From Cloeon dipterum (lineage: Eukaryota; Arthropoda; Insecta; Ephemeroptera; Baetidae), in assembly GCF_949628265.1 (NCBI RefSeq), contig NC_088789.1:30745883-30809882 (forward strand): a DNA stretch of 64,000 nt. The letters run 5' to 3'. The position numbers and the translations under genes were made by a program. Of the stretch, positions 1 to 64,000 are shown one piece after another; position 1 is the stretch's first letter, and each line of letters begins with the position of its first letter. The notes beneath the pieces are model-generated. The model was not told the origin of the DNA and did no database searches. It worked only from the letters and a program-made list of their open reading frames with translations.

Positions 1-728
1 AGAATTTCTGTTATCCTGCAATTAGATTTGCCACAATTACATCGCGGGATTAAAGGAAAATGAATCAGACGCGTTTGTTTACTTCTAGGTTCTTGGCAAA
101 TGCTGAATTGCAGTTTTCGGCCTTAAATTACGTGGCTGTGACACTTTTGATGATGAATAAATTTTTTCTTCCTTGATATCGTTTAAAAATTTAATAAAAT
201 TTTTATTTTCGCATGTATTTTAGCTAAAGGAAATAAAAGAGCCACATTAAAACATTTTTAACTATTTGGCAGCTGGTAAACAGCTGTAGAGTTGAGGGAT
301 GAATAATGAAATCGCAAAAAAAGAGTGAAATCAGAGCTCTGCTGCTGCCACTGCAAGAGATCCAATTTCGCAAGTCGTCGCGCATATGCGGTAGTCCACA
401 GTGCAGTTATGCAAACTCGAGAGTATTATTTAATAATATGATCGTGTAATTTCATCACGATTTAAAAGAGGGATTCACGATGGCGATTTTTTTCAATAAA
501 ATCATGAACATATTCGAGGATTGAAAGACGCAGTCTTTTAATGGGGCTAAAATTAATTTCTACACTTAATACTACTGGCCATTACAAATCATTTAAAAGT
601 AATTTTTAGTTTTTTGGCTGGAACTATACACTATACACAATATTCATGAATATTTCAAGCTTTTTACTGAAAATTGAGTTGTGCAGATTGGTAAAGAAGT
701 TCTCAGAGTTTGAAACTCACAAAAACCA
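1..728. other. Intergenic region with duplicated segment
   Basis: No gene seen. The sequence is AT-rich. From about 230 to 410 it is nearly identical to about 5285-5425, the same flank of the second DM9 copy, so it is part of one segmental duplication. Confidence 0.6.
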
Positions 729-1561
729 CTATTTCCTTTTCTTGCACAAAATCTCATATCTCTCCTTGATTTTTAGAACCTCATCATTCTTCCGAATGTA
801 GAGAATCTCGCGAAAAATCATGCCGACAAGGAAGACGCCGTCGACTTCGCATCGGCCAATTAGATACCATTCGTGCCCTTTGTTCTTGATGGCATATCCG
901 TCAGACGGAATGCAGTTCCATTTTTTAGCATCGTACGGCCGCCAGAAAAAGTCCTTTCCGATCAAAGCAAAGTATTGCTGCCTCTCGATGAAGGGGCTTT
1001 TAGCGCAGTCGGGCAAGACCCCGACCACGCCCACCTCGGGCAGCAGCATGCCAGGCACGTAGCCGTAATAGGGAGTCAAGATGACCCCCACGTGGGCTGG
1101 GTGAACAAAAATGTCTTCGTCGTCGATGCAGAATGCGTTCGCAGGCACACAGCCGTTAGCCGCGTAGGCCCAGTCTTCTGTCTTTTCGTTGTCCGTAGAT
1201 TGCCCGTGAACTGAAAATTAATGAAGTGGGATGTTAGACTTCCTGGATAATCCCTCAAATAGCATACCTGCATGAGAAGTAGGTCGCTCAAGGTCAAGGA
1301 GATGCTTAGAATTAATGGAATTGTCCATGGGCGAATCTATCGAGAAGAAAAATAATTGTTATTAGCGTACAAGTGGTTAAGATTATCCGGCAGCTTTTAT
1401 AATTTGAAAATTAATATTTAATGCGAAAGGTTTCAACGGAAATTGCCTCTGATCAAAATTATAAGTCCAAAGAAAATCCCCTAAATTCAGCTTTAACTTT
1501 TGTAGCCCGCAGTTAATAAATTCAGGAATTACTTACCGTCACAATACTCAAATGAGGCCAT
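729..1561 (-). CDS. DM9-domain (DUF3421-like) protein, 3 exons
   Basis: Spliced model on the minus strand: exon 1 1561-1537, exon 2 1336-1268, exon 3 1210-729, giving 191 residues. Phases agree across both introns (donors gtaagt and gtatgc; acceptors after tag and cag). Exon 3 carries the domain: a Trp-Arg-Pro segment, an IPSDGYAI turn, a GHEWYLIGRCEVDG core and a terminal YEILC. This matches the pattern of DM9 repeats (an IP..A..G turn, a Y-x-GR-x-x-x-x-G core and a YEVL end). DM9 proteins of insects and molluscs include mannose-binding and immune-related members, but I cannot give this protein a specific role. No convincing signal peptide lies in this frame. A broken paralogue is at 5602-7035. 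The assignment is by pattern only. Confidence 0.75.
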
Positions 1562-1596
1562 GATAGATGTGTGGTTAACGTGGGTTACAGGAGCAC

Positions 1597-2719
1597 CAAT
1601 CAATCGATCCGGTCACGGTCAGGCCGCCGTACAGCAGGAGACAGGAGACTGCGGTTGCTGGATCGCTGCGAGATTCTCTCCACTTGGAAATAGTGATCTT
1701 TCCAGAGAGACGCGCATAAGTTAAGCTCTGCGCATCCAGCGCGCGCACTTTGCTCTCTATTATCACAAGTTAAATTTCAGAGTTTTTACCACCGGCGCCG
1801 TTATTTGATGGTGTCAAAAGGGCGCACAAGTTGACCTAAAACATAAATCATGACCACAGATTATAAAGAGACCGAGAAATTCGCGTGCAAAGTGTAAAAG
1901 CAGCGAGAGTAGTGACATCTGCCATTCAACAGCGAGAGCAGAGAAGTACAGGCAATCCGATCAGTCACGTGACTCAACTCTGCGATCTGATTGGCCAAGA
2001 TCATCGGCGCATCTCTTTTTTTCTCCCTCTAAACCGCGCGCGCCTGGTCTCAGCCAATCAGATGGCGGAATTGAGTCACGTGACTTCTCCTTCAGCGTTG
2101 TGTGCTTCTATGCACAGACAACAGATGTCTCTGCCACGCTGGAGGCTTTAAGCATGGCGACGACGAATTGCATGCATGAACGCCGAACGCCTCTCTCTGG
2201 TAAACTCACCTCAAAGCGAAGGGAGACTCATGAGTCATTAACCCAGCTGATAGAGCATTCCAAGAATCGAAGTGGTGGGATGGCTTGCCGCGAGTGGCGG
2301 ATGTGTTTGGCGAACTAATCAGTAATCAGAGCGGCTATCCCGTTGTGCTCTTGTTTTTGCCGGAGTGGCGCCGCCTTATTTAAGTGAGCTCCTCTTCCCT
2401 GCATGGTGATTTAAATGAGTGAACATTTTTTAGATTCGTCATAATATATTCGAGCTGGCTATTTTTTTACAAATGAATGATTTTTTATCGAACTGTAAAA
2501 TTTAATTATTTCTAAAATAAATTAGCCAGCCCACATTGATAAAATTAAAGAACAGGTGCAAATCAGCTGTTTAGCTGACTCGTCTATCTTTGTGGTAGAG
2601 GGTGAAAAGTGAAATTAAAGTGGGCGGAGTAAATAATAACAGGCGAAAGTGTCGCGGCGATAAAGCTGCCTTCTTGCACTTTGTGAAGTTGGACTGTTTG
2701 TTTTGTGACGTGCATACAA
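1597..2719. other. Upstream region of the DM9 gene
   Basis: No convincing gene. It holds the presumed promoter of the minus-strand DM9 gene and, further out, an E-box/CCAAT palindrome at about 1958-2086. Short open frames here lack coding character. Confidence 0.5.
1958..2086. promoter_or_regulatory. Palindrome with CACGTG and CCAAT motifs
   Basis: The left arm has gtcacgtgactcaa followed by ctgattggcc. The right arm repeats both in reverse order and orientation: gccaatcagat, then ttgagtcacgtgac. Arms are about 40-45 bp with a pyrimidine-rich spacer of similar length. Each arm carries a perfect E-box (CACGTG) and a CCAAT box. It could be a bidirectional promoter element or a small foldback transposon carrying these sites. 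Confidence 0.5.
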
Positions 2720-3808
2720 ACTTTGAAACTAAGCAATTATGTAAATAAATATTTTAATTAAGTTGAACAAAAAATGCTTACCACGTCAATTCGTGCCTAC
2801 AGCAGTCGTTCATAATTCTTATTTCTGCAGCAAATTCACTTTCCGCACGACACCACGCCGTTTCATTCAACCGTTCATTCGTTCAACTGGCGTTCAGCGT
2901 TCGGCGTTGGCGTGCTTAGATCGGAGAAGAGGATTTGGATTGATACTTAACCTGATTTAATTGGATTTTCTTCAAATTACATTAAAACATAAATTTTAAT
3001 TTAATATTGAATTGAAAAATTGTGCAGAAACAAAATTGATCAATAAAAATTAAGAGACACAGCTTAAGATTCTGAACTCCCGATTGCACTCTCTAGAGAG
3101 CAGCTGCCATGCGATCATATGCGGTACTGCGGTAGAGACTAGAGAGCTTAACAAGAGAGGAGTGCACAGGGGAGAGCGCGCGCAGAGCTGCTGTACTTCA
3201 CAGCGAAATTTTCAGTCCCATATAAACCGGTTGCGCCTGATCATGTGAGCTTTTTTGGCAAATTTCTGATTCCAACCGTTCGCACGCGGACCAAATTAAC
3301 GTGGCGTTTATGTTAGACTGAAAAATTCGCTGGGAAGTACAGCAGCTCAGCGCGTTCTCTACTTTGTGCGCTCCTCTGTTGATAAGTTCTCTACCGCAAA
3401 TTACCGCATGGCAGCCGCCTGCGCTTTAGAGAGTGCAATCGAGAGTTAAGAACCTAAAGCTGTGTCTATTAATTTGTATTGATAAATTTTGTTTCTGCAA
3501 ATTTTTCATTTTAATATTAATTTAAAATTTCCATTTGAATGTAATTTGAAGAAAATCCGGTTAAATCAGGTTAAGTATCAATCCAAATCCTCTTCTCCGA
3601 TCTAATCACGCCAACGCATACTCCGGGTACTTCCCGCTGGCGCGCTACTCAAACGATTGGAAGTTGGATCGAAACAGTGGGTGTGGAAAGAGAATTTGCT
3701 GCAGAAATAAGAATTATAAACGACTGCTGTAGGCACGAATGGACACGGTAGGCAATTTTTGTTCAACTCGATTAAAATATCTATTTACACACTGCTTAGT
3801 TTCAAGGT
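2720..3808. mobile_element. Foldback element C, long inverted repeats
   Basis: A nearly full-length inverted repeat of about 1.09 kb. The left arm begins actttgaaactaagcaatta. The right arm ends with its diverged complement (actgcttagtttcaagg). Arms of at least 300 bp include matching blocks for the caattcgtgcctacagcag and tttctgcagcaaatt stretches, and the centre (3100-3420) is itself partly palindromic. No transposase frame is seen, so this is a non-autonomous foldback/MITE-like element. Target-site duplication not resolved. Confidence 0.65.
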
Positions 3809-5284
3809 TTTTCTCCAAACAAAATGATGGTGGATGAGTGATGAGTCATTGAAGTGGTGGCCGTAATGCTTTGAGAACTCAACGAAATTGCGTCATAAAT
3901 ATATCAGTAAATTATAATTTATATTAAAATTTTGGCATTTCGTTTACTACATTTATTTTCAAAGGAAAAAGTGGAGAAAATCTGAGTCCAAGCTGGAAGA
4001 AATCGAGTTGTCAAAGGGCGGAAAACATGAAGACAATCAGGTTGGTGCAATTAAAAATCGTCTACATTTTGGTTTTAAAAGTTATTTATTTTTGTGCACT
4101 ATCGGTAAAATACGAATGTTGCAAAACAAGACTGGAGCTTCCGCACTGCAACGCAAGTAAAGGTTTGAGCCGCCCAATTTTTGACAGCTGCTGGCTAAAC
4201 CACCTTAAAGAGGAATGATAGTGAATTTCCCCGCAAAATCCTTTAACACACATACAGATTGGGTCCTAAAAATCATGTACGGTTAAAAAAATAGATAGGC
4301 AGCACTGTAAATTTTCGAGAAAATCGGCCTCAAACTTAGCATTGTTTTAAATTGAGAATTTTCAACGGAATTGTGCAATCGCGATTTTCTCTGAAATTCC
4401 GCATTTCCCCAAAAAAAGACTGGCTGTCCGATAGATCTCGATGAGAGGATTTTAAATCATGTGAGAAAACAGAGTGCAGCGCTGTAAATTTCGGAGAAAA
4501 TTGGCAAAAACAATCTGATTGGTCAGCGTCCAGCGCTGCTGGCCAACAGAGGGGGGCGTTTCACGCCGTCACTTCTGGTTGCATTACAGAAGGTGGCCGG
4601 CTCGCAACTTAATTATCATTTTAATGACGTTTTCATTATCACAAAAATTTGAAATTTTCGCACATGGTAATCAATAAATCTGTCCTTGGAAATCAATAAA
4701 AAATTTATTTATATTATACGCAGTCTCTGATAGCCATAAGGGTCCGAGTTTGCCTCTGAAAATCATTGAAATTATTAAAATGACAAAAATATTTTTTCTG
4801 AGATGATTCTAGAATAAATTAACTTAATTTTGGGTATTTTATTTTTCCCAAAAAATTTAAATGTTCTTTATCGGCCAGCTGAAATTTTCAGACGGTTTTT
4901 TTCGAAAATGGTAAATTTGAGAAAATTTTGCTGAGTGGGGAAAACTGTAAATTTAATCAGCTTTCAGAATTTAGGCAGTATTTAACGCCACTATGACAGG
5001 TGAATTTTAATTAAGCCAAACATAATACCCCATTTAAAAATCTGCAATTTTTGAAGAAATAAAAAATTTCTTTCAAGACTCAAAAGCACTATTTTGTATT
5101 TTCTCACTATTAAATTTTCATAATTTTTCTCTTGCCGGAAGCAATTAATTTCCTTTGCTAAAAAAAGAGGGCGTAACCGGTAAAATTCGAAAAATGGGAT
5201 TTTTGGGCACTTTTGGTCAGAAGTACATGGGAAAAATAGGTCGGTTAGGGTTAACTTTACATAAAATTTCATTTTTTTAAATAA
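3809..5284. other. Repeat-bearing intergenic stretch
   Basis: No supported gene. A 63-codon frame at 4027-4218 on the plus strand starts with a hydrophobic stretch, but its end runs into the boundary of a TTAA-flanked transposon (TTAA at 4205-4208 then agaggaatgata). That boundary and the internal block near 4302 (gcactgtaaattttcgag) match the element at 55134-55568. The matching right end was not located here. Confidence 0.45.
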
Positions 5285-5601
5285 AAAAATAAAAAAGAGC
5301 CACATTAAAACATTATTAATTATTTGGCAGCTGGTAAACAGCTGTAGAGTTGAGGGATGAATAATGAAATCGCTAAAAAAGAGTAAAATCAGAGCTCTGC
5401 TGCTGCCACTGCAAGAGATTAATTGGGCTAAAATTAATTTCTACACTTGATCCTGGCCATTGGAAATCATTTCAAAGTAATTTTTAATTTTTTGGTTGGA
5501 CTTATGTACACAATATTGGTAAATATTTAGATCTTTTAACTTAAAATTAAGTTGCGCAGATTGGTATAGAAGTTCTCAGAGTTTTAAACTCACAAAAACC
5601 A

Positions 5602-7035
5602 CTATTTCTTGCACAGAATCTCATATTTCTCTTCGATTTTAAGAACCTTATCATTCTTCCGAACGTAGAGAATCTCGCCGATTATCATGCCGACAAGGAA
5701 GACGCCGTCGACCTCACATCGGCCAATTAGATACCGTACGTGCCCTTCGTTCATGATGAAAAACGCTTCACGCGGAATGAATTTATACCTTTTATAATCG
5801 TAAGGCCGCCAGAAGAAATCATTTCCGATCAAAGCAAAATAGTGCTGCCTCTCATTGAAGGGGTTGTGGGTACAATAAGAGGATAGGCTGCGTGGAATTT
5901 AGACTTCCCAACAATTCTGGTTTGAGCGATGACTTTATTTAGCCAGGTAGACAGATTGAACTGTGGAAATATACATTTCATGAATAACTTGAATAACATA
6001 AATATCATTGAGAATAAGATCTCTTAACTAGCAGATTAAAATTCAAAACGTACAAATAGTTTCAGCAATAAACGAGTTAAAGAACACATTAAAACATCAA
6101 AGAAAATAATACAAATTTCTCACCCCTGGTCGGGTTCCAATTGTTCGTGTCTAACACGCGCGCTCAAAACGGCCTTGCGCGGATTGCTTAATTACAAGCG
6201 TGCAATTCTGCAAACCAACATTATATTCAATAAAAGGCAATAAAAAATATAAACCAATATAAATAAAAGCACTAAAATCACTTCACAAATATATTCAGTA
6301 AAAATACCTCGATTCTTGAATCGGCTCCGAGGGAACTAAGAAATGCACTTATGACTGCTCGACCGCTGCAAGGCAAGTGCGTATGTTACCTGCTGCAGCG
6401 ACGAGGGCGGAGCAAAGGTAACTCGCCGTGCAGGTTGCATACTCTGCACGGCGGTCCCCATAGGGTTTTTAGCGTCGTCGGGCAAAACTCCGACCACGCC
6501 CACCTCGGGCAGCAGCATGCCAGGGACGAAGCCGAAATCGGGAGTTAAATGTGCTCCTACGTGGGCTGGGTGGTCAAAAATGTCGTCGTCGTCGATGCAG
6601 AATGCGTTCGCAGGCACACAGCCGTTAACAGAAAAAGCCCAGTTCGGCGTTACGTTGACCACTGGTTGCCCGTTAACTAAAAATTAATGAAGCGTTAATG
6701 TTAGACTTTCTGGATAATCCCTCAAAAAGCATACCTGCATAAGAAGTAGAAGGAAGCTCATAAGGTCAAGGAGATACTTAGAATAAACGGAAAGGTCCAT
6801 GGGCGAATCTGTCGAGAAGAAATATATTGTTAATAGCGCACTATACGTGGTTAAGATTATCCGGCAGCTTTTATAATTTGAAAGTTAATATTTAATGCAA
6901 AAGGTTTGAACGTAAATTGCCTCTGACCAAAATTATAAGTCCAGAGAAAATCCCCTAAATTCAGTTTTAACTTTTGCAGCCCGCAGTTAATAAATTCAGG
7001 AATTGCTTACCGTCACAATGCTCAAACGAGGCCAT
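5602..7035 (-). pseudogene. Broken second copy of the DM9 gene
   Basis: Duplicate of the 729-1561 gene. Exon 1 (7035-7011) and splice sites are conserved. Exon 2 (6808-6735) is 74 bp instead of 69, a net 5 bp gain that throws exon 3 out of frame. Exon 3 starts at 6676, keeps the PANAFCIDDDDIF and PEVGVVGVLPDDAKNP blocks, then is split by about 600 bp of inserted DNA (5866-6462). It resumes from the Phe-Trp-Arg-Pro segment to the YEILC end. The two lesions make a functional full-length product unlikely. In its shifted frame exon 2 reads as a Leu-rich, signal-like peptide, which I treat as coincidence. Confidence 0.75.
5866..6462 (-). mobile_element. Insertion in the DM9 pseudogene, possible LTR remnant
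   Basis: Comparison with the intact DM9 copy defines a 597 bp insertion flanked by a probable 5 bp target duplication (gggtt at 5861-5865 and 6463-6467). On the minus strand it starts TATGGGGACC and ends GTACCCAC. It contains ttggaacccgaccagg (about 6125-6145), which resembles the primer-binding region found next to an LTR. No protein domain survives. It is best described as an LTR-retroelement-derived insertion of uncertain class. Confidence 0.45.
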
Positions 7036-7149
7036 GATAGATGTGTGGTTAACGTTGGTACAGGAGCATTCACGTGCCCCCAAGTTAAAAAATTTCGCGC
7101 CGCGTTCTCTGTTCCAAGAAAATTTTTTATTAAGCAGTTTGTACTCAAT

Positions 7150-7338
7150 ATGTCGATTGTCTTAAAAACAGTGTTTGTCGTGTTAGTTGCAAATTTATGT
7201 AGCTCGCAAGCAGTGTTCGCAAAATCGGCAAAACCGAATTTTTTCAGGAAATCCCCACTGAAGTGCAAAAAATGTTTTAAGTGGCTTTTTATACAATTTT
7301 GCGCATTTTTTCAAAACATGCATTTTTATGGGAGATAA
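7150..7338 (+). CDS. Candidate small secreted cysteine-containing peptide
   Basis: An ATG at 7150 opens 62 codons. The first 24 residues look like a signal peptide (basic start, hydrophobic VFVVLVANLC core, small residues before a likely cut after Ala). The remaining 38 residues are basic, aromatic and contain three cysteines. The frame lies just beyond the breakpoint of the DM9 duplication, has no recognisable homologue and shares its DNA with an antisense frame. It could be chance; no promoter or poly(A) signal supports it clearly. Confidence 0.2.
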   Translation: MSIVLKTVFVVLVANLCSSQAVFAKSAKPNFFRKSPLKCKKCFKWLFIQFCAFFQNMHFYGR

Positions 7339-9529
7339 AAAAATTCTCACGATGGATAACCGAAAATAGGAATTCTTACAAAATCAGTATAAAATCCACT
7401 GATGGTTTTACCAATAGACTGTACATTTAAACTCTTCAATCATCATAACTTTCCAAAATTTCAGCTTTTTACGGCGCGCAATATGGCTTTTTCGGGGTTC
7501 AATTCGGAAAAAGGCAGTAAACCCCAAAACTGATGGTATTGCTAGCTGATTTTTTGTACATTGCGAAATTGACGAACCCTGTGACTTATAAAAACCGATT
7601 TCCCGCCTAATGCACTTCTTTTATCTGAAAACATCATTGCTCCTATTCTTTAAATAAATTTTAATTATGATCATTTGAAAGGAAAAAACAGACGTGTTAC
7701 AAAAATCTTCATAAACCTTACTTTTGGCGTCTATTTTATAGCATAAAACGCAACTTATAGCGGGTTCACCAATTTTGCTGTTTTACTGTTTTAAAGCGTT
7801 CTGCGCATACAACAAACGGTGATTTGACATTGCGAAATTGGCGGGAAAAGAACAGTCGCTTAAATTTAATATGCTCTTTCAATCGATAATCCTAAAACCG
7901 ATCATCTAAGGCTGCGCAGTAGGTTTGTGCGTATTACACGCATGCGCAGTAGGTTTCTACGCATGATAAACATGCGCATTGAGTACAATTAGAGCCTTTA
8001 GGTTGCGAAGATCATGTAACCTTCCACTGCGCATGCTTTTACCGCTGTAAAACGCTCTGCGCATACAACAAACGGTGATTTGAAATTGCAGAATTGGCGG
8101 GAAATGAAGTTGTTAAAATTTAACCATGTTATTTTGATTGATTAGCCTAAAAGCGATAATCTAAGGCTGCGCAATATGTTTGTAGGCATTGCATGCATGC
8201 GCGGTAGGTTTCTGCGCATCGCACGCATGCGCAGTTGACATAATGATTGACACTTACGCAATTTTTAGTTGATGCATGAATTTTTAAAATTTCAGGCCAT
8301 CTCAAAAATTCCCAAAAATGAAAATGGTGTGTATTATTTTATTGAGTTGAGATATCATCCTCTCATTTTTACCAATTAACTTATTTTTCCGTTTTGAATA
8401 ATCTTTCAACTGAAAAAACATCGCAGGTCAAAGGCTAGGGTCTTCTTTTTCGATCTTTTACAAGAATTTCAGGTTGATATACCCTTAAAATTTTATTTAG
8501 GTTCATGACAAAAGAAAGCCCATGCTTATTCTGCACAGGTACAACAAAAGTTTCAGGGTGGAAATTGAGAAAGTTAAATTGTAATATAATTTTAAAGTTT
8601 AAAAACCGGAAATTGATTTAATAAAATAATTTTTTCTTGTCCTAGTAATAAAAATATACCAAATTGAGGTCAATTATAACTTTCAGGGTTTGATCCTGAG
8701 TGTCCAATCATACGAAAAAATATTTAAAATATTTTTCAGCTCGTAAATTAATTTAAAAAAGAAGAACATGTACCTTGCTGGCTCCCTTAATAAGAGTCCT
8801 TTATTATTGGGTTTCACAGCGAGAAGAAATAGAGGTTGCCGCCAGCAGAGACTATGAATGGAATAGCAAAGTGCAAGGGTCCTGAGGGTCGAATTAAGTA
8901 AAGTGGATATTATTTTCCAAACTAGAGGGCGAATGCAACGAGTGGACTTTATTCCCGCAAAATCAATATGAACGTATATGCGAGAAGTGCGCATGCGTGA
9001 GAGCTGGTTTGAGCACTTGCAGAGAGACGGTCTGCACGATTTACGAATGACATATTTGTCAGTTACGTAATTCTGCGGTTCATTCACTTCACTCGTTTAT
9101 TTTTGGTAATTAGTTATCTCCAAATTGTTCTGCTCCTTGGAATGCTAGCGCCTAAACTGAAAATAATAACAGAGACACGGACGAGCCAGTATTCCAGCCG
9201 ACCAATAAAATCATACTTTTTGCGATATCTTTAACTTTTAATTTAACAAACTAATGCTGAACTGAATACAGTTTCAAGCATTCACAGAGTGTGCAAAAGC
9301 AGGAATAATCTGAAATCATAAATAACATGCTATTTTTGCAAGTTTTGATGAAAAACCAAAAAATAATTCTTTCGATACTAAATTTTGTTTGCAGCTTGCA
9401 GCCTTGACTAATTGTAAGCAGCGATGAGCAGACAAAAAAAAGAAGAAACCTGTGATAAATACCGGAAGTATTAGCAACGGTGAGTTATAAATATTAGCGT
9501 TGGAGTCGATTCATAAATTTTTAAATTAG
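7339..9529. other. Repeat-rich intergenic stretch
   Basis: No supported gene. It contains a direct duplication (7790-8240) and, at about 8880-9070, half of the foldback family whose fuller copy sits at 25471-25830 (shared tatgaacgtatatgcgaga and gcgcatgcgtgagagctgg blocks). A 134-codon minus-strand frame over the second repeat is rejected as coding. Confidence 0.5.
7790..8240 (+). repeat. Direct tandem duplication of about 250 bp
   Basis: Two diverged copies start at about 7792 and 8042. Both carry tctgcgcatacaacaaacgg, tgatttga, a ttggcggga block, ctaaggctgcgca and a terminal cluster of gcatgcgca motifs. CpG-rich GCATGCGC palindromes recur within each unit. Confidence 0.65.
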
Positions 9530-9569
9530 GAATGCTCGAGAGAGAGAAGAGCCGAAATATCCTCAGGAC

Positions 9570-11084
9570 ATGAAAATGGCTGAAGATGAGCAAAAAGATA
9601 GGCTAAAGACCAAACTTGAGTACGTCAAAGCGAATAGAGACCACTTCCCCTCTCTGCACTTCGCGGCCAGGGTGTCAGATATTGAGGTGTGCCGTCATCT
9701 CGTGGAACAGGAGGGCGCCGATATAAATGAATTATGCAGAAGATTTGGCGCTACTACTCTGCACTACGCCGCCATGAACGAACTTCACGGAGAAGCTTTG
9801 ATCGACTATTTCCTCGAGAAAAAGTGCAATCTTGAAAGAAGAGATAGATGTGATAAAAGAGCGATCGATTATGCGCTTAAAGCTAGAAATTTCGAGCTTG
9901 CAATCAAATTGTACTACTCATCACAGAATCTCAAAAGTTTTAAAAAAAGACAGAGCTTGCTTCACTTTTCTCTAAATGTCAACAACTTAGAATTCGCTAA
10001 ATTCGTCTCTACGAACGATGTGAAGTTGTGCAAGGATCTTGAATATGATTATGAAATTCTTCTGAAAGGATGCAAGTGTGGAGATGTGGCAATCTGCAAG
10101 TGGTTGCTTGAAGAGGTCAAAATTACCGACAAGTGGTTTTGGGGAGACAAATGGAAAAGCAATGTTCTTGGCCATGCAGCTGCGAATAGAAACTATGCAA
10201 GAGACGTCCTTCAATATCTGTTCTCAAGGTTACAAATCTCGACCGATGATCAAAAAAATGCTTATGGGTATGCTCTTGTGGCAGTAGTTAAAAGAAAACC
10301 TTTCATAGCTGAAAAAGCAGAAGAGTTAATTCAGTTGCTAGGCTGTAACATTAGGATGAAAGTATCAGGATATACTTTTATGCATTACGCCGTTACAAGC
10401 AATTTATTCTCATTGAAATTTTTGCACGGAAAGGACACAAGTCTGATCGACGAGGTCAGTGACGATGGCGCCACAGTTCTCCATTTCGCAGCAATTTTTG
10501 GAGACGTCAATATGTGCATGTGGCTGATAGAACACGGACAAGACATCTACGCTATGAACAAAAACAATCGTGGAAATTTCCTCCATTACGCTGCTCAGAA
10601 CGCAAAAAACGGACACTTGATCATTAAAAAATTTGGACACATCCTGCGCGACTTGGTGCATTACTTCGACAATTATTACTACACTCCCCTTCATTTGGCC
10701 CTGGTCAATGATAGACTTTCAAGCGCTAATGCTTTGCTTCAGCTCCGTGCTAATTTGAGACTTAAAAGAAAAGGAAACAACTTCCTTCACTTCTGCATCG
10801 TTATGGGCAAGTTGAAATCTGCCAAATTCGTGCACGCCAATAACAAAAATCTCATCAAGGAAAAGGGCGAAGGAGGAAAAACCACACTGCACATTGCTGC
10901 TGACAACTTTGATGAAGAAATCTGCGCATGGCTAGTGAGTGAGGGAGCCCATCCTGAAGAAACTACCACCGGAGGAAAAACTGTTCTAGAATCCACTTGC
11001 AGTGAGAACGCCAAGAAGTTTCTCCAATCACTCATCAGAACCAGAAAATGGACATATTTAAAAAAAATCGATTCATCGAATTAA
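9570..11084 (+). CDS. Ankyrin-repeat protein, 504 residues
   Basis: A single long frame made almost wholly of ankyrin repeats. The N-terminus is charged (residues 1-25). From about residue 25 to 495 there are roughly a dozen repeats with TLHYAA, FLHYAA, TPLHLAL and TTLHIAA cores, interrupted by degenerate units where the family uses less canonical helices. There is no signal peptide, membrane segment or catalytic domain, so it is probably an intracellular protein-binding scaffold. A second Met is at residue 3. A possible 50 bp 5' UTR intron runs 9480-9529 (donor gtgagt, acceptor aaattag). An AATAAA lies near 11138. The repeats resemble the ankyrin part of the large NACHT gene at 24-32 kb more than the four-gene family at 33, 48, 53 and 63 kb. 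Confidence 0.85.
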   Translation: MKMAEDEQKDRLKTKLEYVKANRDHFPSLHFAARVSDIEVCRHLVEQEGADINELCRRFGATTLHYAAMNELHGEALIDYFLEKKCNLERRDRCDKRAIDYALKARNFELAIKLYYSSQNLKSFKKRQSLLHFSLNVNNLEFAKFVSTNDVKLCKDLEYDYEILLKGCKCGDVAICKWLLEEVKITDKWFWGDKWKSNVLGHAAANRNYARDVLQYLFSRLQISTDDQKNAYGYALVAVVKRKPFIAEKAEELIQLLGCNIRMKVSGYTFMHYAVTSNLFSLKFLHGKDTSLIDEVSDDGATVLHFAAIFGDVNMCMWLIEHGQDIYAMNKNNRGNFLHYAAQNAKNGHLIIKKFGHILRDLVHYFDNYYYTPLHLALVNDRLSSANALLQLRANLRLKRKGNNFLHFCIVMGKLKSAKFVHANNKNLIKEKGEGGKTTLHIAADNFDEEICAWLVSEGAHPEETTTGGKTVLESTCSENAKKFLQSLIRTRKWTYLKKIDSSN

Positions 11085-13112
11085 ATGTACTATATACATA
11101 CATATTCTAATATTCACTATACTGTTACAATCACTTGTAATAAAGGCAATAGCGAAATTGGCAACCACGTTAATAGTGTAAAATGATTGATTTATTTTTA
11201 TTTTTGTAAAAACATCTTTCCTATCTTTCCCTCTCTTCTTTGATTATTGCTTGTGTTTTGTATTTGTGCGAGTGAAGTGATTTATGTGCAAAACTGTGCG
11301 AAAGCGAACTTGTGTGCAGCACGAGTGCGACAGCCCAGCGATCAACTGCTTCGCCCTCCCAATTTCTCCACCTTCGATAGGTGCCGCAGGGGGGTTAGCC
11401 TGAGCTAGCCCACGGTAGGTCAGGGAACAATAAATCAGATGGCCCAAAATCACCGAAGAGAGCGCACGTCACCTGAGCAGGGTGCGTCTCTCATTGCAGA
11501 CAACGAAATCTTACGATTGTAAGTGAATCTTTGCTTTTCCAACTTTGGGATTCTCCTTTTGGGCTTCCGCCAGTGGTTGCTTCGGGCACCACAATTATTT
11601 CAAAGAGCCATTCTGATGTTCCCTCGTCCACCACCCTGTAGGTGTCCCTCGTGGCCAGTCCCTGTCAGGAGTCCCTGGTCCACGCGGAGCCCAACCGAGG
11701 CGTCATATCGGCGGCCGCGTGCACACGGCACCCGCGCGCGCCGTGACCTTTGCCAAACCCATGGTCACCCGGTGGACAACACCAGCCTGGAGAGAGCGGC
11801 AGCATCGACAACTTTGTGGATTTCTTTCTGAACGAGCGGCAGCTACGTAGACGGAGCAGCCACCGCGCCAACACCCGAGAAGAGGATGAATGTGTGATAA
11901 GTACTCCTTTTAGTGTTGCGCGTCGATATATCTTTCTTTATTGTATTTCTATACATATTTGTAATTTCCCCTACTAACAACTTCCATTTTTTTAATGTGA
12001 TTTCGTTCGATTATAAAACAACAGACAAACACTCAAACAACACGTCAAATTTATATTGTTCTTATTTGCATAAAGATTGTTGTTTTTCCGGTTAATAATA
12101 ATAATAAGCGACCTTAATTCCATTAAATTCCGTGTGTCATTTTTTGCGATATTCCTAACTTAATCTATTTTTCTTGAAGGGCAGGGAAGAACCTAAGCGA
12201 CCTTTGGTTTAGAGCAATTAGAGTCATAATTAAAGATTAGTTTAATTTTGGCGCAGATTTTTTGAATAAATAAATTTTGTTAATTTTTCCAAAAATTAAC
12301 TGGCATTCTACAAACATTTTAACAGCACACTAGGTGTTGTGATGTGAGAATACTAAAATAAAAGTATTTTCTGTGGGATGAAAATCTGTGTTTGATTCCA
12401 CTTTCAGCGATGAAGCCAAATATTTTCTGCTGTCATAGTAGAGAATGTTTCCAAGAAACGAAAACTCATTTAACAAGGGGAAAGATAGGGACGTAGATCT
12501 AAACAGGGCGAAAGGACGTTTGATCCTCTTATCAGCGCGACTCTCAATGTAAGGAATCTACTTAATACGAGGGAGCTTTAATTTCCGGAGGAGCCGGCGG
12601 TGCGCTGCTGGCTGGCTATTAGCGGCGTCGCTTTTGCGTAACTCGTCTTCACCTTTAGTTTACTAATCGGAGAAGGGAACTCTGTGCTAGAATCAACGTC
12701 CAGCATTGTGAATGCCGATCTGTTTCTTTTTTCAGTGCTTGCGTGAATAAAATCTGATTTCCAGAAACAAAAGATTATGACAATTTCAGGAAATGCGACA
12801 GCTCCATATACTATAGCGACCATTTTACATCTTTAAACATCTCTGTGTCTAGCATATGGAATTTTAGTCTTATAAATAACAGCATCAGAGTGAGCAACAA
12901 AAGGATATAAATATAATTCTTTAAGGACCAAAATTTGACTAATTAATTTTTGATATCCTATCTCGGCAATGGTATTAATTAATGCTGACTGTGACTGAGA
13001 GTCTCATCCTTCTTAATTTTGTTCAGCCTGAATATAATCTCTGATAAACAATACATGTTTCTTATCAATAAAAATATGAGAGTGATCAAAACGTACTTTT
13101 TATTGGAAAAAG
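11085..13112. other. Intergenic region with a GC-rich island
   Basis: The part from 11230 to 11900 is much more GC-rich than its surroundings and holds several overlapping open frames, none clearly coding (see the candidate exon at 11439). The rest is AT-rich. A minus-strand 81-codon frame at 12823-12578 begins hydrophobic (VAIVYGAVAFPEIVIIF) but has no other support. Confidence 0.4.
11439..11518 (+). CDS. Candidate first coding exon of an unidentified gene
   Basis: The ATG at 11439 opens 26 codons rich in Arg, Glu and Asn and runs straight into a strong donor (gtaagtga at 11519). Acceptors ttcaaag (before 11610) and ctgtag (before 11640) would both continue into the GC-rich block in one frame that stops at 11829. 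Two other frames in the block are also open for long stretches, so the correct downstream exon is undecided. Product unknown. Confidence 0.25.
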
Positions 13113-15321
13113 TCATAGAATGAGAAATTTGTTGAGAGTGTCAATGAGACCATTATTCACAAACCATTGACGTTCACGGAATTTTGTCCCTGGTCCAAAG
13201 AATAACTCCACACCAGAAATTTCGTTGTTTGTGAATCTCCCAGACCTCATACTTTCGGCAAGGATTACGTAGTTGCATATGTGATTGACCCGCAACTGGA
13301 TTTCAGTGAGTGCCGGCAAGACTCTGGCCGCAGTTTTGATGAAATCAGCCATCGCCAGGAAAAATGGCTGCTTGACCTCGTAAATGGAGTAGCATTGCAT
13401 GCGCACCACCAGTGTCTTGAGTTTGCGTAGGGTTTTCTTTTCGCTGATCAAATCAGTCAGCCTCCTCATGTCATCCTCATTTACGACTTGCCCAATCAAA
13501 GTCACCTTTTCCAGGTTCGGCGCCATCAAAATATCCGACACTATGACAGAGTTACTGAAAGAAAAAAATGAATTTTTAGAGGTCAAATATGCTGTACAAC
13601 AGAATAAACATGGTGAAGTTTGGTCTAAGCCTAGCAGTAACGCCGATGAATAATCAGAAGAGTGAGACATCAGCGCCACAGCGACATCCAGCTCAAGCGA
13701 CAAGGCTGGCCTGCATTGGCTGTCGTTTTGGCGCTGCTGTCTCGGTATGGTTATTGGTCACCGGTGTCATGTTTTGCTTAAAAGGTAAAAGTACTATTTT
13801 CCGTTTCCAAGAATATTCGACTGAGTGATTCATCTGCCTGACCTAACTCAACCCTCAGGAATTGAGTGGCTATATATGTCCAAAATTATTTGCTACTTGA
13901 AAACTTACAGAATGACTTCCTTGATCGCTTCCTTGGTGAAATCGTTCTTTGGAATGGCAGGACCTTCGATGCCAACAAGGCCAACCCTTTGGAGTTTAGG
14001 GCAGAGCGCGAAAATTCGGTCCAAGGATGATTCAGAGTGTTTGGGGCAAATGGAATTTCCCAAAAAGAGGGAGTGCAGATTCGGCCCGTAAATTGTTACG
14101 AACTGCAGCACAATCTCGGGCGGCACGTGGCTCAAATGGAGACTCTCGATTTCGGATTTTGAAAACTTTAGCAAGGGCTTGATTTGCCACTCATAATTGG
14201 GAAAGTTGTCTGGCCCTTCAATCTATAAGAACGAAAATAAAATTAGACTTACTCTACCAACAGTGAGATCTCCCCAACTGGACAATAATTCTAAAATCTC
14301 ACCTTAAGGTGGGTGACGCATGGAAACAACTCGTGCAAACCTTCATCTGCCTTCTCGTATTGTAAATTCAGACACAAATGTCGCAGATTTCGTTCTTCTT
14401 TCTTGTAAGGGGCGTACTGGTACTCGCTTTGGCAGCAGAAATCGCTTGCAAAGTCCTCAATGACCTGCAAGTTGGGAAGGTTCATCTGGCACAAATTCTT
14501 AAACTCGATGATTTCCTTTATGGAGACTGTCGAGCGGAAAAAGAAGGCTCTCAAAAGTTCGAAACTTCCCTGCAACTCTTCCATAGTCGGAATGTTAAAG
14601 TCACATCCGGAAATGTTGACACTGACGAATCGCAAGTCTAGCAATTTTTCACACAACCACCTCAGGTCCGGGAAATCAATGTCGAAATCCTCTATCCGGA
14701 GCACTTGAAGATGCTCCATTTTTCCGAATGCATCAATAAATTCCGGGCTGAGTATTTGCTCCTCGAATCTTAAAGTTTCCTCTTGCAGAATGGAAAGCGA
14801 CAAAAGATTAGTTGCTCTCTCTGAGACTTCGATGATTGCCTTTAATTGAGAAAAATCATGTTTTCACGGTGCCAAATTAATTTATTTATATAAATAGCTA
14901 TACCGTTTCTAGGTGGTCATATCTATCAGCCGCAGGGGAATAAGACACAAAGCCAGTCAAGTCAAGTACTTCCACATCGCTATCTTCTGTTAGCAGAAGA
15001 TTTAGAGCTGGTGACATAATTTTTGTTATGTCTGCACCGCGTCTATCCAGTTTATTAAAATTCTGAACGCTCAAAAGTTTGAGCAAAGTGGCTCTGCGAA
15101 TGTTTGGTGCTGCAATTATGAATGAAATAAAAAAGGGTATACATGTAAAAATAATAATAACCGAAATTCTTTAAACTGTTTAAAATGAAACATTTCGGGT
15201 CGGTGGCATTGAAAATCTTCAAAACACATTTCCAAGCTATGTGGCCGGTCTTAGTAGTGGGTCTATTTCTCAATCCTATAAGGAGCTTTGCTAAGTTTGT
15301 AGGTGTTTCGTCTGGGTTCAC
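13113..15321 (-). CDS. Leucine-rich-repeat-like protein, 5' exon missing
   Basis: Five exons join in phase: 15321-15162, 15109-14904, 14839-14303, 14222-13909, 13554-13113, giving at least 552 residues. The protein is built of Leu-rich strand units such as VEVLDLTGF, LQVLRIEDFDIDFPDL, FVSVNISGC, LRHLCLNL, IESLHLSHVP, LHSLFLGNS, LQRVGLVGIEG and LEKVTLIG, separated by Asn/Cys-containing turns. This is the pattern of LRR proteins of the F-box/RNI-like type. The first exon shown begins with GTG after a good acceptor, so an upstream exon must supply the start. A frame near 15530 on the minus strand contains CPFPNEIVLKFF, reminiscent of an F-box start, but no clean donor joins it. Role unknown; F-box-type substrate adaptors are one possibility. 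Confidence 0.75.
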
Positions 15322-17064
15322 CTGCGTTGCAAAATTAAAATTATAATTAGAGCAAATTAAGTAAGCCTCTCTCTTTAGGGTGGTTGGTGGCGCTCGTCCG
15401 CTGCAAAAGGCGAAGAGAATTGGAGATATGATAGAAATTCGTGTCGGAATTCAAAACATATTCAGACAGGAATCTCGGAAGAACTCAAATAGGAAAAATT
15501 TGAGAACAATTTCGTTGGGAAATGGACACATTTTTAAAATGTGATAGGAAAATTTAAGGAATAAATCTAAAAATCTAGCAGAAATGTCTAGCGGTCGCAT
15601 ATAAAAAGGTGCTAAAAAGCACTTGCCATATTTTCGAAGTTTTTTTGTCAGGAGAGACAGCTGCAGACGACAGGTGATCAGCTCAAAGCACAGGCACCGA
15701 CTGAGCAGAAGCAGCGGCGAGGGGTGCAAGGGAAGAAAGAAGGTCTAGTGGGGGTGAAGACTTTAGAGGGGCTGAGGGGAAAGATTGATATTCCTAAAGT
15801 CGCTGGAAAAGTGTGAAAACTAGCAAGTGGTGAGTCGGCGCACGTCCGGCTCCCTGTCCGTTGAGAGCCGGGAACATGAGGTGAAAACGCTCTTCACCTC
15901 GCGGCAGCCAACGCCGATCTGAATATATGTGCCAGTGGCTTTGCAATGTCCACTTTTACGCGTGATCCTTGAGCGAGGAAATGCACAATTCGCACACCAT
16001 GAAATAGATTGCGAAGGAATTGATCGAACGCCAGACATTTTCCCCCAAAGTCGCTGGACAGGTGTGAAGCCAGCAATGTAGGCGCCCATCCGGCTCCCTG
16101 TCCGTTGAACGATTTGAGAATTAGGGGCCACTCTGCCACCGCCACCGCCCGGCGTCACTCCCCCTCTCCGCAACACAGAGGCATGCAGCAGGAATTCCAT
16201 GCATGTGCAGCAACCGCTACCGCGCGCAGACTAAAATCTTTCCTTTTAACCCTTTTTTGTCCTTGAGACCTTTATTTTCAAACTTGCCCGTTTATTATCG
16301 GTAGCATTATTTAAGACTGTTTGTGTTAAGAAATTAATTTATTCAATCAAATTTAAGATTTTTTTAATCTGGCCAGCTTTTTTGAAAAAACGGCATCACC
16401 ATTTTGAGTTAGATAATGAAAAATTTGTCAAAAAATTCAATCCATCTCAATAATTAAAAAATATTTGCGAGAAAAATATTTTTTGATAACGATTTTTAAA
16501 ATATTTAACAATAAGGCAGTTAATTTGATTGATAAAATTAATGGTTTATATTTAATTTTGAGTTCTTTTATTTATGAAAAATTTCTAAAATCTTACTTTT
16601 AGGGTTTTTAAAAGAAAGTTTTGTTTAATAAAGGATTAATCCTGGATCAATTTTATCGATTAATTTTTTCAGGTAAATTTAGATTTTTTTAGCATTATTT
16701 CATATATATTCCTGGGTTATATATTTTTATTCGGGAGGAAGCAAGGCTCGGCTCGGCGCGACTCGCTCAGACCTCTACACCCTCTACACGTGTCCGTGTT
16801 TGAATTTCCCACCAATACGACCTGACCAAGAGGAGAGAAGGAAAAGAACGCTAACGCCAACGCCCAAAAAAACTGCTCTCCCAGCTTCCGTGTGCTCTTC
16901 ATCAACAAGACCGTGTTTACGTTATCTCCAAGATATTCAAAATTATTGGTGAATTAGGAGCTGCAAACCCCTGAGGCTTCCGAGAAATTAAGAAAAAAGA
17001 TCTTCAGGAAGATTTTGAAAGGTACAAATCATGTTGAAGAACCGCGCAAAATCGTAAAGATGAA
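15322..17064. other. Region upstream of the LRR gene
   Basis: No supported gene. It contains the undetermined 5' end of the LRR gene, a diverged direct repeat of about 75-85 bp (about 15795-15870 and 16043-16115, sharing tccggctccctgtccgttga), and an AT-rich tract at 16250-16720. Confidence 0.45.
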
Positions 17065-18270
17065 AGGCGGGCGCGTATGCACTTCAACTAAATTTTGCGT
17101 CTGGCGAGCCACTTCTTAAAATCGCTGTAAGGAACGGCGGGCGCGTATGCAATTCCACCAAATTTTGCATCTTGCGAGCCGCATCTTAAAATCGTTGTAT
17201 GGATAGGCGGGCGCGTTTGCAATTCCATTTATTTTGCATCTAGCGAGCCGCATCTTAAAATCGTTGTATGGATAGGCGGGCGGGTTTGCAATTCCATTTA
17301 TTTTGCATCTAGCGAGCCGCATCTTAAAATCGTTGTATGGATAGGCGGGCGCGTTTGCAATTCCATTAAATTTTGCATCTTGCGAGCCGCATCTTAAAAT
17401 CGTTGTATGGAGGCGGGCGCGTATGCAATTCCATTAAATTTTGCATCTTGCGAGCCGCATCTTAAAATCGTTGTATGGATAGGCGGGCGCGTTTGCAATT
17501 CCATTTATTTTGCATCTAGCGAGCCGCATCTTAAAATCGTTGTATGGATAGGCGGGCGCGTTTGCAATTCCATTTATTTTGCATCTAGCGAGCCGCATCT
17601 TAAAATCGTTGTATGGATAGGCGGGCGCGTTTGCAATTCCATTTATTTTGCCTCTAGCGAGCCGCATCTTAAAATCGTTGTATGGAGGCGGGCGCGTATG
17701 CAATTCCATTAAATTTTGCATCTAGCGAGCCGCATCTTAAAATCGTTGTATGGAGGCGGGCGCGTATGCAATTCCATTAAATTTTGCATCTTGCGAGCCG
17801 CATCTTAAAATCGTTGTATGGATAGGCGGGCGGGTTTGCAATTCCATTTATTTTGCATCTAGCGAGCCGCATCTTAAAATCGTTGTATGGATAGGCGGGC
17901 GGGTTTGCAATTCCATTTATTTTGCATCTAGCGAGCCGCATCTTAAAATCGTTGTATGGAGGCGGGCGCGTATGCAATTCCATTAAATTTTGCATCTTGC
18001 GAGCCGCATCTTAAAATCGTTGTATGGATAGGCGGGCGGGTTTGCAATTCCATTTATTTTGCATCTAGCGAGCCGCATCTTAAAATCGTTGTATGGAGGC
18101 GGGCGCGTTTGCAATTCCATTTATTTTGCATCTAGCGAGCCGCATCTTAAAATCGTTGTATGGAGGCGGGCGCGTTTGCAATTCCATTTATTTTGCATCT
18201 AGCGAGCCGCATCTTAAAATCGTTGTATGGATAGGCGGGCGCGTTTGCAATTCCATTTATTTTGCATCTT
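17065..18270 (+). repeat. Minisatellite, about 18 units of 67-70 bp
   Basis: Units follow the plan aggcgggcgcgtttgcaatt ... gcgagccgcatcttaaaatc ... tgtatggat. Two main types occur: 69 bp units joined by tatggatagg, and 67-68 bp units joined by tatggagg. Further variants have ccatttatttt or ccattaaatttt in the middle. The first two units are most diverged. Homogenised neighbours suggest unequal crossing-over or gene conversion. Because 69 is a multiple of three, long open frames with a 23-residue period appear on both strands; I regard these as by-products. The array ends in, or just before, the 5' intron of the next gene. Confidence 0.95.
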
Positions 18271-18450
18271 GCAAAACTCGAATAAAAGTTTTTCTCACAT
18301 GCTTTGGAATTATGTTGTCCTGATCTTATGTGTCGTCATACCTGCTCGATTTTTTAAAAAAACAAAAATTCTTACGCTTCTAATATCAATTTGCTTTGAT
18401 TTGCAGATCATTTCTCCTCCAACCCTCTTGCATCAGTCAAAAAACAAACT

Positions 18451-18978
18451 ATGGAGAATATATCAGTGCAAATGAAGAGGAAATTGCCGAGTGACAACAA
18501 TGAAGAGGAGGTAAGTTTGACGAGTTTGATTTATTACAACATATCACAATCGTCGGAATTGATCGCCCGCTCTTACTATAGTAATCTTCGTCTTTTTGGT
18601 TTACAGTCGCAGAAGAGGATCTGCCGCAATGCAAGTTGGGCACAGTATGCAGAGAAGCACAGGCAAAACGTGCAGCTCCAGAAGAAAAGAGAGCTCCAAT
18701 TGCAGAAAAGAGCTCAGGATGCCAAGGCTGAGTTGGATAAGAGAAAAAGGGAAGAAGAAGAAATGGCTATGAGGAGAAGGGACACCGACGAAAAGAAAGA
18801 CAATCAGGAGGGCGGATTTGAATGGTCCATACCTGCAGTAGGCGTTCAAGTGTCCACGCCTGCTAGCAGCGAGTCCGTGGTTGCCATTAGGGAAAGCCAA
18901 AAAAAGGAGGCTGAACTGAAACGACAGTCGGAGGGATTCAAATTTGATTTGGAAGCGAGGTGGAAGGACTTTGATTAG
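18451..18978 (+). CDS. Small coiled-coil protein (copy 1)
   Basis: Exon 1 is 18451-18510 (MENISVQMKRK...), intron 18511-18606 (gtaagt ... tttacag), exon 2 18607-18978, giving 143 residues. The core (SWAQYAEKHRQNVQLQKKR) continues into a long Lys/Arg/Glu-rich helix typical of a coiled coil, then a less charged tail ending RWKDFD. The intron is 96 bp with no in-frame stop, so retention would still give one open 175-residue frame. An acceptor before 18407 (ctttgatttgcag) indicates a further 5' UTR exon. The paralogue at 21626 shares exon structure and upstream intron sequence. Function unknown; a structural or nucleic-acid-associated role is only a guess. Confidence 0.6.
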   Translation: MENISVQMKRKLPSDNNEEEVSLTSLIYYNISQSSELIARSYYSNLRLFGLQSQKRICRNASWAQYAEKHRQNVQLQKKRELQLQKRAQDAKAELDKRKREEEEMAMRRRDTDEKKDNQEGGFEWSIPAVGVQVSTPASSESVVAIRESQKKEAELKRQSEGFKFDLEARWKDFD

Positions 18979-20195
18979 GAATCAATTTCGCTAGAGGTCT
19001 CTGCCAATAGACTTATGTTGGGACCACAGATGCACAGATTTGCCCTTTTTTTCTTGGCGGTGGCTGGTCCCCCACTTTTTAGAACATATTTTTAATTTGA
19101 AATTGAAGGGCCGTGGAAGAAATTTTTTCAACGCATTTTATATTTTTATTATCCTTTATAACTGGCAGCAATCGTGAGACCTCTAGATTTTGAGGAAGTG
19201 AATTATTTGCCCTTTTCCAGGACGTCTTCCTGCCTCTGCCAACGCCTTCCTATCATTTCAGCTTGGTTCTGTGAACCAGTTTTTGCTACACATCAACAAT
19301 TAATTTTTAAATTCTTCTGCAAATTCGTCGTTTTAAATTTCTTTGTTTTAAAACATTTCAACTCTTTAAAGTTTTTCATATTTGGTCGCGTGTGCAAGCT
19401 GTAATATAATTTGAAAGGGCAGCAGTAGTCGCGGCTGAATGAATGGCCATAGGAAAGCGGCGGCTGCGGAAAAGGCAAAATATTTTCTTCGAAATTCGAA
19501 TCAAAGTCATCCCATTATTGCCTTCCGAATCAAATTCGTACCCCTGGCCTCCCGTTGTTAAATATATGCGCGCCCTGTGAGGAGACATACACGGAACATT
19601 CCCGCCTCCAGCTCTCGGTCAAAGTGCCTTTTCGTAAACGGTGTGTACGCCCTGGAACGACTTGCAATCGATTTTTAAAGACTCTCTGTGACGCATCGAA
19701 ATTCCCCTCGCTGTGTGAGCAGTTCCTGTCCTGTGGTGCAATTTTTAAAACGTTTTTGTGAGCTTTTATAATTTTAAAACTTTAACGACACGTGTGACAA
19801 CGACGATCCAATTTTTTGTTTCGGACGTTTATGCAGATACTGCTTGTCATTTTTTGTCATTGTTCATGTATTTAATGTATATTTACATTTATTATTTTAT
19901 ATATAATTTTAAATTTTGTTTGTCGCATTAAATAAATTTGTTTTATATCAAATGTAGCAGTGAAGTTATAATTTCATTCCTCCCAGATTGGCAACCAGGA
20001 AAATTTTTATGAGATATATGAGGGTAGCTTGATATATATACGTGTGTTGAATTTCCCTTCCCACGCATATGCCCTGACCTATGACAACCTGTGATTCCTG
20101 CGAGGAGAGCCGTGTGCAGGGTGTATGAGAAGAGAAAAAGAAGAGAACAAATGAGCTATAGCAGTAGGGACTGGTGGACATGGATATTTGTAGAT

Positions 20196-20287
20196 GGGTC
20201 GTTTTAACGTCTCTCCTCCATTGACGTCACAGCCGTTTTTTTGCTGGCATTCAGTGACGTCATTGGAGAAGGGGCTTAACTAGACCC
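20196..20287. repeat. Short palindrome with two TGACGTCA sites
   Basis: Arms gggtcgttttaacgtctctc and its diverged complement (gaaggggcttaactagaccc) enclose two perfect TGACGTCA sequences, one per arm, around a T-rich loop. TGACGTCA is the canonical CREB/ATF binding palindrome. It may be a small foldback element or a regulatory element. Confidence 0.5.
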
Positions 20288-20344
20288 GTTGCATTTGAAA
20301 AAAGCCCCTATTTTTATGATACCATGCCAAAGATAAGGCGTTCT

Positions 20345-20545
20345 TGTCGCGATCGCTCACCCCGCCCACTTTTTCATCCCTCTCCATCGCGCAAACGAGT
20401 CAGCTGATCGGAGTGAAGTTAGCTCTAGGCGATAGTACTCGGAGAGCTCCACCACGTGGAGCTAATTTCACTCCGATCAGCTGATTCGTTTCGTTAGCGC
20501 GATGGAGAGGGATAGAAAAGTGGGCGGGGCGAGCGATTGCTCAAA
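20345..20545. repeat. Small foldback element, about 200 bp
   Basis: Left arm: cgatcgctcaccccgcccac, ccctctccatcgcgc, cagctgatcggagtgaa. Right arm: the reverse order and complement (ttcactccgatcagctg, gcgcgatggagaggg, gtgggcggggcgagcg). Arms are about 80 bp with a spacer of about 40 bp. No coding capacity. Confidence 0.7.
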
Positions 20546-21316
20546 TTTCTGCGGCAGGAACGAAAGATAATTCAGGCTTAATTAACTTCCGTGCCTCTCG
20601 GCCTCTGGGACCCCAAGGAATCTTTCGCGAAAATGATTTTTGAACTTGCATAACAAACCACACGCATGCGTTAAGTTTTGTAGCAAATCAGCGCGCCGAC
20701 CAATCAGATTCGCCAGCGGCTCTCTAGGCCCCCTAGTGGATAAAGAGAGAAGCTCTTTACCAGCGACCACCGCTCCCACACTATGGTGTAGGGAAAGGAG
20801 AGCAGATACTGGCAGGCGACAATGGCATCAGAGCTGATACTCTGCAACTCCTTAAGTTACACTGAAGTGCTAGAGTAGTCGTTAAGGTGCAGTAAGGAGA
20901 GAGCTTTACATATTTTAGGAGAGTATGCCCTCCTAAAGGTGCAGTAGCTCGAACCGACGCGACGCACGTGGAGCACTTTTACGTAATTTGCGCACATTGG
21001 AGTGCAGAAGTCACCCAGGATTGCAAGAAATTGGGAATTAGGATCTCCAAAAAGCTTTTTTAAAGGTAAATATAATGTATTATACGCGTATTGATGGGGG
21101 TGATGGGAGACATTCTTCATTTTTGGCCTAGAAAAATCTCTCGCTCAGTGGGCCAACAATACAATAGCCGCTGGGGAGGCCGAATTTTCATTTCGGGTTA
21201 ACACTGCCAGAGATTTCCCAAAGTTATTTATTTTATAGTAATTAGTTTACAAAAATGTATTAATTTTTTTCTTCCTATGGGTCAACCAAATATTTGTGAT
21301 GCACAATCATATTTCC

Positions 21317-21530
21317 AGCGGGGACCAGATTCGTGCGACGCGCAGATATGGCGTCCTGTGGAGTATGGCGCGAAAAACGGTCACGTGAAAATAATGCGTG
21401 AAAAGAAGCAAGTTTTGGTCAATATTGTGACACAATTTGTAGTAATTGCGTCTTTTGGATCGTAAAAACAACCTCTTGACACTCGTACGGCAATCCAAAG
21501 AGAAATTTTTGTTTCTAACATTCAGACGCC
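21317..21530 (-). mobile_element. MITE-like element, copy 1
   Basis: The reverse complement of this segment reappears at 39469-39691 inside a PHGDH intron. Shared blocks include agattcgtgcgacgcgcag, ttggatcgtaaaaacaa and gacactcgtacggcaatc. In both copies the body is bounded by inverted atggcgtc/gacgccat. It is non-coding and inserted in the presumed 5' intron of the second coiled-coil gene. Confidence 0.6.
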
Positions 21531-21625
21531 GTGTCGTCTTACCTGCTTCACACTAGATTTAATAAAAAAATCTTTGCTTTGATTTGTAGATCATTTTTCT
21601 ACTGCGCATCGCACCAAAAAATAGT

Positions 21626-21943
21626 ATGTCTCGACGCAAAAAGTCAATCCCAAAGAAGAGGGAAATAACTAAGCGCGACGATGACGAGGAGGTAAAACTA
21701 TCCCTGTAATTTATCGCCTTTATTCACCTAATTTTTTAGATGCAGAAGAAGATCCGTCTTAATAAAACTTGGGCGAGATTTGCTGATAAATACAAGCAAA
21801 AGTTGGAGCGCGAGAAGAGAATGGAGGAAGCATTGAAAAGAGCAGAGGAGGAGGCAATGGCCAAGTGGGATCAGAATAATAAAGAACGGGATCAAGCGCT
21901 GATTGAGGCGAACGGAAAAACAGGCAAGCCAGCGATTAAATAG
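21626..21943 (+). CDS. Small coiled-coil protein (copy 2)
   Basis: Exon 1 is 21626-21691 (a very basic start ending in Asp-Asp-Asp-Glu-Glu), intron 21692-21739 (48 bp), exon 2 21740-21943, giving 89 residues. The segment NKTWARFADKYKQKLEREKR aligns with the core of the copy at 18451. A charged helix follows, and the protein ends earlier than copy 1, without its neutral tail. A 5' intron acceptor (ctttgatttgtag) sits at the same relative place as in copy 1. Function unknown. Confidence 0.55.
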
Positions 21944-24057
21944 TTTTTTTACACCGATGCATAAAAAACACGATTGCTGGCTGCGGCCAAGGGAAATTAA
22001 AAAAAGAAGAAAAAGTTCAGGGTACGAATTAAATTAAAGGGATGAATTTGATTCAAATTTGTTCCTCCAGTAGGATTCCATATCTTTTCCTCGGCCGCCG
22101 GCGCAGGCGCACTCCTTAAATCTTGTAAATTATTATTGCTTCCACGAGTTCAAATCTTTCGTGTCAAAATCCGACAGAAAAATAGTTAATTCACTATTTG
22201 TATGATATTAGATTGAAATAAAAAAATTAAATCAGATAGAAAATACAGTAGAATATTATTTTGAATTACTTTAGTGCGTGTATATATGTGTAGCGGTACA
22301 ACAGCGCGGTCCTGCATCAAAGGGTGTCCGATCGGATTCCAACTGTAGCCGCCATTGCAAGAACAAAATTCGTCAAATCTGAATTTATTTATCAATGGGT
22401 CTTCATCATTTCAAGCCTCTTCATACCCACACATATGTATTTTAAATCCAGCTGCAAACAAGGAACCGCAAAGAACATATCACAGGAGATAAGGCGAGCC
22501 GGAAGTTTTTTATCGCTTGCGACAAAAAGAGCTTTTTGATTTAACGCCATACTCTCAGAGTGAAATGGTCTGTGCAACCGGACGGGAGCTCTGGTAAGCC
22601 TCTAAAAATTAATTTGCTTTTACGCCTGATTTGCTGCAACTCACCAGTTGCATAAGCCCTAAGTGTTCGAAGGTGCCAACAGATGGCACCACCGTAGACT
22701 TTCGATTTTAAGGCACTTCCGCTGCGAATTCAGACTCAGTCTAGCTACTGTGCATTCTTCAATTAATTTGCTATTTTTTGACGTGCTGAAAACCAAAATC
22801 GGTTCAGCCAATCGCCGTAGAGTCGTGAAAAACTATTTTTTTGAAATAAAAAAATATTTTTCAACGTTTCTACGGCGAATGGCTGAACCGATTTTGGTTT
22901 TCAGCACGTAAAAAAAGCAAATTAATTAAAAAAAAGCAAAATAGCTAGATTGAGTCTGAAATCGCAGCGAAAATGCCTTAAAACTGCTTAAAACAAAATT
23001 TTTAAGAAAGTCTGTGGTTGCGCCATCTGTTGACGGCTTCAATAACTAAGGGTTTATGCAACTGGTCAATTGAAATTTTAATTCACAGCATTGATTTTTA
23101 TTTTTATTTGAATCAACACCGAGATTCACTCTGAACTCCCTATATATAATATTCTTTATATAAATTGTTAACAAGTGTGTCTTCTCTCATATTTGGTTTA
23201 TTTTTTTACGGTTTTTATCATTTCTGGGAATAGATTAAACGCTGATTAGCATTGAATTTTGCTAAGCTTATTGAGTACCAATCAAAAATATTATTTCAAT
23301 TTTAATTTTGGCTCCGCATAGGGGCAAAATAGCAGTCAGGCGCGTGCTGATTAAATTTAATCTACGTACTGATAAACGTGTCTGATTGTGAGTTTGAGCA
23401 GGGAAACAGCTAGCCGAGTTTAAGGAAGTCTGATATCAGATTTGATTACGTTGAGACTTTTAGAAGGAGTTTTAAATATTTTTAATCCCAGAGGAAACTT
23501 GCTAAAATTTTTATTATCGAAATAGTAGCAGAGTGTGGGGATGAAAGGGGATGTTGTTAAGCACCCTTAAACCCTTTAGCTGGTCAGGGAAGCTCAATAC
23601 GAGTTTAACAGTGGGTGTATTTTGCAATTCGTCCTGGTCGCGGTAAATTTGCGCATCATTCAACAATTACCCAATTTTTCATTGTCGAATGGATTGTTGC
23701 CCTTTTCTTGCAACAAAGAAATTCGCGTTTGGTTGTTGAAAGTTGCGCAATTTTGCCGCTACCAGGACGAATTCTAATGGTTAGAACCCGAGATTTGGAG
23801 TACCGAAAATGACTAACATTAAGTTATACGGGCTCGTTCTGCAAGAACCAGTTTTCCTTTCTTTTTATTTCTCCTAACCCTTTCAAGCGGCTCTAATTGT
23901 AAGTGTTCTGGTATTGCATTTTTATGTTCACCGTTAGCCTACTTCACATCATCAACTATATATTTTGAAACAAAAAATCTTTTCCAACATTTCTACGGCT
24001 AATGGCTGCACCGATTTTGGTTTTCAACACGTCTAAAGAAATAATATTAAGTGAAGA
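21944..24057. other. Region upstream of the caspase-NACHT gene
   Basis: No complete gene seen. It contains foldback A copy 1 (22643-23066) and an A fragment from 23960. Any additional 5' exons of the caspase-NACHT gene would lie here. A phrase ending in a good donor at about 22590 (gagctctg|gtaagc) has the wrong phase to join the first caspase exon. Confidence 0.4.
22643..23066. mobile_element. Foldback A, copy 1
   Basis: Hairpin-like non-autonomous element of about 425 bp. The left end is accagttgcataagcccta; the right end is its complement (tagggtttatgcaactggt). Arms of about 200 bp carry ccaacagatggc and aatcggttcagccaatcgcc with matching complements around a short A/T loop. Further full copies are at 35899, 37346 and 40834. 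Confidence 0.85.
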
Positions 24058-24160
24058 ATGCACAGTAGCTATAGATTTAATCTGAAATCCCAGGTAGAAA
24101 TGCCTTAAAACTAAATTTTTTAGAAAGTCTAAGAAAGTTGCGCCATCTGTTGGCGGCTTA
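23960..24160. mobile_element. Foldback A, right-half fragment
   Basis: Only the right arm is present: accgattttggttttcaaca, then gaagaatgcacagtagct, then gcgccatctgttggcggctt. The copy is diverged and ends 35 bp before the first confident caspase exon. It overlaps the candidate start exon at 24058-24093. Confidence 0.75.
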
Positions 24161-27100
24161 TAAAATATAGAATAAACAAGACATTAAATTTTCAGGATAA
24201 AAGTGATAAATGCGATGGGCTTAATTTAAAATTTAAATTTGATGAATATGGATTTGTCAGCCGAATCAACAAGACTTCCTATAAACATCAACAAAGTTGT
24301 TCAATCAGGTAAAAGATAATTTAAATTCTACCAAAAATAAGAGATAATAAAAACAAAACGTGAAAAAGGTCAAGCTCGAGGAAAATCTGATGATCCCGCA
24401 GTCCTTGGATATTTCGAATCAAATCTAAACGGAAAAATTGTTCGACAAAATGCAGACAAGTGACTATAAATATAGAAATCATCTTCAAACTTTTCATTTT
24501 TTCTTTTAATATAATAGCGTGTGCGTTCTTGTTGTGCACTACGACTTCGACAAAGTCGAAAGAGACAGAGCCGCGTGGTTCCGAGATGGAGACGTGGAAG
24601 ACGTGGAGAACCTGAGGAAGACATTTGAAAAAAACCGGAAGTGCAATTTCCGCAGTATTTTATCCCCAGAAAAAGAGCTGCTGCTCCAACTTCTTGCAGA
24701 TCAAGAACAGCTTTTGCGATTTTTCTGCTTGGAAGGTGGTAAAATTACATTATTTGTAATATTTTGTATTTATAATAAAATTAATTCACAGAGGTTCCTT
24801 CAGTTTTTCTCCTTTTTGTCCTTTCACACGGCAAAAGCGATGGGAGAATTTACACAGACCACTGGAACGAGGAATTAAATGATTTTATTCAGTTTTCCAC
24901 AGAGGAAATTTTCTGCTCCTTAAAAAAATTGGATCTATTCAACGACTGCCTTAAAATCACCGTTTTTGGAGTGAGATTGTTTAAATTTAAATTTAAATAA
25001 ATTAAATCCAAATTACAGCCATGTCGAGGGGAGTTGGACGATGTGATTTTCGACCCAAACCGGAAAATCACCAATTACGACAACCGGAATTCGTGCCGGA
25101 TTACTTTCTCTCCGGAAATGCACAACCTGGTCATTTTTTACTCAACAGTTGAGAGTAAATGCTAGATAATGTGAAATTTTTCTAAATAAATAGCGAAATT
25201 TTCCCACCTGCAGCGACCCTGGCGAAACGAAACGAGAAAGGAACCTGGATTGCATCCGCGACCTGCGATGTGCTTAACGAGATTGATAAGGATAAGCCAC
25301 TGCTAGTCGTTCTGTCATCGATACAATTCAGGCTGCACAACGTTTCAGGAGCAAACTACGACGCTGAAAAAAGCAGATCCGTCGGACAGACACCTGAAGT
25401 GAAAATTTTCTCTCAGGACAGAACCTTTTTCTTCCGCAAGTAAGCAAATCTGCGGTTAAAGACCATCTCTGACGAAGTTTCTGAGCTCACCAATCGATTC
25501 TTGAGGGTCGTATTAGGTAAAAAAGATATTTTTCCGATCAAAAAGTGCAGAACGTTTTTTCCCGCCAAAACTATATGAACGTATATACGAGAGCTGCGCA
25601 TGCGTGAGAGCTGGCTGGACGTGATAAATAAGAAGTCTTTCGTACAGGTGGTCTCTCTGCAAGTGCTCAAACCAGCTCTGACGCGTGCGCACTTCTCGCA
25701 TTTAACGTTCATATTGTTTTGGCGGGAAAAAAAGTTCGCAAGTCGCGCTGCACCTTTTTTGGTTGCAGAAATGATCCACTTTACGTAATTTGACCCTCAA
25801 GAATCAATTGGTGCGCCCAGAAACATCGTCAAGGACGTTCTTTAAAAGTAAATAAAAATTTCATCTATATATACTTTTTTAAAAGGAGTTTGGTTGCTGC
25901 GAAACCACCTCGCTCAACGTCTGACGCAAAGAAACAGAAAAAAGACACGGCGATCAAAATTGTGTCAGAGTTTTACCCTTGGAAGTCCGCTGCGGGACAA
26001 AACATCCGAGGGAGACGTGCGTTTTTCTTTTACGAGCAGTGGAACGAGGAAGTGGAAGAAATGTCCAGGGCGCTTTCTCAAAATCTGGACTTTGAAACCA
26101 ACACCAGAAAGCTGAGCTGGAAGTCTTTGATTTTGTACAAAAAGGAAGGTTAGGTTTATAAAACTGTAGTGTTTGTTAAAAAAATTTAATTTTGTATTAA
26201 ACAGTTTGCGACTTGGAAAATGATGTTGGTTGCAGTTTGTCCTGTTTCTTTGGTCAAGTGACCGAAGAAAAGGATACAAAGGAGGTTTGCGTTCTCGTAG
26301 ACAAGACAGAGGTTCCAATTACAGAGATATTGCACGGATGTGTCGGCCCGAATAACGAAAAATTGATCGGAAAGCCTAAAATCCTTATTCTCATCGATCA
26401 GAAGGCAACAATTCAACATGATAATGTAATTGTCATTATTAATTCCCTGAATTTCAATATTAAATAGATTTAAACGTTTTAAGGCACCTTCAAACTGCCA
26501 TGACTTCAGAATCTCAGCCACAAATCACAGCGGTTGGCTCATCCTCCATTTAAAAGACAAAGGTATAAATATCCACAGTTATTGCGCATAGAATTGAAAC
26601 AATTATTATTTATGTGTAGAGAAAGTGCATGAGCTGATTCAGATCTTGAAAAGCGATCAATTAAAAATTGGGAGAAGCTTGCAAGAGGTGCTAGCAAATC
26701 TCCTAATTTCTAAAGGAACAAGAAACAAGGAATTCCTGAATTCAACCCTGCAGTTTCTCCTCGACTTTCCGGACTGGCCGAGATTATTCGTCAGGCCGAA
26801 CTTTTCACTGATAAGGAATGAACAAGGTCCTGTAAATAACACGATCAATTTCACCGAGTTGTTTGAGAGGGCCAAAACACTGGCAAAGGAAAGTCAAGTT
26901 TGGCTTTTGAGTTCAATCGCAGGCACGGGAAAAACGACCGTGCTCAGGGAAATCGCGTTCCATTTAGGAAAATCTGACCCCAACGTGAAAATATTACGTG
27001 TGTTGCTGTCGAAAAACTCGCTTTATTTCGCCAAGAATAATATTGTGAACGAGATCAAATATCTCGCAGAGACAACTAAGAATTCGGCTGAAGAAATCAC

Positions 27101-30100
27101 CAATTGGATTGTACAGAAAAAGGTCGTCATTTTCCTCGACGGATTTGATGAAATCTGCCCTGTCCACCGAGATAAAGTTATGACTCTTGTAAAGGCTTTG
27201 AGGGAGAAGGATATTTCGCTTTGGATCGCAACGAGACCTCATGAGATGGCAACAATTCAAGAGGTCGAAGAAAATGTGGTTATGTTCCAAATAGAGCCTT
27301 TCGACGATGAAAAACAAACCGAACTGCTTACCTTAAGAACGGAGAAAAGTAAAGATGAATGCAACCGATTCTTGAGTGAGTTTCAGAACAAGGATATTCT
27401 GCAAAACCCTCTGCACCTTTCCCTGCTCGCTCAATGCAACGGTGAAGGGAATTTGTACCAAATTTACGACAGAGTCGTGAAGGAAAAGATTGATATGTGT
27501 CTCGTGCGGAAAGGGTACGACCAGAATAATCAAAATGCCTTTTTAGAGCAAAGGGAACTGACCCTGAACCTCCTCCGAATGATAGCATTCCGCTTAATAC
27601 TCGGAGTTGACCTGGTCGGCCCAGGAGAGACCACGGCAGAATTGGAAAGGTTGAATGATTTCGGCATTTCCAGCTTTGCGTTTGGCAGTGTCACGTTTAT
27701 TCACCAAACCTTTGCCGAATTTCTCACCTCTCAGCAATTTTTAAAGGATTTGGAAGACACCGGCACGTCAGTGCTGCCTTTGTTTCGTCAGGAGGGTCCT
27801 GAACAGTGCAGGATGTTCGTGGATTTGTTCTACGCCACCTTGACGGAAGAAGAAGACATAAAGTTACACACACAATATCTTTTGACTTTTGCAAGAGCAG
27901 AACTAGATTATTATTTCGACCCGATTTGCAATGAGCAACTGAGGAACGTTTTCAGCCTTTTGAAAGGCCACGTAACGTTTCAAGGAGGTCAAGGAAAGTC
28001 CATCGGTATGACGGACGGTCCAAAAATTGTAATGAAGGCGATAAAGTGCGACGAAATTGCGGCCGGATTGTTGGACATGTGTGCCATCAAGGACAGTCCC
28101 CAGCTGGTCCAGATGCTGCCTGAGCTTCTGGAGAAAATAGCCAAGCACAACGCGGTTGGTTTCCTGAAAAAGATCAAAGAGAAATTTCCCGACTTGCCAG
28201 AGCTAATTCGATCTAGAAGCTCGGACATCAACGCGGCATTTTACGCCATTGAAGAAGGACATGCCGAACTTCTCGATTCACTCCTGGAATGCGGCGTTGA
28301 CGTGAATTCTGTAAAGTACGCCGTCAACGCCCTGTACTTTGCGTGCATGAAGGGAGATGTCAAGTGCGTAGAGGTTCTGCTGAAACACGGAGCTAAAGAA
28401 GCAGTGTTTCGAGGACTAGAAGAAATTCAATACGGTTATTATAACATCAATTTGTACGAACTTCAAGGGTTCAATCCAACGGGAATCCACGACCCACTTA
28501 CTGTGGCTGCGTCATTCGGCAAGTTGGATGTCGTCGAGTACCTTTTGCAGGAGAAAATCAGCGGTTTTATCCGTGACAAGACTACATTTGAAATCGACCA
28601 GTTCAAACAAGAGTGGAATGCCTTCCAATACGCTGCGTACAAAGGAGAGGTTGACGTAGCCGAATGCTTGTTTGGCAAGAGTCCTGATTTGAGGGACAAG
28701 AAAACCAGGGACGGAAAAAGTCCGTTGCAGTTGGCTGCGGAAAATAAACAGTCGGAGATGTGTTGGTGGCTGGTCAAGGATGCAGGAGTTGACTGGAACT
28801 CTTTATTTCCGGACAGAGAGGAGCCAGATTGGACCGTCATTGATTTTACCTACTTAGATTATCTGATGATGCTCCAGGACGACGTCCATAAATCTGACGT
28901 GAGGGGCAAAACGAGTCTACACTGTGCTGCCGAATACGGGGACTTGAAATCGGTCCAAAAGTTAATTAATCTAGGCGCGAACATCGAAGCAACAGACAAG
29001 AAAGGGTGGAATGCTGTCCATTTCGCTTGCAGAAACCTTAAATCTAGCAATTACAAAGTTCTCAAATTTTTGCACAAGAAAAACAGTTTCCTCGCGAAGG
29101 AAAAAACGAAATGTGGAAAAACAGCGTTGCTGATTTTAATTGAGAGCAGCAATAAATATTCCGCAAATGTCCTTCTGATGACCATATTTCTGGTTGAAGA
29201 AGCTGGGGTTGACGTAACTGCCATGGACAGTAAAGGACAAACAGCCTCAAGTGTAGCCGCAAACAAAGAACTGAGATGCATCGATTATTTAGTCAAGACT
29301 GACCCATTGTTGGAAGATAGGAGGGGCAACAAAGGCATACATTTGGCTGCGGAGACTGGGAATTTGGACACCCTGCACGGCTGGATAAGGATGGGAGGAA
29401 CATTGAACGTGACTAATAGCGAGGGTTCAACGGCGCTGCACATAGCAGCCAGTTGTGGACATTTGCCATTTTTGGAGGAATTAGTCGAATCGGGCGTTGA
29501 CGTGGATGCCATCAACCTCAGGGGCGAAACCGCACTCCTACTCGCTTGCAGAAATGGAAGAGTTGACGTCATTGACTATCTCCTGTCCAAGAACGCGGAC
29601 GTCAATAAATACGACGAAAATGGCGACTTTCCTATGCGATCCGTGGTCAAAAGTGATCAAGTAGAATTGGTGCAAAAATTCATCGATCACGGCGCTAATT
29701 TGAATCTTAAGGACAGTCAAGGGAAAACCATTATGCACCACGCCATTCCTAGCCGCAAAATGGTTTCCTTCCTGCATACGAACGACAAAGAATTGGTGAA
29801 AGCCAAAACACTGGAACGCAACACAGTATTGCATCTAGCAATTATGCAATATCGTGAGGGAAAAAGCGAAGATTTGATTCGATGGCTCGTTGAGGAGTCT
29901 GAGGTCGACGTAAATGCCGTCAACGTTAACGGATTTACAGCGCTTCAACTTGCCTGCAGCGAGAAAAAATGGAATGCCGTCGAAATTCTCCTATTAGCAG
30001 AAGACCTTGATGCCAACATAAATCTCACACAACGAGAAGATCCCACTCTACACATCCTAGCGGAAACAAATCGAATTGATTTGGTGCAAAAGTTGATCAT

Positions 30101-32195
30101 CGACAGAGGCGCTGATTTGACAATTAAAAATGAGCAAGGAATGAATGTTATGTACCACGCTTTGAAAAATTTCGAAATGCTCAAGTTCCTGCATGAGAAA
30201 AACAATGAACTAGTACACGAACTGACCAATAACGGTGGCACAATCTTATTTTCCGCGATCTATGGGTACTCAAACATAGAGCAGGACATGACGGTGATTC
30301 GTTGGCTCGTAGAAGAAGCAAAAGTCGACTTGAACGTCACTGATAACGACGGCCAATTTGCACTAGAGTATGCTGCAGAACTGAGAAAGTTTAACCTTGT
30401 GGAATATTTCCTCACGAAGAACGTGGAGGTCAATAAACAGGATTCAGAAGGAAAAACTACCCTGCACCACGCGACGAGATTGGGAAGCACGGTTGTGGTG
30501 CAAATATTGCTCGACCACGGTGCCGATTTGACTATCAAGGACAAGGAAGGAAAAAACGTTCTGCACTGCGCCCTAGAAGAGATGGAAATGGTTCAGTTCC
30601 TGCATGAGAAAAATGAGGAACTGGTGCAGGAACGAGCCTTGGATGGAAGATCGTCTTTGCACCTCGCAATTGAAGAATATTTTCACTCTGACGATTTGAT
30701 TTGCTGGCTCGTGGAGGTTGCCACGATGGACCCAAACGCTACGACCGAAAATGGCGAAACGGCCCTTTTAATTGCCTGCCAGTTCAGCAAATGGGAGATT
30801 GTGGAATTTCTGCTTACCAAACACGCTGATCCAAACATTGCAGAAGATCTGAATGGAACTGTCCCTCTGCACCTTGTCGCCAAAGCTGGAAGGTTGGAAC
30901 TGGTAACAAAGCTGATAAAATGCGGTGCTGACTCGAATCTGAAAGACAACGAGGGAAAAAACTCGTTGCATCATGCGTTGCAATTCTTCGAAACTGTTTT
31001 ATTTCTTCACGATTCCAACAGTGATTTGGTAAGCGCGGTGACAAACGATGGGAAGACTTCTTTACACCTTGCGATTGAAATATACGAGTATTGTTTAGAG
31101 GGAATTCGTTGGCTCATAGACGAGGCCAAAATTGATTTAAACGCTAGGAGCGAAAATGGGGAAACAGCTCTATCGATTGCCTTCAAACTCGAGAAATGGG
31201 ACCTTATAGACTTCCTGTTGACAAAAAACGTTGATGCTAACATCCCCGATAGGAAAGGAACGGTACCCCTTCGTCTAGTTGCCGGAAGAGGAGATTTGGA
31301 ACTGGTAAAGAAGCTGATTGAATGCGGTGCCGATCCAGCTCAGAAAGACAACGAGGGAAAAAACGCATTGCATCATGCGTTGCAATTCCTAGAAGTGATT
31401 GAGTTTCTTCACGATTTCAATAGTGATTTGGTTAACGCCGTGACAAGCGACGGAAAGCCTATTTTGCACCTGGCGATGGAAAGATACGAGCATCATTTAA
31501 AGGCGATTCATTGGCTCGTAGAAGTGGTAAAGATCGATTTAAATGCTACAAACGAAAATGGGGAAACGGCTCTACTGATTGCCTTTCAGCTCGAGAAATG
31601 GGACCTTATAGATTTCCTTCTTACAAAAAGTGTCGATGCTAACATCCCAGATAGGAAAGGAACTGTGCCCCTTCACCTAGCTGCCGGAAAAGGGGATTTG
31701 GAACTGGTAACGAAGCTGATTGAATGCGGTGCTGATCCAGCTCGGAAAGACATTGAGGGAAAAAACTCATTACATCATGCGTTGCAATACTTTGAAATTG
31801 TATTGTACCTTCACGATATTGACAGTGATTTGGTGGGCGCAATGACCTTCTTTGGAAGCGCTTTACACCTGGCGATTGAAATCTTTGATTGTCCTGAAAA
31901 ATTGATCGGTTGGCTTGTGGAAGGAGACAAGATTGATCTGGACGCGTGCAATGCGTTCGACGAAACGGCGCTTTTGTATGCCTGTCAACTCCAGAAATGG
32001 GAGATTGTTGGTTTTCTGCTTACCAAAGAGATCAACCCAAACATTCCAGGCATGCAAGGAACTGTTCCCCTTCATCTTGCTGCCAGAGCAAGAAATTTGG
32101 AGATTTTTAAAAAGCTGATCGAATGCGGTGCCGACTTGACTCTGAAAGACTTCAGCGGTAAAAACGCTCTGCACCACGCTGCTGCAATTCTTTGA
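24058..32195 (+). CDS. Caspase / pseudo-caspase / NACHT / ankyrin fusion protein
   Basis: Ten-exon model: 24058-24093 (candidate start), 24196-24308, 24518-24735, 24792-24970, 25019-25154, 25214-25439, 25886-26148, 26205-26425, 26484-26562, 26620-32195. It is in phase throughout, about 2348 residues. Domains in order: (1) caspase domain, residues about 30-300: FRDGDVEDVENLRKTF, catalytic His in VLSHGKSDGRIY (about 135), Cys in FGPCRGELDD (about 184), and p10-like YSTVE, GTWIASATCDVLN and a final FFFRK. (2) a caspase-like region, about 303-490, with EVPITEI and LIGKPKILILI but FFG and DQKA where His and Cys should be. (3) NACHT, with Walker A AGTGKTT (Lys about 595), Walker B VVIFLDGFDE (about 664) and WIATRP. 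(4) linker, then about 35-40 ankyrin repeats from about 1030 to the end. By analogy with STAND receptors it is probably an intracellular ligand-sensing switch releasing a protease; substrates and ligands are unknown. One donor (24735 or 24738) is ambiguous. The last repeat is cut by a frameshift. Confidence 0.85.
25471..25830. mobile_element. Foldback F in a caspase-NACHT intron
   Basis: A 360 bp inverted repeat inside the intron between the two caspase-like regions. Left end: gacgaagtttctgagctcac, then caatcgattcttgagggtc. Right end: the complement (gaccctcaagaatcaattgg). Arms also share tatgaacgtatatacgagag/gcatttaacgttcatattg and cgcatgcg blocks. A half copy lies at about 8880-9070. It explains why this intron (446 bp) is much longer than its neighbours. 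Confidence 0.75.
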
Positions 32196-32326
32196 AATTG
32201 TTTTGTACCATTTGTTTTTGACATGAGCATTAAGGATAGTGAAGGAAATTCTGCTCTTCAATACGCGGTTGATCGTGAACTACCAGACTTGGAGCAAAAT
32301 ATGCGAAGTTTAATGAATAAGATTTA
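32196..32326 (+). pseudogene. Remnant of further ankyrin coding sequence
   Basis: Just before the stop at 32193, a one-base gain (cacgctgctgcaattc against catgcgttgcaattc in sister repeats) ends the frame. Beyond it the LQFFEIVLY motif continues in another frame. From about 32230 a third frame reads IKDSEGNSALQYAVDRE and stops at 32326 (tag). The array was evidently longer and has decayed. Poly(A)-type AATAAA signals follow at about 32391 and 32419. Confidence 0.6.
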
Positions 32327-32639
32327 GAAAGTGAGGTTTTTTGTTTTAATTCGTTATTGTTTAAAGATGTATGATCATTATTGTCATAAGAAATAAATCT
32401 GTTTAAAACAATATATGCAATAAAGGTAGGAATTCCTGTAGAAACATAGATAAATAAACAGCTAAAAAGAAGATTTTGATTTTTCATTTAAAATATTAAA
32501 CCTAATGCATTTTTCATTAATAATTCTCCAACGAAAATCAACTATATAAGAACGGTTGCTTCGCGCCAAAATTTAAAAATTAGCCTGACGTCGAGCCATC
32601 CCTCACTTTTTTCCTGAGAAGTGACGGAGCATCACCGTG

Positions 32640-32736
32640 TATAAAAGGGGATGAGCTATATAGTTAAACTTATTCCAAAGTTTGCCAAGCAGCAGGAAAA
32701 ACGGCACTCTCACATCCTCTTTGTAATTTCATCAGG
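32640..32736 (+). promoter_or_regulatory. TATA promoter and 5' UTR exon of the next ankyrin gene
   Basis: TATAAAAG at 32640-32647 is followed about 90 bp later by a strong donor (cagg|gtaaga, exon end 32736). A matching acceptor (ttttgtag) ends at 33024, 14 bp before the ATG of the ankyrin gene at 33039. The transcription start would be near 32670. Confidence 0.55.
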
Positions 32737-33038
32737 GTAAGAAATATTTTTCATAAAACTTAATCTCCAAAATATACGCTCTAGCAAACCTCAATTTGCT
32801 CCATAAAACAAATTCATTTTGATAAAATTTCGTGCACGAAATGTATAGGAAATAATAAGATAGACTTAACCTATAAGTTAAAAAATCAAACTCAATTTTT
32901 ATTCATGGTTTAAATTCCCGGGGCACTTTCAAATAATATTAGAAAAGGTTTTTGAAAAGAGTAATGTCCGTGAGCTGCAATTTTTGTTAAAAGTATAGGA
33001 ATCTTAGGAATTTTTCTTTTGTAGTAAAACGACCCAGC

Positions 33039-34412
33039 ATGGATGATCAATCCCTAAGAGTGGAATTCCTCCCTTACGACTCTCTTGAAGAAAGGTTGGA
33101 GTTCGTCAACGAATGCATTGGTGACATTCCTGCAATTCTGTACTCGGCAGAATTCGAAGACTTAGATTTATGCCAGGAGCTCGTGAATACAAAGGGAGTA
33201 GATGTCAACGAAAGGGATGAAAATGGCTTCGACGTCTACCATTGCGCAGCCCAGAATCAAACCTGCGACTTGGACCTGCTCGATTTCTTCGTGTCCTGTG
33301 GAGCAACAATGCAAAGAAGAAATTTCACTGACGTTGATGCAGTCAATTTCGCTCTGGAACGCTGGAATTTTAAGTTTGCCTTCAAGCTGTTTGATTTGTA
33401 CGAATCCGAGGAGAGCTTTCTCCTGCATTGCATTTGTAGCAACCTAGATTCGTTGAAACTCGCTTTTGGGCAGGACCCTTCTGTGGTCAAAGTGAAGGGC
33501 AGTGACGAATTCGACACGCGAATTTTGAAGGAGGCGGCCCGGTTCAAAGATTTGGAGACATTCGAGTGGCTCGTCGAGGTAGCCAGCAGCTTCGTCGGAG
33601 ATTTATTCAAGAGTAAAGAATGGCAAATCGAAATTCTCAGGGAAGCTTCTCGCAATGATGAACATGGTGAGGCAATCGCCGCCTTCATATTTGCTTCTTT
33701 CCCCAGGACCTCGAGCGAAAATGATTTGACACAAGTTCTCACGGATATCATTCTGAGAGGAAACTTGGAAGTCGCCAATTTATTGGTGGATAAAGGTGCC
33801 AACCTGAATGTGCGCATGAAAGGGCAAATATCCCTCTTTCAGCACTGCGTGGCCATGAATTCAGTCAGGGCCGCCAAATTCGTGTACCAACGGCACCCTG
33901 AGATGGTAAACACACGCACGGTGATTCGCGCAGCTTGCCAGGCAAACGTTGAAATGTGCGAGTGGCTGCTTGGACTTCCCAAGGACCCCAACCTTTGTGA
34001 TCAAGCACCCTTGTTTTTTCAGGGCGTTTTGAGTAACATAGAGCACGGCGCAGAAATCATTCGTCGCTTTGAGTCAAAAGTGCGTGCGCGTGTAAATGAA
34101 CCTTTCAAAAGGTTCGATCCCGTCGGTCCCTTACTTCCACTCTATGCGGCCATGAAAATTGAAAACCTTGAGGCTGCAGAGGCGTTGCTCGAGATGGGCG
34201 CCGATTTGAACGTGAAACTTCAGGGCGTTATAAATTTGCTGCTCTACTGCTTAGGGATTAATTTTCTAGGAGGCGCAAAATTTGTGTATTCTAAGGACAA
34301 GAGCCAGCTGGACGGTAAATTCAAGGGCGCCGCTATGCTAATCGCCACGAAGTATGGAAACCAAGAAATGAAGCAATGGCTAAATGACGTTCTGCCACCC
34401 ACTCAGGACTGA
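33039..34412 (+). CDS. Ankyrin-family protein, 457 residues
   Basis: Intronless coding frame after a 5' UTR intron (32737-33024). It belongs to the local four-member family. Shared marks are a LEERLEFVNEC-like opening helix, an IPAILYSAEFEDLDLCQEL ankyrin start, NGFDVYHCAAQN, the block QDPSVVKVKG near residue 150, and a C-terminal LEAAEALLEMGADLNVK repeat followed by a GAKFVYSKDKSQL motif. Between them are many degenerate helix pairs rather than textbook repeats. No catalytic domain or membrane segment. It lies 0.7 kb downstream of the NACHT gene on the same strand but has its own TATA box. AATAAA is near 34462. Probably an intracellular binding protein; partner unknown. Confidence 0.85.
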   Translation: MDDQSLRVEFLPYDSLEERLEFVNECIGDIPAILYSAEFEDLDLCQELVNTKGVDVNERDENGFDVYHCAAQNQTCDLDLLDFFVSCGATMQRRNFTDVDAVNFALERWNFKFAFKLFDLYESEESFLLHCICSNLDSLKLAFGQDPSVVKVKGSDEFDTRILKEAARFKDLETFEWLVEVASSFVGDLFKSKEWQIEILREASRNDEHGEAIAAFIFASFPRTSSENDLTQVLTDIILRGNLEVANLLVDKGANLNVRMKGQISLFQHCVAMNSVRAAKFVYQRHPEMVNTRTVIRAACQANVEMCEWLLGLPKDPNLCDQAPLFFQGVLSNIEHGAEIIRRFESKVRARVNEPFKRFDPVGPLLPLYAAMKIENLEAAEALLEMGADLNVKLQGVINLLLYCLGINFLGGAKFVYSKDKSQLDGKFKGAAMLIATKYGNQEMKQWLNDVLPPTQD

Positions 34413-35898
34413 ACAATTGGGAAATTTGATCGTTTTCCAAGCATGTAGATCGTGGGAGTAGAATAAAGTTTTGTAACCGAAAATACATCAATTATTTTTA
34501 TTTCAAATGCTTTTGTGTGAATTCAACTCCAGCGTGTATCTCATATCCGTTTTGATTTTAATTTGATAATGATATGATTTTTAATATATTATAGACAGTT
34601 AATTTAATACTAAAAGCACTAAATGAGGATACGTGCAATTAATTAATATACTTTGAAACAACCGCTTGCGACTTCAGGGTGCGTAACCCTGAAAAAGGTC
34701 ATCAGGGTATGTCTCGTGGTAACGCTTGCTAAGACCATTATTTTAAGACTTCATGACTTGATATCCATCAACCCTTTGAATTATTAGATAATTTAAAACC
34801 ACGTTATGGCCAAGACGAGAAAATCAGATAAAAAATTTCAATTATTTTAATTTTTCTAAGATTTCTTATCAATTTTTCGCATGCTTCATTGAGGTTTCAA
34901 TGAAAATTTAAAAACGGGGGTTTCGCAGAACAGTGTGTAGTAAATAAATTTGGTGCTACTTTTAAATATTTTTAGTTTGATTTAAAATTACTGAGAATCA
35001 ACTCGGCGTGGACTGAAGGTCAAGGCGGCTTTGCCTCACACTTGGAAAAAGAGGAAGTCACAAAGGCAGTCTGTGAATCCTTTATGGTACCAATATCTGT
35101 GGAAATTTCCGAACCTTTTAATTACGACAGTAATGCTAAACCGCGTTAAGTAATCCACCATGGAACCATTCCAAATTGACAAACGCGTTACTTTTAAGAA
35201 CATTGTTCCCCTGCATTAAGTACTCACCTCGGGGACCAATTAAACATGTTTCCTACCGAAATTACACATCTTTCTAAGTAACAGAAAAAATTTCTAAATA
35301 TTAACGTAATTCCTTTTGGTTGTTTTATATTCTAAAGCACTTAATCCTCGAGCGTTTGGATGTATTATGTATTTGGTCACAAGTAAGTGTTGTAAAACCA
35401 TTGCACCATCACTCTTACCGCACTTATGTGTCATCGAAAGACACTCCCACTTGCCACTGTATAATGTTCGACAAAATAACGCTCTGGTCCTGGTCACTTG
35501 AGAGTTTTTCTATCCACGCATTGACTTCGGGCAAGTGTGGGAGAAGTGTCCTAAGACTTTCCATCTCTAATTTGGCAGAGTGAGTGGTGAGAATTCAAAA
35601 TTTAATTGAGCTTATTTTTCTTCTTTCTTAAATTCAATTCTGGGAAATAATAATTCATTTAATGTTGTAATTCAAATATTCAAATTCTCCGGTGAATAAT
35701 ATTAATATCAAATACACACCGTATAATTTCTCCTGTATCGTTCAAGTTCCTGTTAACAATATACTGTAGTTTGTAAGTTCTAAACTTGACCTATTTCATT
35801 GATTTACCCTAGTAATTAAAGAAACTACGCGATCTTAAAGCCGCTCGTCTAAAATTTAAATTATAACACAATTAAGTTTCATTTTTTTAAATCAATTG
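34413..35898. other. Intergenic region before PHGDH
   Basis: No supported gene. At about 34660-34760 there is a piece related to foldback B (aaccctgaaaaaggtcatca, gggtatg). The short open frames at 35294-35583 overlap each other on both strands and are not coding-like. Confidence 0.5.
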
Positions 35899-36323
35899 AC
35901 CAGTTGCATAAACCCTTAGTGTTCGAAGCCGCCAACAGATGGCTCAACCGCAGACTTTCATAAAAAAATTTGTTTTAAGTGGTTTTAAGGCATTTCCGCT
36001 GCGATTTCAGACTCAATCTAGCTACTGTGCATTCGTCAATTAATTTGCTCTTTTTTGACGTGCTGGAAACCAAAATCGGTTCAGCAATTCGCCGTAGAAA
36101 CGTTGAAACATATTTTTTTATTTCAAAAAATAGTTTTTCACGATTCTACGGCGATTGGCTGAACCGATTTTGGTTTTCAGCACGTCAAAAATTAGCAATT
36201 TAATTGAAGAATGCACAGTATCTAGATTGAGTCTGAAATCGCAGCGGAAAAGCCTTAAAATCGAAAGTCTACGGTGGCGCTATCTGTTGGCGGCTTCGAA
36301 CACTTAGGGTTTATGCAACTGGT
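35899..36323. mobile_element. Foldback A, copy 2
   Basis: Full-length copy, 425 bp, with accagttgcataaaccctta at the left and its complement at the right. It lies about 450 bp upstream of the PHGDH start codon. Confidence 0.85.
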
Positions 36324-36770
36324 GAATAGATTAAATATTAAAACTATTTAAATTCAATTTGTTTTATAAGAAGTAATTCCTTTAATGTAAATTCTAAATT
36401 TTCCATTTCCAACTTTGGGAACTGATTAAAGTTGGTGGTGTCAGAAAAATCCTGAAAGGGCACGGCTTCACCGGGAGTTCTGTCCTGCGGCCCGAATTAA
36501 TGCCTTGGGTACGCGAAGGTTGCAACGTAATTATCTAGATAGAAGGCAAATTAACCAGCTGACTAAGTTGCAATTCACACAGCCTATCTATTTCTGTCTT
36601 TAAAACAAATATGGATACATATTTCTGGGTATATATATGACAAATATAAATAAAAGTCAGAGGAACATTCTATTTCGTCGTTTGCATTGCGCCCTGCGTG
36701 GAGGGGGAGTCATGAAAGATCCCGTCACCGGTGGATATACTCGATTCCAGTTCGTTGGTGAACGCGAGAC

Positions 36771-39700
36771 ATGAAACTGGACAGTGTGCTCATCAGCGAC
36801 GCCGTCGACCCGGCGTGCGCCCAGCTGCTCAGGGAGAATGGCATCCAGGTCACGCACAAAACCAACATGCCCCGCCAGGAATTGCTTGAAGAAATTAAGG
36901 TAATTGAATCTATTTAAACATTTTTCTGGGTATTTATTACAAAATAAGGGTTTACATCCCTGAACACCGCGTCTAAAAATCCCTGCCCTTTATATAAAAA
37001 TCGCCCCAGGCAGTCTGGACGCGCGCGTATTTCGTAACAAAAAGAGATTTACGAGAACTGGATTTTTCTGACTGCTCACGCGCATCAAGAGAGGTGAGAT
37101 AATGCTATGATAATTATTGCCATTATTTGTTCTTGCACAGAAACACGATGGGCTGATCGTGCGCTCGGACACCCAAGTGACCAAGCAGTTGATGGGCAAC
37201 CTCAAGGTCATCGGGATGGCGGGCACCGGAGTGGACAATATCGACCTGGCTGCTGCCACCGAGAAAGGAATCATCGTAATGAAGTAACTATTCATTTTTT
37301 ATTTCCTCCGCAAACAATTAATAAAACGTAATCTACTATTACTTGACCAGTTGCATAAACCCTTAGTGTTCGAAGCCGCCAACAGATGGCGCAACCACAG
37401 ACTTTCTTAAAAAAATTTGTTTTAAGCGGTTTTAAGGCATTTTCGATGCGATTTCAGACTCTATCTAGCTATTTTGCTTTTTTAAATTAATTTGTTTTAT
37501 TTTGAAGTGCTGAAAACCAAAATCGGTTCAGCCATTCGCCACAGAAACGTTGGAAAATAATTTTTTATTTCAAAAAAATAGTTTTTCACGATTCTACGGC
37601 GATTGGCTGAACCGATTTTGGATTTCAGCACGTCAAAAAATAGCAAATTAATTGAAGAATGCACAGTAGCTAGATTGAGTCTGAAATCGCAGCGGAAGTG
37701 CCTTAAAAATCGAAAGTCTACGGTGGCGCCATCTGTTGGTGGCTTCAAACACTTAGGGTTTATGCAACTGGTGAATTACCCGATAAAATCCTAACATTCT
37801 TTTAAAGAAATACTTGATACAATTTATTAAAAGTATTCAGACCGAACAGAAAATTAAAGAAAATATGGCAGTGCCTAAAGTTCAATTTTCATTTTTAATT
37901 TAACAACAAAAAACCAAAATAACAACACAAAACATCAATATTTGTTTTGTTTTTCAATCAGATCTATCATTATGAACCCCAAGATATTTGTTAGAAAAGT
38001 ATTATATATTTTGTAAAATGTTCAACAAAAAGAATTGGTTTAAGTGCAGTAGCAAAAACAAAACAAGCTAGTGCATGATAAGGAAAATGGAGCAGAAAAA
38101 TGTTATGTTTACTCTTATTAAATATTTAAGAATATCTATCAGCAGCTCAAATATTGAATGTTTCCTTTACTGTGTGTGTTTTTTTTTTCAATTTTTTCAC
38201 AGTCTACATGAAAAAATTATTTTCCTTGCAGCACGCCAGGCGCGAATTCGATCAGCGCTTGTGAATTGACCTGCGCTTTGATATTGAATCTTGCCAGGTA
38301 AGTGGAAATATGTATATCAAATTATTATCCTGTGAAACAACAATTTTACAGCGATGCAAAAGATAATTATTATTATTTAGATTTTAAGAAATATCATTTT
38401 GCGATATCAATGCGGCGTTTGTGTCGTGTTTTTGCACAATGAGCCAACTTTTCGGGTTAGCTCCTTGTCAAAAGTGTGCGGTAGTTGAACTCGAGCTGGT
38501 GCTCTGATTAATTTTCATCCTTATTTCATGAACACCAGGCACGTCTCTTCGGCGAATTCGGCGCTGAAAAACGGAGTCTGGGAGAGGCAAAGTTATACCG
38601 GCACCGAGCTGTATGGAAAAACGCTGGCCGTGCTTGGCCTCGGCCGCATCGGACGAGGAGTGGCAACTAGAATGCAGGCGTTTGGAATGAAGGTAATTTC
38701 GCCCTCGGCCCACCGCCATCAATTTCGCATCTTATAAAGTCAATAATGCCAGAGAAAATAGAAATTTGCATAAGCTATATTTTGTTCGTGATTCTCTTTC
38801 TATTTTTTAAATTTTAATTCTTACGTGAGTCTGTGCGTTTAAAATGCATTTTTTATTTTTCAAACAGCATTTCAATTTTAAGACTTAAAAATCACTTAAT
38901 CATCAATATTTAAAAATGCATTAAATAAAAAGAAGTAAAATATTTTGTATTGTTTCCCGTGCGAAACGAATTTGATTTTATTTTGCCTGGCTGAATTACT
39001 ATTTACTGCGTTTTTAGAGTTCAAATCTTTTTTAAGTAGTAGAATTGTGTTATTAATTTTTTATTTTCAATATTTTACACTTCTGCGATGATCATAGCTT
39101 TTAAAATTTCAATCGTTGTCATTTGAAATAAATGCTTTCATGCATTGCAGCCCCTCTTCGTGATTACCCCTCTGAAATTAATTTCACACCCGTTTTGCAG
39201 ACGATCGGCTACGACCCTGTCATCAGTTCGGAGGCTGTCAGGGAGTTAAACGTGGAGAAAATGGAGCTGGAGCAAATTTGGCCGCTCGCCGACTACATCA
39301 CCGTGCACATGCCCCTCATTCCACAGACCAAAGGTGAGTGAGCAACAATTAAAAAGCGGCGCCCACAATAATTTAAAATCGGGGTTCAAACAATTAAGAC
39401 TGAGCAAGGGATCACTCGGGCAAAATCCGGCCAGATGTGCGATAAAATTGGTTTGCACTGCGCAGGTCCAAGATGGCGTCTGAATGTGGGAAAGAAAAAG
39501 CTCTTTTTTGATTGCCGTACGAGTGTCAAGAGTTTGTTTTTACGATCCAAAAGACACAATTAGTTAAGAGTAATGCGAATTATACGTCACAATATTTAAC
39601 AATAATTGCTTAATTCCACGTGACCGTTTTTTCGCGCCATTCTCCATCGGACGCCATATCTGCGCGTCGCACGAATCTGGCCCCCGCTGCTCTTTATACG

Positions 39701-40770
39701 ACCAGCAGAACACACTTTTGGAATTTCTACCACACATTTTTAAAATAAAAGACCCTTTACCCTGAATGTTTCAGACCTGATCAACTTTGAAGTTTTGAAC
39801 AATAAGTGCAAAAAGGGTATTTACATCTTGAACGTGGGCCGCGGAGGAATCGTGAACGAGGAGGATCTATTGAGGTCTCTCGAGTCCGGCCAGTGTGGCG
39901 GAGCGGCTCTGGACGTGTTCACGGAGGAACCGCCAAAGTCTGCAGGACTCCTTCGACTGCTCGCCCATCCCAAGGTACTGGTCACCCCGCATTTGGGTGC
40001 CAACACCACCGAGGCCCAGAAAAGGGTGGCTGTACAGATTGCAGAGCAATTCATCGCGCTAGCTAAGGTAAATTTTTCCTTTTTTATTTCAGAAATATAT
40101 TTTAAAACATAGAATTAATGTTAACCTTCCACAGGGAGCAAGTCTGTCCGGCGTGGTCAACTGCCCTGCCCTGATGACCGCAATGAAAGCGAACAACAAG
40201 CCATGGTTCGACCTGGCGCAGGCCCTGGGTTCCTTTGGGCCCTCGTCCAACTGCACCGTTACCTTGCAGACCCTGGGCCAGGGCATGGAGCGGCTCACCT
40301 CCGACCTTTGCCCTGCCGTGCTGGCCGGCATGCTGGCCTCAGGGGACGTCAACATGGTCAACGCCCCCGTGCGGGCCCTGGAGTCCAGAGTGAAAGTGAA
40401 GATCAGGTCGGAGCACCTTCCAGGTGGCAAGGAGCAGGCCCTGGTGGTGAGCTTCAGCGACGGCACACGCGTCCAGGGCAGCGTCATCGAGGGCGTGCCG
40501 TGCATCCAGGCTGTCAACGACGCCACCTTCGGCCCCAAGAAGGGCGTCGAGCTCAGCGGCAACCTGCTCGCCAACAACCTGGCGAAAATGGTCATCAACC
40601 AGGGGGACAAGCTCGTCATACAGACCACCGCGCAGGGCGGCGCCGACTGCGTCGCCGTCCACACTGAAGGCCTCGCGAACGGCAGCATCACATTATACCA
40701 TCATCATCTAAATTTCATCGGAAAATCCAATCCTGTTCTGCTGAAGATTCATTGCGAAATTACAAAATGA
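36771..40770 (+). CDS. PHGDH: D-3-phosphoglycerate dehydrogenase, 7 exons
   Basis: Exons 36771-36899, 37141-37283, 38232-38297, 38539-38692, 39201-39333, 39775-40067, 40135-40770 join in phase to 517 residues, close to the usual animal length of about 530. It oxidises 3-phosphoglycerate to 3-phosphohydroxypyruvate with NAD, the first step of serine synthesis, in the cytosol. Diagnostic motifs: [12 protein letters not shown] near the substrate site, the Rossmann GLGRIGR for NAD, the HMPLIPQTK block, catalytic Arg in [10 protein letters not shown], Glu in DVFTEEPP and His in TPHLGANT. The last exon is GC-rich with strong third-position GC and holds the regulatory (ASB-like) region. The terminal residues ([12 protein letters not shown] onwards) do not look like a conserved ACT-domain end. 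Exon sizes are conventional; introns 2 and 5 contain transposons. Confidence 0.96.
37346..37772. mobile_element. Foldback A, copy 3, in PHGDH intron 2
   Basis: Full-length 427 bp copy with accagttgcataaaccctta ends, entirely within the intron between exons 37141-37283 and 38232-38297. In the pre-mRNA it could form a long hairpin. Confidence 0.85.
39469..39691 (+). mobile_element. MITE-like element, copy 2, in PHGDH intron 5
   Basis: Reverse-complement match to 21317-21530, bounded by gatggcgtctg and cggacgccatatc. It sits in the intron before the exon at 39775. Confidence 0.6.
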
Positions 40771-40833
40771 AATTTTAATTTAACTTTCAACATATCGTCA
40801 GATGAAAATATAAGTAAATAACTGGAACAATTG

Positions 40834-41259
40834 ACCAGTTGCATAAAACCTTAGTGTTCAAAGCCGCCAACAGATGGCGCAACCACAGACTTTCTTAAAA
40901 AATTTTGTTTTAAGCGGTTTTAAGGCATTTCCGCTGCGATTTCAGACTCAATCTAGCTATTTTGCTTTTTTTTAATTAATTTGCATTTTTTTGACGCGCT
41001 AAAAACCAAAATCGGTTCAGCCATTCGCCGTAGAAACGTTGGAAAAGATTTTTTTATTTAAAAAAATAGTTTTTCACGATTTTACGGCGATTGGCTGAAC
41101 CGATTTTGGTTTTCAGCACGTCAAAAATTAGCAAATTAATTGAAGAATGCAGAGTAGCTAGATTGAGTCTGAAATCGCAGCGGAAGTGCCTTAAAATCGA
41201 AAGTCTACGGTGGCGCCATCTGTTGGCGGCTTCGAACACTTAGGGTTTATGCAACTGGT
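40834..41259. mobile_element. Foldback A, copy 4, 3' of PHGDH
   Basis: Full-length 426 bp copy starting 64 bp after the PHGDH stop codon, so it may fall within the 3' UTR. Ends match the other copies. Confidence 0.85.
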
Positions 41260-41689
41260 GAATTCAAATCGTTTTGTTTTGCTCATTTATCGTTTACTCT
41301 ACAGCAGATTAAAAAAAAACACACACACACAGCTCAAAGGCATAATCATAAAGTTGGACACGGATCAACTCTGATAAAAGTTTTCTTTTTTAAGAAAGAA
41401 TTAAACAGTAATACATATCAATCAAAATTGAGTCTGAAATTTAATAAAAAATAAAATAGAATAATTTATAATAATATCAAACAATTTTATTATTCCTTTT
41501 GTGAACTTAATTTATAAAGCTTCAAGCGGAGGGAGAAAAAACTATGGGCGAGAAAAAATCTAAAAATGCATGGTTTCCAGACCATTGTTGGACCTGCGCG
41601 AGGACACACCTCATTATGATGAGATTCTGGTAATCAAAATTATATTTTACAAAATTTGAAGGCTGAAAATGTAACACAATGTAAGGTTA

Positions 41690-41950
41690 ACGCCTGATTT
41701 ACCTTTTGATATTGATGTTTAGATGTGTACCATTGCAGTTTTCGGTTAGCCAAGCCATAAAACGCGCGTACTTTTTTCCCTAACGCGTAAAGATATACAA
41801 AAATCACGAGTGCGCCAATCAGATCACAGCAATCAAAGAGCGCTGAACGCTGATTGGTTGCCTTTAATAACTTGAGAAGGTTAAGACAAGGAGTTAATAA
41901 CAAAACACAAATTTTCGCGTATTTAATCATATATCTTACACCTGTAAGTT
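41690..41950 (+). promoter_or_regulatory. Repeated upstream module 1 (first ZAD gene)
   Basis: A block of about 260 bp containing cgctgattggttgccttt (inverted CCAAT box), caatcagatcacagcaatca and gttaagacaaggagttaata. It recurs at 45005-45255 before the second zinc-finger gene and at 47755-47975 before an ankyrin gene. Its conserved position about 300 bp or more upstream of each coding start suggests a promoter-proximal module, though function is inferred. Confidence 0.5.
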
Positions 41951-42261
41951 TATCAGAACATTAAATTAGTAATTTTATTTAAAAATTTAGCAAAAACTAA
42001 ATAATCAAACACAAGGGAAAAAGGAAATCTTTTAGAAGGTTCTTCTCCTTGTCGCACACTACACGGCGAACGGGGCTCCGGGGCTGTTGATAGCAGCTGA
42101 TTGAGAGTTAGCTAGCACAATACATGCAAACGACTTCACAGGACAATGCAGGAATCTAGATCCACGTGAAAATTTTTGCATGTTTACGACTGCCAACGCA
42201 ATTAAGAACTGGGCTTTGAAAAGAGCCGTTTTGGGAAAGGAGTCACTAAAGGAGCCAAGAG

Positions 42262-44021
42262 ATGCAGCCGCCGAGAGTCAAAGAAGGAAAAATTCCCATT
42301 CAAAAGCCGCTGTGCCGTCTGTGCGAGTGTCCGACGTCGGACGGCCACGTCCTCGCGTCGCAGGTGGACAGGTTCAAGCTGAGGAAATGGGCCATGAAGG
42401 TCATGAACCTGACGGAAGAAGACGAAAACTTGCCGGAAGTGGTCGAAGAAGACGCTTTGATCTGCTATTTTTGCATCTGGCACGCCGAGTGAGTTTTTTC
42501 ACGAGATTAAAAATTTAATTTTGATTTCAACGCGTGTTTTAGGTTTGGGGATGAGTCCGGAGACGAGGCTGTGGCTTGGTGGCCGAAAAACCTTGATTTG
42601 GATGAAAATGCTAGGGTGCTGCGTGAGAATTATTCAAGTATGGAATTTTTACAAAAATATTTTGTGAACGCCTTATTTTCTATTGTTTAAATTTTACAGT
42701 TGGAGATGTGGAACAGTGTTGGGTGCAGTTGGAAGAGATTGATCTGCCCGAATACGAAAAGGAAATCCCCGAGGAGAGGAAATGCGACAGTGCAGTTTGT
42801 CTTTACTGCGGAAATAGTTACAACCGACTGATGGAACACGTCAGAGAGATGCACAAAGAAGCAATCAAATGCAGAATTCGGGGCTGCGCGACTTACTTTC
42901 ACACCGAGGAAGAAAAAGAGCAGCACATGCAGCACGACTTTCACGCGAACCAATGCGAAAGCAGAGAAATTCGTTGCAAATTTTGTGAAAACGGCAAATT
43001 GTATTCCTCAGTTCATATGTGGAGGCAGCACATGAAACGCAATCATCCAGAACTTTCGGTGCGGTGCACGCGTGTAGGCTGCAGAGAATATTTCAAATCC
43101 AAGTCTAGAATGATTCTCCACTTCAACTCATCGCACAAACGAGCCATAAATCAAGATCTTTACCAATGCAAGCATTGCGAGTATTTCACCACGAAGATGT
43201 TCGCTTTGAGTCGACACGTAGAGGGGAGGCACATGCCAAAGATATTCAAATGCGACAGTTGCAACGCCAAATTCGGCTCGAAAGTGTTAGTGAATGTGCA
43301 CTTCAAACAATTTCACACGTTTGAAAAGTGCAAATCTTGTGGCCAGGACGTGGCTCCCGGGATCATAGTACGCCACAGAAGACAATGTGTTTGCCCCAAA
43401 TGCAAACTGAGATTCAAGTGCTCGGGTTTGTATCAATTGCATTGTAAGAGCTGCAAACAAACTCTTCTTAAATGCAAAGAATGTGGAAAAACTTTTAACG
43501 AGTCTTATAAGTTGTATATCCACGCGAAAAAGGTTCACACCGAAACCGCGATTGTTCACTGCGAGCATTGCGACTTTTCTGCATATGCCAAGAATATATT
43601 GAGTGTCCACTTGCAACGCAAACATTTGCCAAAGACGATTAAGTGTGATGAGTGCGACAAATTGTTCGCATCTGAATCATTTCTCAAAGCTCACAAACAG
43701 AGGAGGCACAAATACGTTCGTTGTGCGGAATGTGCTCAGGAGATGAGCCGTCAAACCATGATTAACCATCGGACCGTCAAGATTTGCCGCTGCTGCAAGT
43801 GCAAGTTGAAGTGCTCAGGACTTTTTCAAAAGCATAAGAAGAGCTGCAAATCAACCGGTTGCAAAGAGTGTGGAAAAACGTTCAACATGAGTTGGAAGTT
43901 GAATTTACACATGCATAGAGTTCACAACAAAGGTGTGATTTTTCGCTGCGACCATTGCGATGTTTCTACAGTTCACAAGGGCAGCATGGTGCGGCACATG
44001 CAACGCAAACATTTACCATAA
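42262..44021 (+). CDS. ZAD C2H2 zinc-finger protein (tandem copy 1)
   Basis: Exons 42262-42488, 42543-42637 and 42700-44021 give 547 residues. The N-terminal ZAD-like domain has Cys pairs in LCRLCECP and ICYFCIWHAE, split by an intron exactly as in the three sister genes, then an acidic AVAWWPKN region and EQCWVQLEEIDLPEY. From about residue 130 there are about 15 C2H2 or C2HC fingers; fingers 6-10 and 11-15 are an internal five-finger duplication (compare CDECDKLFASESF with CDSCNAKFGSK). ZAD dimerises and the fingers bind DNA, so it is probably a nuclear transcription factor; targets unknown. AATAAA is near 44242. Coding sequence related to another finger lies beyond the stop. Confidence 0.92.
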
Positions 44022-44200
44022 CGCGGTTAGGTGTGGAGAGTGCAGTAAATTGTTTGCCATGGAATATTATTTTCTCAAGCGTCACAAATACACGTTCGAT
44101 CGTTGTGCAGAATGTGCTCGGGAGATAACCGCCTCATCATGGCCGCTGCGAGTGCAAGTTCAAGTGCCAGGGAATTTCGAAAAACAGTGCCCGAAATACT
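44022..44200 (+). pseudogene. Fossil zinc finger after the stop (copy 1)
   Basis: After the taa at 44019, sequence in another frame reads RCGECSKLFAMEYYFLKRH followed by DRCAECARE, clearly homologous to the CDECDKLFASESF-CAECAQE fingers upstream. The frame shift coincides with the stop and the tract taacgcggtt. The same relic occurs after the second gene. Confidence 0.65.
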
Positions 44201-44289
44201 AACCATACTGTCAAGCTGCACATTGATGTAAAAATTGTGCCAAAATAAAATGAATACTCTGTCATCCGGAAAAATTGTTACTTTTTTAA

Positions 44290-45004
44290 CTGTAAAAACC
44301 TACCAAAATATTGTCTTTTACGGTTAAATTTGCTTCACTTTCATTTTTAATGTTGATTTGTCCAAAATATATTGATGATATTTAATAACAATTAATTTTC
44401 CGATCTATAAATAATTTAAAATTATTTTTTTCTAAATTTCCATGTTCTTAAAAAATTTAAATACAGCTTTATACAAAATTACTTAAAATTCAACCTAAAA
44501 TAAGGGAACAAGCAAACTTTCCAAGTTATAATATTAACATTTTTTAGACAATCCACTTGGTGCTCACCGCTTAATGGTCTCAAGTCCTCCAGACATGCCA
44601 ATCTTATAAATTTGTCTCTTACTTGAAATCCTAAATTTATTTTACAACAGCTAATTTTTCCTCAAAATTCGCATAACAAAATAATGAAATATCGCGATTC
44701 CATTCAGGCGAAAAAATTTTCTAGTAGGTCTTAAAAGGTAACACCTACCACAGGTCAAAGCCCCGACCGAGACCTGTTCGATGAGGATTCGTGATGGCCA
44801 ATGAAAAGAACAGCGAAATTTAAAATATATATTTTTTTCCTCTCGTTGGGAGGTAAAAAAAAGGAAAAAAGTTAATCATATGTTATGTCTGATGATGTAA
44901 CTGTAATAGGTTAACGTTGCCATGTTTATTCTGATTCAAAACAGTATTTCAATGGTGCAAAACGTAAACGTTTTGCGATAAAAGCACGTGTGTTTGCCAT
45001 TTGC
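44290..45004. other. Spacer between tandem zinc-finger genes
   Basis: AT-rich, no gene. About 650 bp of this spacer (44350-44980) is absent from the equivalent place after the second gene, where the sequence jumps directly to the next upstream module. Confidence 0.5.
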
Positions 45005-45255
45005 CTGATTTTCCTTTTGATGAGAAGTTTAGATAATATGGATAATATATATTATTCTCCCGCTCCCGCAGTTTTTCCCCGATGCGTAACGAAATTCAAA
45101 AATTACGAGTACCCCAATCAGATCGCAGCAATCAACGCGGGCTGAACGCTGATTGGTTGCCTTTAGAAACTCGAGAAAATTAAGACAAGGAGTTAATAAC
45201 ACAACACAATTTTTCGCGTATTTAAGCATATATCTTAGCCCTGTAAGTTTATCAA
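45005..45255 (+). promoter_or_regulatory. Repeated upstream module 2 (second ZAD gene)
   Basis: Near-identical to the modules at 41690 and 47755, with the same gctgattggttgcctttaga CCAAT region. Confidence 0.5.
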
Positions 45256-45590
45256 AACATAAAATTAGTAATTTTTTTTAAAAATTAAACAAAAACTAGA
45301 TAATCAAACACAAGGGAAAAAGGAAATCTTTTTGAAGTTTCTTCTCCTTGCCGCACACTACACGGCGAGCGGGGCCGGGGGACGGAGTTGTTGATAGCAG
45401 CTGATTGTGAGTTATTGAGTTAGCTAGCTCACGACATGACTTCAAAGGACATTGCAGGAAGCTAGATCCGCGTGACAATTTTTGTACGTTCACGAGCCAA
45501 CGCAAGTAGGAACTGGGCTTTGAAAAGAGCTTTTTTGGCCTTTTTGGGAAAGTTTTTTTATTGATCCGGATTTACTAAAGGAGCCAAGAT

Positions 45591-47356
45591 ATGCAGCAGC
45601 CGAGAGTGAGAGAAGGAAAAACTCCGATTCAAAAGCCGCTGTGCAGACTGTGCGAGTGTCCGACGTCGGACGGCCACGTCCTCGCGTCGCAGGTGGACAG
45701 GCTCAAGCTGAGGAAATGGGCCATGGAGGTCATGAACCTGACGGAAGAAGACGAAAACTTGCCGGACGTGGTCGAAGAAGACGCTTTGATCTGCTATTTT
45801 TGCATCTGGCAGGCAGAGTGAGTTTTTTCACGAGATTAAAAATTTAGTTTTGATTTTAACGCGTGTTTTAGGTTCGGGGATGAGTCCGGAGATGAAGCTG
45901 TTGCTTGGTGGCCGAAAAATCTTGATTTGGATGAAAACGCTAGGGTTCTGCGTGAGAATTATTCAAGTATGGAATTTTTATAAAAATATTTTGTGAACGC
46001 CTTATTTTCTATTGTTTAAATTTTACAGTTGGAGATGTGGAACAGTGTTGGGTGCAGTTGGAAGAGATTGATCTGCCCGAATACGAAAAGGAAATCCCCG
46101 AGGAGAGGAAATGCGACAGTGCAGTTTGTCTTTACTGCGGCAATAGTTACAACCGACTGATGGAACACGTCAAACTGATGCACAAAGAAGCAATCAAATG
46201 CGGAATTCGGGGCTGCACGACTTACTTTCACACCGAGGAGGAAAAAGAGCAGCAAATGCAGCACGACTTTCACGCGAACCAATGCGAAAGCAGGAAAATT
46301 CGTTGTAAATATTGTGAAACCGTCCTTTTTCTTTCCTCGTCGAGTAATTTGAAGAAGCACATGTTTCGCAAGCATCCGGAATTTCCGGTGTTGTGCACGC
46401 GTCCAGGCTGCAACGAGTACTTCAAAACCAAGTCCGAAATGATCCTCCACTTCAATTCGCACAAACGAGCCATAAATCAAGATCTTTACCAATGCAAGCA
46501 CTGTGAGTATTTCACCACGAAGATGTCCACTTTGAGTCGACACGTAGAGGGGAGGCACATGCCAAAGGTCTTCAAATGTAGCAGTTGCAACGCTAAATTC
46601 GGCTCGAAAGTGTTAGTGAATGTGCACAACCAACAATATCACACTTTTGACAAGTGCAAATCTTGTGGCCAGGACGTGGCTCCCGGGATCATAGCACGCC
46701 ACAGAAGACAACGTGTTTGCCCCAAATGCAAACTGAGATTCAAGTGCTTGGGTTTGTATCAATTGCATAAGAAGAGCTGCAAACAAACACCATATAGTTG
46801 CAAGGAGTGTGGAAAATCTTTCAACAAGTCTTCTAAGTTGTATATCCACTTGAAAAAGGTTCACACCGAAACCGCGATTGTTCACTGCGAGCATTGCGAC
46901 TTTTCTACATATGCCAAGACTAGATTGAGTGTCCACTTGCAACGCAAACATTTGCCAAAGACGATCAAGTGTGATGAGTGCGACAAATTGTTCGCATCTG
47001 AATCATTTCTCAAGGATCACAAACAGAGGTGGCACAAATACGTTCGTTGTGCGGAATGTGCTCAGGAGATGTGCACTCAAACCATGTCTAAACATCGGAC
47101 CGTCAAGATTTGCCGCTGCTGCAAGTGCAAGTTGAAGTGCTCAGGACTTTTTCAAAAGCATAAGAAGAGCTGCAAATCAACCGGTTGCAAAGAGTGTGGA
47201 AAAACGTTCAACATGAGTTGGAAGTTGAATTTACACATGCATAGAGTTCACAACAAAGGTGTGATTTTTCGCTGCGACCATTGCGACTTTTCTACAGTTC
47301 ACAAGGGCAGCATGGCGCGGCACATGCAACACAAACATTTACCGCATTTACCATAA
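45591..47356 (+). CDS. ZAD C2H2 zinc-finger protein (tandem copy 2)
   Basis: Exons 45591-45817, 45872-45966 and 46029-47356 give 549 residues. It is a recent tandem duplicate of the gene at 42262, with the same ZAD, introns, EQCWVQLEEIDLPEY segment and about 15 fingers. Differences are concentrated in fingers 3-4 (CKYCETVLFLSSSSNLKKH; FKTKSEMILHFNSH) and in single residues of fingers 6-9, which would alter DNA preference. In the first Cys pair region IWHAE became IWQAE. It ends HLPHLP through a short duplication before the shared stop. AATAAA is near 47629. Confidence 0.92.
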
Positions 47357-47530
47357 CGCGGTTAGGTGTGGAGAGTGCAGCAAATTGTTTGCCATGGAAT
47401 ATTATTTGCTCAAGCGTTCGTAGTGCAGAATGTGCTCGGGAGACGGGAGATTAACCGCCTCAACATGGATAGACAACGGACCGGCCGCTGCGAGTGACAG
47501 TTCAAGTGCCAGGGAATTTCAAAAAGCATG
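47357..47530 (+). pseudogene. Fossil zinc finger after the stop (copy 2)
   Basis: The same relic as at 44022 follows the stop (cgcggttaggtgtggagagt), here with a further deletion in the finger. Its presence in both copies shows that the C-terminal finger was lost before the tandem duplication. Confidence 0.6.
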
Positions 47531-47754
47531 TTATCTGTCTGCAGAATAATACATAGTATACTATTGTGAAAAGTGCCCGAAATATTAACCATACTGTCAA
47601 GCTGCACATTGATGTAAAAATTGTGCCAAAATAAATGAATACTCTCATCCGGAAAAATTGTTGCCTTTTTAATCGTAATAACCTACCAAAATATTGTCTT
47701 TTACGGTTAATTTGCTTCACTTTCATTTTTTAATGGTGCACGTGTGTGCCATTT

Positions 47755-47975
47755 GCCTGATTTTCCTTTTGACGAGAAGTTTAGATAATTTATAATTCTC
47801 TCGCTCCCGCTGTTTTCTCCCCGATGCGTACCGAAATTCAAAAATCACGAGGACGCCAATCAGATCGCAGCAATCAACGCGGGCTGAACGCTGATTGGTT
47901 GCCTTTAAAAACTCGAGAAGGTTAAGACAAGGAGTTAATAGCACAACACAAATTTGAACGTATTTAAGCTGGAAA
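47755..47975 (+). promoter_or_regulatory. Repeated upstream module 3 (before an ankyrin gene)
   Basis: Third copy of the zinc-finger upstream module, including the gctgattggttgccttt CCAAT region. It is followed at about 48080 by ctactccttgtcgcacac, which also occurs in the leaders of the two zinc-finger genes. Here the next gene is an ankyrin gene, not a zinc-finger gene. Confidence 0.5.
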
Positions 47976-48449
47976 TCTAAAGCTTTAAAAGATTATGAGA
48001 ATACATATAATTATTAATTGAATTTAAAAAGTGAAAAAAGGCTGTAAAAAACAAACAAAAGAAGAAACCAGCTTAAAATTTTCTACTCCTTGTCGCACAC
48101 ACGACTCTGACCACTGCTAAAGGCGGTGGAATTGTGAATTGTTGACTGACAAACACCTGCTGACGGTGATTCGGATGTGTTAATCTAAAACAGTCAGCCA
48201 AGCGTAACAGACAACAGAGAAGCACGAGAAAGGGTTGCTCCAGCCCACTCCAGCCTGCAACCTTTTATATTTGACTTTTTTATACAAGTAAGTATAAAGT
48301 AAGCTGTGAAGAAGTTAGTTCTTTCTGTTTAAATACGCAGGAATAAAATTAAACTACAGAGATTGCTAAATTCGAACAATCCTTTAATAATTTATCTAAT
48401 CTGCTTTTTAACAGAAAATTCTTATCTTGCAGGACATCCCTATCTAAAA

Positions 48450-49952
48450 ATGGCTGACGCAAATGAGATGAGGATTTACCGTGAGTAACAATTTAAATTG
48501 TTATAATTGCAATTTCACGTATGTATTTTTCTTTTGCCAGAAGAATTACCCATAAGTAAACGTGGAGAAGAGCATTATTGCGAGCGATTCGATCCGTCGG
48601 CACCTCTCCAAAAAAAGCTGGAATTTATCCACAGGAATAACAAAATTCCAGCCATTCTGCACGCGGCAGAATACGGTGATTTGGAGGTATGCAAGGAACT
48701 CTTGGAGCAAGGCGAAGACGTCAACGCCACGGACGTATTTGGCTACGACGTCTATCATTTCGCCTCTATGAATGAAACCTGCGGCTTGGAACTGATCGAT
48801 TTGTTTGCGGCCCACGGTGCCATAATGAAAAGAAAAAGCTGGCAAGCAGACCTTGATGCAGTCGAGCTCGCTTTGAGCGAAAATAATAACGTAGAGTTTG
48901 CGATCAAGCTTTTCAATTTATACAAATCACCGGCGAGCTTTCTTTCGTGCTACCTGCGTCAAAGTGATGACTTGGAATTGATGAAGTTGGCTTTTGAGAA
49001 GGACCCGTCTGTAGCCAAAGTAAAGGGCGAAGACGGATTCGACAAGACTATTTCGTGCAACGTGGCGCGGAAGTTAAATCTGGACGTATTCGAGTGGATT
49101 CTTGAAGTCATCATCACTACCGAAGAAGATTTATTTTACGAGAAGAAGTGGCAACTTGACATTCTCAAGTATTCTGCCTTCAACAAGCTGCACGGTGGGG
49201 ATATCGCCAACTGCATTTTTTCTTTGCTCATCAGTAATTTGACGAGAGAAGATTTGACGCCTCTCCTCGTTACTGTCGTGTCGTCTAGGATGCCTGAAGA
49301 TGTGAACATGAACGTTGTTGGACTACTAGTTGAAAATGGTGCCTACGTGAATGCAAGAATTAATGGCAAATCCCTCCTTGATCACTTCGTGGCTTCGAAT
49401 TCATTATCGGCCGCCCAAGATGTGTACAAATGGAGCCGAAAGGAGATTTGCGCGAGCACCTTGCATTACGCCGCAGCGAAAGCGGATGTCGAAATGTGCG
49501 AGTGGCTCGTTGGACGTCCCATGGCTGCCAACATGGGAAATAAAATACCAGTTTTCCTGCACAGCGTTACAGAGAACCACAAACACGGAGCCAATCTCAT
49601 TCGTCGCTTTGATCGAATTCTGCGTGATTATGTAAATGTTGCCTCTGGAAGAGAGCCAGATGATCTAAAGACTCCACTCCAATCGGCCATGTATAACAGA
49701 AACCTCGGAGTTGCAGAAGCTTTGCTAGAAATAGGCGCCGATTTGAACGTGAAATATAATACCTATAATTTGTTAATGTACTGCCTGTGGAACAATTTTC
49801 TGGACGGCGCCAAGCTTGTGTATGCCAGAGACAGGAGCCAGCTTGGTACGGATGCATTAATGAATTTAGCTTTGCATCTGGCTAAATTTAATAAAAACAA
49901 GACAATGGAACAATGGCTGCGGGGAATTGCAGTGTCCCCTATTGGACGCTGA
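48450..49952 (+). CDS. Ankyrin-family protein, 480 residues
   Basis: Coding exons 48450-48480 (MADANEMRIY) and 48541-49952. The donor is gtgagt and the acceptor ttttgccag, and phase is kept through a split Gln codon. A 5' UTR intron is likely (donor caa|gtaagt near 48289, acceptor cttgcag before 48433). The start given here is preferred because the sister gene at 62788 has the same short first exon. Family marks: FDPSAPLQKKLEFIHRNN, IPAILHAAEYGDLEVCKELL, FGYDVYHFASMN, EKDPSVAKVKG, NLGVAEALLEIGADLNVK, and GAKLVYARDRSQL near the end. No enzyme domain. Its upstream region is a copy of the zinc-finger upstream module. Confidence 0.88.
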
Positions 49953-51633
49953 TCAACTCTATTTATTTTGCTGGAAAACTCAATATATATTTACACTTTT
50001 TATTTTAATATCAATTTTATATTTTTCAAAATAGTCATTTCATATTACAGAAATAAATTATTCTAAAGATTATATTCATCTAAAAATCTTGTGTAATTTC
50101 CAACTACGCGCTTCCCTAACACAAAATGTTTTTTAGCCGAACTATACATTCAGCAAAGAGTTAAAATACTTTTAACATTATTAAAATTTTGATAAATCGG
50201 ATCAAATGTGTTATTAAATTTTTGTAAAGAACGAAAAGCATAATATAAAAAGAGAAGGCGATATAGGTCCTTGTCCCTTGAGGCGGCTTGCAATTCAGGA
50301 CCAATAATCCTTTGGCGCCGTGGGCATTCGACCGTCGAGACATTCATCCCGCACGCATTGTGCCCCGATGTCAGGTGGCGCGACTGGCAATGATCCACAT
50401 ATTTTGGCCAAGCACCATCATATTTGTATGGTAAAAATTGCTAAAAAAGCATAAAAAAGCGGCTTGGGAGAGGATCTCAGGTCGAATACCCTGAAAAAGG
50501 TCGTCAGGGTATGCTAGGTCCAAGCACAGACCGAGAACTATCTAAAAAGGGGTGGTGGTTGACAATTGGGCGAGTGGATGAATTTTGGCGGAAAAAAAAC
50601 ATTTTTTTTGCATCTTTAAAGCTTTATGGAACCTTAGGGGTGGAGAGCAAACACCCCTTAATTTTTAGCTACTCGGAGCTAATTGATATGAGTTCAACGG
50701 TGGTCATTTTTTGCAATTGAGATGCTTAGAACCTGAGATTTGGAGGTACAAAGTTTAGAAAAACGCCAAATGACGGTAATTTTTCACTTGATAAAAACAA
50801 ATTTAAAAAAAATTAATTAAAAACACATCTGTGCATCAGATGAGGTAAATAGGAGTTTAACGGGGGGTATAGGTTTAGAAATTCTGATAGTTACAATTTA
50901 AAATCCGAGATTAGGATCTGCGAAAATCACGAAAAGTGAAAAAAAATGCCTTATCATTTCGCGTTTTTCTAATCTTTGCAAGTCTGTATCTCGGGTTCTA
51001 AGCACCTCGCTTGCAAAATCTACCCACCGTTGAACTCGTCTCAATTAAGTCTGAGTAGCTAAAAGGTTAAGGGGTGTTTGCTCTCCACCCCTAAGTCGCC
51101 ATACAGCTCGAAAGATATAGGATATAGCAATCGCTTGGTTTTATTTTTGCCAAAATTCATCCACTCGCCCAATCGTCAACCATGAGCCCTCATTAGATCA
51201 TTCTCGGTCTTGGCCTAGACATATAGCATACCCTGACGACCTTTTTCAGGGTATTCGACCTGAGATCCTTTCCCAAGCTGGTTTTTATGCCTTTTCAGCA
51301 ATTTTAACCACGCATGATGGTGCTCGACCGATTTTTTTTATCTCACCTTTCACTTTAATTGCTAATCGTTCTTTCAAAAATTATAATAGCAAAAATTAAT
51401 CGGATTTATCAAAATTAGAATAATGTTTTAAGTATTTTTAAACCCTTTGCTGGATTTCGCCAGCTTAAGAACATTTTGTGTTAATGAAGCGCATAGTTGG
51501 GAATTAAACAAGATTTTTTATGTATAGAATAATTTATTTCTATAATTTGATAAATATAAAATTGATTTTAGAAGAGAAAAGTACAAATAAGTGTTACGTG
51601 CATTGAGTTTTCCAGCGAAATAAATAGAGCTGA
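49953..51633. other. Convergent intergenic region
   Basis: Lies between two ankyrin genes whose 3' ends face each other. The main content is foldback B (50406-51330). No gene seen. Confidence 0.6.
50406..51330. mobile_element. Foldback B, about 925 bp
   Basis: Long inverted repeat. Left end: ggccaagcaccatcata, then ggtcgaataccctgaaaaag, gtcagggtatg, gggtggagagcaaacacccc. Right end: the complements in reverse order (ggtgtttgctctccacccct, gcataccctgacgac, cttttcagggtattcgacct, gatggtgctcgacc). Arms are about 430 bp; no transposase. Right-half fragments lie at about 53640-54180 and 58690-59150, and a short related piece at 34660. Confidence 0.85.
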
Positions 51634-53111
51634 TCAGCGTCCAATAGTGGACACTGAAATTTCAATCAGCCATTGTTCCATTTCCTCGTTTTCAAACGTT
51701 TTAGCCAGATCCATAGCGATTTCCATAATTCTACTACCCGCCTGCAGCTGGCTCCTGTCTCTTGCATACACAAACTTGGCGCCCTCCAGAAAATTCATCC
51801 CCAAACAGTACAACACCAAATTGGAATTCACGCTCAAGTCTGCACCAATCTCGAGCAACGCCGCTGCAGCTCCAAGGTTTTCATTCTTCATGGCCACTTC
51901 GAGTGGAGTAAGCGGAGGGTCGTATATTGCGAGGGGCTTATTTACACGCGAACGAACCAAAGGAGCAAAAATCTTAATGAGAACTCCACCTCGCGTCTTC
52001 ATCAGCAAAAAGGAGTTAAGAAAGAATGGTATTTGAGCCACCATGTTGGGGTCATTATTGAAACACTCAACCAGCCACTTGCACATTTTCGAGTTCTTTG
52101 CAGCGATACAAAAGGTGCTAACGCCAATCTGTCTTGGGTTCAGATTGTGAAAGAACTGGGCGGCCCGAATGGAACCTTTCGCCACGCAGTGGTCAAGGAG
52201 TGTGTTTCCTTCAATTCTCACATTATTCAAGTTGGCACCACGCTGGACCAACATTTTGACGACTTCAAAGTTGACCAATTCCAATAAGTCACTGGACATG
52301 ACACGGACAATAAGATCCGTCGATTCTTCCCTTGTCACGCCATTCTTGATGTGGTCAGAAAACATGAATCTGGCGATTTCCTCGCCATGTTTCGCGTTGA
52401 GTGCGGCGTACAGAAGAATTTTCAGTTGCCATTCTTTACTTTTGACCAAGTTTTCGTCGAATCTGCCGGCGATCTCGACAATCCATTTAAATTTTTCCAA
52501 ATGGCCGGTACGTGCCGCATCATGCGTAATTCTCCTATCGAATTCATGACTGTTTTTCACTTTGAACACAGACGGATCCATCTGAAAGGCAATTTTCAAC
52601 AAATCTAGATCTTCTAAAATGCAATGCGAAATAAAACTTTTCGACGATTCCGGTGAATTATAGCAATTGAACATGTTGATTGCAAACTCAAATTCCGAAT
52701 AGCGAAGAGCTATTATCACTGCATCAAGACCAACATTATTTCTCCTTTCCATTTTGGCACCGTGATCCTTGAAGAAATCGATCAATTCCAATCCGCGCTC
52801 ACGGTTGTTAAGAGTAGCGCAGTGATAGACGTCGTTGCCATATTTGTCCGTCACGTTGACGTCTACGCCTTGCTTTACTAGTTCCTCGCAAACCTCTGAA
52901 TCGGCCAATTCTGCAGCAACCAGAATGGCAGGAACGGCAACTCTGTTATTTTTAACGAACTCCACGAATTCCAACTGTTGTCGAAGAGGTGCTTTTGGGT
53001 TGAATTCCAGTTGCTCTACAAAAGGAAAATCCTAAAAATTCCAGTTCTGGCCATTACAAGACATAACTCACGGTCATTGTCGCTCGTCGTCTCTCTTGGG
53101 TAGTCGTCCAT
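51634..53111 (-). CDS. Ankyrin-family protein, 473 residues
   Basis: Minus-strand exons 53111-53072 (MDDYPRETTSDND) and 53015-51634, joined through a split Gln codon with donor gtgagt and acceptor ttttgtag, the same design as the genes at 48450 and 62788. A 5' UTR acceptor (cttatttcag) lies just upstream of the ATG. Family marks: PKAPLRQQLEFVEFV, VPAILVAAELADSEVCEEL, YGNDVYHCATLN, MDPSVFKVKN, NLGAAAALLEIGADLSV and GAKFVYARDRSQL, ending STIGR like the gene at 48450 (SPIGR). An intracellular binding role is inferred from the fold only. Confidence 0.88.
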
Positions 53112-55129
53112 TTTTAAGGAAAACCTGAAATAAGATAAAATGAATTGGTGCGACGAGAAAGGTATATAAAAAGGGCAGATTTTAAATTTTAGCATGTTTA
53201 CTTCAAAAGAAACCACCCATGGCCCGCTATCACCGCCAAATTATCAAAAAGTTTAAAGAATTCGATTAAACGAATGAAGTAAAAATATTTAAAAGGGTTT
53301 TCATTAAATAAATTTTAATTGAGTCTGCTAAGAGTAGAACTTACATTAGTAAAATAAAAATAAAGTTGGCAGGAGCGTCCCAGCGTCCCTAATAACTCGT
53401 GATTTCTGCTGCTTGGCTGACTTTGGAATAAAACTTCTGTTAATCAAGGCACCTTCACCCTTAAAAGGTTAAGCAGCGTATGCTCTGTAGTCCGTCTCTT
53501 TTAAGGGGAGGGAGATTTTCAAACCTTGGCGTGAATCTGACATCTTTGACTGTTAATCTCCTGCTAGAATTCAACCATTTGCAATCAAGACATTATTGCA
53601 TTAGTCTTGACTTCGGACGCTCTTATAAATTTAAATAGAAATCAGTATACGTCAAAAGCCTTTCTGTGCATCAGAAGAGGTTAGGACGAGTCTAACGAGG
53701 GGTAATTTTGGCAGTTCTGATATTAAAAACCCGAGATTAGGATTGGCAAAAATTACGAAAAATTAAAATTTTGTCATAATTTTGCGTTTTTTTAAACTTT
53801 GCAACTCTATTATCTCGGGTTCCAATCATCTCAATTGCAAAAACTACCCACCGTTGGACTTGTCTCAACCATTTCTGAATAGCTAAAATGTTAAGGGTCG
53901 TTTTCTCTCCTCCCCTAAGTTGCCATACTGCTTTAAAGATGGAGCAATGAGCGGCACCACGTACGCTAGTAGCTTTAAACGACACGAATAAAATGGTTTT
54001 ATTTTTCCCAAAACTCATCCACTTGCTCAATCGTCAACCACGAAACCTCTTTAAATAATTATCGCTCAGGGCTTGGACCTAGCATACCCTGATGACGTAT
54101 TTCAGGGTAGTCGACCTGAGATTTTCTCCCTATCCGGTTTTTATGCTTTTTGACCACATATATGATGGTGCTCGGCCAAATTGTGTGGATCTCGCACATC
54201 ATTGACCTTCGCCAGGTTGCGCCACCTGATCTCGTGGCACAACGCGTGTGGCGCGATTGTGAGACTTCGTTCAAGTTCTACGAAATTAAGCTATAACACT
54301 GATTTTATTAAATCAACATGTCCAATGGTCAATTAAATGAAAATCGCACGCGTCGGGCGTGAACTGATTGCGAGCGGTGACAAAATCAAGCTTGTCAGAA
54401 TTTTGATAGTGTGTTTTATGATAATTTTTCATGATCCGTAAATTACAGTAGAAAATATAATAGTAAAATTGCGTGAACAAAGGCACTAAAATTAAAAGCT
54501 GGATCTGCATTGTTAAAAGTATGCATCTAATTAACAAAATAATTATTTTAAAAATAAGGGTTTGAAGTAGGAAAAATAGATTCTTGCCAAACTCCCATAT
54601 GATTAAAACATTAAGATGGAGAATTTTTCGACCATCTTACCAGAAACGTTGCTGTGCTGCTGCGTCGCGCCCTGAAACCGTGTTGGTTCGCTGGAAAAAA
54701 CATTATTTACTCAAAAGGTTGGCGAACCTCTCAAGCACCTTTCGAACAAGCGACGTGAAGCTGATCGGCCGCGGTATTTTCGCACGTCTACTTTTTGCCC
54801 ATCTTTGTGAATCAGCGACACGGCTGCTGTTTTCAGTCCGTAGAATTTCATCCGCCGGAAAATGTGGAACGAACTGCCGCTGACGGCCGCCGAATAGTTT
54901 TTCAGCAAATACGCAGTTATTTTTGCAACGCAGCTCGGCGTTGCAGCAGAAATTGCAGGTATTCAGGGGCAAGATGCAACCCGGCTGGATAACAAATTTC
55001 TTAGTAAATAGAGGGTAAAGATGAAAAAACCAATAACCAAAACCACTTAGAATGGTTCGTAGCTTCGTTAATTTCAGCAGTAGGGAAAATATGTATACTT
55101 ACGCGCATTATTAAATTCAACCGAGCTGC
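53112..55129. other. Repeat-rich intergenic stretch
   Basis: Contains the foldback B fragment at about 53640-54180. From 54590 to 55010 it has a GC-richer block with overlapping open frames on both strands (for example LPETLL near 54640 and CNFCCNAELRCKNNC on the minus strand) that look like a decayed coding sequence of unknown type. The block from 53640 onward is duplicated at 58690. Confidence 0.4.
53640..54180. mobile_element. Foldback B, partial copy
   Basis: Right-arm-like sequence: gtgcatcagaagaggttagg, aaacccgagattaggattgg, taagggtcgttttctctcct, catccacttgctcaatcgtc and tagcataccctgatgac. Nearly identical to 58690-59150, as part of a larger segmental duplication. Confidence 0.65.
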
Positions 55130-55133
55130 TTAA

Positions 55134-55568
55134 AGAGGAATGATATTGGAAAAGCCTGGAAAATGCTTGTTTCCAATGCATAAACTTATCCCTTAGGATT
55201 CAGTTAAAGCCTAAATTGACCTGAGAAGCACTGTAATTTTTCGAGAAAATTGGCTGGAAAGTTACCGTGCTTTTCAAATGGTAAGGGCTGTCTCCTTACT
55301 TGAAATCCGATTTAATTTCAAAACCAAGAGTTTCCCCAATAAGTTGCATACACAATTGGACAGATCTCGACGAGAGGAATCGGAATATGCCAAGAAAATA
55401 TGTTCAAGCACTGTACATTTTTGGAGAAAATTGGCAAAATTTGAATTTTTACTGTAGGAAGGTCATTTTTTATTATTGCAAATTGTTGAACAAATTGTTT
55501 ATCGGTCAATTGTTTATTGCATAGAACAATTCAAATAATTTTCAATTGTTGCCCAGTATCATTCCACT
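55134..55568. mobile_element. TTAA-flanked MITE (piggyBac-type target)
   Basis: 435 bp bounded by TTAA at 55130-55133 and 55569-55572. Ends are agaggaatgatattgg and, at the right, ccagtatcattccact, an imperfect 16 bp terminal inverted repeat (14 of 16 matching). The duplicated locus at about 59341-59360 has the uninterrupted site (gagctgcttaaaagtttaag), so the empty site is preserved in this window. No coding capacity. TTAA duplication is typical of piggyBac-superfamily elements. Confidence 0.85.
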
Positions 55569-55883
55569 TTAAAAGCTTAAGAAATGAAAGCAGTAAGTGC
55601 GCGCAACTTATGCGACGAACACCCAGAATAAAATATAATATGGCGGCCTCATATTGAAGGGAATGCGCGGCTTAAATACAGACTTTCCTCCTTCTCAGAA
55701 TCATTTCAATCAAGGGAAAGCCAACTTCTGATAAAAGTTAATATATTTCCTCAATTCTTTAAATCGCGCTAAAAGTGTTCAAATTTTTCTAATTTTGTTT
55801 TCTCCCTGATAGCAGCACTGGGAACGCTTATTAGCCACCTGCAACCTTCCATCTTTCACTCAGGTTCAGGTGGACAATTAGAC

Positions 55884-57154
55884 ATGTCGTTTCAAAGAGC
55901 GCTTTGCTCGATTTGCGAGCGTCCGACGGTGGACGGCGCTGTCCTCGCTGTTCACGTGGACAAGGAAAAACTGCAGAATTGGTTCCTCAACGTCAGCAAA
56001 CAAGAGCTGGCCGAGGAAATCGAGGACGAAGACAAAATTTGTTACTTTTGCATCTGGCACGCCGAGTGAGTTATAAGGAATATAGGAATTCCTCGTTTTT
56101 ATTTTAGGAATTTTCCTTTAGGTTTCTTTGGAAATTCAATGGAATGTCAGACGAGGCTTTCGTTTGGTGGCCCAGGAATTCGGATTATTCGGACGATGCT
56201 GCGAAGGAGCTGCGGAATTACTATTTTGGTAAAATTCACGCTTTAAAACCCCTGTATTATATGGTTTGTTTAAATATTTTTTCTTTTATAGAGGGGAAAT
56301 TGGAGCAGTGTTGGGTGCAGTTGGAGAAAATTAAACTGCCGCAAAGTGGCGACGAGGAAACACAAATCGTTGAAGCTGAAACGCGGCCGAGGCGATGGAA
56401 ATGCATCTACTGCGGGAAAAGATTTAAATATTCTTATCATTTGTCTAAACATATGAAGAAAATGCACAATGAAGCCATCAGATGTGAAAACCATAGCTGT
56501 GTGACTTATTTCCACACTCTTGAAGAAAAAGAAGAGCACAGCAAGAATGTACACGAGAATTCAAAGGAACGAGACACATTCAATTGCAGTTTTTGTGGAA
56601 AGGAATTTGAGGGACCAAAAAACTACAAATGTCATGTTCGCCAAGTTCACAAAGCTTTTCCTGTAAAATGCTCTCATCGTGGTTGCTTGTCATTTTTCAA
56701 AACCAAAATTGAAATGAAAATTCACTTTGACTCTGTTCACGAGAACGATGACATGACAAGAAAATTTAGATGCAATGATTGTGATTACAAAGCAATGGAC
56801 AAATATCATTTGGAACGGCACATAGTTTGCAAGCACTTGCCGAAATATTTGAAATGCAAAAAGTGTGAAAAAATGTACTCGACTGAATCTAGTCTAAGGA
56901 AGCATGTATATCGAACTCACAATTTCAAGGCTTGTACTTATTGCAAATTGGTTGTTTCCATCGGCTATTTCAAAAGCTATCACCTGAAAATTAAAAAGTG
57001 CCGTCACTGCAAGAGCAAATTTGAATGTTCTGGTTTGTACCAAATGCACTTGAAGTCATGCAGAAAGAGACAATTGAAATGTGACAAGTGCTCGAAATCA
57101 TTCAAATTCAAATACAGCCTGGCTTATCACATTAGAAAAAAACACAATCGGTGA
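55884..57154 (+). CDS. ZAD C2H2 zinc-finger protein (second pair, copy 1)
   Basis: Exons 55884-56065, 56122-56228 and 56292-57154 give 383 residues. The ZAD Cys pairs are in LCSICERPT and ICYFCIWHAE; then comes an EAFVWWPRNSDYSDD segment and EQCWVQLEKIKLPQ, parallel to the genes at 42 and 46 kb. Nine C2H2/C2HC fingers follow from about residue 130, including CIYCGKRFKYSYHLSKH and CDKCSKSFKFKYSLAYH. Intron 2 (63 bp) has no in-frame stop, so its retention would add 21 residues without breaking the frame. Probably a DNA-binding nuclear regulator; targets unknown. The leader (gccacctgcaaccttccat) is shared with the sister at 59671. AATAAA is near 57262. Confidence 0.92.
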
Positions 57155-58689
57155 ATGTGATGCAGAACACCATTAATGACATTACCCAGATTCGATTGCA
57201 ATGCTTGTTCAACATTTTTTTAGTAAAATATTAACTCTGTTTGAAATTAACTCTTCGTCCCAATAAAATAGAAAAATATTAGTTTAAGAGACGAAATGAC
57301 ATTTATTAAAATATCCGGTTCCAACCAAAACAAAAAATATATTTTTAATAAAGTTTGTGTGTCCAGGGTGTGTCGCAGCTGCGGTGGCTGCTGGATCGCG
57401 GCGGCGCGGCTCGAGTCACTCACAAATCTCGTTTTTTAAATTTTCTTATATTACAAAAATTATATTTTACGAAAGGGCCTTTTTGCTCCACTAATTAATA
57501 ATTTTTTTACTTCCAATCATGCAACCAAATGTTTGAAAATAAGGAAAATAACGATAATATTTTTTAATTAACATTATTTATTAATTGACCTTTCTTGAAT
57601 TATAAAAACAATCAGGAATAATAACGCTTCAGTTCGCACGATATTATAAAGCTGTGCTGGCATTCGTTTCGGCAGAGGCCGCGCACAAAAACCAGCAGTT
57701 GTTTGAAGCACGGAGATCATTGCTGTGCGCCTCAGAGAGTTGAGAGGTGGCAAAAAATGCTTTGAAAACGGCCCAATAGGGGTCCCGCTGGGGGCGGACG
57801 GTGGTGGCGATGATGCCCAACATCCGCAAAATTTTATGGCAAGAGCAGCGAACATTAGTTTTTCATCGTACGAGCCATGGGAGCCGAGCTATGAATTTTT
57901 AAAGGAGGAAAAACGCGGATTGTGACATTTCAGAATTTTTGCTTTTTGGGCCTGCCCGCGGCCCCGAGGGCCGCTGGGTGGTGATTTTTGCGCTAGTCGA
58001 TGCGCCTCAGTAGTGCGGTTTTGCAAAATCGGACCATTTTTCGAAACAGCGAATTTTTTTCGGAAAAGGAAAATAATTTTGAGTGGTTTTTAGAATTTTA
58101 AATCTCCCGATTCTGCCTGGGACATTTTTCTTTATTTATTTCTGCCCTTCGAAATAAATTAGCTTTGATAGCATTTAAATTAAAAATATTTTACTATCAT
58201 AACATGGCGCACGTTGGGCCTAAAGTTACAAATTGAAAATTGAGCGAGCGCTCACTGCTTCGCCGACTCTAGAGATTTCTCTCGTCCGTTCCACTCAAAC
58301 CTGACTATATGTGCTGGCGGAGCACACAAAGCATAAAAGAGGCTGTGTCAGTTTCTCCAGCCAACGAAATAGAGAGTTAAAACCAGCCAAACATCCACTG
58401 CGCACCCTCTGCTGTATTCATATACCTCTGCGTCGTCGTATACCTTGACCTCCTCTGACCAACTGAATGGTTTTTGACGTACTGACTTTTTTTAAATAAA
58501 CATCCAAAATCAAGACAAATACATTTACGTCTTGATATCAAGTTTTAGAAATCTCCGAAATGGAGCTAAACCAGTAATTTTATTAAGTTAGCCTGGCGAA
58601 TGGTCAATTAAAAGAAAATCGCACGTGCTGGGAGTGGAAATTGCTGGTGACAATATTCCGTTTGTCTTGCTTTTGAAGGCTCCTAATAA
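57155..58689. other. Intergenic region
   Basis: 57155-57350 matches the 3' region of the sister zinc-finger gene (60942-61150). From 57360 the sequence is unique and partly GC-rich. A minus-strand 93-codon frame (57855-57574) and a plus-strand frame (57725-57925) overlap over the same GC-rich block; neither has support beyond length. Confidence 0.45.
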
Positions 58690-59150
58690 TTTAAACACAA
58701 TAAATTATCGCATCAAAAACCTCTCTGTGCATCAGAAGAGGTTAGGACGAGTCTAACGAGGATTAAATTTTTGCAGTTCTGATATTAAAAACCCGAGATT
58801 AGGATTGGCAAAAATTACGAAAAGTTAAAATTTTGTCATAATTTCGTGTTTCTCGAAACTTTGCCACTCTATTATCTCGGGTTCTAAGTTCTAATCATCT
58901 CAATTGCAAAAACTACCCACCGTTGGACTTGTCTCAACTAGTTCTGAATAGCTAAAAGGTTAAGGGGTGTTTTCTCTCCTCCCCTAAGTTTCCATACTGC
59001 TTTAAAGATGGAGCAATGGTCAGTAGTAGCTTTAAACGACACGAAATTGGTTTTATTTTTTCCAAAATTCATCCACTTGCTCAATCGTCAACCACGAGCC
59101 CTCTTTAAATAATTAACACTCAGGGCTTGGACCTAGCATACCCTGATGAA
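58690..59150. mobile_element. Foldback B, partial copy (duplicate)
   Basis: Counterpart of 53640-54180: gtgcatcagaagaggttagg, aaacccgagattaggattgg, ggttaaggggtgttttctct and catccacttgctcaatcgtc. Marks the left edge of the second segmental copy carrying the zinc-finger gene at 59671. Confidence 0.65.
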
Positions 59151-59670
59151 CGGTTTCTGTTAAGACACTGCAAAAATAAATTACACTGTAGCTCACACGC
59201 GGATAACAAATATCTGAGTAAATAGAGGGTAAAGATGAAAAAAACACAATAACAAAAAAACACATTAGAGTGGTTTGAAGCTTCGTTAATTTCAGTAGTA
59301 GGAAGGAAAAATACATATATGTATTTACGCGCATTATTTAATTCAACCGAGCTGCTTAAAAGTTTAAGAAATGAAAGCAGTTAAGTGCGCATCTTATGCA
59401 ACGAACAGCCTGAATAAAATATATGTGGCGACCTCATATTGAAGGGAATATGCAATTTAAATAAAAACTTTCCTCCTTCTCAGATTCATCTCAATCAATG
59501 AAAAGCCAACTCTAATAAAAGTTAATATATATTTCCTCAATTCTTTAAATCGCGCTAAAAGAGTTCAAATTTTTCTATTTTTTTCCCTCCCTGACAGCAG
59601 CGCTGTGTGAACGCTTATTAGCCACCTGCAACCTTCCATCGTTCACTCAGGTTCAGGTGCTCTAGAAGAA

Positions 59671-60941
59671 ATGACGTTGCAAAAGGCGCTGTGTTTGATC
59701 TGTGAGCGACCGACGGCAGATGGTGCTGTCCATGCTGTCCACGTGGACAAGGACAAATTGCAGAATTGGTTTCTCAATTTCTGCGAACACGAGCTGGCCG
59801 AGGAAATCCTGGACGAGGACAAAATTTGCTACTTTTGCATCTGGCACGCGGAGTGAGTTCAAAAGAATTCAGGAATTTTTCTTTTTTATTTTTAGGAATT
59901 TTCCCCAAAGGTTTCTCTGGAAATTCAATGGAATGTCAGACGAGGCATTGGTTTGGTGGCCCAGGAATTCGGATTATTCGGACGAAGCAGCAAAGGAGCT
60001 GCGGAATTACTATTTTGGTAAATTTTAACACTTTGGAAGCCCAAATGGTTTGTTTAAATATTTTTTCTTTTATAGAGGGGAAATTGGAGCAGTGTTGGGT
60101 GCAGTTGGAAAAAATTGAGCTGCCGCAAAGTGACGGTGAAGAGAGAAGGATTGTTGAAGCTGAAACACGGCCGAGGCGATGGAAATGCATCTACTGCGGG
60201 AAAAAATTTGAATATTCCCGCGATTTGTCAGGACACACGAAGAAAAAGCACAAGGAAGCCATCAGATGTGAAAATCGCAAATGTCCCACCTATTTCCACA
60301 CTCTCGAAGAAAAAGTAGAGCACACCAAAAATGTTCATGAGAATTCAAAGGAATGGGAAAAATTCAATTGCAGTTTTTGTGGAAAGGAATTTGAGGGACC
60401 ATCCAAGCACAACACTCATGTTCGCTGTGCTCACAAAGAGTTTCCTGTAAAATGCTCTCGTTTTGGTTGCTTGTCATTTTTCAAAACAAAAATCGACATG
60501 AAAATTCACTTTGATTCTGCTCACGGGAAAGATGACAAGGCAAAAATGTTCAAATGCAATGATTGCGATTACAAAGCGATGCGAAAATTTGCTTTGGAAC
60601 GGCACATAGCTTGCAAGCACTTGCCGAAATATATTAAATGCAAAAAGTGTGAAAAAATGTTCTCGGCTGAATCTAGTCTAAGAAGGAAGCATGTTAATCG
60701 AACTCACAATTTCAAGGCTTGTACTTATTGCAAAATGGTTGTTTCCATCAGCTATTTCAAAAGTTTTCACCTGAAAATTAAAAAGTGCCGTCACTGCAAG
60801 AGCAAATTCCAATGTTCTGGTTTGTACCAAATGCACTTGAAGTCATGCAGAAAGAGACAATTTAAATGTGACAAGTGCTCGAAATCATTCAAATTCAAAT
60901 ACAGCCTGGATCGTCACATGAGGAAAAATCATATTCGGTGA
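59671..60941 (+). CDS. ZAD C2H2 zinc-finger protein (second pair, copy 2)
   Basis: Exons 59671-59852, 59911-60017 and 60076-60941 give 384 residues. It duplicates the gene at 55884, with the same ZAD (LCLICERPT, ICYFCIWHAE), EALVWWPRNSDYSDE segment and nine fingers. Intron 2 is 58 bp here, so unlike its sister it would break the frame if retained. In finger 6 an extra Arg codon (ESSLRRKHVNRTH against ESSLRKHVYRTH) lengthens the Cys-to-His spacer from 12 to 13 residues, which may weaken that finger. It ends RKNHIR. Probably a DNA-binding regulator. Confidence 0.92.
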
Positions 60942-61182
60942 TGAGACGAGTGATACAGAACACCATTATAATGACATTACCCAGATTTGATTTCAATGCT
61001 TGTTCAACATTTTTTTAGTAATATATTCACTCTGTTTGAAATTAACTCTTCGTAACAATAAAAAAGATAAATACTAGTTTAAGAGACGAAATGACATTTA
61101 TTAAAATATCCGGTTTCAACCAAAACAAAAAATTTACTTTTAATAAAGTTTGAAAGTGTGTCCAGAGTGTAGCATTTTGGAC

Positions 61183-61282
61183 ACACCGGTTCTCGGTGGA
61201 TCCCCAATGTTAAGCAACTACTATAATAAATATGCAGTCAGTAGATGGATGGGTGACCGCCTGGCTGTCGGCTGCATACTCT
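61183..61282 (+). ncRNA. 5S rRNA-like sequence (pseudogene or 5S-derived SINE head)
   Basis: Two blocks resemble 5S rRNA in order: caccggttctcggtggatcc with ccaatgttaagcaac, then agtagatggatgggtgaccg followed by cctgg, matching the 5S internal-control-region C-box context. The intervening part is lengthened and AT-rich, and the 3' stem does not pair cleanly. It is therefore not a functional 5S gene; it is a degenerate copy or the promoter head of a 5S-derived SINE. Confidence 0.5.
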
Positions 61283-62193
61283 AGGCCGACTCGCTACTTG
61301 CTGGTTTGCACCTTTCCAGCATGCGTGATTTGGCTTCACGGGACGAATTTCTAGCGTTTCAATGCAGTCCTCGGTGCGGAGGCAAGTGGCCCTTGAGTGG
61401 GCTGGGTCCCTGAAATGTGCGGCCTGGTGCGCCCATTCAATCCGTTCGCGGTTTTATTGGCACCAGGGTTTCAGCGTTCGTGGTAAAACAGAGCGCGCCC
61501 TTCTCCCTCCTCGGACAGGGACAAAAATCAAAAGTAAAAAACCACGCGGGACTGAATAAATCGCGCGAGAACTGAAAAAATTAATTTAGGTGCCGCACAG
61601 CACCCTTGTAAGCTTATTTTGCAGCTCTCTGCGAGGGCAAAATACAAAATACACGTAAGATGAGAATTTAAAAGCAAAAGGGCACTGGCAATGCTAAAAA
61701 AAAACATTTTTAATTTTTCTATGGATCGATTATAAGCCCTAATTCTATGCTTGTCCAACAAGCCGCTTAATAAATAAGGGCAAAAAATTTAAAAGAATAA
61801 GAGAAATATATCTTCCGCACTATAAAACTTCACGTTTAATATATATTGTCAGCCACGTGAGCCGCTGGGAACAAAGTTCGCGGTTGAAGCCGGTCCAGAC
61901 GCCACTGTCGCATTAATAAAAGATATTTTGCTATTTTTGTTCTGAATGTGGGGATGTGGGGCATAGATCGGCGGACGAGAATAATCGAAATCAAGCTAGA
62001 AAATAATTGTTGACAAACAAAAGCTGACGTTTCACTGTTCCTCGGTTCTGATTTCATTATTGCACATTTTTTAGAAAGATGACTTTTCTGCATTTCACAA
62101 CAATTTAACTCAATCAAGAGTCAGCAACGCAAAATTATCCTTAATTATTCGCCTGTGAAGCTGCGACAATATCGAAAAAAATGGCAGCAATAT
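61283..62193. other. Intergenic region
   Basis: GC-richer from 61290 to 61530, possibly the body of a SINE headed by the 5S-like sequence, then AT-rich. No gene recognised. Confidence 0.4.
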
Positions 62194-62297
62194 ACCAGTT
62201 GTATAAGCCTTTAATAGTGTTTGAAGCCGCCAACAGATGGCGCCATCGTAATAAATTTAATTTTAAGCCACTTGCGCTGCGATTTCAGACTCAATTT
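62194..62297. mobile_element. Foldback A, left-end fragment
   Basis: accagttgtataagccttta, gaagccgccaacagatggcg and gctgcgatttcagactcaat match the left arm of the full copies. The right arm is missing. Confidence 0.7.
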
Positions 62298-62787
62298 TCA
62301 TTTCAACTGCTGATGCTGACTTCTCAATTTTTTGAAAGGAAAGAGGGATTAATTAATTTACTTATTATTTAAGAATAGCTCAATAATAATTTAAAAAATT
62401 ATTTCACAGGAATTCGCGCCAATTTTAAGCTAATAAGATTTAAAAAATTGCTCCTCCCCTACTCTTTATTAACTGACGAATCATTGTTCATGCGCCTTGC
62501 AACTGGGGGTTGGAACAGAGTCACCCTGATTTTAATCAAAAGCAGTCAGCCAAGCAACAGAGAAGCACGAGAGAGGGCCGCTCCAGCCTGCAACCTTATA
62601 TATATTTATTTAACTTTATAGAAAAGTAGGTATCATTTTTTTCTTAACTGCGAGCTGTGAACAAATTAGTCCTTTGGGTTTAAGGTTTAAGTATGCAAGA
62701 AAAAATTAAAACTATATATACAATTTTTATTTAATCTGCCTATTTAACTCATATATAATTCTTATTTTCCAGGATTTTCAATAAAAA

Positions 62788-64000
62788 ATGGATGAATCAG
62801 AGTTTAGTGATGACTCAAATGAGAGTTATTACCGTGAGTAACAATTTTAATTGTTGAAATTGGAATTTCAGGCATGTTTTTCTTTTGCAGTTGAAACATC
62901 CATTGATGACTCAGCAAATGAAGAAGAGCAGCACGAGGAATTCGATCCATCGGCATCTCTTGAACAAAAGCTGGAATTCATCCACACGAACAATTCCTAC
63001 AGATTTCCAACCATTGTGTACGCGGCAGAATTCGGGGATTTGGAGGTATGCCAGAAACTCTTGGAGCAAGGCGAAGACGTCAACGCTACAGACGAACATG
63101 GCTACGACGTCTATCATTGCGCATCTCTGAACAAAACCTGCGGTTTGGAAATGATCGATTTTTTTGCGGCCCGCGGAGCCAAAATGAAAAGATTAAGTAG
63201 CACTGGCGTTGATGCAGTCGAGCTCGCTTTGAACTATAAAAACGTAGAGTTTGCGACCAAGCTTTTCAATTTATACGAATCGCCGGACAGCTTGCTTTCG
63301 TGTTACCTGCGTCCAAGTAACGACTTGGAATTGATGAAATTTGCTTTTGAGAAGGACCCATCTGTGGCCAAAGTAAAGGGAGAAGACGGATTCGACAAGA
63401 CTATTTCGTATATTTTGGCGGGCTGGTCCAACCTGGAAGAGTTCAAGTGGATTATCAACGTAGCTATCAGCATCGAAGAAGATGTAGTGAAACAGAAAGA
63501 GTGGCAACTTGAAATTCTCAAGTACTCTGCCTTGAACATTCGTCACGGCGAGGATATCGTCAACTTCATGTTTTCTTCGCTCTTCAGGAATTTGAAGAGA
63601 GAAGATTTGACCCCTCTCCTCGTTACTGTCGTGTCATCTTGGATGCCTGAAACTGTGAACGTGAAAGTTGTTGGTCTATTAATCAAACATGGTGCCGACG
63701 TGAATGCAAGCATTAGTGGAAAATCTCTCCTTGATCACTACGTGGCGTTGAATTTATTTTCGGCAGCCAAGTATGTGCACGAATTGAACCCAAAGGAGAT
63801 TTGCGCGAGCACCTTGAATTACGCCGCAGCGAGAGCGGATGTCGGAATGTGCCATTGGCTCGTTGGACGTCGCATGGCCCCCAAGATGAAAGACTTAATT
63901 CCAGATTTCCTCAACAGCATTACACGGAACCACCAACACGGAGCAAATCTCATTTGTCACTTTGCTCCAATTCTGCGTAATTTTGTAAATATTGCCTCCG
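62788..64000 (+). CDS. Ankyrin-family protein, cut by window end
   Basis: Exon 1 is 62788-62833 (MDESEFSDDSNESYY), intron 62834-62890 (gtgagt ... ttttgcag), and exon 2 runs open from 62891 to the window end. At least 385 residues are seen; the sister at 48450 has 480, so about 90 should lie beyond. Marks: FDPSASLEQKLEFIHTNN, GDLEVCQKLLEQGEDVNA, HGYDVYHCASLN, EKDPSVAKVKGEDGFD, VVGLLIKHGADVNA and NPKEICASTLNYAAA. It is closest to the gene at 48450 and shares leader sequence with it (agaagcacgaga, ctccagcctgcaacctt). An upstream intron acceptor (tattttccag) precedes the ATG. Confidence 0.88.

Follow-up and report, generated by a model that had tools for sequence, protein, structure and literature searches.

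The window (the whole 64,000-nucleotide stretch of Cloeon dipterum DNA that was analyzed) carries on its forward strand one gene that joins, in this order, a caspase domain (domain 1), a second caspase-like domain (domain 2), a NACHT NTPase and an ankyrin array. This order had been claimed in a preliminary description made from the letters alone, and it was borne out by profiles, by the sequences of relatives and by the structure model of a close relative. The Pfam searches proposed there (Peptidase_C14, NACHT and Ank) all matched in the window gene. Splice modelling on the sequence gave ten coding exons and nine GT-AG introns of consistent phase, with a start ATG at 24242 and all exons open over 2352 amino acids. 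Among the matches listed, no public protein record corresponds to the window gene itself; the nearest is P0002 at 90%, with a residue agreement of 80.5 to 96.4% from part to part.

Exon 1 lies at 24242..24308. The stretch from 24196, read in another frame, is the first exon of the preliminary description, whose nine exons from 24196 do join in phase according to our script check when exon 2 (24369..24459) is skipped. That nine-exon form requires a start further up, and a putative alternative first coding exon with its own ATG (24058..24093) fits in phase to the exon from 24196, without conservation support. We favour the start at ATG 24242, since what exon 2 encodes, the segment leading into the caspase domain, is found in P0002 too and shows conservation across the family (Gly36 in 70/71, Phe38 in 68/71 and Ala51 in 68/71 rows of the family alignment). 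Transcripts with either 5′ end may occur.

The p20 part of the caspase starts in exon 3 (24518..24738), which ends at 24735 or 24738, both of which keep the frame; the extra residue is absent from P0002. Exon 4 (24792..24970) continues p20 and holds the catalytic His codon at 24827-24829 (LSHG), exon 5 (25019..25154) holds the catalytic Cys codon at 25022-25024 (GPCRG) and the start of p10, and exon 6 (25214..25439) encodes the p10 part with AKRNEKGTW and GQTPE. These exons were placed by the splice model together with Pfam (exons 3 and 6) or motifs (exons 4 and 5). Our results showed that domain 1 has the caspase fold of peptidase family C14A, with p20 and p10 parts (Peptidase_C14, E 6.7e-16 in Pfam). 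Its catalytic pair, His139 and Cys188 in the window, is kept in 71/71 and 70/71 near-complete copies, respectively; P0040 has a Ser in place of the Cys. Counts for this domain were based on 61 and later 71 copies covering at least 230 of the 286 query positions; they came from the window together with 64 and later 76 public proteins, after removal of partial copies.

The caspase pentapeptide, given as QACxG in an excerpt of PMC2575513, reads GPCRG in the window, and because of this replacement the peptidase activity of domain 1 is uncertain. The position of the Gln before the catalytic Cys is occupied by Gly in 67/71 copies. As for Arg75 and Arg237, which we take to be S1 pocket residues, the former is Arg in 68/71 copies and the latter is Arg in 46/71 and Thr in 20/71. 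These pocket changes suggest a cleavage site perhaps other than the usual Asp. Dead members of the family exist (P0120 and C4:8.63 Mb) and are perhaps under-counted, because relatives were found by searches seeded with an intact copy; the front part of P0120 gave no match against the PDB. With the Pfam caspase model alone, the genome scan gave at least 36 exon-wise matches, many of which lie in other caspase genes. Nine caspase-matching stretches elsewhere in the genome (L030-L038), putative sources of domain 1, matched the family profiles of domains 1 and 2 only partially.

Domain 2 begins after a linker in exon 7 (25886..26148; splice model and profile against PDB), has its core in exon 8 (26205..26425; splice model, profile and alignment) and ends in exon 9 (26484..26562; ATNHSGW; splice model and structure model). 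In exon 8, CFFGQ stands at the expected SHG site and GKPKILILIDQKA at the expected QACRG site. When the window version was queried alone in Pfam, Peptidase_C14 was not matched, and the sole output was an SF-assemblin match below threshold (E 0.096). With a longer query, a second Peptidase_C14 stretch, of location not given within the query, passed E 0.5, and single-member queries of domain 2 matched Peptidase_C14 in 4 cases out of 14. The claim of a second caspase-like domain nevertheless held up: the family profile matches PDB caspases at E 9.7e-9, and structure prediction, proposed in the preliminary description as a check, models the P0002 version as a caspase fold. A two-domain model reached a pTM of 0.79. 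Direct profile comparison of domains 1 and 2 by hhalign did not detect homology (probability 0.9%), so that their kinship rests on the match of domain 2 to outside caspases. Domain 2 has the fold and ancestry of a caspase, as a pseudocaspase should. By sequence, it is catalytically dead in all copies examined: of 67 copies with a coverage of 150 or more of the 195 positions, none has a His in columns 409-411 or a Cys in column 460. We assigned these columns with the GKPK stretch as guide; a His occurs at 412 in one copy and a Cys at 461 in one.

Exon 10 (26620..32195; splice model and Pfam) encodes the NACHT, a helical middle part and the ankyrin array, and closes with the stop TGA at 32193-32195. 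The NACHT core (26919..27329) was located by Pfam (E 2.3e-9; PF05729, 37.7 bits for a cut-off of 26.7), and the genome scan gave the same stretch. Walker A (GTGKTT from 26922) and Walker B (FLDGFDE, 27132-27152) were described earlier as intact, and both GTGKT and FLDGFDE are indeed present in the protein; with the NACHT profile, they place it in the NACHT clade of STAND NTPases. Further on, FIHQTFAEFL (27696..27725) is presumably a winged-helix motif like that of NLR-type NACHT proteins, HQT.AEFL being invariant in 13/13 aligned family members. The ankyrin array (28242..32192, start approximate) matches Ank_2 over 20 stretches (E 1e-161) and includes a tandem duplication of a 402-base unit (30894..31834; 2.3 copies, 82% matches in repeat analysis). 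A frame change causes its stop; beyond it, the ankyrin tail continues out of frame as a C-terminal remnant (32196..32328, end approximate) that resembles the in-frame C-terminus of P0002. The window copy may be a damaged family member. The repeats match ankyrin families, and the 21 Pfam families listed include no LRR. The first 527 residues match Peptidase_C14 only; CARD, PYD and death domains were found neither there nor, at E 0.01, in the five relatives that were scanned. By these LRR and CARD/PYD/death criteria, the window protein is not a bona fide NLR.

We then considered the family as a whole. The genome holds at least about 91 copies with caspase, pseudocaspase and NACHT, all genome counts being lower bounds. 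At least 109 matches were obtained for the domain 1 p20 exon (exon 3 in the window) and at least 109 for the domain 2 exon (exon 8), lying at a regular spacing upstream of the NACHT (medians of 2011 and 701 bases, respectively); 16/109 and 14/109 of them have no listed NACHT. Conversely, 10 NACHT matches lack the full set (2 with domain 1 only, 4 with domain 2 only and 4 with neither). Copies occur in tandem clusters, the largest with 18 NACHT matches. Beyond what the preliminary description contained are the dead domain 2, an S1 pocket unlike that of canonical caspases and the number of such genes. In 64 public proteins, family profiles detected domain 2 and NACHT in 64/64 and domain 1 in 63/64. 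In each mayfly, a family member with BIR domains and a RING-type end was found; 43 of 102 BIR matches fall in one cluster. Comparison between mayflies showed that expansion is mostly species-wise. Evolution is faster behind the NACHT than in the NACHT part, with a dN/dS there of at most about 1, so that relaxed constraint fits equally well. This analysis used 16 of 21 NACHT loci (a separate set of eight short loci and L039 were left aside) in pairs of at least 60% identity, which are not independent and two of which lack the second part; that part starts 270 codons past Walker A and takes winged-helix, helical part and ankyrins together.

Searches for the same order of domains, suggested earlier for arthropod genomes, found the caspase-pseudocaspase-NACHT-ankyrin architecture in a second mayfly genus but in no relatives outside mayflies, within searches that reach only relatives with shared words. 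In the alignment search of the 7994 candidates sharing most words, matches not named as mayfly have ankyrin and neither caspase nor NACHT in precomputed Pfam annotation. The NACHT search matched proteins of chironomid midges and unnamed proteins from metagenomes; the domain 1 and domain 2 profiles detected neither domain in them. The 76 matches of this search include no named bacterial protein. Among the matches listed in our literature search, which covered only a minority of subscription journals and preprints, no title or abstract start mentions NLR-like or caspase-NACHT genes of mayflies, and NACHT, caspase and ankyrin are all absent from the main text of the Cloeon genome paper (PMC7250882).

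These data are best explained by a receptor whose chain also contains a protease effector, its function being our inference. We put at roughly 70% the probability that the window gene belongs to a large mayfly family of intracellular STAND receptors of the NACHT clade that bring their own protease and work as follows. The ankyrin array would recognize a ligand, and recognition would lead to nucleotide exchange in the NACHT and to oligomerization, by analogy with other STAND receptors. Oligomerization would bring the caspase domains close together for proximity activation, with no need of CARD or death-domain adaptors. Beside each active caspase domain, the dead one may be its in-chain partner or brake, much as c-FLIP is for caspase-8, and the protease output would be cell death or the processing of immune substrates. 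The size of the family, its tandem clusters and the contrast in selection suggest an immune function without being specific for it. A more tentative and rather doubtful extension is that baetid mayflies possess an autonomous immune system made up of some hundred single-chain inflammasomes, with an internal caspase-pseudocaspase pair and non-Asp cleavage, in which the BIR/RING member with dead caspases joins oligomers and shuts them down.

The same architecture could serve Apaf-1-like control of developmental cell death instead of an immune receptor family. A caspase beside a STAND NTPase follows apoptosome logic, and the BIR and RING-type member in each mayfly would fit apoptosis control; copy number, clustering, species-wise expansion and the faster evolution past the NACHT look like receptor repertoires, however, and make this improbable. 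Slightly less probable still is that the machinery has another ligand and, in the manner of fungal incompatibility STAND proteins, recognizes self and non-self or genome conflict, mayflies not being known to fuse with conspecifics. High copy number and repeat turnover are compatible with it and with pathogen sensing too, and fungal NLR-like proteins often combine NACHT and ankyrins according to an excerpt of PMC4986451. We give a similarly low chance to the family being a scaffold or decoy whose caspase no longer cleaves. The frequent Gly and Thr replacements and the Ser of P0040 point that way, but the His and Cys of domain 1 are almost universally kept while the adjoining domain 2 lost both in 67/67 copies.

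The two remaining alternatives concern the gene itself. It is unlikely, if the least so of these alternatives, that, within a working family, the window copy is decaying as a pseudogene: its array is truncated by the frame change and its own gene has no public record among the matches listed, but its exons are open throughout, its catalytic and Walker motifs are intact and it agrees closely with P0002. Very improbable is a gene-model artefact joining separate caspase and NACHT neighbours. Automatic models do fuse neighbours (that of P0002 has an extra ankyrin protein at the front and that of P0001 three caspase copies), but the introns are phase-perfect, the fusion recurs across dozens of models and in both genera, and the genome spacing is regular; on intron phases, fusion in relatives and spacing, we rejected two genes side by side.

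Model insects are described as lacking NLR-type receptors. With at least about 91 caspase-bearing NACHT receptors in a mayfly genome, this rule does not generalize to insects. In the excerpts available, NACHT is absent in Drosophila (PMC2575513), and arthropod NLRs are without an N-terminal effector (PMC11508797). On the protease-bearing receptor reading, the all-in-one protease, switch and sensor design known from bacteria is present in the mayfly lineage too. The family would make a clean test system for adaptor-free caspase activation by STAND oligomerization and for the role of a linked pseudocaspase.

In c-FLIP with caspase-8, a dead caspase domain is paired with an active one; in the mayfly proteins, by contrast, both lie in one chain, where they may form a dimer. 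With animal NLR inflammasome receptors, the family shares the NACHT NTPase, an NLR-like winged-helix motif, an N-terminal effector, a C-terminal repeat sensor and large lineage-specific repertoires. It differs from their NACHT-LRR layout with CARD, PYD or death domains in that the effector is the caspase itself, with no adaptor, and the sensor is ankyrin, not LRR. PMC12370184 reportedly describes an NLR from shrimp. The sponge Dysidea avara also has many NACHT receptors (NLRX), a few of them with an N-terminal domain other than CARD and DEATH in the part of PMC12909245 available; they are NACHT-LRR, unlike the mayfly NACHT-ankyrin proteins. A figure legend there includes a caspase domain (CASc), and if the sponge truly has a caspase-NACHT chain, the fusion is not unique to mayflies.

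Large repertoires with NACHT or NB-ARC followed by ankyrins are shared with fungal (PMC4986451) and coral Acropora (PMC4083563) proteins, as excerpted; the fungal effectors listed there are other enzymes, and those named for the coral are CARD, DED and Death, with no caspase, unlike in the mayfly. Amphioxus LRR-caspase and TNFR-caspase hybrids likewise fuse a receptor part directly to a caspase in an animal, but as named in the excerpt of PMC2575513 they do not join caspase and NACHT. Bacterial STAND proteins with an N-terminal metacaspase domain, in particular in cyanobacteria, share the all-in-one order of protease, NTPase switch and sensor (PMC4986451, in excerpt), whereas in the mayfly the protease has the p20 and p10 parts of an animal-type caspase and is accompanied by a dead second copy.

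The gene under study encodes a product of 2352 aa from ten exons on the + strand (24242-24308, 24369-24459, 24518-24738, 24792-24970, 25019-25154, 25214-25439, 25886-26148, 26205-26425, 26484-26562, and 26620-32195), in consistent phase and with GT-AG borders at every intron. The window, at C4:30745883-30809882 of the Cloeon dipterum genome (190 Mb, ten contigs), contains no N. The nine-exon form from 24196 given in the preliminary description is in phase as well; exon 2 is left out of it, and an ATG exon further upstream (24058-24093) fits. We favor the ten-exon form because the exon 2 product is conserved across the family. P0002, a public Cloeon protein from a 202771-base contig, shows 90% identity over the caspase region and runs through identical junctions. 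Because P0002 is one residue shorter where exon 3 ends, that end may lie at 24735. The ankyrin protein at the front of P0002 looks like an annotation fusion.

Pfam searches of the translated exons bore out the domain order proposed from the sequence: Peptidase_C14 matches residues 54-294 (E 6.7e-16), followed by NACHT (37.7 bits, cut-off 26.7) and then the ankyrin array (E 1e-161). Against the PDB, the single window sequence matched caspase-7 (E 2.5e-4) with the active-site stretches LSHG and CRG aligned, while the family profile matched 3sir, named Caspase (7.4e-19), and many caspase-3 chains. Among 71 near-complete copies of domain 1, taken from 76 public proteins plus the window, the catalytic His is present in all and the Cys in 70, and the Gln position of QACxG is Gly in 67. 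Two further positions, Arg75 and Arg237, are presumably S1-pocket residues; the former is R in 68/71 copies, the latter R in 46/71 and Thr in 20/71. Since the 23 Neocloeon copies carry only R (22) or K (1) at position 237, the Thr form is seen solely in Cloeon. In an alignment of 13 members, DGFDE and the winged-helix motif HQT.AEFL do not vary.

The arrangement recurs throughout the Cloeon genome. The Pfam NACHT profile, which in a control exceeded its own cut-off in 3 of 14 prokaryotes, gave at least 101 matches, none with an internal stop; the p20 exon (exon 3) and the pseudocaspase exon (exon 8) each gave at least 109. Both exons lie upstream on the same strand for 91 of the 101 NACHT matches, at median distances of 2011 bases (p20) and 701 bases (pseudocaspase), and the 93 NACHT matches with a p20 match use 93 distinct ones. 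All three parts were found in 20 of 21 fetched NACHT loci. The loci are partly clustered, with up to 18 NACHT matches at C4:35.6-36.0 Mb. One Cloeon model, P0001 (2585 aa), holds three caspase-pseudocaspase sets, either a true fusion or merged neighbors. The paralogues P0007 and P0010 differ in length (1426 and 1403 aa) but have an identical caspase domain, which suggests that they were duplicated or converted recently.

A search with residues 46-520 returned 64 matches, 50 from Cloeon dipterum and 14 from Neocloeon triangulifer. Alignment and NACHT searches added further proteins from both mayflies, and neither found a caspase-NACHT protein outside these two genera. In a quick tree of domain 1, whose long branches leave deep placements unsure, 46 of 48 Cloeon rows form one group (support 94), 17 of 23 Neocloeon rows form another (support 95), and one cross-genus pair, P0056 with P0055, is supported (96). 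A few lineages therefore seem to predate the split, most copies being younger. Related NACHT domains occur elsewhere: the non-biting midge proteins P0117, P0118, and P0119 (Chironomus/Polypedilum, 1593 to 2156 aa) carry a NACHT-like domain akin to that of the mayfly family (profile search, E 2.3e-26 to 8.8e-30), with ankyrins N-terminal of it in P0117 and P0119, and gave no match to the family profiles of domain 1 or domain 2. A related NACHT, in some cases accompanied by ankyrins, is also present in the metagenome proteins P0110, P0112-P0116, P0121, and P0122. Of these eight, P0110, P0112, P0113, and P0114 start at the NACHT, and thus may represent exon fragments from larger genes.

The region behind the NACHT evolves faster than the NACHT itself. 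Its dN/dS exceeds that of the NACHT in each of the 32 paralogue pairs in which both could be measured, and in the eight-gene C4 cluster it is 0.53-1.02, compared to 0.23-0.72 for the NACHT; such a contrast is expected if this region is a sensor, or if constraint on it is relaxed. P0002 and the window copy agree at 90.4 to 96.4% of residues across the caspase, pseudocaspase, NACHT, and middle parts, at 87.9% in the first half of the ankyrin array, and at 80.5% in the second. A 402-base ankyrin unit is present in 2.3 copies with 82% matches. The window copy ends early through a frame change shortly before 32195; compared to P0002, this change, within 32150-32328, cuts the array short. The copy may be in decay or just a shorter version, and the reading of the family is independent of it.

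Near the receptor gene are ankyrin-only open frames at 9525-11084, 32991-34412, and 48507-49952 (+) and at 51634-53031 (-). Four C2H2 zinc-finger-like frames (42627-44021, 45956-47356, 56108-57154, and 59706-60941) form two similar pairs, with Pfam covering 2 of the 4. The open frame at 40072-40770, which matches the D-3-phosphoglycerate dehydrogenase intervening domain slightly below cut-off, is probably an exon of that enzyme.

One type of member combines the family NACHT with IAP-like parts. The Neocloeon protein P0120 carries a family-related NACHT (E 2.6e-33; Pfam NACHT model only E 0.031) together with ankyrins, three BIR, and one RING. Its front part is similar to domain 1 (hhalign 86.5%) and domain 2 (78.1%), appears on our reading to lack the catalytic His, and matched nothing in the PDB. 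Its Cloeon counterpart, locus L039 (C4:8632000-8640800), has SYG in place of SHG in domain 1, assessed at the His site only, and retains domain 2; NACHT, ankyrins, two BIR matches, and a RING-like end lie within a single 1288-codon frame, with 36% identity to P0120 across its residues 1309-1700. Judged by sequence, this type, present in both mayflies, is a putative IAP fused to an NLR-like protein with dead caspase-like domains, the BIR and RING-type parts standing C-terminally, and is a possible brake. Elsewhere, a single ~105 kb stretch (G000 C3:7772011-7877466) holds 43 of the genome's 102 BIR-domain matches, and IAP-like genes have therefore expanded too.

For the mayfly family, we establish here its parts and their conservation. 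In related systems, STAND NTPases switch via nucleotide-driven oligomerization, and initiator caspases are activated by proximity. A ligand would engage the ankyrins, an oligomer would then form, and the caspase would be activated inside the single chain, with the pseudocaspase as putative partner or brake. Public records of family proteins mostly read "uncharacterized" or "Hypothetical predicted protein," and no paper on the family was among the matches listed in the open-access literature. As no LRR and no death-fold domain was found in the family protein, we class it as a STAND receptor and not a bona fide NLR. For sponges, PMC12909245 reports that some few NLRs have other N-terminal domains and names a caspase domain in a figure legend; a caspase-NACHT-LRR chain may therefore exist there. 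According to PMC4986451, bacterial STAND proteins commonly have N-terminal enzymatic domains such as metacaspase, and the same source regards the all-in-one form as possibly ancestral.
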